Below, piece by piece: positions 1-64,000 of a stretch of 64,000 nt of DNA. How positions within the stretch are numbered: the stretch's first letter is position 1; each line of letters starts with the position of its first letter. The position numbers and the translations under genes were made by a program. The stretch lies in contig CM075783.1 in the NCBI GenBank assembly GCA_037974665.1, positions 17,640,762-17,704,761 of the forward strand, read 5' to 3'. The notes beneath the pieces are model-generated. The model saw nothing but the letters and a program-made list of their open reading frames with translations. It was not told where the DNA came from and ran no database searches. The DNA is from Ehretia macrophylla (taxonomy: Eukaryota > Streptophyta > Magnoliopsida > Boraginales > Ehretiaceae).

Positions 1-190
1 TCGTTGTGTCAATCAAGCATATACGTGACAGTAATAAATAAGTGATAAAAAGAAAATGATATCTAACATTTCTTTTATTATATGTTCATTGGGTTAATTT
101 TAGTTTGTTAAGATCCATGACACTAATTTATCCCATCTTTTTAGTGTTTTATTATTTCTCACACAGGCTATTTTAAGAGCGCAATTATAT
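1..190. repeat. Spacer block duplicated at about 41515-41700
   Basis: This block and about 41515-41700 read as the same sequence in the same orientation, sharing for example the run around tgatatctaacattt and the later gacactaattt. Similarity fades near 190. The other copy lies beside DC1 relics, so this end of the window probably once belonged to the same DC1 spacer family. Confidence 0.7.
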
Positions 191-1432
191 TGCCTATCTT
201 CGGGATAAGAGGCATTGCAATAATTGGAATTCCCTTGTTTGGATCACCGACAACATCCCTAAGTACATCTTCATCACTTGGTTTACCTGCCTTGATTGTT
301 GTACAACAAGATATCGACTTCTTTGTTAGGGCAGCATGACCGAGCTCACTACATTTGTCACCAAGGCCTGAAGACCAAAGATATCTCTTTTTCGAATACA
401 GATTCACAAAAAGAATATGGAAGGGAAGTTTAAACATTATTCTCAATATTGATGTCCCTATATTTACTTTTAATGAGATTATTAATCTTGTTCCTTTCGT
501 TGCAGGTAGAGAAAACACCGAGGAGTACATATTTCGCTTAATTTTTTACATTGATGAGCAATTTAAAGTTATCTCTTGCTTTTTAAAGAAAAACTAATCT
601 CTATTGAAGAAAAAAATTAAATAATAGGATAATCTCTTTTATGAAGAATGTTAACAAATTAAAAACCTAATCTAAAAAAAGAAAAGAAAAAATAGTGTTA
701 TATAAGATTTAGCAATTTTATTGTTTAATGGTTCTAAGGAGGGCTTCGAATCATTTTTATCTTTTAATTAGTGTTTCCTCGTATATAGGACCCAACTCTG
801 TGTTACAAGGCGATTAAGACCCAATTGGACAGGAAATAATGCTTCTGTGAAAAAAACCAAAGCATTTAATTAGCATCTCCTTTTACGTTTTTTGGATTAA
901 AGGGAGGCCTAGCAAATACTCAACATAATTACAACGTAGTCAATATAGCCGCATAAGACTATTCTACAATGGTTTTCAAGAATGTTGGATCCTCTTATCT
1001 CTATGAAAAGTGCTTGGTACAATATCCATGGTCACACTTCTAACGCATTGGATTACGATGTAATTAGGTAGTTAATCAGTACACTTATTTTCCTCGTGAT
1101 AGATATGCCTCAAATAATGGCCTCAATTTTATTGTAATATTCTTTTAAAATCCTTATAGTATCTTTTAAAGGGCTATTTGAGGGTGGAGTACTACGCTAA
1201 CTTTGTTCGAGAATCTGTAGTTGCTATACTTACTTTAACCTAGACATGATCAAGTGATGCATTTCTTATAAGGAATTGATATATTTTTAAGGGCTATTTA
1301 GAATTTGTATTGATTTTAGAAGTGTTTTTGGCAGCTCAAACCTATACATTTTTGGACCACAAATAAAGAAAATTACTAACGATTTTTAAACATTTGATTA
1401 ACAAGAAAAGTCAATTCATTGCACTACTTCTT
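191..1432. other. No recognisable gene; short anonymous reading frame
   Basis: A 120-codon open frame on the minus strand (168-530) contains the phrase DEDVLRDVVGDPNKGIP but no domain that I recognise. Its low end overlaps the duplicated spacer. The rest is AT-rich without coding structure. It could be a gene fragment, but I cannot name one. Confidence 0.3.
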
Positions 1433-1668
1433 ATAGCTAAAATGATTGATCTTCATCTCTATTTTTATTCTATTTTCCACTTCCCCTATCTCAATTTATT
1501 GACCATAATTAATAGATGAAAGCCAAATGCAAAATGTTGGAGAGAATAACTTTACGTGTTCACTAAGTGATGTAGAATAACTTTACGTATCCATCAAGTG
1601 ATGTGAACTCATTTTTCGTCATCTGTCAATGAGAATCCTTACTTTTCGTGTTGATGAAGTGATACCAA
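1433..1668 (-). pseudogene. DC1 gene relic: start codon region and upstream block only
   Basis: On the minus strand this begins ATGAAGATCAATCATTTTAG, encoding MKINHFS, the same N-terminus as the DC1 genes at 6637 and 63721. The sequence upstream of the ATG also matches theirs: the block 'atagatgaaagccaaatgcaaaatg', then 'gagaatccttacttttcgtgttgatgaagtgatacc'. Everything downstream of the first codons is missing. It is the broken 5' end of a further family member. A MITE starts exactly at the outer end of the conserved upstream block. Confidence 0.7.
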
Positions 1669-2011
1669 GGGTCTATTTGTTTGCCATAAAATATTTTAAG
1701 GATTTTATGATGTTTGGTAACATCGGAAAATTGGTCAACTGTAAAATATTTTCCGATCAACAATTGCGGCTGTTTTTTCTTAATTTTACGGTGTTTGTTA
1801 ACACCGAAAAATTGGTCAACGGTAAAATATTTTCCGGTCAACAATTGCGGATAGTACAAAATTATGAAAAATGTTTTCATTTCTTTTAGGAGAAGAAAAC
1901 ATTTTACGGAACTCATGATACATCTAAATACTAGAAAATATTTTCCAATATTCTATTTCCCAGAAAAATATTTTCCTCAACAAGTTATTTTACAGCAAAT
2001 AAACGGAGCCC
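1669..2011. mobile_element. MITE, family with gggtctatttgtttgcc ends
   Basis: The left end gggtctatttgtttgcc is mirrored by the right end, whose reverse complement reads gggctccgtttatttgctg. The interior is made of repeated palindromic aaaatattttcc / ggaaaatatttt motifs and the phrase gaaaaattggtcaac. It is a non-autonomous DNA transposon related to the copy at 7077-7740. No clear target duplication is visible, so the superfamily is open; hAT is possible. Confidence 0.65.
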
Positions 2012-3882
2012 TGTAAAATATTTTATTTTTTAAGAAAATATTTTTCACATAAAATATTTTATGCAAACAAGTTATTGTTTCTATGTTAGAAATCTTTCTA
2101 TTACTATTTCCTTCCACCAATACTCACTATTTTAGATAATAAAATATTTTATTATTATATTTTAATTTAATTATTTATTTTTATTTGTTATGTGTCCACA
2201 TTAGAATTTAAAAATATGTATTCTTTCAATGATTATTGTCACACTCCAAGCCTAATCGTAATCAAGACTGGTATTATAAGTATAAAAAAATAATTATTTT
2301 AACCTTTCAATAGGCTTAAAATGGTTAATCCAATTTATTCTTTATATCCATAACACTTACTTTTAAACCATTTAAATACACGATCTCCTTCAGATATGTG
2401 ATATTACATATACACCTCGTTAAGGATTTGACGTCCTTGTCAATGACATACATACCCAAGAACAACCAAGCGGTTCAGGTTTCTAGAGGTGGCTTCTACT
2501 AGTTCAAGAGGTAGCTGTGACCATACATATATTTCTGACTCTATGACGGAGAATACTTGAACATACTGACCTTAGTGGATATAATTGCCTATTTTGACTT
2601 GTTTTTTGTATTTGTTTAACTGTAATTTTTGGCATATGAACTTAGTTTGACAAGAACTTTATGACTATAGGCATGAAAATATTATGATTTAGCATAAACA
2701 TCATTGTCTTCGAAAATATGATGTTTATGAACTAGGGAAAAATGCAGCATTAGTCTCAATTGTTTCATCAAAAATCAATTTAGGCTCCATTATTTTAAAA
2801 AGATGCAAATTAGTCTCCAATATTTGTAAAAAAAAGTAATTCTAAACGTCACTCTATTTTTATCACTTAATTATCACCTCCAAGTTGGCATGCCTACTTG
2901 TTTTGCCAACTAGATAAATTTATTTTATCTCTCCCTTTATTTATTAATTTTATATTATTTCTCTCTCTTCTATTATTAATTTTTCTCTCTCCTCATTTTT
3001 TCTTTTTTGTCTCCTTTAATTAATATTTTCAATCTTTTCTTTCTTTTTCTTTTATTTAATTTTACTATACGTTATTTTTTCTACCATTCACTACCATAGT
3101 GTTTGGAAGCACTTGTGTTGTACAATTCATTTGATTTATAAATAAATTCTATGAGAATTTGTATTTATAAATGAATTCTCTTATTTGGAACTGTAATTTG
3201 CAACTTATGTGGAATTTGAATTAAAAATTATATTTTACTCAAATACCCCTCATTTATTCTATTAGAATTAGTAAAATTTAGGAATGATAAATAAGAACTT
3301 TTGAGCTATTCAACTAGTACTAGCAAGAACTGATGATACCCTTACTTGTTGTTTAATTATTATTTTTTCCTGTTTTATTGAAAGAACAAGGGTTAGGGAG
3401 AGGGTTTCAAATATTTTTTATTTTTTATCTTTGTATTTGAGCCAAAGTTAAACTTAAGTGTAAAGAAAAATTTAGAGGGATAATTTTGTCTTCAAAAGAT
3501 AGAACTAACTCAAAAAACGTGGATTTGTAAATTCCACCTCTTGAGCAAGGATTTGTGTTAGGCTTGAGTAAATCCTAGATTTACAAATCCTGGGTTTTCA
3601 ATTTTTTAAAGTGTTGCTTCGAAACATAAAAAATTGGATTTGCAAATAAATTCCGCAAAATTTTATAAAATTCATTTGTTCTAAACAGTTTGTACATATC
3701 TTTTAGAATTCTTTTCTTCTTCTTGACAAATTCATAGTTGCCAATTTTTTTTTTCTTTGCTACAACAAAAATATAATATAACACAATTATAACTTTATAA
3801 TACACATAGAATACATTTGATGACTTGTGGTGAATTCAATCTTCATCATAAAAAAAGGAGAGAGAAAATAAACCTTCATAAC
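2012..3882. other. AT-rich intergenic DNA with faint MITE-like pieces
   Basis: There is no credible coding sequence. At about 2735-2895 the text (aaaaatgcagcattagtctcaa and so on) resembles one half of a Mutator-type MITE of the 'amount of sequence until next match' style seen at 7787. At about 3099-3690 two stretches rich in aaattcatttg and aaatccaattt are loosely inverted and may be an old MITE. Neither has convincing ends. Confidence 0.35.
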
Positions 3883-4102
3883 GCACATAAGAAATTATTG
3901 ATTGGAGTATATATAATGTCTTTTCTTGTGTTTTATGATCTAATGTTAAGTAGTTGGCTAAGTAATATTCTTTGATCGTTTGTATATTGTTGCACATAAG
4001 AAATTATTGATTGGAGTACATATAATTTCTCTTCTCTTGTGTTTTCTATCTAATGTTAAGTTGTTGGCTAAGTAAAATTCTTTGATCGTCTATATATTGT
4101 TG
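3883..4102. repeat. Tandem duplication, 109-bp unit, two copies
   Basis: Copy 1 (3883-3991) and copy 2 (3992-4102) both run from gcacataagaaattattg through gttggctaagta to atattgttg. They differ at roughly a tenth of positions. No coding potential was seen. Confidence 0.85.
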
Positions 4103-4699
4103 CCTTAAAGAACTCATATGATATAGCTATTTTCCTTATATGAAATATCAAATATGCTTCTTGGATACTTGATGGTTATTCTTTATTGTCTTTCTCGTAT
4201 CAACTTCCTAATAACGTTAATATTGCCCTTTAATCTTTTCATCATCAATGAATACTTTTATGTCGTGTATATGCTATGGATAATCCTTCTCGTTGCATTT
4301 GTCAGAGCTTCTGTGCTTATATTGATAACAAATAGTTCAATTGTATTGTAAAATATTTCATAACATTCAAGTGCAAAATTGAGCAGTTTTAATTATTTGT
4401 CCAAGACGTAAACAAGTTGCATTCCTCTTTCATTCTCCACACTTGCTTGGTGCTCATTTGTGATCTTCAATTTTATTTCATTTTCGGAATAGTTTCTTCC
4501 ATTTTTGACAATTATGAGTTCACAAAAAAAAGAGAAAAATCTGAAGAAAAAAAAAATACATACGCTAGTTCTTTGGAGAACTAGTTCATTTCAAAAAGGT
4601 AACTTATTACTAATAAGAATTAGTCCTTTGAAATACACACTTGTTAAAAAAACATTTATAGTATAACCACCTTTTAGATTTCTTAACTTCATCCTTCCA
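4103..4699. other. No feature recognised
   Basis: AT-rich sequence with only a short hydrophobic open frame (4154-4351) that lacks any recognisable family. I see no gene here. Confidence 0.4.
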
Positions 4700-5894
4700 A
4701 CATGGATATTGGCGGTTCGCTTGCAAATGCAACACTTTTGTTTGTGTAACTCAAATCAAATAAAAGGCAAATCTATCAAATTTGATCAACCAGTAACGAG
4801 TAATCCTAATGTGGGCGAATTTAGTCAAAGGAGATGCAAAAGTAGTACTTTAAGATCTCGACTTAAGATTTTGGGGTGTTTCCCAACGAATTACTGCCTG
4901 AATTTTTGCGGGATCCATTGCGACATCCGTTGAAGAAAATGATATGCCCCACATATTCAATTTGACATTTTCCGAAAGTGCACTTGGACTATTTGGCAAA
5001 TAATTGATGTGTTAGGAGGATGTGGTGTACTTGCACAAGATGTTGAAGATGTAATGCAAGGCTAGATGTATAGACGAGGATGTCATCAAAGAAGACCAAA
5101 ATACACTTTGGAAGCAAAGGCATGAATGTATCATTCATCATTGATTGAAAATTAGATGGAGCGTTCCTTAATCGAATGAAATCACTAAGAACTCGTAACG
5201 GCCGCATGAGTTCTAAAAGCAGTTTTATGAGTATCTTGTGGTTTCACACAGGTTTGGTGGTAACTGGATCGAATGTCAAGCTTAGAAAAGAATTGAGCAC
5301 CATGTAGTTCATCAAGCAATTCATCGACCATGGGGATAGGAAATCGATCCTTAACGATCACGACATTAAGACTTCTTTTTAACAAGCAATACCAGTGATG
5401 AGAAAGGGATCAACTGATGCCATCAGTATCTGAATATGAAGGCGAAGGTATGGATCCTTTAGGTGCATTGGGATTGACGGATTTTTCGTTTGGATTGCTT
5501 GGACAATCTTCCATAACATTGCTGTAACGTGGCAGTGATGTAACAATGCAAAAATGTTGCCGAACAGATTATGAATGTTGAGGTGGAGAGGATGATGTGT
5601 TGCTTGATTTGTTGATAGCAGCGAAGAAAATAATGATAAAGATGAGATGCAAGCAACTCGGGTTACCGAGACGGTAGCTCTGATACCATGTTGTTGGATT
5701 AGAAAAAGATGCAAAGAGAAGAGATGAACAAAAGAGAATTAAAGTACATCTTGATTGTATTTGATGTTTTTGTTGTGACATGTGTTCTGTTTACCAATTA
5801 AGAGGGTGTTTATATATATATATAGGCTAACTTGAAGTTACTTACCTTAGTGCTTATAAGTTTACACACATGAGAGATACTAGTGATTCTAACA
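4700..5894 (-). mobile_element. Ty3/Gypsy retrotransposon fragment with its 5' LTR
   Basis: On the minus strand a 206-bp LTR (5689-5894, TGTTAGAATC...CCAACAACA) is followed at once by a primer-binding site matching initiator tRNA-Met (TGGTATCAGAGC). A short leader comes next, and then a reverse transcriptase region at about 4989-5385 with the motifs FSKLDIRSSYHQ and FFDDILVY. RNase H-like sequence continues to about 4700. No second LTR was found. The element is broken, clearly old, and lies directly downstream of the DC1 gene at 5933. Confidence 0.8.
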
Positions 5895-5932
5895 CTAGCA
5901 CCTAATTACATTATAATCATTAAGGATAGATG

Positions 5933-6637
5933 CTATATTCTAATACACTTGAGATGGACAAAGTATCTACAAGAACCACAATAGTAAACCCAATTCTTTT
6001 TGTATAGTCTTTTACAACAAACATCACAATTTTTTTTCCCGTCACGTCGGTATTCTTCTGGATAACAATAAGCTAAGAAGAGAGGGTGAGGATGGTCCTT
6101 GTACACCAAAGTGCTTGGAAGTGATCCACAAGTCTTGTGGATCCAGAATGAGCATTTAGTGCAACAATACGACTGATCTTCCTCTTTAATGTCGCAAGCA
6201 TCACACTTAAATAAAGCACTTTTTTGCTGGAGTCTTAGGGGGTGCACATGGCCGGTGTGTTTGTAAGTACCGAAAGGGCTAGTTTGTTGCAATATGGTCC
6301 ATGGAGCACATAAAACACCTGCATCAAACTCACACATGGAACAGTGATAGGTGAAACCTTTCCATGCTTTTAGACAAATATTGCATATACACCCTGATGA
6401 CAAATAAGGCGACTCGTCAGAGAGTTGAAGTGGGTGTTCTGGATGCATTGGATGCTTAATCTCTAATGGTAATTCTGCACAGGATTTATGGAGAAAGACT
6501 TTACATTCGCTGCAACAAAAGGTTAAACCCAAGACTGGTTGTTGGCAACCGTAACAAACATCATTGACGCTATGATCTTCTTGGAATTCCTTGAGGGCAA
6601 GCGGATGCTTCTCATGGCTAAAATGATTGATCTCCAT
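5933..6637 (-). CDS. DC1 (C1_2 Cys/His-rich) domain protein, short form
   Basis: This is an open single-exon frame of 234 codons. It encodes four consecutive DC1 modules at about residues 8-53, 65-110, 128-170 and 182-231. Each shows the HPL ... C-x2-C ... C-x2-C ... H-x2-C spacing expected to bind two zinc ions in a C1-like (phorbol-ester/DAG-type) fold. Plant DC1 proteins are linked to stress, hormone and defence responses; a precise role cannot be read from sequence. The start ATG is shared with sister copies (MEINHFSHEKHPL). Compared with 62991-63721, the protein stops right after the fourth module (LKCIRI) and has no second exon. The sequence past the stop leads into an old Gypsy fragment, so the gene lost its 3' part. 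It may still be expressed as a compact protein, or be a pseudogene with an intact frame. Confidence 0.75.
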   Translation of the reverse strand: MEINHFSHEKHPLALKEFQEDHSVNDVCYGCQQPVLGLTFCCSECKVFLHKSCAELPLEIKHPMHPEHPLQLSDESPYLSSGCICNICLKAWKGFTYHCSMCEFDAGVLCAPWTILQQTSPFGTYKHTGHVHPLRLQQKSALFKCDACDIKEEDQSYCCTKCSFWIHKTCGSLPSTLVYKDHPHPLFLAYCYPEEYRRDGKKNCDVCCKRLYKKNWVYYCGSCRYFVHLKCIRI

Positions 6638-6925
6638 TCTCTCTCTCTCTCTCTATTTTCACTGTTTTCCTTTCTCGCAATTCAAATGCTGAGAATGCAA
6701 GCTTATGAGAGTAATGACCCTAAATATATAATATAATAGATGAAAGCCAAATGCAAAATGTGGGAGAGAATAAGCGAATAATTTTAAGTGTTCACAAAGT
6801 GATGCGAGATCTTACTTTTCTTCAACTATATATCGATAAGAATCCTTCCATTTCGTGATCACGAAATGATACCAAGTAGCAATAATTATTGCCTCTGCAC
6901 TAAGTTAACTCGCCGCAAAAGCTAG
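6638..6925 (-). promoter_or_regulatory. Upstream region of the 5933-6637 DC1 gene
   Basis: A CT/GA microsatellite (about 6636-6656) sits immediately 5' of the ATG, a likely 5' UTR. Upstream lie blocks shared with every other DC1 copy: atagatgaaagccaaatgc, gagaatccttccatttcgtg, gaaatgataccaagtagc and the far block aactcgccgcaaaagctagaa. Their conservation across decayed copies shows common descent. Regulatory function is inference. Confidence 0.5.
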
Positions 6926-7076
6926 AAAAATGGGTTAGAAAGGAGAATGAATCATAATAAAATAAAAATTGTTTAGTTGTAATTGGCATTGGCCACGTAG
7001 ATAAATAATTAAAAGACCTTAGTACCACCTGGTAATTGCCAACTAGATTCCAGATGGGAAAATCTGGAGATAACAA

Positions 7077-7740
7077 GGGTCCGTTTATTTGCCGTAAAAT
7101 AATTTATTTATAAAAATATTTTCAGTAAAAAATATTTTTTTTTTTAAATAAAATATTTTTCTCCGTTTATTTACCGTAAAATAATTTGTTTGTGAAAAAT
7201 ATTTTCAGAGGAAAATATTTTGAAAATATTTTCCTGAGTTCTGTTTGTTTGCTGTAAAATAACTTGTTAGAGGAAAATATTTTACTGAAAAATAGAATAT
7301 TGAAAAATATTTTCTGGTGTTTAGATGTACAATAAAAAATATTTTATGACATGAGATTTATAAAAAAAAAAATATACACATAAAATAGGGGTTGTTAAGT
7401 TCCAGAAAATATTTTCCTCTCCCAAAGAAATGAAAATATTTTCCTAAATTTTGAACTACCCGTCATTTTTTACCAGAAAATATTTTTCAGTTGATCAACT
7501 TTTCGGTGTTACCAAACACCGAAAAATCTCCAAAAAGTAGCCCACCATTTTTGACCGGAAAATATTTTTTGGTTGACCAATTTTTCGGTGTTAACAAACA
7601 CCAGAAAATCTCCAAAAAGTAGCCCACCATTTTTGACTGGAAAATGTTTTCCGGTTGACCAATTTTTTGGTGTTACCAAACACCGTAAAAATAGGAAAAT
7701 ATTTTCTGGAATAATATTTAACGGCAAACAAATAGAGCCC
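7077..7740. mobile_element. MITE, same family as 1669-2011, with repeated ends
   Basis: The left end gggtccgtttatttgccgta matches the right end, whose reverse complement reads gggctctatttgtttgccgt. Inside the left arm the terminal sequence recurs at about 7162 (ctccgtttatttaccgta) and about 7237 (ttctgtttgtttgctgta), so the arm carries three end copies. The right half repeats a module containing accaatttttcggtgtt about three times. Short open frames here are by-products of the repeats. Confidence 0.7.
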
Positions 7741-7786
7741 AAGTGGGAAGTACAATTCCGAAATAAATACTTAACTATTCTTTATA

Positions 7787-8186
7787 GGGTAATTTACTGA
7801 AATGGTCCTACATCTTTACTTTTTTTGACATTTAAGTCATCTATCTTTCATTTTTGACAATATGGTCCTTCATCTTTCATTTTAGTGACAGCTATTAGTT
7901 CTTGGAGCAAAATTTGTTAATGTTAATGAGCACGTGACCACAAAATGCATAAATTTTAGGATACTTATCTTTTATCGTGTGACAATTTTACCCCTAAAGA
8001 TTTGTGAATTTTGCGACCACATATCATCCACATGCTCACTAACCATATTTTTTCAATTGATTTTGCTCCAAGGATTAATGATTGTCACAAAAATGAAAGA
8101 TGAATAACCACTTTGTCCAAAATAAAAGATAGATGACTTAAATGTCAAAAAAGGTAAAGATCTAAGACCATTTCGATAAATTACCC
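7787..8186. mobile_element. Mutator-type MITE with 9-bp target duplication
   Basis: This 400-bp element has long inverted ends: left gggtaatttactgaaatggtc, right complement gggtaatttatcgaaatggtc, continuing inward for well over 80 bases. It is flanked by a perfect 9-bp direct repeat, ttctttata, at 7778-7786 and 8187-8195. Long inverted ends plus a 9-bp duplication are the marks of Mutator-like elements. It has no coding capacity. Confidence 0.92.
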
Positions 8187-8291
8187 TTCTTTATATCTTC
8201 ATTTTCTTTCCTTTTAACTTTTCTTCTTCTTTTTTTTTCTTTTTCTTTTCTTTTCTTTTTGATTTTTCCTTTCTCATTCTTTCTCCCCACT

Positions 8292-8935
8292 TAGAGGTAA
8301 CATCTGGGCTGGGCCGATACAGGCCCAGCTTAGCCCAACACACAAAAATTCAAGTCCAATGTAGCTCGGTTAATTGTGGGTTCCATTCGTCTCAACCCAC
8401 TATCTATATGTGGGGCGAGGTAGGTCATATAATTTTTGACTCAGTTCATTTGAGCCTAGGCCCAACTCAACCCAGCCTAGCCCAACTCGAAGCACGGCCC
8501 AGTTCAACTCGACCCAGTACAGGCTCAGCTCAAGCCCAAATAAGGCCTAGCTCAAGCTCAGATAAGACCAATCTTGGGCCCAACTCGGGTCCAGCACAAA
8601 TTAAGTACAATTTGAGCTCACATATTAAAATAAATTAAAATTTTATGTTTTATGCATGCAATGCAAGTCGTAGTAACTATTTTTTTTAAAACAAACTAGT
8701 AAGCCGAAGTAATTATATTTTTTGACAAACTAATAAGAAAAAGTAGCAAATGTATTTTTTAAGTTAATATTAAATGACTTGTTATCAAACTTTTTTTTTA
8801 TAATATTGCAAGTTTGCAACTTGCAACTTTAAATCTCTTCACACAATTTTTTTAAAAGATTTTAGGTACAATTTTTATAATTGTGCATATAATTGTTTCT
8901 ATAAATATTTAGTGACACTGCTTTAGTCACTTAGA
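8292..8935 (-). mobile_element. hAT-B family element, truncated copy
   Basis: It starts with the family end tagaggtaacatctgggctg, followed by many ggcccagc-like repeats and then an AT-rich interior. From 8292 to about 8935 it is the reverse complement of 51352 to about 50725 in the complete copy at 50067-51352. It stops inside the interior, so the second end is missing. The open frame across the proline/serine-rich repeat is not a gene. Confidence 0.75.
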
Positions 8936-9414
8936 GTCTGTTTGACCTAATTTTTAGACCCTTAAAAGCACTTTTTAGGAGTTTAGAAGCTTAAACTCAC
9001 ATGTTTGGCCCATTTTTTAAAGTACTTTTAGGTAAAAGCTAAAGTCCAAAAAAACAAAAATATAGAAGCTCAAAATCGAAGCTTTTTAGAAAAGGCTTAT
9101 GCGAAACTCTTTTTACAAAATGCAGGAAGCTTTTTTTCTTTTTTATTCTAAAAAATACCCCTTTATATTCTTTTATAATCCGACATTACCCTTTAAAGTT
9201 TTTCATACATTCATTACCCTAATCTGTCACTCAAGTCGTTGTCTCTCATATTTTAACATTTTTGTTTTCCAAAGAAGAAGAACATACTAGTAAAGAAGAT
9301 CAAATTATCATCCTTCTTTCTCTGAGGTATGCCCCACATGGCTTCTTTTAGCACTTAAAAATTGTATTATGTTGTGTTGTATTTGAAAATCCCTTGAATT
9401 ATTTTTGTAGACTT

Positions 9415-9415
9415 T

Positions 9416-9470
<55 letters not shown>
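9415..9470. repeat. (TG)n(TA)n microsatellite
   Basis: An uninterrupted TG run passes into a TA run of about 20 units. A second TG run lies at about 9511-9522. Confidence 0.95.
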
Positions 9471-9473
<3 letters not shown>

Positions 9474-9532
9474 TATTGTTATTCAGATTATCACTTTCTT
9501 TTCGTTTTATGTGTGTGTGTGTCAATTATTCA

Positions 9533-9658
9533 GATTATGACGTATGGCAAAGTTAACTATTAAATTCGTTCTTTGTATGTTTAGTGTCAGTGTTAGATTA
9601 TGACGTATGGTAAAGTTAACTATTGAATTCGTTCTTTGTATGTTTAGTGTCAATGTTT
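9533..9658. repeat. Tandem duplication, 63-bp unit, two copies
   Basis: Both copies read gattatgacgtatgg.aaag ... ttagtgtcartg (9533-9595 and 9596-9658) and are nearly identical, indicating a recent event. Confidence 0.9.
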
Positions 9659-10309
9659 CTCAATAAGCAACATGGATGGGACCTGTTTGTTTTAGAGAGC
9701 ACTTCACTAATGTAGGAAAGGAGGATAAAAATCCATGTACATATGATCTGCAACTACTAGAATGAAGGTCTTGTGCTATGACTGCTCGTTAATTTCTCAA
9801 GCACTCAAAAGTTATGTGGTTAAAGGATGTCCAATTGTAAGCAATAATTACAAGTATCATACAAATTATGTGTCTAGCTAATCGTCGAAATACTAAAGAT
9901 CATACAGTTTACAAGTAGCATGCAAAAATTTTCTTCTATCCTGTTACCTTGTTATATAGAGGTGGAAATTTATTTGTATAAAGAAAAGGAATGATGATTT
10001 CCTAATTGCAAAATAAAAAACTTTTTTTTTATCTCGAATATGTAGGACCCAAAACTCTCTTAATATTAATTTTCTATTTGGTGTCAGGTGTCTTTTTTTA
10101 CGTGAAGCCATTTTTTTCTTTGCAATGAGTGAAAATGTCTAATAGATTCAACCTTGTCCTTTTTGGTTAATTTTAGAACCCACAACACTTTTATAGTAAC
10201 AGGCCAAACAGGTTTACAAACTGTAAACAATACTTTTGATATGATAAGGTCAAACAGTCAACGACTTTTGTTCAATAGCACTTTAACAAAAGCTCTACTA
10301 CTAAAAAAA

Positions 10310-10550
10310 TGGCAAAGCTTATGGTTGACCAAAATACCTCTGCAATTTGGTGGTTGTAGCAGTGGTGGTGATAGGGGTATTTTGGTCAATCCTATATTTT
10401 TTCGTCTTTTTTTAACGGAATCAGCGACAAGGACTAACAGTGTTCTAACTTTAAAAAACAAAAGATTGAAATATCTCACTTTTGAAAATAAGGGACCAAA
10501 ATGTCAATGAGGTCAAAGATAAGGGACCAAAAGTTGTATTAACACAAAAA
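10310..10550. mobile_element. Half of a Mutator-type MITE, same family as 26920-27300
   Basis: It shares the central hairpin (gaccaaaatacc ... ggggtattttggtc) and the right arm through aatgaggtcaaagataaggg and aaaagttgtattaac with 26920-27300. The left arm is not recognisable. Confidence 0.6.
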
Positions 10551-10946
10551 TAAAAGACCAAAATGTCATTTAATTTTAAGGCTTTGTTTCATAGAATTTG
10601 GGACTTGGCTCCTCTACAATTACGTTCTCTACAATTAGCCTCACAATCCTGACTTCTATTCTCTTCCACCCATGGATACGTTCTTATACGTCTTACGATT
10701 TAGAAGTAGTCTAATAGTGAGTTATTCTCATGAGGATGGGAACATGTGGGCATGGGCAGTGGCGGACCCAAGCACTGGGACTCAGGGTAGTCACTGAGGC
10801 TCAGAAACCGGGATTCAGGGACACTAATTTATACATAAATTAATACACATTACGCACATTGCAACAATTATAAAAATATAAGCATATAAAAGAGAGAAAA
10901 ATAAGTAACTATAGTATTGTAGTAATATAAAAAATACATTTTACAA

Positions 10947-11210
10947 TTATATCCGGTGTATCTTCATATTTTGAAAGTGTTGAATAATCAACTCATTGTC
11001 GATGTTATCAAATACACCTCTTTCTATGTAAGGGACTAAACAATCACTCATCAAATCATCTCCAGGATCTATTGGTAGATCTTCAAAATTAATCTCAACC
11101 CGAGGTTGCTTTGAACAATGTTGTACATTTTCTTTTCTATTCATTTTATTAGATCCAAAAGAAATTTGTTCATCGGGAATTGGCTTTTTTTCTAAAAATT
11201 TCTCCATCAA
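10947..11210 (-). pseudogene. hAT transposase N-terminal fragment (TTF-type)
   Basis: An 87-codon frame begins MMEKFLEKKP and contains VEINFEDLPIDPGDDL. Plant hAT proteins of the TTF-type zinc-finger (ZMYM1-like) class typically begin with a similar basic start followed by INL-D-LP-DP. The zinc finger, dimerisation and catalytic regions are absent, so it cannot drive transposition. It is oriented toward the left end of hAT-A. Confidence 0.6.
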
Positions 11211-11617
11211 TATCTAGAAAAAAAAATCAATTTTAGTTATTAAAAATTATTTAAATTAATACTAAACAACTAGAACTACAAATAAATAAAAATAACTAAA
11301 TTTTCAATTATAAAGATTAAAGAATGCTATGCTGGAAACTAATCTGCCCAAATTTTCAATTTCTTGATCCAAGCATTAGGCATTACGTAAATCTTGATAA
11401 TTTATGAGCTATATTCATCATCTCATTGATCTCAAGGATTTGAAAAGGCATTATATTTAATATAATAAACTTGTAAGTTGTAACTTCTTCCTAATAAACT
11501 AATATATCTAATCATTCAAACTACAAAATACAAAAACTTCATCATCAACAGTCAGCACATCAATCTCGATGGCTTCCTAAACGACGGGCTAAACATAACC
11601 ACAAAACTAGCACTATA

Positions 11618-11850
11618 AACTCCTTAGGTCAGGCCTTAGCAGCACCAACAAATGGAAAAATATAGTATTTAAAGTGTGTTTATCACTAATATCAGTAGCA
11701 CCAACAAGAGATCAAAGAGGAAAAATATTTCAAATTGAACTTTGCTTATTTACCTGCTGCTTGCGAGAATGCGTGAGGGCTTGAGGAGAGAGTGGATTGA
11801 AAACCTTGAGGTGGAGTATGGAAAATAGATCAGATAATTGGTAAAGTGGT

Positions 11851-11881
<31 letters not shown>

Positions 11882-12142
11882 ACTCCTTAGGTCAGGCCTT
11901 AGCAGCACCAACAAATGGAAAAATATAGTATTTAAAGTGAGTTTATCACTAATATCAGCAGCACCAACAAGAGATCAAAGAGGAAAAATATTTCAAATTG
12001 AACTTTGCTTATTTACCTGCTGCTTGCGAGAATGCGTGAGGGCTTGAGGAGAGAGTGGATTGAAAACCTTGAGGTGGAGTATGGAAAATAGATCAGATAA
12101 TTGGTAAAGTGGTTTTACATATATATATATATATATATAACA
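11618..12142. repeat. 263-bp tandem duplication inside hAT-A
   Basis: Copy 1 (11618-11880) and copy 2 (11881 to about 12142) both start aactccttaggtcaggcc and end in a (TA)n run. They differ at only a few bases, so the duplication is recent or has been kept alike by unequal exchange. Confidence 0.92.
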
Positions 12143-12240
12143 GAACTGAAATTACCAAAATACCCTTAATTTTTTAGGGATATTTCAGTGCATGCCCTTG
12201 CATGCACTGGCCACAGGGCAAGTCCGCCCCTGGGCATGGG

Positions 12241-13362
12241 TAAAGGTGACATTTGGGCTGAGCCGATACAGGCCCAATTCAGCCTAACACACGAAAATTC
12301 AGGTCCAGCCTAACTCGAATGAAAGTGGGTTCGACTCAACTCAACCCACCACATATAGGTGGGCCGAGCTGGATCATATATTTTTGGACCCATTCCATTT
12401 GTGTCCAAGCTCATTTGTGCCCAAGCCCAGCCCAGCTCAGCCAATAAGCTTAGCCCAGCCCAGCCTGAACCTAGCACAGGCCCAGCTCGAGTTCAGTTCA
12501 GACCCAATTTGAGCCAAGATAAAACCCATATTGATATTATAATTTATACATGTAATTTTTCTTATAAATAGTTAGTGTATTCAACTTCATTTTATTACAA
12601 AATTATATATTTATTTTACTACCTATTATTCTTTATTTTACTACAAGAGAATACACAATAGAGCTATGGGGAAAGAGAATTTTTCACAACGACTACGTTA
12701 TAATGTTTTGAATCATTTTGCTTACTTTGAAAAACATGAGTATGTAATTTATAACTATTGTGAACGTAAATATATATTTCGTCGTCAATTTGAAATTGGA
12801 ACGCTTGTAAGATATCTTGTATCTCAACACTCAAATGTTCCAAACTAGTTTAATCCTCAACCACCGCCTCTACCGCCACCAACAAGGCCAATGCCCACAC
12901 AAGGAGCATAATAAAATGGAGAACTTATCCACCAATTTTCTTCAACCATTTATGTAATATTCTTTTTTTATATTTATTAGTAACGTATATGTCTCTTGTG
13001 AACTTGTGGTTTGTTAAGTAATGTTTTATCATTTATATTAATATTATCAATAACTTATGTATTGTTAATTGTTAAATTAACCTTTTCGTAAAAAATGTTA
13101 AGTTTAAACTTTTTTCGTTATTAATCCAACTATCAAAATTCAGAACACGCTAATAAAATAAAATAAAAGATGGGCTAACCCAATCCAGCTCAGTCTAACT
13201 CGCGACTCGTGGTATCGGGCTCATAGACCTAACTGGGTCCTATATTTTAAGAATTGAGCTCAGCCCAGCTCAACCTACTAAACATATGTATCGAGTCGGG
13301 CTCATTTTTGTTAGTCCACAATTCAATTGGGCCGTGTCGGACTGACCCATTTGCCAGCTCTA
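12241..13362 (+). mobile_element. hAT-B element, complete, 8-bp target duplication
   Basis: The left end taaaggtgacatttgggc and the complemented right end tagagctggcaaatgggtc are imperfect inverted repeats, followed on both sides by ggcccagc-rich subterminal DNA. Direct repeats ggcatggg lie at 12233-12240 and 13363-13370. At 1122 bp it keeps only a BED-finger remnant (12666-12848). Three more family copies lie at 8292, 15215 and 50067. Confidence 0.9.
12666..12848 (+). pseudogene. BED-type zinc-finger remnant of a hAT transposase
   Basis: A 60-codon frame shows the BED pattern VLNHFAYFEKH ... YNYCERKY ... FEIGTLVRYLVSQH, corresponding to the usual W/V-x-HF ... C-x2-C ... GT-x2-L-x-RH-x4-H. 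The first zinc cysteine is replaced by tyrosine and the conserved H after R is replaced by Y, so zinc binding is probably lost. No catalytic region follows. Confidence 0.6.
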
Positions 13363-13370
13363 GGCATGGG

Positions 13371-15214
13371 GGTAGAAAAAAAGAAAAAAAAACATGAATA
13401 CGTTCTTACTCTTTTTTTGGTCATTAAATGCAGAGGGTAGTGACATGTTTTATGTTGTTGCTTCCGACAAGCATGTACATGATAAGTTAGATATTTTATG
13501 AGTGAATGGTCTTCAATGTCTCAGACTCAAGCCGTTCTTATGTTATGTCAGACTCAGTTTTTTTGTAACAACAAAATTACCCATCTTGTTCTTATACCTA
13601 TATTATTTTTCTAAAAAGAAAAATTATACCGTAAACATTAGAATCGTCTGGTACAATAAATCTTTTGAAAACCTAAGTTTTCTCAAAATATTTTTCAAAA
13701 TGAATGTTTATACCAAACATTCGTAAATAGTTTCACCAAAAGATTTAAGAGGAACAAAATTACCAATCCAATCCAAGTTACTATCTATTCTACACCAGAA
13801 AAATTAAAGACGAGTGGTATTACTGTCAAAGGATGAAATTGATTGAGCTTGACCAATTTGGCGATGCTCAATTATCAATAAAAGACAAATGAGTGTGGAA
13901 ATGAATAGGTTTATAACCGGAAAATATTTTTCGGTTGACAAAAAAAAAACGATTGGAATTTATATATGTGGTTGATTACTTTGTAACGATAATTGTTCTC
14001 AAGTATTTTCCCTCACACACATATATATGACCCAATTGTCAATTGTCATAGAAGATGAGTAGATGATTGAGACACAAAGTGAACCATCAATAATGCTGCT
14101 ATAACTGATATTATTATCAATTATTCTGCTTTCCATCACAAATATTATTTCTGGCCTTTGATTAATTTAGAGTAAGTGTTAGAACACTACTGCATTACGG
14201 AGTTTATAAACTTGAATAGATCCAATGTAATTATGCATAGTAAGGTCCTCATCATTAAAAAAATTAATGTTGCTATAACATATGAACCAAGAGATTGAGC
14301 AACTAGGACAATTTCCTTGGCTTCACATAGACTTTGACAAAAAGCTAAAGCTGAGAGTTGTAAGTTAAGCACACTAAATAAGGAGTAAATTTGCTCATAA
14401 CGTTATAAGTAAAATTTGATGATAGTGACCTAATTTTGTAGTTATGATAAAGTAATCTTAATTGTTCCCGAGGCACAAATCACCAATTCAATCTAATACA
14501 TAATAGTTCCCCTTTAATTGATGTGTCGCACTATTCTTTACCAAGCAGACTACGGTGCCTCAACTTACAAAATCAAATTAAGTTTTTCTTTCCATACCGA
14601 ATCAAATTAACTTGCACCATATACGATCTTTCATTTTCTCTCGGTTTACTTTCTTACTAGGTTTAAATCTTGAAAAAAAAGGTTAAAAATTAAAATTTGA
14701 AGGAGGGGGTTCTGTAATAGCTTTTAAGTTACCTTCATTTTCTTGACAGAACAAAAAGAATATTGTCTGAAATGACTCCTTTAGAGTGACATCTTGGAAT
14801 TGTATAGGATAGGTTCCCTTCCTATCATGTGGTTACATACTGTACCCCTAGACCTAGCTACCCTATTACAGTGGGATGCTCATCCTACTAGCATAGGGTG
14901 ATGTAATTATTTGTTTGATGAAATGCCACAACGAAAAAAGGGAAAAAAAAACTTTATTCTAGTCAATCCTCATATACAAGTAGCAATCTTGGATTCCCTT
15001 TTGGAACTGATGCAATTTTTGAAATAAAATGCCTTCATTCACCGATAGCATATGATTTTTCGATCTTACATACATGAAATAGAGCGTAATTCTAAATTGG
15101 GCCTCTCAAATGAAACAAGCAAAATTTTAGTATTTTTTCGTCAACGAATTATTAGTATTTACTAAGCATGCTTACTAACTAATTAGCCCAATAAAAGGCG
15201 ACAAGTATTATCAC
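13371..15214. other. No recognisable gene
   Basis: AT-rich DNA. About 13908-13945 holds a scrap of the 1669/7077 MITE family (accggaaaatatttttcggttgac). Nothing else was identified. Confidence 0.4.
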
Positions 15215-15420
15215 TGGAGCTGACATCTGGGCCAACTAGGCCTATTCCAACCCAACTTGTACGAGTTGTGGGTTGAGAATACTAGGCCCAACTCAGGCCA
15301 AATTTTTAGTCGGCTGGACTAGGCTTATTATTCAAAATATAAGACACAACCAGGCCCACGAGCTACCACCCTAGGTCACGAGTTAGGCTGAGCTGGGTTG
15401 GGCTAGTCCCATTTTCTTTT
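15215..15420 (+). mobile_element. hAT-B family, one end only
   Basis: It begins tggagctgacatctgggcc and runs through ggcccaactcaggcc and gagctgggttgggct repeats like the other copies, then stops near 15420. No opposite end or target duplication was found. Confidence 0.6.
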
Positions 15421-16320
15421 TATGATTAGTGTATTTGGATATATTATATATACATACACATATACATATACAAACACTGATACTCATATATATGTAACTA
15501 AAAAACTAGTTGTGGACACTTGGATTAATAAAATAATAATAATCTACACTAAACTTAAACTTTTGTTGATATTAATTAGCAGCGAAAAATATTATTTTTT
15601 TAAAATATTTAATTAAAACTCTTCTAATTAATTCTCACAAGTCACGAGTGACACCTAGCAGTAATAATGAAGTGGGAATATACAAACCCTATAATATGTA
15701 ATTCTCATGCAATTAATCCCTTCCGTCTAAACCATCCTGATTAAGTCAGAGCCATAGACAAGGATGTCAAACTCTATTACTTAATCATATGACAAAATCT
15801 AATTAATTAGTAACTCGTCAATAAATCGTAGAATGACTTTCACTATTCTACCTCAGCCAAGGATGTTCAATTACTAAATTAACAAATCACATAGGACCCC
15901 TAATTCAAGGATTTCGTATCGCACATGCACATGTATCGATATTAGAATAGATCATAACCGCTGAGTACATGATCTAATCCAAATCAAGACCGAAGAATAT
16001 TGTACTAGCAAATCATGATATCTCATACACAAAATAATTGTAGTATCTCAAGTCTAAGGATTAATCGCACAATTACAACATATAATAAATTATTAACTAT
16101 CCATGTAATTCGTTATAAGATTGGTCGAGACCAATCACCTATTTTAACAAGTAATTATACATTTATTAATGCAACTTAAAACTCATTGCCCTCATTACTA
16201 ATATCTCATATTAATTGAGGCGGTAGACACCAATCTATCCGGATGTTCATCCCAGGAATTAATACCCTATACTTTTTTTTTAATTTTCCCCTTTCTCTTT
16301 TTTTTTTTTTGTTGATATGC
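15421..16320. other. Unrecognised, possibly old retroelement flank
   Basis: No coding frame. The even base composition and the position just left of a Gypsy LTR end suggest that part of it may be LTR sequence, but I cannot show it. Confidence 0.3.
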
Positions 16321-16470
16321 ACTTTAGACTCTAACTGATTTGATCGTCGGAGAAGTCCCGGGCATACCCAGACATCCTTGTTTTGCTGGTTATTCGCTGC
16401 CAGAGCGGATACGCGAGCTTATCTGACCCGACACCAAATTTTGCTAAGATTGGCGTCATTTGTGGGAATT
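16320..16470 (+). mobile_element. Gypsy (Tat-like) LTR end and primer-binding site remnant
   Basis: The text ctaactgatttgatcgtcgga, then gtcccgggcatacc and ccttgttttgctgg, is typical of the R/U5 part of plant Tat-type LTRs. It is followed by attggcgtcatttgtggga, resembling the TTGGCGCC-type primer-binding site. The rest of the element is not recognised. It is broken and old. Confidence 0.5.
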
Positions 16471-18300
16471 GAACACCATCAACACAAGATAAGTCGCAGC
16501 ACAACACTCAATGTGTTTATTTCTTGATAAAACTTATGCTGCGCTAACCGATTGCATGTTTACTATCGTGGAATTGATCCCAGAGATCTACGCATTTATA
16601 TTGCTAGTACTCAACCTTATACCTATGGCAGTACACTGGTTTTTTGTGGAGTACGCATTTTCTAGTAGGATAGCAGCACTATCAAGATCATTTTAGATGT
16701 GGATACCTTCGATAAGTCCAGGCACATGTTGACGTGCATGTTTCTAACTTTAATGTGAGCTTCCTGATTGTTTTTGCACATAGCAATTGAAGAGTGTACA
16801 TGAACATATGCATCACTATGCAGTAACGACACTATTTTGGTGGATATTTGCTGTATATTTTTATGCGTATTGAAGGTGTTTGACAAAATGACAAAATGTG
16901 CTTTACACTGAAAGTGTAGTTGATTAAATTGCATATCCGATCATTATTCATATATGTATTCAAGTACGTGCTTTTCTCATAAGAAATACACCAAAGGTGT
17001 TTGTCAAAATGCCAAAATGCATTTTCTACTAAAATTTTAGTTGATTAGTCTCATCATAAGGGTAGAGAATTAGCACATAGTGCAAGTCAATAGAAATACA
17101 TAGCTTTCTCGATGTGAGGGTATATATAAGACCCTATCTGCACATCTCATTTTGTAAGATTGATCTGAAAATGTAGTCGGTTAAATTGCACTTGATTCAG
17201 TTTATTATCAAATGCTTTTAACTATAATATATAAGGCGAAAATCGAAGCTAATAAGTTTGTTTGTTGACTGTTGTCCAAGTTTTGATTTAGATGACTATG
17301 GCTTTTAAATTTCTAATCATATGAGCACAAACATGAGTGGTCAATTTATAAGGCATGCTTTAATGGTTGCTTGAAATTGTCTTTTGAGCAGTTATTGAAT
17401 GTTTACAGTGTTTGACAATAAACTAAAACTAGTCTCCGCATCTCCTCCAACTCGCCCGTGATACAAAATGGATTAGTGTAACTAGGACATGATGATGATA
17501 CCGTTCGGGCTCTGCATTAACTAGGACTTGATGATGATGCCTTTCGAGTTTTGCATGCTCAACGGAGGATTTCTGCATACATTGTTAGATCAGACAGAAG
17601 ACTTGTTTATTTGTTCATGTAGATGCTTCGTAAAAGAAATGTAATCGTAGCATCGAAAAATGAAGCTAAGTCTTAAATTTTCCATCTCCAACCCAAGTAG
17701 CATGGAGGAATTTAGGAAGAAAATTTTGCATAACATGGCTGTAGATGAGGGAAGGTGGATTGACATACTATAGACAAAAAGAGTTCTTCCTATGAATTAT
17801 GAAAGAAAAGCTTCACTCAAAGATGAGGGACAGCTGGACCACTTAGGCACGAGCTCTTACGGAAGCATAGCAACCTGAATGCAGCAAGAACAACAACAGA
17901 ACTGACAGATTTTGGCTTACGTGGAGGCTTTTCTACAGTGACAATGTATCTTCTGGAGGCCGAGAACCCCCACACACACCCATTATTCTCTCTTGTCCCC
18001 AAACACACTTAATTGCAACTTTCTCAATTGCATAATTTTCATAATTCAATTCTGAGACACTTTACCCAGCTTCTTATCCACCAAAAAAATAACAGAACGA
18101 AAAATGGAAGGAATAGGCAGAGAGACATAAAGTAGAGAACAGCTTTATGAATAAGAAACCCTTAATTCACAGACTCAACAATAGTTAGTCTTGCCTCTTG
18201 AGCACTATGTTTGCAGACACATGAAATTAACTAACTCAGCGAATCATTTGCTGTAATGTTAGAACACAACATTTATTAGAAGATCAACAGTGTCACCCAC
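16471..18300. other. Low-repeat DNA, no assured gene
   Basis: A few short open frames occur (for example 17817-18008 minus; and a plus-strand run encoding MEEFRKKILHNMAVDEGRWI at about 17702), but none matches a family I know. The 3' end of the PSF3 relic reaches 18301. On the minus strand a taataaa at about 18271 may be its poly(A) signal. Confidence 0.35.
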
Positions 18301-20181
18301 CTATTCAGTAGGTTTCCTCTTTCTACCAAGAACAGAAGCTTTCTGCAATCTGGGTCCTCCCATCCACCACTTCTTAAATGCTGCAGTTGAGGATTGGCCA
18401 GCCTCGTACACTTCAAAATGAACCACCATACTTCAATACCAATACTTCACAAGAAAAAATAGATGGAGAGGGAGGAGCAGGATGAGAGACCGAGAAAGAG
18501 AGAGAGAGAGAATGAAAAAAGAATATAAATCAAATGGGCTTCTTAGTTTCACATTGGGTCTCTTCTGGTCCGGAATGCAACCAGGAGGAAAGGTCCAATA
18601 GTTTCAAGAATTCTCTGTTTGGGGGCTTCAACAAAACCGACAAAAAATGTTAGTTTTGGCAAGCACAAAAATTCAGAGCATCCATTGAAACTCGGCCATT
18701 TTGCAGTAACTTTCGCAAGTAGAAATTAAAATTGATCCTAACTTTGAAATTCTCATTGGTTATTCTTAGATTCAAGCAAAATTGAAGAAAGATATTCTTT
18801 CTCTACTTAATTCTTTCTCATACAAGTATTTTACGGTGGGGTATATATATATATATATATATACTAATCTCCTATGTAATGACTTGATACCATTTGGTTT
18901 TATTCAGTTTAAATAGCTAAAAATCTAGTTGAAAAGATCTGGTCACTTGTGTATGGTAAGGTTGAAAGATCCACTGATCTTGAAGCTGCTTCAGATCTAC
19001 ATTTTTCTTTGCGCTCATCCATCATAATCTGTCTGTATCTACACTCTGGGCTGCAAAATGCTTTCTCTCCCCTGCAGATCCATAGTCACTGGAAAATATT
19101 AATATTTGTCTCATCACGAATATCTTTTTTAACAACAACTTCTTGATGTCACTGAAAGTGAAGACTAGTATAGCCGGGGTGGATGTACATACAGGCCAGC
19201 AAGAACTATCCATCCCAAAATTGATTTTAAAACATATGGGTAGTTTTAGAGTATTTGTAGGAAAATACAGTCAGTAGGAAAACTTGGAAGTTTAACACCA
19301 CTAATCACACTACTAAGAAGTCAAGGTAGAAGACTAGATAGACTTATCTTTGTAATACGTAAAAGTATGATGAAATATGTGACATCCATTTTCAATATGA
19401 CCTATAATCTCTAAGACTTGGGAAATAATTGACTTGCTAGCATCATTCAGATCATCAGTTGGTCATATCAAGCACCAACTACTTGAAACCATGTTACAGG
19501 TTCAGCAAGTGCCCTCAGAAATTGACATGAGAAGTATTCATAATATCACTAGCAATTCCACAATCTTTAACCTTGACAAGAGCCATTCCAAAACAGAAAC
19601 ATAAGCAAACAAATTACTTGTTTAATAGAGAACATACTCAAAAAATACAGATTTGATTGAAGAAGTATATAACCATTTTTATGTGCTTGGTGCTGTTTGT
19701 TTCGAATGGCCTAAGTTAGTCTCAACTGCAAACAATAATACACAAGCTAAGTGTCTACCAGTTTACAGGAAAATCTACATCCTTGAAGAAATTTATGTCT
19801 TTCAACTAACTATATATAAAAGCATTATCAATATGCCAACAAAATTCGATAATCCTTGAAGCTAGAAGAAAAGTTATAAGCCTGCCCCAAATAAGCAAAC
19901 GGTCGATTGATTTGCATTACTTAGCAATCTACTTGTAGAGATAGCTTTCGCTACATTCTCTTCTAGAAGAATTTAGAGCAAATTAGAGCATCAAGAGGTT
20001 TCAAGTTGCATCTTGAACCTTCCAGAAAAGATTGAGACTTTTCGAACTTCTATAAGCAGAAAGCAAAACAAATCAGTAACAAACTAACATGAGGCTATCT
20101 TCTGTCCAATTTCATAGAAATAGGGACATCGACTCCTGAGATCCACATGTGCAGGCATCAGCCCCAATTTCCTCCCTCGTT
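18301..20181 (-). pseudogene. PSF3: GINS complex subunit PSF3-like gene relic
   Basis: Three minus-strand segments read as PSF3 exons in order. About 20181-20093 encodes REEIGADAC and, in another frame, VDLRSRCPYFYEIGQKIA. About 18615-18561 encodes TIGPFLLVAFRTR. 18430-18301 encodes YEAGQSSTAAFKKWWMGGP, then GRKRKPTE and a stop. PSF3 is part of the GINS tetramer of the replicative CMG helicase. The first segment carries a one-base frameshift between IGADAC and VDLRS. The middle part (the usual AHTAA ... EE region) and the N-terminal exons were not found. Acceptor-like sites (ttttccag before 20181, attgaag before 18430) and intron-like gaps show it is a degenerate genomic copy, not a retrocopy. 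Assignment rests on remembered family motifs. Confidence 0.62.
18909..19071 (-). pseudogene. FLZ-type (FCS-like) zinc-finger second exon, isolated
   Basis: After a good acceptor (gatctgcag) the minus strand encodes GEKAFCSPECRYRQIMMDER followed by KEKCRSEA, then a tail ending DQIFSTRFLAI and a stop at 18909-18911. This is the C-terminal half of the FLZ (DUF581) finger, CS-x-EC-R-x2-QI-x2-DE. These plant proteins act as SnRK1-interacting adaptors. The first exon (with C-x2-C-x-K-x-L ... DIYMYR) was sought up to 21446 and not found. The exon lies between PSF3 relic segments on the same strand, so it is a lone fragment, probably dead. Its reading frame is still open. Confidence 0.68.
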
Positions 20182-21441
20182 CTGGAAAATTTTCAACAAA
20201 CAGTTTATAATAATATTACAATATCATTATTGTCGATCTCTACATAAAAATTACAGGATAAATATGGATTCTTCATTCATTACATATAGATGCAATGTTA
20301 CACAGATTTCTGAACCTCGAGGAAAGCCAGTTACTGTATGAACTAAGGTATTCAAAAGAAATCCATCAATTAAATAGGCACGATAGCATTAGCATATAAT
20401 ATCACAATCATCATTGCTTCAATTTTGATGTAATTATCTATTGGGTTATCAAGCCGTTGCCTTCGTAGTATAGTCACATAGCAAAGTCATAATTAGCTGA
20501 AGATAAGGTACATGATCATTTTCTTTAAGCACTTCGTTTTTAATGTTATGGTCTCCTTTGAAATTCGTAGCTTTAATTAGCTGAAGATGAGGCTAGAACC
20601 ATTGTGTTGCATCTAAATGTGAAGCCATGATGATTTAATACGACAGATACCATAAACTTTATACTAGATCCTCCTTTTGTTTTATTAGATGTAACCAGCT
20701 TTGCTTCAGGAGGTTCATAAATTTGCATAACCTTGCCATTCATGTTATGAAACGATTATACCGTATTTATCATCTTATCAGTGACAAAAAATATCCTCTA
20801 ATAGAAGGGCAGATACTTAGAAGATTCTTAGAAGTCAATCTCCCTAGCTATTTTTATGAATTTTGGATTTGTAATTACTGATTTGTTTGTTTTACTTTTG
20901 GCTTCACTTGTAGCAATAATATTTTTCGTAAGTTGATAGCCTTGTTAATTTAATCTCAATACGTACTATGAGTACGTGACACTGTTTCACAATTGTCTGA
21001 ACTTTTATCTCAACTCCTTTATAAGTGTTATCTTATACTACATAAATAAAACATTCTGAGCTCATTTTTATTCACCTTTTTTTTTCACTCCTTACAAAGT
21101 ACCTTTAAATAGTGTGCTAATATTTTACGATCTGCAACATTTATTTGTATCTAGTACCAATAAACTAGGCTTTTGTCTTTTATTGTTGATAAGGTCAACA
21201 CACAAAACAAATGGAGTTTGTAGCAAAAAAAAAAATTTAAAAAGAATTCTATAACCTATAAAGATTTGAGTGAGGTCATTAACCCAACTCCCCTAATGTA
21301 GCACCTAACACCGTTCCTGACAAGTGTCACATACAAAAAGGGTAAAATATTCCCTAGACTGAATAACTGGCTACACATGAAACTTGGGGATCACTTATAC
21401 TACCAAGGCTGATTTACTAGCAATCTATGAAGGTCTTCGTA
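20182..21441. other. No recognisable gene; a short block related to 28345-28425
   Basis: About 20497-20580 (gctgaagataaggtacatgat ...) matches 28345-28425, which lies just after a solo LTR. No N-terminal PSF3 exon and no FLZ exon 1 were found here. Confidence 0.45.
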
Positions 21442-21989
21442 GGGGGTGTTAAGGTAAAAAACATCGAGTCGCAAGTAGCCTTCACGCGCTACCTTGATAT
21501 CTGCAAAACAAAGAGGGTTTGGCGGGTCTTGCCCGCATTAGCACTCCAATGCTTAAATTAGCGTGCTACTTTTGTAGAGGAAAAAGTATATATGTATGTA
21601 TTAATGTGAGTATCAAAAGTACCCCCTCTTCCCTACTGAAAAATCTGTCCTTTTATAGGCACCATGACTGTTGAAGTCATCATGGTTGCTGAGTCAAAAG
21701 AGAGGTCATCATGGTTGCTGAGTCAAAAGGGTAAAGGTGCAGTAGTGGATCATTATTGCAAGCATGGTGGAAAATTATTAAAGGACCAATGAATAATTGT
21801 TTAAAAAGATCAGTGGGAGATTAGCTGGAGATTCCCTAAATTTATGGAACAATGTTTACTTGTGTCTCTTGGCTTGGGGTCTTAAAAGGCGACTTTCGGA
21901 TGACCCTATCCCTCGTTTGACCCCATAAAGCCTCTCCGCACATGATGACCGAGGCCCAGGTATTATTCCCGAGGGGCGGATGTATCCGA

Positions 21990-22290
21990 CAACTCGTTCG
22001 AGGTCTCTAGGACCTCGGAGAAAGCACGACCGAGGTCTTACGGACCTCGGACGAGGTCTGTCCGAGGTCCTTGGGCCTCGAACTCCCTGGTCTGAGGTCC
22101 TTGGGCCTCGGACTCCCTGGTCCAAGGTCCTAGGGACCTCGGAAGACCTCGGACAAGGTCAGTTCGAGGTCCTCCCTGGAGCTCGGACCTTAACATCTAA
22201 GGTCCAGGGGACCTCAGACTCCCTTTGTCCGAGGTCTCAAGGACCTCGGACTCCCTTTGTTCGAGGTCTCAAGGACCTCGGACCTCGGAC
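21990..22290. repeat. Palindromic gaggtcc/ggacctc array in LTR U3
   Basis: About a dozen short units of the type gaggtccttgggcctcgga lie in L1. Matching arrays are in L2 (about 25010-25390) and L3 (about 25985-26165) with different unit counts. Each unit can pair with itself. Confidence 0.85.
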
Positions 22291-22659
22291 AAAATGTCCA
22301 TATCATGATGCCCCCTCAGTTTCCGGAGTTATGCAATAGGTTCAGAAACAGATCGTGATACCTTGGCAACGTCGAATCTAGTCGAGAAATCATTTTAATG
22401 CTGCTTTGTTTTCTGTGTAATTTGCTACCTACTACCATTTAATGCAGCCTTGCCACTTGTCAAGATCTGGTGGAGTGATTTTTGAATTAATGGTGAGGAT
22501 AAGAGACCTTTGATTTTCCCAATCTTTTTCCTTCTTTTAATTTGTCGCTTTTCCCTTTGTACTTGTTTCTTCTGCTGGGTCATGCCTTTGAACCTTTTTT
22601 TGTTAAAGGTCGCTTTCACTTAATCTCACGTTTGTTGGCTTCAGGGATCACGTCCCCTT

Positions 22660-23250
22660 TCTCATGCATCGGGGGTCGTGCCACCGATATTAATGTATTG
22701 GGGTCGTGCCCCAAACTTGATGTATTGGGGGTTGTGCCCCCGATCTTGATGTTTTGCAGGTTGTGCCCCCAATCTTGATGTCTTGGGGGTCGTGCCCCAA
22801 GCTTAAAACTTGGGGGTCGTTCTCCCGGCCTTCGTCTTGAACCTCGGGGATCGTGCCCCCCGGCCTTCGTCTTAAAACTTTAGGGTCATCCCCCGACATT
22901 CTTCTTGAAACTCGGGGTCGTGCCCTCGGTCTTCGTCTTGAAACTAGAGGGTCGTGCCCTCGTCTTCGTCTTGAACCTCGAGGGTCGTGCTCCCGGTCTT
23001 CATCTTGAACCTCGGGGGTCATGCCCCCGGTCTTGTTCTTAAAACTCGGGGGTCGTGCCCCCGGCCTTCGTCTTGAACCTTAGGGGTCGTGCCCCCGGCA
23101 TTCGTCTTAAAACTTAGGGTTCGTGCCCCCGACCTTTGTCTTGAAACTAGGGGTCGTGACCCCGGTCTTCGTCTTGAAACTCGGGGGTCGTGCCCCCGGT
23201 CTTCTTCTTGAACCTCGGGGGTCGTGCCCCCAACCTTCATGTCTTGGGAA
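22660..23250. repeat. Hairpin minisatellite, about 18 units of 30-37 bp
   Basis: Each unit has a palindromic core like gggggtcgtgccccc followed by cggtcttcgtcttgaaac. Roughly 18 cores can be counted, more regular toward the right. It lies in the 3' part of the Gypsy interior, between the terminal pol-like sequence and L1. Arg/Pro/Gly-rich open frames on the minus strand are produced by the repeat and are not genes. Confidence 0.9.
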
Positions 23251-23469
23251 AATCTCATTTTTATAGGAAGTGTGTCTCTCATCTTTTATTGATTTTGGAA
23301 GTTGGCTATCCTTTTCGAGATTTGGCTATCTTCCATTAAAGGCTTGCCTTAGTAGGTCTCATGATATTTGTGTAAAAAAATTACAATTATTGACAGGACT
23401 TAGGACGCGAATATCAAATTCATTGTAGAGACATAATTTGTCTCGACATAAACAACAACTAAACATTCA

Positions 23470-24998
23470 AATAGTGTTTTCTTAGTTGCTCTATGTGCCA
23501 AACCTTTCTCAGTTCTTTACCGCTGAGGTTTTCGAATCTGTAGGCTCCTAGCTTGACCTCTCCAGCTATCTTGTAAGGGCCTCCCCAATTTGGTCCAAGC
23601 TTTCCCTAATTTGGGTCAGGTCTGAAGATTACCTTTTTTTTTTAGGCCCCAATCTTCTTTTTTGAGCTTTCTGGAATCTCAATTAGTTCTTTCTTTCCTT
23701 TCTGCAACCTCAGACTAGTCGCATAGTATTCTTGGGATCTCCTCCGGTCCTCTCTTCTTTATGTCTTCGTCTTTCTCTGCCATTGCCATTTCTTTTACTT
23801 TAATATATTTCTCAGCTCTGATCATCAAATCTGTCATGTTCTGCGGGGTCTTTTTGGCTAAGGAAGCATGGAACAACTCGTTTGTTACCCCCTTTGTGAA
23901 TGCCTGTATTGCAAATCTCTGATCAAATTGCATACACTGAAGGGTTGCCTCATTAAAGCGAGTTGCATACTAGCGGAGAGTTTCTCCTTCTCTCTGCTTT
24001 AGACCGAGCAAGAAGGTAGTGTGACGGGTAGGCTTAATACCAAAGGAAAATCTCCCAATGAAAACTCTACTAACTGTGCATAAGAACCGATTAACCCATC
24101 CTTTAGTTCATCATACCATACCTTGCCCGCTTCCACCAAAGTTCTTGCAAAAGCTTTACATATCCAGGCCTTTGGCAACTCTGTGAACTCCATTTTGTGC
24201 CTGAATACCGCCAGGTGATCTTTAGGGTCTCCATGTCCATCATAGGTAGGCAAATGAGGCAATTTATACTGCACGGGCTTCGAAACTTTGTTGATGGCGT
24301 GATTAAAGGGATTTGGGCCTCTAAAAGCCCTTGTAACTGAGATAGTACAAGTAGTACCTCTTATTCGGGCACTTTGAAACGGGCCTCCCACCGCCGTATC
24401 CAAGCTTTGAGATGACCCTGTGGAGTTCACCATCTCCTTGTGTTGCCCCCTAGTATGAACTCGTTGTCTGGACTCTCTTGGGTTGGTTGTGTTTCTGGCT
24501 GATTGGGTGTTTTGGCATGAGTAGTTTCGCTGGGGCATTTGATGTTGTTGGTTATCTTGGTGGTAAGGTGCTGGTTGAGGTGCTCGGTTATGAAGGTTTC
24601 ATTCAATTACTCCAAAGTTCGTAGGATGTATCCTAAATCTGTCGGTGGGTTAATCTGCAGAATATGTGTTGGGGCAGTGGGATATTGCCACCCTGGGTAC
24701 CAAACTAGTCCCTGCGGACAATTCTGAGAGTACGTTGGTAGATAGTTTGGATACAGATTTCTGATGGGTTAGTGTATGGTAGGCGGTTTCCCGCTGGTAT
24801 TTCCACTCCTGGCGGTGGTGGGTCAGTCTGTCCAAGATTAGAGGTCTCCCATGGACAGAAATGCATATTTGGCAGCTCCATAGCTTCTTCTTCATGTACA
24901 ATTGCAACATTCTGACTCCTAGTAGTAACCATGGTATAATCTTGTGTAAACTCAGTAGGGAACTTAGAATCGGCTCCACGGTGGGCGCCAACCTTCAT
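23470..24998 (-). pseudogene. Gypsy gag-like and terminal pol-like remains
   Basis: From the primer-binding site the minus strand gives a gag region with DPKDHLAVFRHKMEFTELP and WYDELKDGLIGSYAQL, a Retrotrans_gag pattern of Tat-type elements, and further gag at 23715-23933. It passes into about 23650-23470, where GPNWGGPYKIAGEVK and KVWHIEQLRKHY are the usual last residues of Gypsy polyproteins. The enzymes in between are absent, so the element depended on others. Broken. Confidence 0.7.
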
Positions 24999-26683
24999 GA
25001 TATGGACGTTTTGTCCGAGGTCCCTTGGACCTCTGATGTTGAGGTCCGAGCTCCAGGAGTTCGAGGTCCAAGGACTTTTGTCCGAGGTCCTTAGGAGCTC
25101 AGACAGGTCTGTCCAAGGTCCAAGGACCTCAAACCAAGGAGTCTGAGGTCCAAGGACCTCGGACAGACCTCATCCGAGGTCCTTAAGACCTCGGACAAAG
25201 GAGTCCGAGGTCCATAGGACCTTGGACCAGAGAGTCCGAGGCTCAAGGGACCTTGGACCAGGGAGTCCGAGGCTTAAGGGACCTTGGACCAGGGAGTCCG
25301 AGGCCCAAGGACCTCGGATAGACGTCGTCCGAGGTCCGTAAGACCTCGAACATGCTTTCTCCGAGGTCTTAGAGACCTCGGACGAGTTGTCGGATACATC
25401 CGACCCCTCGGAAATAACACCTGGGCCTCGGTCATCTTGCGTGGAGAGACTTTATGGGGTCAGACGAGGCATAGGGCCATCCGAAAGTCGCATTTTAAGA
25501 CCCCAAGCCAAGAGACACAAGTAAACATTATTTCATAAATTTAGGGAATCTCCAACTAATCTCCCACTGATCCTTTTAAGCAATTATTCATTGGTCCTTT
25601 AATAATTTTCCACCATGCTTGCAATAATGATCCACTACTGCATCTTTACCCTTTTGACTAAGCAACCATGATAACCTCTCTTTTGACTCAGCAACCATGA
25701 TGACTTCAACAATCATGGTGCCTATAAAAGGCCAGAGTTTTCAGCAGGGAAGAGGGGGTACTTTTGATACTCACATTAGTACATACATATATACTTTTTC
25801 CTCTACAAAAGCACCACGCTAATTTAAGCATTGGAGTGCTAATGCGGGCAAGACCCGCCAAGCCCTCTTTGTTTTGCAGATATCAAGGCAGCGCGTGAAG
25901 GCTACTTACGACTCGACGTTTTTTACCTTAACAGGTTGGCGCCCACCGTGGGGTCGATTCTTATCATGATATGGACATTTTGTCTGAGGTCCTTGAGACC
26001 TCGGACAAAGGGAGTCTGAGGTCCCTTGGACCTCAGATGTTAAGGTCCGAGCTCCAGGGTGTTCAAGCTCAAGGACCTCGAACTGACCTCATCCGAGGTC
26101 CCTAGGACCTCGGACAGACTTCGGACGTGTTTTCTCCGAGGTCCTAGAGACCTTGGACGAGTTGTCGAATATATTCAACCCCTCGGGAATAATACCTGGG
26201 CCTCGGTCATCGTGCGTGGAGAGGCTTTATGGGGTCAGACGAGGCATAGGGCCATCCGAAAGTCGCCTTTTAAGCCCCAAGCCAAGAGACACAAGTAAAT
26301 ATTGTTCCATAAATTTAGGGAATCTCCAGTTAATCTCCCACTGATCCTTTTAAACAATTATTCATTGGTCCTTTAATAATTTTCCACCATGCTTGCAATA
26401 ATGATCCATTATGGCACCTTTACCCTTTTGACTCAACAACCATGATGACTTCAACAGTCATAGTGCCTATAAAAGGCCAGAGTTTTCAGCAGGGAAAAGA
26501 GGATACTTCTGATACTCACATTAATACATACATATATACTTTTTCCTCTACAAAAATACTATGCTAATTTAAGCATCGGAGTGCTAAAGCGGGCAAGACC
26601 CGCCAAGCCCTCTTTGTTTTGCAGATATCAAGGTAGCGCGTGAAGGCTACTTGCGACTCGACGTTTTTTACCTTAATAGGGGG

Positions 26684-26919
26684 CTAGCTTAGCATTGGAT
26701 CATTTGCAGATTGAGAGAAATTCTAGGCAATTTAGTCGCTTATCATGGATGATACCTTGCCTAACAACCACTTCAAATCACTGATTGAGGAATCCAGAAA
26801 CATTACGTGAAGCAGACCAAATTCTCAACTGGGGCATATATATCAAGAAGTCAACAATTATGTTGATTGGGTAGCGAACTATGATTGGGTTACTAGTTGA
26901 AAAATTGTACAAATTAAAC
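26684..26919. other. No feature recognised
   Basis: Single-copy looking flank to the right of the Gypsy complex. Confidence 0.4.
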
Positions 26920-27300
26920 TAAGGGTGAATATCACTTTGGGTCCTTTACCTTTGACCTCATTGACATTTTGGTCCCTTATCTTAAAAAATGAGACATTTC
27001 AGTCACTTATCTTTTAAAGTTGGGATATCGTTAGTTCTTGTTGCTGATTCCGTTAAAAAAAGACGGAAAAACACGTGATTAACCAAAATACCCTTACCAC
27101 CACCACCGCTACCACCACCAAATTGTAGGGGTATTTTGGTCAACCATAAGTTTTTTATGTATTTTTTAACAAAATCAGCGACAAGGGCTAACGATGTCTC
27201 AACTTTAAAAGATAAGGGACTAAAATATCTCACTTTTGAAGAGAAGGGACTAAAGTGTCAATGAGGTCAAAGATAAGGGACCAAAAGTGGTATTAACCCT
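26920..27300. mobile_element. Mutator-type MITE
   Basis: Inverted ends (left agggtgaatatcactttggg, right complement agggttaataccacttttgg) extend inward through ccttta.ctttgacctcattgac. The centre is a second hairpin with a ccaccaccaccgctacc run. Candidate 9-bp target repeats are aaattaaac (26911-26919) and aaattaaat (27301-27309), 8 of 9 matching. A related half copy is at 10310-10550. Confidence 0.8.
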
Positions 27301-27339
27301 AAATTAAATGATGAGTTGACCTTAAAGCAATATATTAAT

Positions 27340-27545
27340 TGTTTGGGAAATATCTAGTCTTTGATGCAAACCATAGTTTACATCGAGCTATCTCTTCCTC
27401 AGTCATGGATGATATATAAGATTGAAGTGTAAAATGTGCAACAAAAGACTTCCAACTGGCTTAGACTACAACATCCTAAAGTGCTCAAGTACTCTTTCAA
27501 TATATATACTTCTTATGTGATAAGAACAATGTTTCGTTGCATCTA
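27340..27545. repeat. Inverted copy of the 53460-54290 spacer, with the empty site of a MITE
   Basis: Read in reverse complement, this block matches 53461-53520 joined directly to 54145-54290. The 614 bp present there at 53521-54134 are absent here; the single gactacaaca at 27465-27474 is the unoccupied target. Confidence 0.82.
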
Positions 27546-27935
27546 TGGTTAATGATCTCCATGCCTAAGATCTTCACTACATCCAAAGTCTTTCATTTCA
27601 AATTCAAATTCAACTGAGTTTCAAGTTGTTGTTCCCTGACATGTTCGTGGAGGCGACTAACATACCATTAGTGGTAAGTAGTTTTTAAACCTATCAAGTT
27701 TTGGTTTCATATTTGGTGTTAGGTTATATTCATCGATTTTGAGTTTGAATACTCAATTTTTTAAGGAGATCAAACCCATTGCCATTCCTAGAAGTGATGA
27801 ACATTGCATGTTAAGCCTTTGTCGCCTATGTGTTTGTAAGATTGTAGATTCCAAATTTGAGGTGTTCAATCTAGAAGAACATCACGGGGATTAAAAGATT
27901 GTGTAGTGAATGAAGTGAAAACCATAATTAGATGA

Positions 27936-28344
27936 TGATATGGGTATAAACCGACTCGACCTGAATATGGGTACGAACCAATCTGATACAACTGGAGTGA
28001 CCCAAATATGTTTGATGATTTGATAGACAGTTTAGACATTACACGCTGGACAAAGATAATATCCGCTGGGTAAAAGGGGGAGGTCTGACATACGCAATAG
28101 GGGCACCATTACGCATTTAATACTTGCTCATCATTTATGTTAGTATAAATAGTCTATTCAATGTACCAACCAAAGGTAACTGATATTCATTAATTACTAT
28201 TTCTCTCTTAGTGATTATTTGTGTTCGGACAAACTAACTTATTTTTACATTGGAAGAGGTACATGGGTGATAACCCCCTCTCTCCTTTTCCTTGTTTTGC
28301 AGATTAGCACTGAGTTCGGGTTGTAGAATATTCAACCCTTATCA
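27936..28344 (+). mobile_element. Solo LTR, probably Gypsy
   Basis: The 409-bp unit starts TGATATGGGT and ends ACCCTTATCA. It has a TATA-like tataaatag near 28144 and a ccttgttttgcagat motif before its 3' end. Flanks gatga (27931-27935) and gctga (28345-28349) fit a 5-bp duplication with one change. The sequence after it resembles 20497-20580. There is no internal region: an LTR left by recombination. Confidence 0.6.
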
Positions 28345-28615
28345 GCTGAAGATGAGGTACATGATCACTTTCTTTAAATAATTCACTTTTAACCTTATTC
28401 TCTTTTGAAATCGCAGCTTTAACATGTCAATTTGTATTTTTGTCTTGATTATTAGCTTGTTCCAATGGTGTTCCAGCGAGAAGGTACTATCTATTGTTGG
28501 CCTAATCGATCCAGTGATGAAACGAACAAGGAAAGATCGTAGTTGAGTTGCCTGATTGGCTTACTAGTGAGATGTAAGGGAGGCCTAAGCCAAAATTTCA
28601 TAACGCAATAGTATA

Positions 28616-29060
28616 AATAGGGGCGTATCTAAAATTTATGTTCGGTAGGGGTTAAAATTACATAATTTAATACTTATATATGAATAACTTTTTCAGTGAC
28701 TGCTAAATTGATTTTTTAACCTAAAAGTACGTTAAAAATACACCTATTTTTATAAAATGTCACCCTGACTCACTTTTTAATGATTCAATTCTTGGGGTTA
28801 AAAATTGTGAAAGAGTATGGACATTTCACCTAAGTCAACAGGTTAAGAAGGGGCAAATCTAAAATTTATGTTCGCTGGTTGAAATTATACAATTTAATAC
28901 TCATATATGAGTAGATTTTTTAATGGGGACTAAATTTATTTTTTAGCCTAAAAATACTTTAAAAATACACATTTTTTAATAAAATGTACCCAACCCACTC
29001 TTTAATGATCCTACAGTCGGGGCTAAAGATTGTGAAAGAGCATGGACATTTCAAGGAACT
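28616..29060. repeat. Two tandem, diverged copies of a TE fragment
   Basis: 28616-28850 and 28851-29060 both run from aggggc..atctaaaatttatgttcg to gtgaaagag.atggacatttca. The start aggggcgtatctaaaattt recalls hAT ends (caggggcgga), but the inverted ends are not complete. Confidence 0.6.
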
Positions 29061-29269
29061 GTTACTTGATCCGAATTTGTTTCATAGTCATCTCACTCTC
29101 GCTCCTCCTTTCCAACGATTTATTATGTTTAATATATGTTAAGAATCATAAAGTTGAATTAATTGGTCTCCAATGGATGAGCCTAAGATTTTATAAAGTG
29201 CTTTAGAAGTCTATGATTTTTCAATGTGAGATAAGTACGGTATATTCTAGCTAATAATATATGAGAAGA

Positions 29270-30430
29270 TTTCAGCAATATTTTTCATAAGTTTGGGGCT
29301 TCATCAATATGATGTAAAGATGGCTTGAAGTTATAATTATACGTACAATCTTTAATGAAGCTTTTCTCTGTTGTTTCTGGCTATCCACTTTAAGTGTAAT
29401 GTGAACATTTCTGTCACTTTGTGATCCTTGATTCATCATCTATAAATTTTACCAACTAAAACTCCAAGTCGGATACTTTTTTTTTTTACCCCCACCACGG
29501 TGAGATTCGAACCTTAACCTTCCAACTATCAGGGTAGTAACCCACCAATAGGCTATTGATCATGAATCTCACCAAGCCTGAGATTATGCAAACTTTTCTT
29601 CCTAAAATATACCTCATTGTAATTAACAAAAAAATTTACCTTATTGCCAAGTAGTTGTTTTTGACTTAGCCTCCATGTAACCAGAAAAAGAGAGAAAAAA
29701 AATCCCCCAAAAGCATGGTTTCTTCAATTGCTCAATAAGACTTTGGTATTACTTTGTCAACAAGAAAAGCAAGATATGTAATTAATTGGTATCACTTGGT
29801 AGACACTGTTGGCACCAATCTAAAAAATTATAACAGAATAATTACACTTTATGATAAAATCTATAGTAACGACACACTCCCATGTATTTTGTTAAAAATA
29901 CATAATAGCCCCTATATTTTATAAATGAGTTAATTACCCTCTTGTATTTTAAAAAAATAGTTGAATATCTCCTTATATTTTAAAAACGTAGTTGATTACC
30001 CCCATATATTTTAAAAACGAAGTTGAATATCCCCTATTAAAATAAATAATTTTTTTAACAAAAGTCAATATTTAGCTACATTTTTAAAAACACAGGGAGG
30101 GTAATCAGCTTATTTATAAAACACATGGGAGTATTTAGTTATATTTTTAAAACATAAGAAGGTAATCAGTTCACTTTAAAATCACGAGGGTGTCAACAAA
30201 GCAAAACACTTGTTGAGTAAAAAGCTAGGACATTACTTCCTAGCTATGCTTTTACAACTGTATCTATCACTCTTTGTGATCCTTGATTCATCATCTTGAA
30301 ATTTTATCTCATTGCTGGGTAAGCTGAAACACCAAGCCTGAGATTATGCAAATTTTCCTTCCTCAAAATTTTACCTCATTGCCAGGGTAGTTTTTTAGCC
30401 TCCATGTCACCAAAAGAAAAAAGAAAAAGA
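29270..30430. repeat. DC1-cluster spacer block, inverted and partly doubled
   Basis: 29270-29740 and again 30245-30425 are reverse-complement matches of the spacer at 52950-53235 (and 40375-40560), recognisable by tttgtgatccttgattcatcatc, aagcctgagattatgcaaa and gcctccatgt. The DC1 3' flank that follows (30770-30960) keeps the same orientation as at 54390-54590, so only the spacer is inverted. Confidence 0.75.
29469..29567 (-). mobile_element. tRNA-derived SINE
   Basis: On the minus strand it has an A-box-like atagcctattggtggg, a B box ggttcgaatct and an A-rich tail (tttttttttt on the plus strand). It interrupts the spacer block at a point where the sister copy at 30335 reads aacaccaagcctgag continuously. 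The flanks actccaag and ctcaccaag are a plausible target duplication. Confidence 0.65.
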
Positions 30431-31050
30431 AAAAGTATTTTGCTTAAAGGATGGTCTCTAAATTACATATTTCTTCGTTGTCTACTTTTATAGCAACGTA
30501 AAACTTGTCTAATTCGTTAGAAGTCACTAGTTGCGCACAATAAATTTAACATATCTTTTAAAGATTTGAAATTCATATAATGGATTGTTGATTAGTCTAA
30601 TGCAAGTGAGCGTAGCCGTTAAAGGTGATTTTGTTCCGCTGGTAAAGCTCAAATTTTTTGTAGTGACTGATTAATATAACCTAATACCAAATTCGAAAAC
30701 AAAACTTGATGGGTTTAAAAACCACTTAGCACTAATGACATGTTAGTTGACTCCATGAAACTACATAAGTGATCATCGACCTCTTCAAGATCTTGATTGT
30801 TTTATGGATACCAACATGTAATTATCTTTTGTATTTAAATAAAGAAAAAAAAAACGTAAGGGACATACATTAATAGATCTCTTTTATTAATATTGATAAT
30901 AAGTACATATTGCGATTAAGCAAAAGAAAAGACAAGATAATGATTACAGGAGTAATATCAATTTCATGATTTTTCGAATCATTTATTATATGCATTACAA
31001 GTTTACGTACAGATTCATTTACTTTCATCCAAAAGGACTCTATGCTCTTC

Positions 31051-34000
31051 CTAGTTGGACTTCTTAGGACTGGAATCGACAATCTTCCGAACACATCGCT
31101 GGCAGAGGTTAAAATAGCAAGTTTCACATTCAAAGCCGATGCGTCCTTCCAAATTACGATCACATTTGTTACAAGAGAATTTATATTTAACTTCCCTCAC
31201 AAAGGTGAGAGGATGTGGGTGATACTCAATTTGAAGTTTACCACCAAACTTCACTTTACGATCCCCGCCAAGTCTAGGAATGCATTTAAGATGAAAGGAA
31301 TTAATATCGCATTCACGACAATGATATAGCCAGTACTTGGGATGGATTTCTTTTTCACAAATGTCACAAATAAATTCATCAGGATGATAATAAAAGGGTG
31401 GAAAGCTCAGTATGAGAGGGTGTTTATCCCATCTATGTCTGACAGTCTGAGGGCATGTTGCGCAATCCATAGCCAAATTGTACTCATCGGAAGTCTTCTT
31501 GCTACTAAAGGAGAACAACGAATTGTAACGCTTGCAAGTCTTGCAACTAAAGAAGACATCCTAATGCCTGGAATTACAGGCGTTGCAAAACTTTAGGGAA
31601 ATGCCACCTCGAAAAGGAAGTGGTCGTGACCTTCAAGCTTAATTGCAGGAGGAAAAGTAGCACAATTGATGTCAAGCAATAAGTGACACTCCTTGCACTT
31701 ATAGAAGAATCTGTTACAAAACTAGTAACAGTAATCACAGTGAAAAGAACCAGAAAACTCCTGGCGGCAATGATTGAGGGAGAGTTGATGCTTGGGATTG
31801 TAGGAACATGAGAGGTTATTTGGAAGCTGAGCACAATGTAAATGGATGAAGTAGCTGCATTGAGCACAAGTATAACATGTTGGGTATCAGCGCAGCGGAA
31901 TGTTTGGGGCGAAGCGGTATCACACAGTTAAAATAAGACTGAGAAAATGATAATTGAGACACAATATTTTTACGTGGAAAACCCTCAAACAAATTAAGGG
32001 AAAAACCACGGGCAAGTATAGGAGGTTTCACTATGATGTAAGAATAAATTACAATATCATTCTCTTTAATATAAGGAGAAACTAATTCTTACTCACAAAT
32101 TAAGATAATTAATATGGAAGAAAACTCTCAAAAAAACTCTTAATATTTTCTCTCTGATTTCTGGGATTATAGGATACCATTGAACTGAAGAATGACTACT
32201 ATTTATAGCAGAAATTCTACAATGGTTCTGTGTATTTGCTTCGTTGTGCTTCACATTTAACAACGTGCAATGTCTTCAACTTTGTTTCCGCATGCAAGGT
32301 GACAATGCATCTGATCAAAGTCTGCAGCTCACTTTTTTCATTTCAATTCCATGTGCTGCCATTGCTTTTGCCTTGTTTAATATTTTACTATCTTTTCTTT
32401 TTGCTTTTCCCAACACACCTCATGTGAAGCATGCAGGACCATACCTTTCTTCTATGTGCAAATGAGCTTTACACATCACATTCTCCCACTTAAAACTCAT
32501 TTGTTGATCTTTCCGAATCTCTCCGTACCTGCCATTTCTTGTTGCTTACGTTTTCGCTACACCACAAGAGGATCTACTCCAAACGAACTTGTCAACGTTG
32601 ATTGGCTTTGTCATGACATCTGCTAGGTTGTCATTAGTGTGGATCTTCTGCATATCCACACTTCCTTCCTCTACTACTTCTCGAACGAAGTGATATTGAA
32701 CCCCTATGTGCTTTGTTCTAGAATGAAAAGCTGGATTCCTTGCAATGTGCAAGGCACTCTGGCTATCACAATACAAGGGAATTTTCTCTTGTTTGTGCCC
32801 GAGCTCCTCCATTAAACTTTTAATCCAGATTGCTTCTTTACAAGCATGTGTAGCCGCCATGTATTCAGCCTCTGTTGTAGATAAAGCTACAACAGTCTGT
32901 AACTTAGATACCCAGCTTACCGCGCCTCCTGCAAGTGTAAACACATAGCCTGTAGTGGATTTTCGTTTGTTAAAATCACTTGCAAAATCTGAATCAACAA
33001 AACCATTACAATATATTTTGATCCTTCATAACATAATGCAACATCCGAGGTTCCTTTAATGTATCTTAGGATCCTCTTAACTGCGTTCCAGTGCTCTCTA
33101 CCAGGATTTGCCATGAACCGACTGACTGCGCTGACTGCTTGAGCAATATCTGGTCTCGTACATATCATAGCAAACATGAGACTTCCCACTGCTGATGCAT
33201 ACGGTACTCGAGACATTTCCATCCTCTCTGCTTCATCACTAGGGCACATACTTGAGGATAATTTATAATTAACAGGAAATGGGGTTGAGATTTCCTTACA
33301 GTCTTGCATGTTGAAGCGCCGCAAGATTTTCTTGAAGTAATTATTCTGGGAAATCCGTATTTTCCTGCCTTTTCTGTCTCGGTGAATTTGCATCCCTAAA
33401 ATCTTGTTTGCTGGTCCTAAATCCTTCATGTCGAACTCCCTAGCCAACTGTGCCTTCAAATCTTGGACTCGATCTTTGCTGGGGCCTGTTACCAGCATGT
33501 CATCCACATACAACAACAGAATGATGAAATCATTATCTCCAAACCTTTTGTAATACGTACAATGGTCTGAATTGAGTCTGTTGTACCCGAGGCTAATTAT
33601 GAAGGAATCAAATCTCTTGTACCAGCATCTCGGCGCCTGCTTTAGACCGTACAGAGATTTGGTCAACATGCAAACCAAGTTTCCTTTTTCTTTCTCAACA
33701 AAACCTTCTGGTTGGATCATGTAAATCTTTTCTTCAAGTTCACCATGAAGAAAAGCAGTCTTTACATCTAATTGTTCTAGATATAAATCAAATACAACAC
33801 ACATGGCCAAGACTACTCTGATAGTTGTAAGTCTAACCACAGGAGAAAATATTTCGTTGAAGTCAATACCTTCTTTTTGAGCAAATCCTTTCACCACCAG
33901 TCTTGCACGATATCTCTCCACTTGGTCATTTCCATCTCGCTTGATCTTGAATACCCATTTGTTACCGATGGCTTTCCGTCTAGGTGGTAGAGGAACAAGC

Positions 34001-37000
34001 TCCTACGTTTTGTTTCTATGTAGAGCTTCAATTTCTTCCTGCATTGCTATCTTCTACAAAGCCACATTGGGACTATTCATAGCCTCGTGAAAAGTAGATG
34101 GCTCTCTATCCTCCGTTAGAAGACAATATGCAGCATTGCTTGCCATGACATAGTCTGAGTGCCAAGGCGGTGTTGATGTTTGACGCGATGAACGTCGAAC
34201 ATCTGTAACCTTAGCCTCATCTACTTCTTGTTCCTTGTGCTCCGATGCTGTTTCAGAAGAAATATCTTCATTTCCTGGGTTATCTTCGATATGTACTATA
34301 GTAGTCTCCTTTGCAGTGTTGTTATCATCTTCACTTTGCAGTTTGTCTTCTGCAAATATCACATCTCTGCTGATGATAATCTTGTGGGCAGTAGGATCCC
34401 ACAAACGATACCCCTTAACACCATCAGCATATCCCAAGAATATGCATTTCCTGGACTTTGGATCCAGTTTTGTTCTTTCTTGAGAACCATACATCACATA
34501 TGTCGGACATCCAAATACGTGCAAGGTAGAATAATCTGCGGGTTTTTCGGTCCACATTTCCATTGGTGTTTTCAACTCAATTGCAGATGGTGACCGGTTT
34601 ATCACGTAACAGGCGGTTCTGGCTGCTTCTGCCCAAAATGATTTGGCTAGTCCTGCAGTTTCCAACATAGCTCTCATTCTTTCAAGAAGAGTTCTGTTCA
34701 TCCGCTCTGCCACTCCATTTTGCTGAGGTGTATGGGCAACAGTGAACTGCCTCTGAATGCCTTCTTGCTTGCAAAATGTCAGAAAGCTCCCGTCAGTGTA
34801 TTCTCCTCCGTTGTCTGTCCTCAGACACTTGATCCTTTTTCCGGATTCAAGTTCCACTAGCGCTTTGAATGTTTTGAATACTGGAAACACATCTGACTTG
34901 TTCTTGATTGGATACACCCACAGTCTCCTAGAGTAATCATCAATAAATGATATAAAGTATTTGGCTCCTCCTAGGGACAAAACCGGCGATTCCCAAACGT
35001 CTGAATGAATCAAGTCTAGAATGTATTTGCTTCTGGCAGTAGATCTCCCAAATTTCAATCTATGCTGCTTACTGATAACACAGTGCTCACAGAAAGGTAA
35101 GTTCACCGTCTTGAGCCCGGGTAGGCGATTACGTTTAGCGAGAATCTTCAAGCCACGTTCTGTCATATGGCCTAATCTGCGATACCACATAATAGTTGAT
35201 TATTCTTGTTTGGCTGATGCAACTGACGTGTCTGCCTCCTGCAACGTATCTCCCAAAAGCATGTATAGATTTACCGCTATCTTTTCTGCCTTGATCACCA
35301 CAAGCGCTCATTTGACGACCTTCATGATCCCATCCTGGATCTAGGTCTTGCAGCCAAGGTCATCCAATTGTCCAATAGACAATAGGTTCTTTTTCAAGCC
35401 CTTCACATGTCGTACTCCTTGAATGATGCGAATGGTACCATCATACATTTTTATCTTGACGGCACCGATGCCAGCAATCTCCAAGGGATGATCATTACCC
35501 ATGTACACAGATCCTCCATACGTAGGTTCATATGTGTGAAACAATTATCAACGAAAGGTCATATACCATGTTGCTCCCGAATCCATTATCCAAGCATTAG
35601 TGAGCTCCTTTCTACCTTCTGATACAGTTGCTGTTTCGCTGTATAAAATATCTCCATCATCAGGTACAGTTGCAACACATCCCTGAGAATTTATCACCTC
35701 GGGATTCTTTTTGTTGCTCTAACAATCTTTCTTGATGTGCCCTTTCTTGCCACAGTTGTAACATTTGATATTCTTTCTACTCCTGGACTTTGATCTACCA
35801 TGTTTGTTGCTCCCACTCGAGCCATGTTCTGTTGATCTGCCTCTCACCATTGGTAGTGCCTCTGCTTGTTGTGAACTTTCAGCTCTGTCTTCTTTACTCT
35901 TGCTCCTAGTTTCCTCTTCTAGAATAGCAGCTGCAACATCATCAAAAGTAACAGATTCTGAAAGAACATTATTAGTGTAACTAATGATGAGTTGATCATA
36001 CGAATCAGGTAGACTTTGAAGTAGAATCTCCGCACGTTCAAGCTCTTTTATTATCTGTCCCAACGCAGTTAGTTGAGAAAATAATGTATTTAAGGTATTG
36101 ATGTGATCAGTTACCGATGTGGATTCACTCATTCGAAGAGTATACAATTTTCTCTTCAAGAAAATCTTATTGTGAAGTGACTTGACCTCGTACAGTTTGG
36201 TTAGTGCATCCCAAATTTCATTTGCTGACTTCTTTTCATCCACGCTTGACAGTACCAAATCTGCCAACACCAGATGCAAATTAGCCATAGCATTGTTATC
36301 CATTTCTGTCCACTTATTGTCATTTGTCACCTCCACTGGTCTGTCTCCAATTACTGCTAAGCAATTCTCCTTTTTTCAAGATTGCCTTCATCTTTAATTT
36401 TTAAAGGGAAAATTTGCTCCCGTTGAACTTCTCGATTTCAAATTTTGCCGCCATAGTGTTAATGACGATCTGCTTCTCAACTTGAACCGGCTCCTACTAT
36501 TTCACTGTGAAAAGTACCATACACGTGAATAGTAATTGTGAATAGTAACCCCGCAACCAATTGCTTTGATACCACTGTTGGGTATCGACGCAGCGGAATG
36601 TTTGGGGCGAAGTGGTATCACACAACTAAAATAAGACTGAGAAAATGATAATTGAGACACAATATTTTTACGTGGAAAACCCTCAAACAGATTAAGGAAA
36701 AAACCACGGGCAAGTATAGGAGGTTTCACTATGATGTAAGAATAAATTACAATATCCTTCTCTCTAATATAAGGAGAAATTAATTCTTACTCACAAGTTA
36801 AGAAAATTAATATGGAAGAAAACTCTCAAGAAAAACTCTCAATATTTTCTCTCTGATTTCTGAAATTTTTGGATGCCAATTGAACTGAAGAATGACTACT
36901 ATTTATAGTAGAAATTCTACAATGGTTCTTTGTATTTGCTTCGTTGTGCTTCACATTTAACAACGTGCAATGTCTTTAACTTTGTTTCCGCGTGCAAGGT

Positions 37001-37423
37001 GACAATGCATCTTATCAAAGTCTCTAGCTCACTTTTTTCATTTCAATTCCATGTGCTGCCATTGCTTTTGCCTTGTTTAATTTTTTACTATCTTTTCTTT
37101 TTGCTTTTCCCAACACACCTCATGTGAAGCATGCAGGACCATACCTTTCTTCTATGTGCAAATGAGCTTTACACATCATATAACATGAACCTGAAATGGG
37201 TTCAATGCAAGCACTGCACACTGTTTCCTGATCATCGCCATCCATTTAACTGTAGTCATCTTGGATATTAGTGAGAATCAAAGGGTGGTCATGACTGAAG
37301 TGATTAATTTCTTTTGAATGTTCAATCAGTGAGAAGCCTTTTTCCTCCAAGAAATGTCGAATCAGTTGTGCAGATAGGACCTCTGCGGGCAAGCTGATAC
37401 AATTTCGTGGGATCTCAGCAGCA
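31051..37423 (-). pseudogene. DC1-b exon 2, split by a Copia element
   Basis: After an acceptor (atcttcctag, exon start 37423) the minus strand encodes IPRNCISLPAEVLSAQLIRHF, then EINHFSHDHPLILTNIQDDY and CSACIEPISGSC. Here the 5.3-kb Copia (31878-37180) intervenes. It continues TCAQCSYFIHLHC, NPKHQLSLNHCRQEFSGSFHC, and from 31518 CATCPQTVRHRWDKHPLIL to a C-terminal CETCYFNLCQRC and stop at 31051. It encodes about four more DC1 modules. It is dead for reasons besides the insertion: the acidic stretch DDYS is followed by TAA where the sister copy has GAA, and there is a TAG after HCDYCY and a further break near the DYNL region. The TSD of the Copia is taaca on both sides. Confidence 0.85.
31878..37180 (-). 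mobile_element. Copia element 1 (Tork/Tnt1-like), in a DC1 gene
   Basis: LTRs 31878-32480 and 36577-37180 (about 603 bp, TGTTGGGTATC...ACATCACA) are flanked by the 5-bp repeat taaca (31873-31877, 37181-37185). A primer-binding site like initiator tRNA-Met lies inside the right LTR, and a polypurine tract (aagtgggagaa) inside the left. On the minus strand come gag with a CCHC knuckle (CYNCGKKGHIKKDC, about 36336-35719), protease region (about 35544), integrase (35190-34600), reverse transcriptase with YVDDMLVTG (33921-33000) and RNase H (to 32546). Nearly full length but broken in several places. The LTRs differ by roughly 5%. Confidence 0.93.
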
Positions 37424-37581
37424 CTAGGAAGATAAACAATGTCATGTCATGTCATTATCTGATAGAACATTAGCAAAAGGAGGAAAACAACAAATAAAAG
37501 AAAGAAGGAAAAAATAATTCGCACTCGTGCAGCACCTAACTAATATCAAACTAAAAAAATGAGAAAGCAAAAAAGAAGAGA

Positions 37582-38667
37582 TCAGAATACTGACAAATAC
37601 TTAGCTATGGCTGCTTCAGCCTCTTCGGAATAGGATGTCTTGCACTTGATATGGACAAAATATCTGCAAGGACCACAATAATATACCCAATAATTTGGGT
37701 ATAGTTTATCCCTACAAATATCACAGTTTAGTCCATAACGTCGGTATTGTTCTGGAAAACAATAAGCTACGACGAGAGGATGAGGGTGGCACTTGTGCGA
37801 CAAGTTGCTTGGCAGTGATCCACAACTCTTGTGGATCTAAAACGAGCATACAGTGCAACCATATGACTCATCTTTCTCTTCTGTGCCACAAGCATCACAT
37901 CTAAACCAGGCACTTCTTAATTGGAGTTTCAGGGGGTGCTTATGGCTTGGGTGTTTTAGTGTGCCATCTAATTGAGCACAAAAAACATCCAAATGAAACT
38001 CACACTTGTAACAGCCATAGGCGAAACCGCTCCAGGATCTACCATAGTTATTGCATGTTGACCACCCATAAGGCAACTTGGCGAAGAGTTTAAGTGGATG
38101 ATGACAAGCTGTATGCGTTGGATGCATAATCTCGGATGGTAGTTGTGCGCAGGATTTGCGGAGGAAGACTTCACAAATGCTGCAAAAATATGTTGACGAC
38201 CCTGAGACTATTAATTGTTTACAAACGCTGCAACACACAACTTTCTTGCTGCTCATATCTTCTTGTTGCAATTCCTTGAGGATAAGTGGATGCTTCCCAT
38301 CGATAGTGTGTTTAAACATCTCTAATTGAGCACAAAAAACATCCACATCAAAATGACACTCGGAACAACGATAGGTGAAACCACGACAGTATCTTCTACA
38401 TATATCACAACAGGACCTTCCTGGCATATAAGGCTTGACATGGAGTATAAGTGGATGTTCAGAATGCATTGGATGCGTAAACTCTAACGGTAGCTCTGCG
38501 CAAGATTTGTGAAGGAAGACTTCACATACGCTGCAACAATATATTGAACCTGACACTGGTTCTTTACAACCGTAACAAACAATTTCTGGGTTTTCATCTT
38601 TTTTCAATGCCTTGAGGATAAGTGGATGTTCCTCATGGCTAAAATGATTGATGATCTCCATCTCCAT
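37582..38667 (-). pseudogene. DC1-b exon 1, with expanded modules
   Basis: Begins MEMEIINHFSHEEHPLILKAL. It encodes DC1 modules 1-2, then a second copy of a module 1-2 pair (HPLILKELQQED ... CSICEVFLRKSC ... HPLKLFAKLP), then modules matching 3 and 4 of the sister gene, so it has six rather than four. One in-frame stop lies at 37837-37839, where the conserved W of CSFWIHK is TAG. The frame continues to about 37601, where a weak donor (taa|gtattt) ends the exon. The extra pair could be an ancestral state or a local duplication. Exon 2 follows after a roughly 180-bp intron. Confidence 0.85.
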
Positions 38668-38879
38668 CTCTATCTCTCTCTTTCTTTTTTACTCTTTTCC
38701 TCTCTCAGAATTCAAATGCTATGAATACAAAGCCTTTGCTGCGAGTGATGACATTAATAAATAGGTACAAGTCAACTACAATTCTACCATGGTAGGTCAG
38801 CCCATGGCTTGTCGTCTTGTATTCATAGCATTCACTTGTGTTCAATCTTGATACCAATTGGTTTTAGAGTAAAACCTCA

Positions 38880-39240
38880 AGATTCTTAACATAGTATCAG
38901 AAAAGAGTTAATGTGCTCCAATTTTAAAAAACACAGGATGTTAAAAGTCAATTATGAAGCCACAAAGATCGGCTTGTACTTATGGTAAAACCACAGGAGT
39001 CGAGACACTATTGATCCTAAATAAATAGATGAAAGCCATATACAAAATATCGGTGAGAATAACTTCCCTTTTGCACCAAGTGACTGTTGATGAGAATCCT
39101 TATTTTTTGTGTAGACAAAGTGATACCAAATAGCAAGAAACCATCCTTTACGCTTCACCATGCAAACGCTCCTAACCAAGTTAATATGTGAAATTATTGA
39201 CTCGCACCGAGTTAACTCACCGCAAAAGCTAGAAGAAATG
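38880..39240 (-). promoter_or_regulatory. Upstream block of DC1-b
   Basis: It shares the ordered blocks found 5' of other DC1 copies: atagatgaaagcca, cagtgagaataacttccc-like text, gatgagaatccttattttttgtg, caaagtgataccaaatagcaag, accatcctttacgc and caccgcaaaagctagaag. Promoter role is inferred from position. Confidence 0.5.
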
Positions 39241-40029
39241 AGGGGTTAAGAGACAAGAATGGAATCAAATTTGAGGTTAATAATAGAAAATGTCTTTACT
39301 TAGCATGCTGCAGTTGCCACAGAGATGCCAAGTAATAAGTGAGATTTTTTGGTGGTGTAATTACTTTCGGTGACATATAGCATTAACGTATTTTACTAAT
39401 TTTTGTGGATTAATTTTAGTTCGTTAATAGTGGTTATACTAATTACCTCTTATATTTTTCCTCAATTACATTCAACATAACAGGGAGTCTCATTTTTTTC
39501 CTATTATTATCAATAAGATTTAATTAGTTCTCAATATTTAAAAAAGTTATGATTATATTTAAATTTTTTAGAAAATAATATGGACTAAATTGGTTAGTTT
39601 TGAATAACAAAAAAAAATTTAAAATTTTGAGAAAGAATAAAAAAATATACGAAAGAAAAAATAATAAAAAATATTTTATTGTAAAATTGTGTTACGCTCG
39701 AGATTATGAAAAAATTAGAGACTTTTCTAAAATCTTTTTTTTCTTACATATATATACATCTCAAATAGAATTTGATCTTTTTCCTAACCAACATATAACT
39801 TTTTTGCAACAAACTAATTACTTTTTAAAGACATAAAAAAAATTAAAGGCAATAAAATAGAATTACATAGCTCAATAAAAAAATAACATACCAAAATTTC
39901 ATTTAATATTAAGGCTTTGTTTGATAGAAATTTGATGTTATGAGGGAATATGGGGAATACTAAAACCTCGTGTGGGAGTTTGGGATTTAGGTAAAAACTC
40001 ATAGGAGAAAATAACATTCTCCCAAATAT
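39241..40029. other. No recognisable gene
   Basis: AT-rich. 39375-39490 resembles 41390-41470 (ggttatactaattacctct...tttttcctcaa), part of the repeated DC1 spacer. Around 39905 is the motif aaggctttgtttgatagaa, also seen at 10580. Confidence 0.45.
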
Positions 40030-40850
40030 AAAATATAGGTGAGAATAACTTCTCGTGTCCACCTAGTGATACCAATTAAGTGCATGATTCTTACTTTTCT
40101 TGTTGATGAAGTGATACCAAGTGTATAATTCTTACTTTCTGTGTTGATTAAGTGATACCAAAGTAGTGTCGTATTATTGAGCGATGCAAGAGACCATCCT
40201 TTAAGCAAATTACTTTTAAGTGGTGAACTCATTTGGAATTATTCACTCGTAATAAGTTAAAGCAAAAGCTAGAAGAATAGGTAAGACAGAAGAATGAAAT
40301 TTTTTCTTTTCTTTTGGTTTGAGGAAGGCTAAAGTAGGTTATTCGACAATTTCTTTGGGGCATTTTTTTTTCTTTTTTTTTTGGTGGCATGGAGGCTAAA
40401 AAACAGTTACCTGGTAACGAGGTAAAATTTTGAGGAAGAAAAATTTGCATAATCTCGTGCTTGGTGTTCAACTTACCCAGCAACGAGATAAAATTTCAAG
40501 ATGATGAATAAAAGATCACAAAGAGCCATGAATGTTCACATTACAGTTAAAGAGCAAAGGAATTAAAAGAAAATACTTTTGGAAGGGGGAGGGGGGAGGG
40601 GGTGTATTCAGTAATTCTTTCCTATATTGTTAGAATATACACTTATCGTACATTGAAAATTTAAGAAATCGTAAATTAATTTATAGAATTTTGAATTACT
40701 ACACCTGACTCTAATTAATTTTCAGATAGAAACTCGTGATTCGTAACATATATCACAATACAATAAAACCAAGCTTAATTCTATGAAACAAATCTACATG
40801 AGAAAGAGAAAGTGGGTGAGAAGGGGAGATTCCTTGAAATATCCAAGGAA
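40030..40850. repeat. DC1 spacer block, direct copy of 52640-53455
   Basis: Both blocks run through the tandem upstream module (three copies of a roughly 40-bp unit with aagtgataccaa and attcttactttt), atgcaagagaccatcctttaa, ggcatggaggctaaaaaa, gatcacaaagagccatgaat and ttgaaatatccaagg. The matching order over 0.8 kb shows segmental duplication. The coding part that should lie beside the 40040 upstream block is missing. Confidence 0.85.
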
Positions 40851-41112
40851 ATTTTACTCTTCTGGATTGGATTCCTCGCTTCTCGAATAGACAATGTTCG
40901 AAACACATGGCAGGTAGAGGTTAAAGTAGCAAGGTTTACATTCAAATGCCCCTTCTCCTTCCAAATCTTCACCATGTTTGTCACAATAGAATTTATATTT
41001 ATATTTACCCTCAAACTTTATTTTAGGATGCTTGCCAAGTCTAGGAGTTCATTTAAGATGAAAGGAATTGTTGCATTCACGACAATGATATAGCCAAGGA
41101 TGGATTTCTTTT
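40830..41112 (-). pseudogene. DC1-e C-terminal exon fragment
   Basis: The minus strand reads DICGKEIHPWLYHCRECN, SFHLKWTPRLGKHPKIKFEG and FECKPCYFNLYLPC, the last two DC1 modules of the family. A cysteine of the first module has become W (HLKWTP for HLKCIP). At 41112 the coding similarity stops inside a module and passes straight into the upstream block of a DC1 gene (gatgagaatccttacttttcg), so most of this copy is deleted. Confidence 0.78.
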
Positions 41113-41300
41113 CCACAGATGTCAACTGTTGATGAGAATCCTTACTTTTCGTGTTGACAAAAAAAAGAAAAAAAGTGATCCCAAGTAGCAAGAAATCATC
41201 CTTTACGCCTCACCATGGAAACACCCCTAACCGAGTTAATATCTGGAATTATAATTGACTCGTACCAAGTTAACTTGCCGCAAAACCTAGAAGAATGGGG
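41113..41300 (-). promoter_or_regulatory. Orphan DC1 upstream block fused to DC1-e
   Basis: Contains gatgagaatccttacttttcg, gtgttgacaaaa, gatcccaagtagcaag, catcctttacgcctcacc and cttgccgcaaaacctagaag in the family order, with no start codon of its own nearby. Confidence 0.5.
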
Positions 41301-42589
41301 ATAAGAGATAGAATGGGATCATATTTGAGGTTAAAAATAGAAAATGCCTTCACTTAGTATTTTCATTATTTTTTGGGTTCATTAAGTTCGCTAATGTTGG
41401 TTGGACTAATTACCTCTATATTTTTCCTCAAATAAATTCATCATAAAAGGAACCTAACTTTTTTGGGTATACTAAAATAATAAAATTTTCTATTTCTCTT
41501 TGACATTTTTTGATGTGCCAATCTAGCATATATACATGAAAGTAAAAATTAAGTGCTAGAAAAATAATGATATCTAACATTTCATTTTTATTTATTCATT
41601 GGGTTAATTTTATAATGTTAAGATCGATGACACTAATTTGTCTTATCTTTTTAGCATTTTATTATTTTACACGCAGACTATATATTATAAAAGTACAATT
41701 ATGTTCAACTATTACCTTTTATTTCTTTAGTTGAAGAATTATGTGTTTTAATTCTCATTTAAAAGAATTTCTGCATTCGCCTATACTCACGATTAATGAT
41801 AATCCTAATGGTAAGAGATAATCCTTATGGTGCATAAGGTAGCTGAGTTCCTCACTTTTCATTGTTGAACTTCCTCCATTTGTGCTTTTCATGTTCTTAT
41901 ATTTATAGTCATTTTCTTATGTTCATTTAACACTATTTCGCTGGACAAAGTCATTCTAGACCTGAGAGATATAATAATTCTTGAATAGATCCTTGTGAAT
42001 TTGAAAATTTCTCCATGAGTCCTTGAACTTTAATTTCTTTTGTAATTTTTTTAGGAAAAAAATAATGTACTAAAATACTATATATATGTGCCCTTTCAAT
42101 TTGACCATTGTCTAATTATCTGTTAGATCATTTTCTTTTAATTAATTTTTAACTTGTTCGTTGAAAAATGTGACTACTAATATAATTTTTTTTAAAACCA
42201 ATAACCAAATAGTCACACTAATTTTTATAGCCATGCAAAACGTCAATAAAAAATTACAAGCATAACAAATTTACAAATCAACGTCACATTTTAAGGGAAA
42301 ACATGGCATTTTAGTATATTATTCATTTTTCTTAAAAAATCACAAAACAAATAAAAGTGCAAGTCCTTGTGAAGAGAGTTTTAAATGCAAAGAAACTTGT
42401 TTAAAACTTATCATATTTCTAAGTGATTAAAATCGCTTTTTCCCCTGTTTTCCCATAATTCTTGGAACAGAAGATCATGTGTCCGTATTTTAGAAGTCTT
42501 CATATGGAGTAAAAGGAATCGCATTCACAGTTGTACAACCTGTTTAGTGTTTGACACTTTTATTAAGACTGATATATAATTAATAAGTA
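41301..42589. other. Spacer; includes the 1-190 duplicate, no gene
   Basis: 41515-41700 matches 1-190. The rest is AT-rich with no coding frame. Confidence 0.5.
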
Positions 42590-42709
42590 CATATTGTGAT
42601 TGAGAAAAAAAATACAAGAAAGGACAATTCTATTCTACAATATTAATCAATTTCATGATTTTTTGGATTATTTATTATACATTGACAAAAAAAAAAAAGA
42701 TCATTCATT

Positions 42710-43125
42710 ATACATTAGAGATTCATTTACCTATCATCTAAAAGGATTCTGCGATAATGCTGTTTCTAATTGGACTCCTTGGGACTGGAATAGACAATTT
42801 CTTGAACACATGGCCCACAGATGTTAAAATAGCAAGGTTCACATTCGAAGGCTCCCCATCCTTCCAAATCATCACCACATTTGTCACAACAAAATTCATA
42901 TTTAACTTCTTGAGAAATACTAAATACCATTTTATTTTTATTACTTAAATACTATACTTACATATATGCTTAGTTGACATGCTAAAACAAGAAAGAGAAA
43001 TTAAAAAAATTATTATTTTAACATGTCAACTAAGCATCCATATAAGATTTGAGTGATAACAATAGAATTGTATATAGCAACGCTCATTACCAAGTCAAGG
43101 AATGCAATAAGGATGAAAAGAAATA
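42710..43125 (-). pseudogene. DC1-f C-terminal fragment, interrupted by a MITE
   Basis: 42730-42912 matches the last DC1 module region of DC1-b and DC1-d (ttaaaatagcaaggttcacattcgaa, atcaccacatttgtcacaac). After a MITE, 43083-43125 matches the preceding module (accaagtcaaggaatgc, gatgaaaag). It then meets a LINE at about 43127. The missing middle of this gene is not found; its N-terminal half is probably 51755-52625, on the other side of the LINE. Confidence 0.65.
42916..43080. mobile_element. Small MITE with long inverted arms
   Basis: The left arm (aataccattttatttttattac ... atgcttagttgacatg) and the complement of the right arm end in the identical inner run gcttagttgacatg, with about three quarters similarity further out. 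It lies inside a DC1 relic. No target duplication is assured. Confidence 0.65.
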
Positions 43126-43592
43126 TAGCTCATTAATGAGGTGCTTATGGCTAAACTCAGGTGGAAGGTTCTCACAGAACTTAATCTGTTATAGTTCAAA
43201 ATTCTAAGAGAGAAATATTTTTGTGATGGCCTTTTTTCTTATACTCCCAAGTCTTCAGACTCAATCATTTGTCGGGGGATTTTGAAAGGGAAATATCTTC
43301 TTAACAAGGGTCTTCAATGGATTATATACAATGGAAAAAAGATATGTTTTTGGCTTGACAGATGGGTTGGCAACTCGAAGCTTCTATCTCATGCTATTCT
43401 CCGTGTCCCTGATGATGAGAAGGATTTGCTTATTGAGGATTATATTGAAGACGATAGCTCATGGAGTTGAGGAAAGTTTCAACATTATTTTACGCCCACT
43501 CTTTCTTCAACCTTTTGTGGTCTGATTGGTTTAACATGAACCTGAAGTGCACTAAATATCATCGAGGGGTAGCTTGGAACATCCTCTTTTCT

Positions 43593-46500
43593 CATTACCA
43601 CATTTTTTATTTCTTGCAACGTTCTAGTTAAACAAGTAAAAAAATCGTTGCCATATGTAATTTGTTGCAATGGTTTTTTTAAGTTGCATCAAACTATTGG
43701 AATATTTGTGATATGCAACGCTTTTTATTAAGTGTTATTTATTTCATTCATTTTTTCCAACGGATTGTTAAATTATAGCTTAGTTGCAACTTAAATAAAG
43801 GCTTTTGCAACAGTTTTGTTACTATTACTTCTAAACATTTCAGAATCTAGGATATGCAACACTTCATTAAGTGTTGCTTATTTTATTTATTTATTTTTGC
43901 AACGGTAGGTAAAATTATAGACTTAAATGCAACGCACAAAAACTGTTGCTTATTAGATGTTTATTTAGTGAGACGTCTTGGGATATTTTATTCGCGAAGA
44001 AATTTGTGGTTAATTCATTGAAAATGAGAAACTATCAAAAACAATTATTTGAAAAGATAGAAAAAAAAACCAAAAAGTTGAGTAATTTAGTTCTCTTTTT
44101 TACCTCCTCATTTCTTTCATTTTTTGCCAAAATTGAGACTTTTTTGCTTTTTACTTACATATTACTGTCGACTAGTAAAAAATTATTGCAAGTTTAGAAA
44201 ATAGCAAAGCAAGTATAAAAAACTATTATTTATGTTTTTTAAAATTATTTACAAAAGTATATTGAATAAAATAAACTTCTCACTAATAACTTTACTTTTA
44301 GATGAGATGATTAGTAACATAATTATAGAGTTCAATATCAAAAGGTCTTGCGTTCGAGTCTCAATGCTACCTATTTAGAAAAATATATCCAAGTGTATAG
44401 AAATGTAGGTGTTTGTATTATATCTCAAAAGAGTGTACAGAGCATCTATTTGTACTACAACATCAGTGAAGAAGCGATAAAGATAACACATGAGATAGAC
44501 CAAGATACATAGAATTTAAAATAATTCAAACAACATAATTTATCTCTTATCACGCCCCTGCAAGTGAAGCTAGTTCTTGAACAGTAAGCTTGTGTCGGAG
44601 AGAGGCAAATCGTGGTTTAGACAATGCCTTCGTCATGATGTCCGCTATCTAATATGTGGTGGAAATGAAGCGAACTAGAAGTGCACCAGAAGCAAACCTT
44701 TCCCGTACAAAATGCACATCTATTTCAATGTGCTTCATTCGAGCGTGGAAAATAGGATTAGCAGTGAGATAGGTAGCGCCAATATTATCACACCATAAGA
44801 CCGGATGAGATGACATTTTACAGTGGAGCTCAACAAGCAAAGACTGCAGCCAGCATAACTCGGCAGTTGCAAATGCAATGGCCCTATATTGGGCCTCAGT
44901 ACTGGAGTGAGAAGCCGTCGTTTGTTTTTTCGCAGACCATGAAATAAGATTATGACCCATGTAGTCAAAGTAACCATGAGTACTACGCCTAGGACACCCC
45001 GCCCAGTCGGAGTCCGAGTACGCATGCAATTGAAGATCAGAAGCATGATGAAGAAGTAAACCATGAGACATAGTACCCTTAATGTAACGCAGTATTCTCT
45101 TCACAGCAGCCCAATGAACATCAGTCGAAGATTGCAAAAATTGAGAGACTTTGTTAACCGAAAAAACAATATCCGGTCTTGTTATAGTGAGGTATTGTAA
45201 CGCACCAACGATACTCCGATATAATTTGGGGTCAGAGAAAAGATCACCATCCTGTTTCAAAAGAGCTTGTGTGGGTGCGATAGGAGATGCCACTGGCTTG
45301 GCAGACTCAAGACCTGCACGAACCAACACCTCATGAGCATATTTCATTTGACATAAGTGTAAGCCATCATTCACTAGCCGAGCTTGAATCCCAAGGAAAT
45401 AGGAGACTGCCCCCGGATCCTTAATGGAGAATTGTTGGTCAAGATGAGTGAGAACAGCCTGTATTTCTGCATCTAAGTTGCTTGTAACGAGAATGTCGTC
45501 GACATATACAAGAACAAAAATGGTGATGTTGGCACAATGCTTGATAAAGAGAGAGTTGTCTGAAATTGAAGAGTAAAAGCCAAGATGTTGAAGAGATTCA
45601 CGCAAACGAGAGAACTATGCCCTCAGAGCCTGCTTCAAACCATATATTGCCTTTTGAAGTTTGCACACATGCGAAGGGTAAGAGGAATGAACAAAGCCAG
45701 GGGGCTGCATCATGTAAACATCCTCCTGCAGTATACCATGAAGAAACGCGTTGTTAACATCTAGTTGTCGTACCGCCCACCGTCGAGACAACGCAATAGA
45801 AAGGACTACCCGTATTGTTGCCGGCTTAATCACAGGACTGAACGTCTCTGTGGAATCCACCCCTTCCTCTTGATTATAACCCTTTGCAACAAGCCGCGCT
45901 TTATAGCGCTCTATCTAACCATCAGCCTTCTTCTTCACACGGAACAACCATTTACAACCCACCAAGTTTGCATCAGGTGGTTTAGGAACCAACAACCACG
46001 TCCCATTTTGAATAAGAGCATTAAATTCAACATCCATAGCAGTCCGCCAATGGGCAAACTTAGAGGCCTGATTATAAGTGGATGGTTCGAAGTCAATAGA
46101 AGAGAAGGAATGAGCTGTAGTATGTGTTGTGAATGTGATGTAATCGGGAAAAGATTTTGCAACACGCGTGTGATCACGACTACGAGTGACCATAGGGTGC
46201 TGCCAGAAGACGGAATTGATGGCAGAGGGGAGTAGATTAACAGATGACACATCATGAGGAGAAGCTTGCACAGAGCTTGAATGAGGCAACGTAAGAGAAG
46301 GAGACGTAGGAGAAGAAGTAGGGGCAGTAGGGAGGCCAGCTGCGTGAGACTCTATCACTGGAGGAAAGGGAACCGATTGTGCACCTAACGGCAGAGGTCG
46401 TGGTGTAAGACCTGATTGTGGTGACGAAGTAAAAGATGGAAGAGATGCGAGACCAACAGGACGTAGAGGAGATAATAAATTAGGAGTGCGACCCGACGAC

Positions 46501-49500
46501 AAAATCAGAGAAGTAGAAAGAGGCGTTGAAGTAGGTGTAGCGGATGCACGATTGAGAGAGAAGGACGCTGGATATGTTGGATTAATTGTGACGTTACGGG
46601 GCAGAATCGTGGAGGATGTAGGAGAGATTTGAGTAGTGGGGAGACATACAAGACCAGGAGAGTTAACACGAGATGAAGACATGGTGTGATAGGGAAAAGT
46701 TTGCTCATCCAAGATAATATGACGCGACGTATGCACTTGGCCTGTTAAGGGATTAAAGTAACGATAGCCCAAATGACATGGACTGTATCCAATAAAAACA
46801 CACTTTTGTGACTTGGGGCTTAATTTGTCAGTGTGAAGTGGCCCAAGGTGGGGATAACAACTACAACCAAGAACACATAACATGGAATAATCAGGAGGAG
46901 TGTGAAAAAAAAGCTCATAGGGCGACCGATTAGCCAAGAGTGGAGTGGGTAAGTGCTAATCAGATAAACAGCAGTAGTAAAAACTTCGAGCCAAAATTTT
47001 TTGGGAAGAGAGGCATGAAACAACAATGTTTTCCCCATGTCTGTAATGTGTCTTATTTTTCTTTCCGCAAGCCCATTTTGTTATGGAGTATACGGACATG
47101 AAATACGATATTGAATACCAGCAGAATCAAGGATTGATTTTAAACGTCTCTGAGTAAGTTATTTCTCACCATCACATTGAAAGGATTTGATAGTGGTATT
47201 AAAAAAATTTTCAGTTAGGCGTTTAAAGTGAATGAAGCAATCGACACAATCACTTTTTTGTTTGAGAAGATATATCCATGTGAACCTGCTGTGATCATCA
47301 ATGAAAAGTATGAAAAATCTAAAGCCAGAAAAGAATGCACAGGGAAAGGACCCCATATATCACAGTGAATCAGTTCTAAAGTAAAAGATGCAGTTTTATT
47401 AGATGCTTGAAATGGCAGCTTGTGGCTCTTGCCAAGCATACAAGAATTACAGACTTTATTCAAAGGCATAGCCCCAGAAATATTCAAATGATCCCGAGTA
47501 CGAAGAGTGGTTACAACAGACGGAGCCGGATGACCCAACCTATTATGCCACACATTAAAAGGCTCAGCTCTAGACGCAACCAAGGCAACTAGACTGAATG
47601 GCATGGATGAAGTCGGCAAGGAGAGATTGTAAAGATCAAATTCAGCGCGGCCCTCGAGGAGTGGCTTCCCTGTTTGAAGGTCCTTAACAAGACAAAAAGA
47701 CGGAAAGAATTCCAGTGAGACATTATTGTCTTTCGTAAAACGAGAAACAGAGTAAATTTCGAGTGATAAGAGGGACACGCAGGATATTATGAAGGGAAAA
47801 ATGACGAGTGGGTGTAGAAAAGGAAGATGAACCTGTATGCGAGATACAAAGAGACTTACCATCACCCACAAAGACCTGATCAGTACCAGTGTAAGGATGC
47901 ATTTACTGAAGAAGAGACGGGTCAGAGGTCATGTGAGAGGATGCACCTGAATCCGAAATCCAGGATTGAACCAAACTAGAACTAGAAGGAGTAGAATACT
48001 GAGGAGGTTGTTGAGAGTGGAAGCCTGCAAAATGATTTTGATTGCCATTGTTACGTGACTAGGAGTAACGGAAGCGACACTGGGCAGTAGTATGACCCTG
48101 TTTCTGGCAAATTTGACATTTGGTACGAGAGAAGTTGGAGTTGGAACGAGAAGAGTTGTTGTTCTTTGTGGCAGGAGAAGCAGTGTTGGATGAGATGGTA
48201 GAAGGCTTGGAGACAGCCACATGACCCTCAGGTGTGGAACTGACTTGAGCAACTAGAGCTGTAGTGGAGCCGTGATCAGTAACAGAGGATGAGGAATCCT
48301 CAAGAAGTATCCGTTGCTCATACATCAATAGTTTTGCACGAAGTTGAGAGAAGGTAGGTGGGGTGGCCAAGTTCTCAACCGAAGTCACAAATGGGCGATA
48401 ATCTTTAGGCAGCCCATCTAGAGTTGCAAGCACCATGTCAGAGTCAGTGAGCGAATCACCAACAGTAGCTAGAGCACTTGAGATTGTATAAATGTGGTGC
48501 AAGTACTCAGCTGCCGAGAGAGTTCCCTTTTCGAGTGACCGAAGCTGAGCCCGAAGGAGGGATTTGCGTGCAAGAGATTGTTGCATAAAAGAGTCATGAA
48601 GTGAAACCTAGAGCTCATGAGCAGAGGTGAAGCCAACAGTCTGATGAACCAATGAGTCTGAAAGAGTGGCAGTAATACACGCTGTAACAAAGCGATCAAA
48701 TCGAATCCAGTCCTCAGATGACACAACAGTAGTGGAATCAGTGGAGGTAGTTGTGCTAGCATCAGACTCAGCAGGTAGGGAAAGGGAACCATCAACGTAG
48801 CCCATTAAATTGTTAAAAGTAAGAAAGTTAACCATCTGTGATTGCCAGGTTAAATAATTGGTGGTGTCCAACAGAACCGTGACATATAGCTTGACATTAA
48901 GGGAGGGAAGAGAGAAAAGATAAGAAGGAGATGACAAGGGAAGAGCAGTGGAAGAAGATGGAGTCGCAGCGGTGGAGGTTGGAGTAGCAGCAGTAGAGGT
49001 TGGAGTGGTCATGATGATGGAAACGTGGGTGTTTGGAAGAAAGAACAGATAAGACCGTGGCAGCAGGACCAAAAGACTTTCGTCAAAATTAGACTCCTGA
49101 TACCATGTAGAAATATAGGTGTTTGTATTATATCTCAAAAGAGTGTACAGTGCATCTATTTGTACTACAACATCAGTGAAGAAGCGATAAAGATAACACA
49201 TGAGATAGACCAAGATACATGGAATTTAAAATAATTCAAACAACATAATTTATCTCTTATCAAAGTGCAACTCATTAAAAAAAGGAAAAAGAATCTCATG
49301 CATATATATTATTTTTAGAAAGATAAACTTGCAACTGTAAAATTACCATTGTTTATAGTTTTAAAAACCATTGCAATAACTAGTAAAAATTGTCACAAAA
49401 AGTATTAAAAATCGTTGTTGTTGCACAAGAAAACCGTCGCAAATAGTAGAACATTTATCATGTAGTCTTTAAAAAAAATTATTACTAAAAGAATCTATTG

Positions 49501-49672
49501 CAATGGTTTTTTTTACCATTACTACTTATTTACAAAAAACCGTTGCAATAAAGAATAGACAATGACAACGAATTCAATAGTAAGAAAACCGTTGCGTAAA
49601 ACCATTTGCAACGGTTTTGAGCTTTTTGACAATGGTTTTCAAATGTTGCCTAAAATAAAAAATGTGGTAGTG
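43593..49672. mobile_element. CACTA element, non-autonomous, containing a Copia
   Basis: Left end cattaccacattttttattt, complemented right end cactaccacattttttattt, 3-bp target repeat tct at 43590-43592 and 49673-49675. Subterminal regions are rich in gcaacggtttt-type repeats in both orientations, as expected for En/Spm elements. Excluding the Copia at 44396-49262 it is about 1.2 kb and has no transposase. The left terminal base pattern is CATTA instead of CACTA. Confidence 0.88.
44396..49262 (-). mobile_element. Copia element 2 (Ale/Retrofit-like), inside the CACTA
   Basis: Short LTRs of 157 bp (44396-44552, 49106-49262) differ at about four positions (2.5%). The 5-bp target repeat is aagtg (44391-44395, 49263-49267). 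Next to the right LTR is a primer-binding site TGGTATCAGGAG (initiator tRNA-Met type). Minus strand: gag starting MTTPTSTAAT with a CQICQKQGHTTAQC knuckle (about 49010-48059), integrase with GHPAPS and HCDIWGPFP (about 47870-47040), reverse transcriptase with [12 protein letters not shown] and YVDDILVT (about 46940-45100), RNase H (to 44649). Nearly full length, broken in a few places; the youngest Copia of the window by LTR similarity. Confidence 0.94.
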
Positions 49673-50066
49673 TCTACTGCCGTCTGTTGGATTTGGAATG
49701 GAGGAAGGAGAGGTGCTTTAAGAATACACCCCATAATAACTTCTATGCTTTATCTAATTTCATCCAAGGTCAAGCTTTGAGTATGATTGATGCTTGGCAT
49801 AGTCCAGAAGGTTACCCGCATCCCATTAATCACCGAGTCTTGGTTGGTTGAAAAAAGCCGGTCCAGGGATGAAAACTAAATACTGATGGTTGCTCTAAAG
49901 GTAATCTTGGCTTGGCAGGAACGGGGGGTATTTTTCTTGATGAAAATGGTTTTTGGATTTTTGGCTTTTCTATAAATTTGGGGATCGCTTCCAACTATAA
50001 GGGGGAATTATTGGTGGTTTGGGAAGAACTCAAAAGAGCTGTTGACATGGGCATCACTCATCTTAC

Positions 50067-51352
50067 TAGGGGTGGCATTTGGGCCAGCCCGGCCCTGCAC
50101 GGCACGACCCGGCCAAATTGTGTGTCAAGAAAATTGAGCCCGACTCAACACATATGTTTGGTGGGCCGAGCTGAGCTGGGCTCAATTTTTAGAATATAGA
50201 ACCCAGCTCGGCCCACGAGCCCACTATCACGAGTCGTGAGCTGAGCTGGGCTGGGTTGGGTTAGCCCATATACATATATATATTAAAATTTAAACTTTTT
50301 TTTAAAGGAAAGTTAATTTAACTATTAATGCAACAGTACACAAATTGATTGATGATATTAATAATTAACTTAAACAATAAAATACAACACAACATAACAA
50401 ACTACAAGTTAATGAGACACAAGTACATTAGTGATATAAATATGAAAATAAAATATTACATAAATGGTTGAGGAAAGCTACTGTAAATTGATAATATCAA
50501 ATTTACGTAAAAATATATATTGATGTTGATAATAGTTACAAATTACATACCAATATTCTTTAAAGTACGTAAGATGATTCCAAATTTCTAACGAATGTAA
50601 TTGTCGTGAAAGATTTTATTCTTCTATGGACATAAATGTAGTCGTCGTGAAAGACTAACGAATGTAGTCGTCGTGAAAGACTTGTAGTAAAATAAAGTTA
50701 AATATATTAAGTGAGTAAACACTGTTACTAAGTATTTATAGGAAAAATTATATGTACAATTATAAAAATTATAAAAAAATTGTACCTAAGATCTTTTAAA
50801 AAAAACTGTATGAAGGGATTTAAAGTTACAAGTTGCAAATTTGCAATATTATAAAAAAGGTTTGATAACAAGTCATTTAATATTAACTTAAGAAATACAT
50901 TTGCTACTTTTTATTATTAGTTTGTTAAAAACTATAATTACTACGACTTGCTAATTTGTTTTTTAAAAAAATAGTTACTATGATTTGCATTGCATACATA
51001 AAGTATAATATTTTAATTTCTTTTAATAAGTGAGCTCAAATGTGCTTAATTTGTGTTGAAATCGAGTTGAGCTCGAGATGGGCCTTATTTGGGCTCAAAA
51101 TGGGCCTTATTTGGGCTCGAGCTGGGCCTGTGCTAGGCTCGAGCTGGGTTGGGCTCCGAGCTGGGCTGGGCTCATGGGTTGAGCTGAGCTGGGCCTAAAC
51201 TCAAATGGGCTGAGTCAGAAATTATAGGACCCAGCTCAGCCCACACATATGTGGTGGGTTGGGCCGAATCGAGCCCACTACCAACTGAGCTGGGCTGGAC
51301 CCGAATTTTCGTGTGCTAGGCCTGTATGGACCCAGCCCAAATGCCGCCTCTA
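50067..51352. mobile_element. hAT-B element, complete, inside the LINE
   Basis: Left end taggggtggcatttgggc, complemented right end tagaggcggcatttgggc; flanks catcttac (50059-50066) and tatcttac (51353-51360) match at 7 of 8 bases. Both subterminal regions are arrays of gagctgggct/ggcccagc. The AT-rich interior includes a small tandem motif (cgaatgtagtcgtcgtgaaagac, about 50590-50690). No coding capacity. Confidence 0.9.
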
Positions 51353-51754
51353 TATCTTACTTTTGAGTCTGATTCGCTAATAACTATTTAGCTGTTAAAG
51401 GTAGAAGTACCTTCGAAGAGTCATTTAAGGTTCTTATCGAAGACTGTAAAAAGATTTTAGCGGACCATGAAGGATACCAACTCCAGCATGCATTTCGCGA
51501 ATTAATGAGATCTGGATATAGAGATTTGGGGCTAGATGAGACACCCTTTGCTTAGTTTGAGTTTTGAGTTAGTGTCCGAATTGGAAGAATATTTATATTA
51601 TTTGAATTGAATGTAATAATTAATGATTTGTTAATTTGTGATTTTAGTGGCTCCAAATTATGTAATTAATGATTGTGCGCCTTGCAAGTTTGAGAGGTTG
51701 ACCCTTCAAAAACGTGACATGTCACGCTTTTAGTTTAGTTTTGTGGCGTGAAAA

Positions 51755-52625
51755 TGATTATACAATACATTCATATGACTGATCTTTCCCTTCTATGCCG
51801 CAAGCATCACACTCAAACAATGCACTTCTTTGTTGGAGTTTTGGGGGGTGCTGCTTCCCGAGGTGTTCAAATGTACCATCTAATTGAGCACATAAAACAT
51901 CCAAATCAAACTCACACTTGGAACAGTGATAGGTAAAACCACTCTAGTCTCTTCTACATATATCACATATGCAATCTCTTGGACAAGGTTTTTCCCTAAA
52001 GAGTATAAGTCAATGTTTGGAATGCATTGGATGCATATATGCAAAAATTTGGTGACGGCTATATACTAATTTTTTAAAAAAAGTTTAATAGTATAATTTT
52101 TTTTTATAGTAACAAGCACCAAAATAAAATTTCAAAAGCACGACGCTAAAATGTCGCTGTTTAGTGAGAAAATAGCGATAAACTTATGTAAAATAAGTAA
52201 GTGACGGAAAGTATATAGTCGTCACTAAATTGTCACCATTTGGCGACAAATTAGTGACGGATACGTAGAAGCCATAGCTAATTTGTCGCCAAATAGCAAT
52301 TTGAAGACGGTGTATACAATTCCCACATTTTTGTGACAAATTGGTGACGATTTTCCCATGTCGTCTCCAATTGGTGATTAGTCACTTAGTTTCGCGCCAA
52401 AAATCAATGTTAAATGTGGTTTCTAAATCCTCAACGATTTTCCCATGCCGTCTTCAATTTGTCACCATTTAGTCACGTAGTTTCGCGCCAACTATCAATG
52501 TTAAATGTGGTTGCTAAATTGTCACTATTTTAGAGACGGTCTCTGGATTTCGTCACTAAATATGATTTTTCTTGTAGTGATAATCACTATAATGGTAATT
52601 TTGCACAGAATTTGTAGAGAAAGAC
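51755..52625 (-). pseudogene. DC1-c N-terminal half, split by a CACTA MITE
   Basis: On the minus strand, 52625-52583 encodes a scrap ending AELPL-like text. After the insertion (52038-52579), 52037-51755 gives a module with SGFTYHCSKCEFDLDVLCAQL and the next, LQQRSALFECDACGIEGKDQS. In-frame stops are present (for example after RRD in CDICRRD). At 51755 similarity to DC1 ends near CTVC and LINE-flanking DNA begins. DC1-f at 42710-43125 is the likely other end of the same gene. Confidence 0.75.
52038..52579. mobile_element. CACTA-type MITE in DC1-c
   Basis: The complemented right end is the classic CACTACAAGAAAAATCATA. The left end tatgcaaaaatttggtgacgg is diverged. The 3-bp flanks ata (52035-52037 and 52580-52582) match, and sister DC1 genes read ggatgcataatctc without interruption. 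The interior repeats ttggtgacga/tcgtcac motifs. Confidence 0.8.
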
Positions 52626-52639
52626 TGGTTGAATGATGC

Positions 52640-53455
52640 ACCAAGTGATACCAAGTAAGTACATGATTCTTACTTTTCTTGTTGACGAAGTGATACCAAG
52701 TGTATAATTCTTACTTTGCGTGTTGATTAAATGATACCAAAGTAATGTCGTCTTATTGAGCGATGCAAGAGACCATCCTTTAAGAAAAATACTTTTAAGT
52801 GGTGAACTCATTTGGAATTATACTAAGTTATTCAAAGTAAAAGGACAGAAGAATGGAATCTTTTTTCTTTTTTTTTCTTTTCTTTTCTTTTGGTTTGAGG
52901 AAGGCTAAAGGAGGTTATTCGACAATCTTTTTGAGGGATTTTTTTTTTTTTGGTGACATGGAGACTAAAAAATAACTACCTGGCAATGAGGTAAAATTTT
53001 GAGGATGAAAAATTTGCATAATCTTGGGCTTGGTGTTTCAGCTTACCCAACAATGAGGTAAAATTTGAAGATGATGAATCAAGGATCACAAAGAACCATG
53101 AATATTGTTCACATTACACTTAAAGTGGATGACTCCATTAAAGATTTTATGATCAGAGCTTCAACCCATCTTGTATGTCATATTGACGAGAGGCTGCTAA
53201 CTTATGAAAAATATTGCTGCAAGTAAAGAGAAAAGTAAAAGAAAATACTTTTGGAAGGCCGGAAGGGGGTATTTAGTAATACTTTCCTATATTTTTAAAA
53301 TATTCACTTATTCCAAATAAAAAAATCATAAAATCTTAAATCTTTTTATAAGATTTTGAGCTAGATCTCCAAGCGTAATTCTATAAAACAAATCTACTTG
53401 AGAGTGAAAGCGTGTGAGAAAGGGGACCTTTCTTGAAATATCCAAGGTAATGTAA
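52640..53455. repeat. DC1 spacer block with tandem upstream module
   Basis: Direct copy of 40030-40850. At 52641-52750 a unit of about 40 bp (aagtgataccaagt ... attcttactttt.ttgttgacg) occurs three times. It lies directly upstream of the DC1-c start region, so it is also that gene's former promoter. Confidence 0.82.
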
Positions 53456-53520
53456 TATTATTATCACATAAGAGGTACGTACATTGAAAGAGTATTTGAG
53501 CACTTTAGGATGTTGTAGTC

Positions 53521-54134
53521 CATATTTGTCGAATCGTGAATCGTATCGTAAATCGAAATATCATTTTTTTGAATCGTGAATCGAATCGAATCGTGAATCG
53601 TACCGATTCGGTCACAAATTTAAAACTAATTGATATTTGATATATTATGTTTCTATTAACAGTTTTTAGTTGAGATTCTTTATTTGAATTAATATTAATA
53701 TATGTTTTTGTTACTTTTCTAGATTGTTCATTACTTCACTTGTTCCTAGTAGCCCAAACAATTTCTACATCATAATATCACACTATTTTTTTTGGTCAGA
53801 ACAATATCACATTTCACAAGTGCCCAAACTAGTGCTCAAAGCTGCTGTAAACAAAAGTGGTCCAATCAGTTACGAGTTTTGTCTTTTTTTTTTTATTAGT
53901 AAAGTGGGCTTATTTTGTTATCTACTTTGAAATATTTTGGGTTTTTTAAATAAATAAAAAAAAATTGACCCGAATCGCAAACGATTCAGTGAATCGTTCG
54001 ATTCATACGATTCGCTACGATTCGGTACCGATTCATTTGTGATTCACGTCAATTCACGATTCTCCTATCCGATTCGTATTATTTTTTAGTAAATCGTATC
54101 GAATCGTACGATTCGCATACGATTCTGATTACAC
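53521..54134. mobile_element. 614-bp insertion with gaatcgtgaatcg repeats (Mutator-like)
   Basis: Both arms are packed with gattcacgattc/gaatcgtgaatcg-type repeats in opposing orientation. It is flanked by the direct repeat tgttgtagtc (53511-53520, 54135-54144), and the empty site exists in an inverted spacer copy at 27465-27474. A 9-10 bp duplication points to a Mutator-like element. The ends (catatttgtcgaatcg; complemented agtgtaatcagaatcg) are only partly inverted. Confidence 0.8.
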
Positions 54135-54144
54135 TGTTGTAGTC

Positions 54145-54639
54145 TAAGCCAGTTGGAACTCTTTTGTTGCACATTTTATACTTTAATCTTATTTGGTATA
54201 TCCATGACTAAGGAATAGATGGAACACATGTCTGCTGTTGCATGCGCTAATAATGTTAGTTGATAGCTTGATGTAAGCTATGATTTGCATCAAAGACAAC
54301 TACATATTTCACAAACTGTTAGTATTAATGTGAGCACGTACATGCATTGTCCAAACAAAATACATTGGCGATCATTTATTTCTCATGATAATTGATAATC
54401 ATATCAACCTCTTCAAGATCTTTATTTTTTTATGCATACCAACATGTAATTTATCTTTCGTATTTAAATAAAGAAAAAAGAAGGAAACGAAAAGGACATG
54501 CATTAATTAATAGATATCTTTTATTAAGATTAATATAATAAATACATAACGCGATTGACCAAAAGAAAAGACAATATTAATAATAACAAATCCTTTATTA
54601 TATGCATTACAAATTTACAGATTCAATAGGACTCTATGC
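54145..54639. other. DC1-cluster spacer and DC1-d 3' flank
   Basis: 54145-54290 is the inverted counterpart of 27340-27464. 54390-54590 matches 30770-30960 directly (ccaacatgtaat, atttaaataaagaaaa, ttttattaa), the 3' flank of DC1-b. The aataaa within it may be a poly(A) signal region. Confidence 0.6.
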
Positions 54640-54837
54640 TCTTCCTAATTCGACTTCTTAGGACTGACCATCTCCGACCACATGGCTGGCAGAGGTTAAA
54701 ATAGCAAGTTCCACATTCAAAGCCGATGCGTCCTTTCAAATTATGATCACATCTGTTACAACGGAATTTATATTTAACTTCCCTCACAAAGGTGAGAGGA
54801 TGTGGGTGATACTCAATTTGAAGTTTACCCCCAAACT

Positions 54838-57800
54838 TGTTAGACTTCTTTTGTGCGAAATTGGATTAGACACCGATAAAAGGAAATAAGCAACAGAAAG
54901 AAGAATGTTAAATATTAACAATACACGAATGTAAAGAAGAAAACTAATAAACAGTAAATAAGAAAACAATATATTTATGCGAATGAACCAGTACACAAAC
55001 CGAGGCTCGAATTAGACTCGATGTCCTTAAGGTTTATTGCTCCGCTAGGTACTTACGACTTCAACTGCAACAACCTCCCAGGATACAACAGCTCTATCTT
55101 TTGTATTAGAAGTACCACAAAATACAAAAGCTATCGAACTGACAGTGTATAAACTCTCTCTCGATCAATGCTATGCTAGCCTAACTATTCTCTATATGCA
55201 ATAATGTTAATGCATCCGGTCACCAATGAACAAAGCATATGAGGTATTTATAGATGAGGCTTTGGAGAAGGATCTGCTGGCCACTTCTTCCACTCAAAAC
55301 GTGGGATAAGAGATATCCCCACTTCCTTCATGCTACTGAATATGTTGAACGTGAGGGAAAACCCACTTCTTTAACTGCATACGAGCACTACAAGGCTAAA
55401 CATGTAGGATAACTTCCCCAACCCATTCACTCCATGTAGAACATGTAGGCAGTTATCCTCCTTACTTCATCTTCTTAAGTCTTGCAGCAAAGTTGTTGAA
55501 AAGTGGGCAATTGCTCATTCACCAATACATTCTTCCAACAATCCCCCACATGAATAGAAATTGGCCAGTCAGATAGAGATGCAGACGCTAGAGAGAGAGT
55601 TCAATAGAAAGATACTGCATCAGGATAGGTAGCTTTTGGCTTTGAACCTTCTTTAGTGAAAACTATCGGGTTTACTTGCTAACCATTGAATGCGATATCT
55701 TGAACTGTTCAGCTTTTGTGTAAACCAAGACAATATGATTCACACAGTACCCCTCTGTACACTGTTGAGTTCTCACGGTTGTGTTCATTTTGGCCCTGAA
55801 CAACTCCCAGTATTCATAAGTACTCTAAAGAATTCAGCCTTCAAAATTCTCGTAGGAACGGCCCAGTCCCTACTCATATAGGTGATCACTTATGAAGAGT
55901 ATCCTTGCAATACCGCACTTGGATTACCAAGATATAAGTATCATTAAAAACATAGCTTAGCCTAAGCCACATGCAGGCAGCACTGTCTACTCATCATAGG
56001 AATAGGTGGGAGTATTACCCCTGCAGTGCTCCCAATGAATCATTCATAGCTCAGTTTTTCCTTTTGAACCTACATCTAAGGATCTCCTGTCACGTAGGTA
56101 GGGTTTTCCACTATGATGACTCTTTAGATATAAGCTTAAGACGCATTCCCCTCGACAACTTGTAAACTTGCTCTCTATTCAAACCTTTAGTAAGCGGATC
56201 TGCAATGTTATCTTTTGATTTTACGTAGTCAATTGAGATAACCCCATTAGAGAGCAATTGTTTAACGGTATTATGTCTGCGACGAATATGTCTAGACTTA
56301 CCGTTGTACATACTACTCTATGCCTTTCCAATAACAGATTGACTATCGCAGTGTATGCAGATAGCTGGCACAGGTTTTGGCCAGTTTGGAATATCCTCTA
56401 AGAATTGTCGAAGCCATTTGGCTTCCTCTGCAGCTTTATCTGAAGCTATAAACTCAGATTCCATCGTGGATCTGGCTATACATGTTTGCTTAGTGGATTT
56501 CTAAGAGACGGCTGCCCCTCTCAACGCAAAGACATATCCACTCGTAGATTTAGAATCTTTAGTATCCGATATCTAGTTGACATCATTGTACCCCTCTAAT
56601 ACAGCTGGATATCTGGTATAATGCAGCCCGAAGTTCAAAGTGTACCTCAGATACCTTAGAACTCTTATCATAGCTGTCCAATGGGCTTGCCCTGGATTGC
56701 TAGTATATCTACTCAATTTGTTGACGGCATATGCTATATCGGGCCTCGTGCAATTCATCAAGTACATTAGACTACCAATAATTCTTGAATACTCCACTTG
56801 AGATATTCCATCACCAGTATATTTAGCTAGATATACATTAACATCTACCGGTGTCTTAACTAGTGTCTCGTCGTTCTTGTTGAACTTGTCTAGTATCTTC
56901 TCAATATAATGAGACTGGGACAACACTAGTCTATCAGATGTTCTGGTGATCTTAACACCCAAAATAACATCTGCTACCCCCTTATCCTTCATATCGAAGT
57001 TACTGGATAGCATCTTCTTGATAGACTTAATGACATTAATATTGCTTCCCATAATTAGCATATCGTCAACATAGAGACAAACAATGACATACTCTTGGCT
57101 CGTGCCTTTCACATAGACACACTTGTCACATTCATTGATCCTAAAGCCATTTGTCATCATGACTTTATCAAACTTCTCGTGCCATTGTTTGGGTGCTTGT
57201 TTTAATCCATAAAGGGATTTTAAGTCGACATACCTTCTTCTCCTTACCTGGAACAACAAACCCTTTGGGTTGTTCCATATAGATTTCCTCATCTAACTCT
57301 CCATTCAAGAAAGCCGTCTTGACATCCATTTGGTGAATTTCTAAGTTGTTGATAGCCGCTATAGCTATCAACATCCGAATAGATATAATTCTTGTAACTG
57401 GTGAATATGTATCAAAGTAGTCAAGGCCTTCCTTTTGCCTGTAACCCTTAATTACAAGTCTGGCCTTGTATTTGTCTATAGATCCATCTGCCTTCATCTT
57501 TCTCTTAAAAATCCATTTACACCCGAGAGGTTTATTTCTAGGAGGAAGATCCACTAGTTCCCAAATGTGATTTTGCATGATGGACTCAATTTCACTGTTG
57601 ACAGCTTCTCTCCACAAAGGAGCCTCAAGGGTTGTCATCGTTTCGTTAAAGGTACGAGGCTCATTTTCTAACAGATACATTAGAAAATTCGGACCAAAAA
57701 ACTTGTCCATCCTTGCCCTTTTACTGCATCTCGGTGCATTTTCATCTAGATCATGACTTCCGTCATAAGTTCTTTTCGAAGAACTTGGTTCTTGTGTGTC

Positions 57801-60800
57801 TTTGCAAGGAAATTTTTCTTCGAAAAAATCTGCATTCCTTGAGTCAATAACTGTATTCTCATGTATATCAATTATTTTTGATTTGTACATAAGAAACCTA
57901 TATGCAGCACTATTGTGTGCATATCCGATGAAAATACAGTCCACAGTCTTCAGACCTATTTTGACCATTTTAGGAGCTGGAACTCCAACTTTGGCTAGGC
58001 ACCCCCACACTCTTAAATATTTGTAGGAAGGTGGTCGACCTTTCCATAATTCGTAGGGTGTCTTTTCGAGTTTCTTGTGGGGTACCTTATTCAAAATATG
58101 ATTTGCAGTTAAAACTGCCTCCCCCTACAAGTTTTGAGGTAGCCCCGAATGAATCAACATGGCATTCATCATTTTTTTTAACGTTCGGTTCTTGTGCTCT
58201 GCAATACTGTTTTGTTGAGGAGTGTAAGGAGCTGTTGTTTGATGAAAAATTCCATGTTCAGCACAATATCCTTCAAATGGATATACATATTTTCCTCCTC
58301 TATCACTTCTCAACATCTTGATCTTCTTACTATGTTGATTTTCTACCTCGTTTTTGTATAGTTTAAATACTTCTAAAGCTTCGTCCTTACTTCAAAGTAG
58401 ATAAACATAACAAAACCTTGTGCAATCGTCAATAAAAGTAATGAAATACTTTTTCCCACCTCTGGTTTGCACAAATTTTAAGTCACAAATGTCACTGTGA
58501 ATTAATTCTAAAGGGTCGGTACTTCTTTCCACCGATTTGAAAGAAGTTCTCGTTAATTTTGATTCTATGCAAATTTCACATTTTTTGTTTGAATTAAAAT
58601 CAACTTTAGGTAACGAACCTAAATTTACCAATCTTTGCAAAGAACCAAAATTCACATGTCCTAATCTATCATGCCATAAATTAGGAGAATCCAAGACATA
58701 AGCAACTGGGTTATTCTCATTAATAAAGGCGTTAGAAGGCTCGCCAGCCGATACATTTGGAGGGGCAACAATGATTACACTCAGTTTGAATGACCCCTCA
58801 TATAGATAACCCTTGCCCACAAACACAACATTTTTAGTTATTACAACTTTCCCAGAATCAAACACAATCTTGAATCCATGATTAACCAATAATGATCCGG
58901 AGATCAGATTCTTCTGGATATCCGGGACATGCAGAACTTTGTTGAGAGTCAGCTTCTTCCCGGAGGTCATTTTTAGAACCACTGTCCCTATCCTTGCTAC
59001 CTTCGAAGTGGAAGAGTTCCCCATGTATAGGGTTTCATTAACAGCCTGGTAAGAAGTGAACATCTTCCTGTCAGAACAGACATGCCTCGTGGCCCCGGTA
59101 TCCATGAACCACTGCTTGGGATTCCCGACCAGGTTCACTTCAGATACAATAGCTGACAAACTCATATCTGACATGTCATCTCCCAAGTCATCAACAACAT
59201 TAGCTTGAGCTTTCCTCTTCTTCGAATTGTTCTAGTCCTTGCGGAATCTGCATTCAACTGCTTTGTGTTTCATTTTCTTGCTACTCTGGCCATGCTCAAT
59301 TACATTTGCCTTTGCCTCCAAAGGTAGAAAACCAACCCTTCTCTCAGCAATGCGGTTGTCTTCTTCTATCTTCAACCTCACGATCAGGTCTTCAAGAGTC
59401 ATTTCCTTTCTCTTGTGCTTTAGGTAGTTCTTGAAGTCCCTCCAGTTGGGTGGTAATTTCTCAATCAAGAAAGCTACTTGAAGTGGCTCATTCATGACCA
59501 TGCCCTCGGTATGAACCTCATGAAGAATAAGTTGATACTCTTGAACCTGGCTCTCTACTGGTTTGGAATCCACTATCTTGAAGTCTAGAAGCCTGCCAGC
59601 GATGAATTTCTTCGCCCCTGCATCTTCTGTCTTGTACTTCTTTGCCAAAGATTCCCACAGAGCTTTTGCTGAAGCAACTGGACTGTAAACGTTATATAGT
59701 GTGTTTTCCAGCCCGTTGAGGATATAGTTCTTGCATAGGAAATCCCCCTACTTCCAAGCATCAATCGCAGCTACAGTCTGCATGTCTGGATTATCACCTG
59801 CTTGAGGAGCATCCTCTTTTAGGAATCGAGCAAGGCTTAGCGTGGTCAAGTATAAGAACATCTTCTGTTGCCACGTCTTAAAGTCCCTCCCATTGAATTT
59901 TTTCGGCCTCTCACCATGGCAGCAGGAGCCGATGCAACAAACAGCGTAGTTGTAGCAATTATCACCGTTGGTCTCACTGGAACATTCTCGTTCCCGGATC
60001 CACTGCTTGACCCATTTCCAGTTAAGGGACTCTGAGCATTAAGTCCTTGTCCAACATTTATGTCTCCAGTAGCCATGGGTAAGTTTTCAAGTTTTAGATT
60101 AAGTCAAAAGGTAAAAGAGCTGCACTTAAAAGAGGAAGTTAGTTCCAAATAGAGAGGAAAACTAATATTTGCAATATAAAGTAAAATTAGAGAACTCTCT
60201 AATTAAATATATTCTATTAGTTGTAATAAAATAATTACAAATTGACACAAGAAATTCTATTGTAAACCAATGTTAATTTCAGATTCACTTACTGAACCAA
60301 TAATGATCTAAACACTTAAGTACATATTGATTACGTAAGAAAGCATGCACTTAAGAACTAGAGTTAGCCATTTGGAATGACAGAAATTGATAAATAAATA
60401 AAAACAAATTTAGAAGATAAGTACAACTGGAGAACTAGAAATAACTACACAAATTGAATGAGCTATTATAAAACTCGAGGCTACAATATGTAGATAACTA
60501 GCATGCAACAGAATATGATTTCAAGGCACTCTTGTATGTAAGTGCCTAATTAATCTTAAAGGACCAGAACCAATAGCAATGTTTAAAGTTATAAACAGAT
60601 GAGCAAAATTAATGTGTAAAACTGAATCACATGTAAAGTAGAATATAGATATTAATTACAGATGCAAGTCCACACCAGAAATGCTGGTGAGCTTAGTGGT
60701 AGAGTTGTTTCAAATTTGATGAGAGGTCAAGAGATCAATACATGGCAGATACGTAAATTTTTACAGCTTTTCCTATTTTTTTATTATTTCCTTTTAAGAC

Positions 60801-61586
60801 CTATTTACAACTATAAACAATCAGCAAATCAGACTCGCACAAAAGAAACGAAAACATCAGATAGCAATATTAAACCTTAAGATTGTAAGACTTCTTTTGT
60901 GCGAAAATGGATTAGACACCGATAAAAGGAAATAAGCAACGGAAAGAAGAATGTTAAATATTAACAATACACGAATGTAAAGAAGAAAACTAATAAACAG
61001 TAAATAAGAAAACAATGTATTTATGCGAATGAATCACTACACAAACCAAGGCTCGAGTTAGACTCAATATCCTTAAGGTTTATTGCTCCGCTAGGTACTT
61101 ACCGCTTCAACTGCAACAACCTCCCAGGATACAATGGCTCTATCTTTTGTATTAGAAGTACCACAAAATACAAAAGCTATCGAACTGACAGTGTATAAAC
61201 TCTCTCTCGATCAATGCTATGCTAGTCTAACTATTCTCTATATGCAATAATGCTAATGCATCCGGTCACCAATGAATAAAGCAGATGAGGTATTTATAGA
61301 TAAGGCTTTGGAGAAGGATCTACTGGCCACTTCTTCCACTCAAAACGTGGGATAAGAGACATCCCCACTTCCTTCATGCTGCTGAATATGTTGAACGTGG
61401 GGGAAAACCCACTTCTTTAACTGCACACGAGCACTACAAGGATAAACATGTAGGATAACTTCCCCAACCCATTCACTCCGTGTAGAACGTGTAGGCAGTT
61501 ATCCTCCCTACTTCATCTTCTTAAGTCTTCCAGCAAAGTTGTTGAAAAGTTGGCAATTTCTCATTCACCAACACATTCTTCCAACA
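54838..61586 (-). mobile_element. Copia element 3, in DC1-d
   Basis: LTRs of about 703 bp (54838-55540, 60884-61586; TGTTAGACTTC...CTTCCAACA) differ at roughly 5%. The 5-bp target repeat is aaact (54833-54837, 61587-61591). A polypurine tract (catgtgggggat) lies inside the left LTR. Minus strand: gag (about 60076-59230, MATGDINVGQ, ending near a CRFRKD scrap), protease and GAG-pre-integrase (59186-58392; WFMDTGATRHV, LWHDRLGHVNFGS), integrase (58316-57900), reverse transcriptase ([26 protein letters not shown]; about 57550-56573) and RNase H to 56111. Lineage differs from elements 1 and 2. Nearly full length, broken in several places. No clear initiator-tRNA-type primer site sits next to the 5' LTR. 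Confidence 0.92.
60683..60760 (+). mobile_element. Possible SINE head within Copia 3 leader
   Basis: gctggtgagcttagtggtagagttg has the shape of a tRNA A box and gaggtcaagagatcaat that of a weakened B box 35-40 bases later, in the order and spacing of tRNA-derived SINEs. No tail or target repeat was established. Confidence 0.35.
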
Positions 61587-62421
61587 AAACTTCACTTTAG
61601 GATAATGGCCAAGTCTAGGAACGCATCTCAGATGAAAGAAATTGTCGCATTCACGACGACAATAATATAGCCAGTACTTGGGATGGATTTCTTTTTCACA
61701 AATATCACAAATAAATTCATCAGGATGATAATAGAAGGGTGGAAAGCTCAGTGTGAGAGGGTGTTTATCCCATCTATGTCTGACAGTCTGAGGGCATGTT
61801 GCGCAATCCATAGCCAAATTGTACTCATCAACGCAAGTCTTGCAACTTAAGAAGACATCCCCATGGTAGGAATTACAGGCGTTGCAAAACTTATAGTCAT
61901 TCTCACCTCGAAAAAGGAAGTGGTGGTGAGCTTCATGCTTAATTGCAGGAGGAAAAAGAGCACAATTGATGTCAAGCGTTAAGTGACACTCCTTGCACTC
62001 ATAGAAGAATCCGTTACAATCACTGCAACAGCAACTACATCTAAACTAACCAAAAAACTCCTGGCGGCAATGATTGAGGGAGACTTGATGTTGGGGATGA
62101 TAGCAAGATGAGAGATTATTTGGTAGTTGATCAGTGCAATGCAAATGGATGAAGTAGCTGCACTGAGCACATCCATAACATGAACCTGAAATGGGTTCAA
62201 TACAAGCATTACACACTGTTTCCTGATCATCGTCATCTATTTCGCTGTAGTCATCTTGGATATTGGTGAGAATATAAGGGTGGTCATGACTAAAGTGATT
62301 AATTTCTTTTGGTTGTTCAATCAGTACCGGGAGACCTTTTTCTTCCAAGAAATGTCAAATTAGTTGTGCAGATAAGACCTCTGCGGGCAAGCTGATCCAA
62401 TTTGGTGGGATCTCACCAGCA

Positions 62422-62990
62422 CTAAGAAGAGAAACAATGTAATGTCATGTGATTATCAGATAGAGCATCAGCAAAAGGAGGAAAACAACAAATCGAAGAA
62501 ATTAAAGAAGAAAATAGTGGGTAATTAAAAACTTTTTGAGTTAAATAAATTGTGTTCTAAACGGCTCATACGAACTCATGTTGTGTGTGCAATACCAACC
62601 TACTATCTGCCACGTCAACCATTTTAAAGCCATATATTCTCAATCTATAACTCTTTGCCAGCCAAACAATTACTGTCAAACCACTTGTTAGTAATGTGTT
62701 AAGCATAATTCAACTGTTAATTTGAAAAGGAGAAGACAAAAAGGAGTACAAAAGCTATGGTTAAATTTACTTGTAGAATAATATTATTGTTTGGCCGCCC
62801 CAACCATCCAATAATGCATCATATATAGCACCCAACATATATTGGATTAATTTCGTTTAGATTTTTGACGGATTTTGATGGAAGGGAATATTGGATCATT
62901 CAATTAAACTTGGTTGGTCAAAATTAAACAATTAAGTAACTATTCTTAAACCTTAAAAGGTTGAATAAGAAGACAAGAATGGAGAATTCT
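62422..62990 (-). other. DC1-d intron
   Basis: A donor ctc|gtaaga (62993 downward) and an acceptor tctcttcttag|tgc (62422) bound a roughly 570-bp intron that is absent of coding similarity. In DC1-b the corresponding intron is about 180 bp, so 0.4 kb was gained here or lost there. An AT-rich stretch at 62520-62960 is the extra part. Confidence 0.75.
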
Positions 62991-63721
62991 TACGAGTTAG
63001 CTTCAGTAGCTTCATCATCTTCTTGGGACTTAGATGTGACGCACTTGAGATGGACGAAGTATCTGCAAGGCCCACAATAATAGACCCAGTAATTTGGGTG
63101 TAGTTTTTCCCGACAGATATCACAGTCTAGTTCGTAATGCCGGTATTCTTCTGGAAAACGATAAGATAGGGACAGAGGGGCATGATGAGGGTGGCCCTTG
63201 TATGACAAGCTGCTTGGCAGTGATCCACAAGTCTTGTGGATCCAGAATGAACATACAGTGCAATAGTAGGATTGATCTTCCTCTTTTATGAAGCAAGCAT
63301 CACATGTAAACAAAGCACTTCTTTGCTGGATTTTAAGAGGGTGGTAATGGCCAGGGTGTTTAATTAACTTGCCCTCTAATTGAGCACATAAAACATCCAC
63401 ATCAAACTCACACTTGGAACAGTGATAGGTGAAACCACTCAATTCTCTATAACAGATACTACATATGAAGGCCCCTGACGGATAAGGCGATGTGCTAAAG
63501 AGTTTAAGTGGATGTTCTGAATGCATTGGATGCGTAATCTCTAATGGCATTTCTGCGCAAGATTTGTGGAGGAAGACTTTACATTCGCTGCAACAATACG
63601 TTGACCCCGACACTGGTTGTTGACAACCGTAACAAACAACGTTGGCGTTGTCACCTGCTTGCAAATCCTTGAGGCTAAGCGGATGCTTCTCATGGCTAAA
63701 ATGATTGATGGTCTCCATCAC
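62991..63721 (-). CDS. DC1-d exon 1: four-module DC1 protein
   Basis: An open frame of 243 codons starts MMETINHFSHEKHPLSLKDL. DC1 modules fall at about residues 9-54, 65-111, 122-165 and 178-228, each with paired C-x2-C motifs and a terminal H-x2-C (for example CCSECKVFLHKSC, CTVCSFWIHKTC, CGPCRYFVHLKC). These zinc-binding modules are plant relatives of the C1 domain; roles in stress and defence signalling are known for some family members. The exon ends at 62994 with a strong donor. Because gtaaga continues the frame as TCG TAA, an unspliced transcript would stop one codon later and make a four-module protein. The second exon is dead, so this short product is the only plausible one. The ATG is chosen from similarity to the other copies. 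Confidence 0.75.
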
Positions 63722-64000
63722 TGTTTCTTTCTTTCTTTTTCACTCTTTTTCAAGATTTCTCACAACTCAAATATAACTGGGAATGCAAGATAGATATTGA
63801 GAGTAATTAACGACCCTATCTAAATAAATAAATAGATGAAAGCCAAACACAAAATATCAGTGAGAATAACTTCCCTTTTGCCAAGTGATGCCATGTTACT
63901 TTTCGTGAGCTGTTGATGAGAAACATTACTTTTCTTGTTGACAAAGTGATACCAAGTAGCAAGAAACCATCCTTTACGCATCACTATGCAAACGCTCCTT
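63722..64000 (-). promoter_or_regulatory. Upstream region of DC1-d
   Basis: A ttctttctttctttttc pyrimidine run lies 5' of the ATG. Upstream are the shared blocks atagatgaaagccaaacac, cagtgagaataacttccc, gatgagaaacattacttttc, ttgttgacaaagtgataccaagtagcaag and accatcctttacgc, running to the window edge. It is the least damaged copy of the family upstream region. Confidence 0.55.

Follow-up and report, generated by a model that had tools for sequence, protein, structure and literature searches.

How can an LTR retrotransposon come to lie in a genome with the U5 end of an LTR at both of its outer borders? A standard insertion exposes one U3 end and one U5 end to its flanks, carries a primer-binding site (PBS) and a polypurine tract beside its LTRs, and is enclosed by a 5-bp target site duplication. 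In the window considered here, that is, the whole stretch of 64,000 nucleotides that was analysed, all three of the other LTR pairs examined show the normal layout and a 5-bp repeat. The complex described below has U5 outermost on both sides, and the question is whether it reached this state before or after its arrival in the chromosome.

Self-comparison and alignment reveal three LTR copies within the complex, arranged minus, plus, plus (Table 1). The left border reads TAGGGGG followed directly by TGTTAAGG, and the right border reads CCTTAATA followed directly by GGGGGCTAG; the outermost LTR end is therefore U5 on both sides. A PBS-like site adjoins L2, another lies between L2 and L3, and a polypurine tract lies beside L1, as in a standard insertion. 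An earlier note on this DNA had described the order of the LTRs, the two outer U5 ends, the enclosure of the whole complex by one pair of ggggg, the head-on meeting of a minus-strand interior with L2 at its PBS and a gap of 33 bp with a second PBS between L2 and L3, and all of these features are borne out by the borders and by the sequence of the interior. Its further claim of a shared outer terminus holds for the U5 identity of both ends and fails for the exact ACCTTAACA at L3, which ends in AATA and not AACA, one base (C to T) away.

Table 1. Positions within the window of the LTR complex, its internal landmarks and the flanking host domain.
Feature	Position	Strand	Basis
Upstream part of decayed host RVT_3 (RNase H-like) domain, stops at insertion	21363..21446	+	translation; profile match when joined
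ggggg, left copy of 5-bp target repeat	21442-21446	+	sequence
L1 LTR (859 bp), U5 end toward left flank	21447-22305	-	repeat self-comparison and alignment
Interior A, polypurine tract to PBS; gag-like pieces and integrase C-terminal-like piece	22306..24997	-	sequence; weak Pfam match
CATCA, native bases separating polypurine tract from LTR start	22306..22310	-	sequence
Polypurine tract GAGGGGG	22311..22317	-	sequence; putative role from place
Tandem array inside interior A, units ~34 bp	22669..23248	-	self-comparison families D1, D2 and D5
PBS-like site of interior A, adjoins L2	24973..24990	-	sequence
Junction 1, retained TCA before L2 start	24995..24997	+	3 bases identical to native context at L1
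L2 LTR (936 bp), U3 end at junction 1	24998-25933	+	repeat self-comparison and alignment
Spacer of 33 bp: GGT; 18-nt PBS-like site; leader CGATTCT; a single T; ATCA retained at junction 2	25934..25966	+	sequence
PBS-like site of L2-L3 spacer	25937-25954	+	sequence
L3 LTR (712 bp), U5 end toward right flank	25967-26678	+	repeat self-comparison and alignment
ggggg, right copy of 5-bp target repeat	26679-26683	+	sequence
Downstream part of decayed host RVT_3 domain, frame change and one stop	26686..26897	+	18.6 bits alone, 28.8 joined

Of the 58759 positions of the window that lie outside the complex, 20 carry GGGGG, and two 5-mers drawn at random from this sequence agree with a probability of 0.0017. 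Two joined readings of the flanks were tried: one confined to frames 0 and 2 had no Pfam match, and one that changes frame on the downstream side passed the RVT_3 cut-off. The RVT_3 reading of the flanks depends on frame changes. The joined flanks score 28.8 bits, against 18.6 for the downstream side alone, and the upstream piece, which by itself has no RVT_3 match (its sole Pfam match is DUF4998, E 0.21), thus adds about 10 bits once joined. With an X at the splice the match held, and when the upstream piece was replaced by a computed exact permutation of itself the score was 17.5-19.6 bits in 8/8 cases. Since the flanks together make up one RVT_3 domain, the ggggg pair is most plausibly a genuine target site duplication. 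The long inverted and direct repeats of the complex could invite misjoining in the contig, but we consider an assembly artefact improbable given flanks that join and have ggggg in common, and given internal joins that both fall at reverse-transcription landmarks with polypurine-side bases retained.

The alignment of the three LTRs proposed in the earlier note was run on 547 gap-free columns, with the tandem array of U3 excluded. The singletons per LTR number 13, 15 and 22 (chi-square p 0.26), a single column holds three different bases, and the data support a star-like divergence in which the three copies are about equally distant. L2 and L3 form the closest pair in only 74/2000 bootstraps, and their interpretation as a younger separate or nested element was rejected on this basis. 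A recombinant complex of two neighbouring elements was likewise discarded, the target repeat being shared and the LTR divergence about equal. Over the whole-LTR alignment L2 has 47 singletons against 18 and 26 for the other two, but most of this excess comes from the U3 tandem array, which aligns unreliably; outside it L2 has 15 against 13 and 22, and L2 was not retained as the odd LTR. In that array L2 departs from the other two LTRs more strongly than it does elsewhere in the LTR, and the 5' layout of U3 common to L1 and L3 is absent from L2; outside the array L1 and L2 are slightly the closest pair. The divergent array of L2 requires either a second template or instability of the array itself.

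These data bear directly on the possibility that a standard insertion was altered after its arrival, either through an LTR-LTR inversion, which the earlier note had named as an alternative, or through a nested insertion with subsequent deletion. Since L1 and L2 form long inverted repeats, an inversion between them could have flipped the interior, and this part of the alternative is feasible. Inversion cannot, on grounds of topology, account for the outer ends: when a crossover occurs within an LTR, the outer terminus stays where it was, and the same terminus goes on facing the flank. Nested insertion and deletion would demand several cuts placed exactly at LTR borders, and L2 and L3 are not the youngest pair. 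We regard later alteration, by either route, as very unlikely. The flipped form of the complex, for its part, is a head-to-tail array in which only the first LTR is reversed. Three observations support, at the level of sequence, a complex that was inserted once, as one already rearranged DNA with two U5 ends: one 5-bp repeat surrounds the whole, the flanks join, and the LTRs diverge in a star-like fashion. This agrees with the main claim of the earlier note, that the layout looks like integration of a rearranged copy and not like later damage.

The internal joins fall at landmarks of reverse transcription. Interior A ends at the LTR/PBS boundary, and the second core comprises only 28 bp and holds the PBS-like site; the two PBS regions compared are 93% identical over 29 nt. 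The ATCA that precedes the TG of L3 is identical in its 4 bases to the native polypurine-side context at L1, and together with the 3 bases retained before the TG of L2 these 7 matches have a chance probability of 6e-5. The extra T at junction 2 fits neither side exactly. Neither join shows clear microhomology, extra bases amount to at most one, and 5-bp repeats, which the earlier note had suggested looking for at the internal junctions, are seen at neither of them at this locus. This configuration makes self-integration, the example the earlier note had offered, in which integrase would have put the LTR end of the same or a second cDNA into another cDNA before the product was itself integrated, a quite improbable origin. 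Inverted LTRs are a known outcome of that process, but its known products are circles (PMC4751563). At both U3 junctions of the present complex, moreover, the LTR follows directly on native polypurine-side bases, and neither a continuing target sequence nor a 5-bp repeat is seen there.

Interior A has one weak match to SH3_Tf2-1 (integrase C-terminal), at 20.6 bits against a Pfam cut-off of 30, which together with general features of such elements is the basis of a tentative Gypsy label. No Pfam gag match was obtained among the interior pieces searched separately (2 + 5 pieces), some of which are gag-like, and a match of one piece to the fruit-fly Transformer family (E 0.022, below cut-off) was dismissed as compositional. 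Elements of the Ty3/gypsy superfamily have RT and RNase H ahead of integrase in pol; a search of the interior pieces recognised no core of a reverse transcriptase or an integrase, and the element is presumably a non-autonomous LTR retrotransposon, with enzymes supplied in trans. No other copy of the family in the window is found among the first 60 blastn matches, listed by position, or in a whole-window self-comparison at a minimum of 120 bp, and the window yields no tRNA genes. In viral_contigs, one exact U5-PBS pattern has 0 matches and the longest gag-like piece has no confirmed relative.

In the established model of reverse transcription, the minus strand halts at the LTR/PBS boundary before the second transfer. 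The rearrangement probably arose among reverse-transcription intermediates and was then followed by one integration with two U5 ends, the intermediates and the joining enzyme being what we infer. More tentatively, the locus may be the fossil of a failed second strand transfer, in which two co-packaged minus-strand cDNAs had their 3' ends (PBS and U3) joined, primed each other to double strand and were inserted by integrase through two U5 ends in a living cell. In the simplest version of the reverse-transcription reading, a minus-strand cDNA with its 3' end halted at the PBS, awaiting the second strand transfer, would not have used the PBS to pair with plus-strand strong-stop DNA. Polypurine-primed U3 ends would meet primer-site ends during or just after reverse transcription, and the halted 3' end would be joined end to end with the U3 end of another minus-strand cDNA, through a jump of reverse transcriptase between template ends or through end joining with two 3' ends cross-priming. 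The second partner would be a deletion product (LTR, PBS, 7 nt leader, LTR), likewise cut at the polypurine-side U3 end. Because both minus strands start at the tRNA primer, both outer ends of the product would be U5, and integrase would process these two ends and insert them together, generating the 5-bp repeat. The reverse-transcription reading needs two aberrant joins, not one.

The two-U5 molecule could also have been made before the integrase step by host end joining of double-stranded cDNA fragments, and not by a jump of reverse transcriptase, a route that we consider unlikely. The fragment it requires, with both strands present as far as the PBS but no 5' LTR, is to our knowledge not a main product of the standard reverse-transcription scheme. 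In its favour, the two joins lack clear microhomology and have at most one extra base, and fly LTR elements are reported in a review to need end-joining factors for second-strand synthesis and circularisation (PMC12426944).

If the reverse-transcription reading is correct, a molecule with two U5 ends can be put into a genome by an LTR-retrotransposon integrase, which would match the in vitro behaviour of HIV-1 integrase, and the locus keeps a record of precisely where reverse-transcription intermediates ended. Surveying U5-U5 insertions would then yield the rate of failed second strand transfers and would test in the present host the joining of cDNA 3' ends that has been reported for fly and mouse LTR elements. 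The literature searched, most of it outside subscription journals, yielded no case of two U5 ends in a genomic insertion.

Among known systems, the closest precedent appears, by analogy, to be the three-LTR insertions with one target repeat that have been ascribed to template switching (Sabot and Schulman 2007, PMC1950507). Like the present complex, these have three LTRs and one 5-bp repeat round the whole, and the cause given for them is faulty reverse transcription of two RNAs packaged together, after which integrase inserted the product normally (PMC1950507). By their description in the text they contain two complete cores and have ordinary U3 and U5 ends outside (PMC1950507), whereas the present complex has a reversed LTR, a single core and U5 at both outer ends. 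Switching between packaged RNAs is also described for tobacco Tnt1, which probably gained an extra U3 repeat in this way (PMC2923131). The self-integration products of Ty1 and MLV resemble the present complex in carrying inverted LTRs in rearranged cDNA but consist of processed LTR ends joined to an internal target in circles (PMC4751563), while the complex here keeps extra end bases and is chromosomal. The truncated EVD copies newly inserted in Arabidopsis mutants are similar in being internally deleted, with two LTRs and, in two cases, clear target repeats, but they are deletions and chimeras for which the accessible text describes neither reversed LTRs nor equal outer ends (PMC10462705). 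Concerted U5-U5 integration in vitro brings two U5 ends together, mostly with a 5-bp repeat, as at this locus; that system uses purified HIV-1 integrase and short substrates (PMC8742673), whereas the present case is a genomic insertion.

The insertion, a decayed LTR retrotransposon complex with three LTR copies (L1 to L3), has TGTTAAGG as the outermost LTR bases at its left border and CCTTAATA at its right border, and the U5 end is therefore outermost on both sides. The layout of an earlier note, with three LTRs, U5-U5 borders and ggggg, is thus sustained, except that L3 terminates in AATA, not AACA. A terminal CA to TA change is also seen in the 3′ LTR of the element at 31878-37181. Because no U3 end adjoins host DNA here, the U3 terminus was taken from the TG...CA rule. 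The Gypsy label is weakly suggested by a faint integrase C-terminal-like piece, and no further family copies were found among the matches listed by blastn of the window, in window self-comparison (at least 120 bp) or in viral_contigs. We regard misassembly of the contig as very improbable. The element types and composition of the window suggest plant DNA.

Features of the three-LTR complex and of the control LTR pairs
Feature	Position	Strand	Details
Left 5-bp repeat	21442-21446		ggggg
L1, LTR	21447-22305	minus	
Interior A	22306-24997	minus	2.7 kb, polypurine tract to primer-binding site (PBS)
L2, LTR	24998-25933	plus	
Spacer between L2 and L3			33 bp
L3, LTR	25967-26678	plus	
Right 5-bp repeat	26679-26683		ggggg
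Control LTR pair	31878-37181		95% identical, ordinary U3/U5 layout, repeat TAACA
Control LTR pair	44398-49262		98% identical, ordinary U3/U5 layout, repeat AAGTG
Control LTR pair	54837-61587		95% identical, ordinary U3/U5 layout, repeat AAACT

Three other LTR pairs, chosen by eye from the window self-comparison, serve as an internal control; all three have the normal layout, and a script located 5-bp repeats at their T...A borders. Run on 2000 randomly paired places, this search returned such matches at 46. The first control element interrupts a stretch (31243-31879 / 37172-37516) whose halves match 61584-62182 and 62168-62516, so that 61584-62516 may be its paralogous empty site. Closely downstream of the complex lies a foldback element (26913-27309; 185-bp arms, 81% complementary) with relatives at 10314-10557. 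The window also holds a 263-bp tandem duplication, 99% identical, at 11614-12139, and diverged repeated segments (5946-6885, 37610-38730, 51737-52037, 63009-63965) that are perhaps a duplicated gene family or an old element interrupted by others.

Two 5-mers drawn at random from the window, leaving out the complex, are identical with probability 0.0017; the empty site is a stronger test of ggggg. Upstream, a short reading, KADLLAIYEGLRRG, is interrupted at the insertion, and downstream a reading that contains a single frame change and a single stop resembles the remainder of an RNase H-like domain. Joined through one ggggg, with X placed at stops and frame changes, the flanks score 28.8 bits against Pfam RVT_3 (profile positions 41-121, cut-off 21.6), versus 18.6 bits for the downstream flank by itself and 17.5 to 19.6 bits for all eight permuted-upstream controls. 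When the splice was looser, in an earlier run, the joined reading scored 28.9 bits and three hand-scrambled controls 17.7, 18.2 and 19.5 bits; the first joined reading, made without a frame change, had no Pfam match, and the upstream piece by itself no RVT_3 match. Joining the flanks raises the score by about 9 to 11 bits, a modest gain, but at the right place. The insertion interrupts one decayed RVT_3 domain, and its two flanks were therefore formerly adjacent.

The LTRs are about equally diverged: over 547 gap-free columns, with the U3 tandem array left out, singletons number 13 in L1, 15 in L2 and 22 in L3 (chi-square p 0.26), 35 of the 50 being C-to-T or G-to-A; at one column all three LTRs differ. 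K2P distances are 0.056 (L1-L2), 0.070 (L1-L3) and 0.074 (L2-L3). A separate, later element made of L2, the spacer and L3 would make L2-L3 the closest pair, as occurs in only 74 of 2000 bootstraps, and was rejected. Within the U3 array, a 5′ arrangement common to L1 and L3 is absent from L2, L2 has extra units, and some units of L1 and L2 are absent from L3; these differences fit either an unstable array or the use of a second RNA template. A 29-bp unit (21673-21729), present twice in L1 and L2 and once in L3, is an indel separating the copies.

The native context at L1 is GAGGGGG-CATCA-TG; CCAACCT-TCA directly precedes L2 and CGATTCT-T-ATCA directly precedes L3, so that 3 and 4 native polypurine-side bases, respectively, are kept before the LTR start (chance 6e-5). 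An integrase join would be expected to leave TG abutting uninterrupted target sequence and to create a 5-bp repeat, and neither is seen at the internal junctions; self-integration, the example offered by the earlier note, fails at both and is highly unlikely. Just as unlikely is later LTR-LTR inversion, or nested insertion then deletion, of a standard insertion: inversion between LTRs leaves the flank-facing terminus unchanged, so the inversion proposed in that note does not account for the outer ends, but the interior could have flipped, because L1 and L2 form a long inverted repeat. In its flipped form the complex would be a head-to-tail array in which the first LTR alone is reversed; the aberrant joins of that form are identical to the present ones, and the two forms are indistinguishable from sequence here.

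The cut in interior A falls one base within the LTR/PBS boundary, the point at which minus-strand cDNA halts before second strand transfer; the other cut lies 7 nt beyond an 18-nt PBS. Each of the two aberrant joins unites a polypurine-tract-primed U3 end with a PBS-side end. The layout, the target repeat, the joining flanks, the equal LTR divergence and the retained bases are observed; the strands that took part and the enzyme that connected them are inferred. In the simplest account, which we favour, a minus-strand cDNA whose 3′ end lay at the PBS would have been connected there to the 3′ (U3-side) end of another minus-strand cDNA, one that had already lost the interior between leader and polypurine tract. 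The connection would have been made either by reverse transcriptase jumping from end to end or by end joining with both 3′ ends priming each other. Both minus strands start at their tRNA primer, the product would therefore have two U5 ends, and integrase would finally insert these together. Host end joining of double-stranded fragments predicts an identical sequence, and we consider it unlikely, though less so than the other rivals. Second-strand synthesis of fly LTR elements needs end-joining factors, according to a review (PMC12426944).

Sabot and Schulman 2007 (PMC1950507) attribute three-LTR insertions with one 5-bp repeat to a switch of template among packaged RNAs; their cases are two from Triticeae and one each from rice and maize. 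The present locus shares their three LTRs and single repeat; unlike them, it possesses a single core and one of its LTRs is reversed, and it therefore falls outside their definition. It is best called a variant of the Sabot-Schulman complexes, one whose mechanism may be similar.
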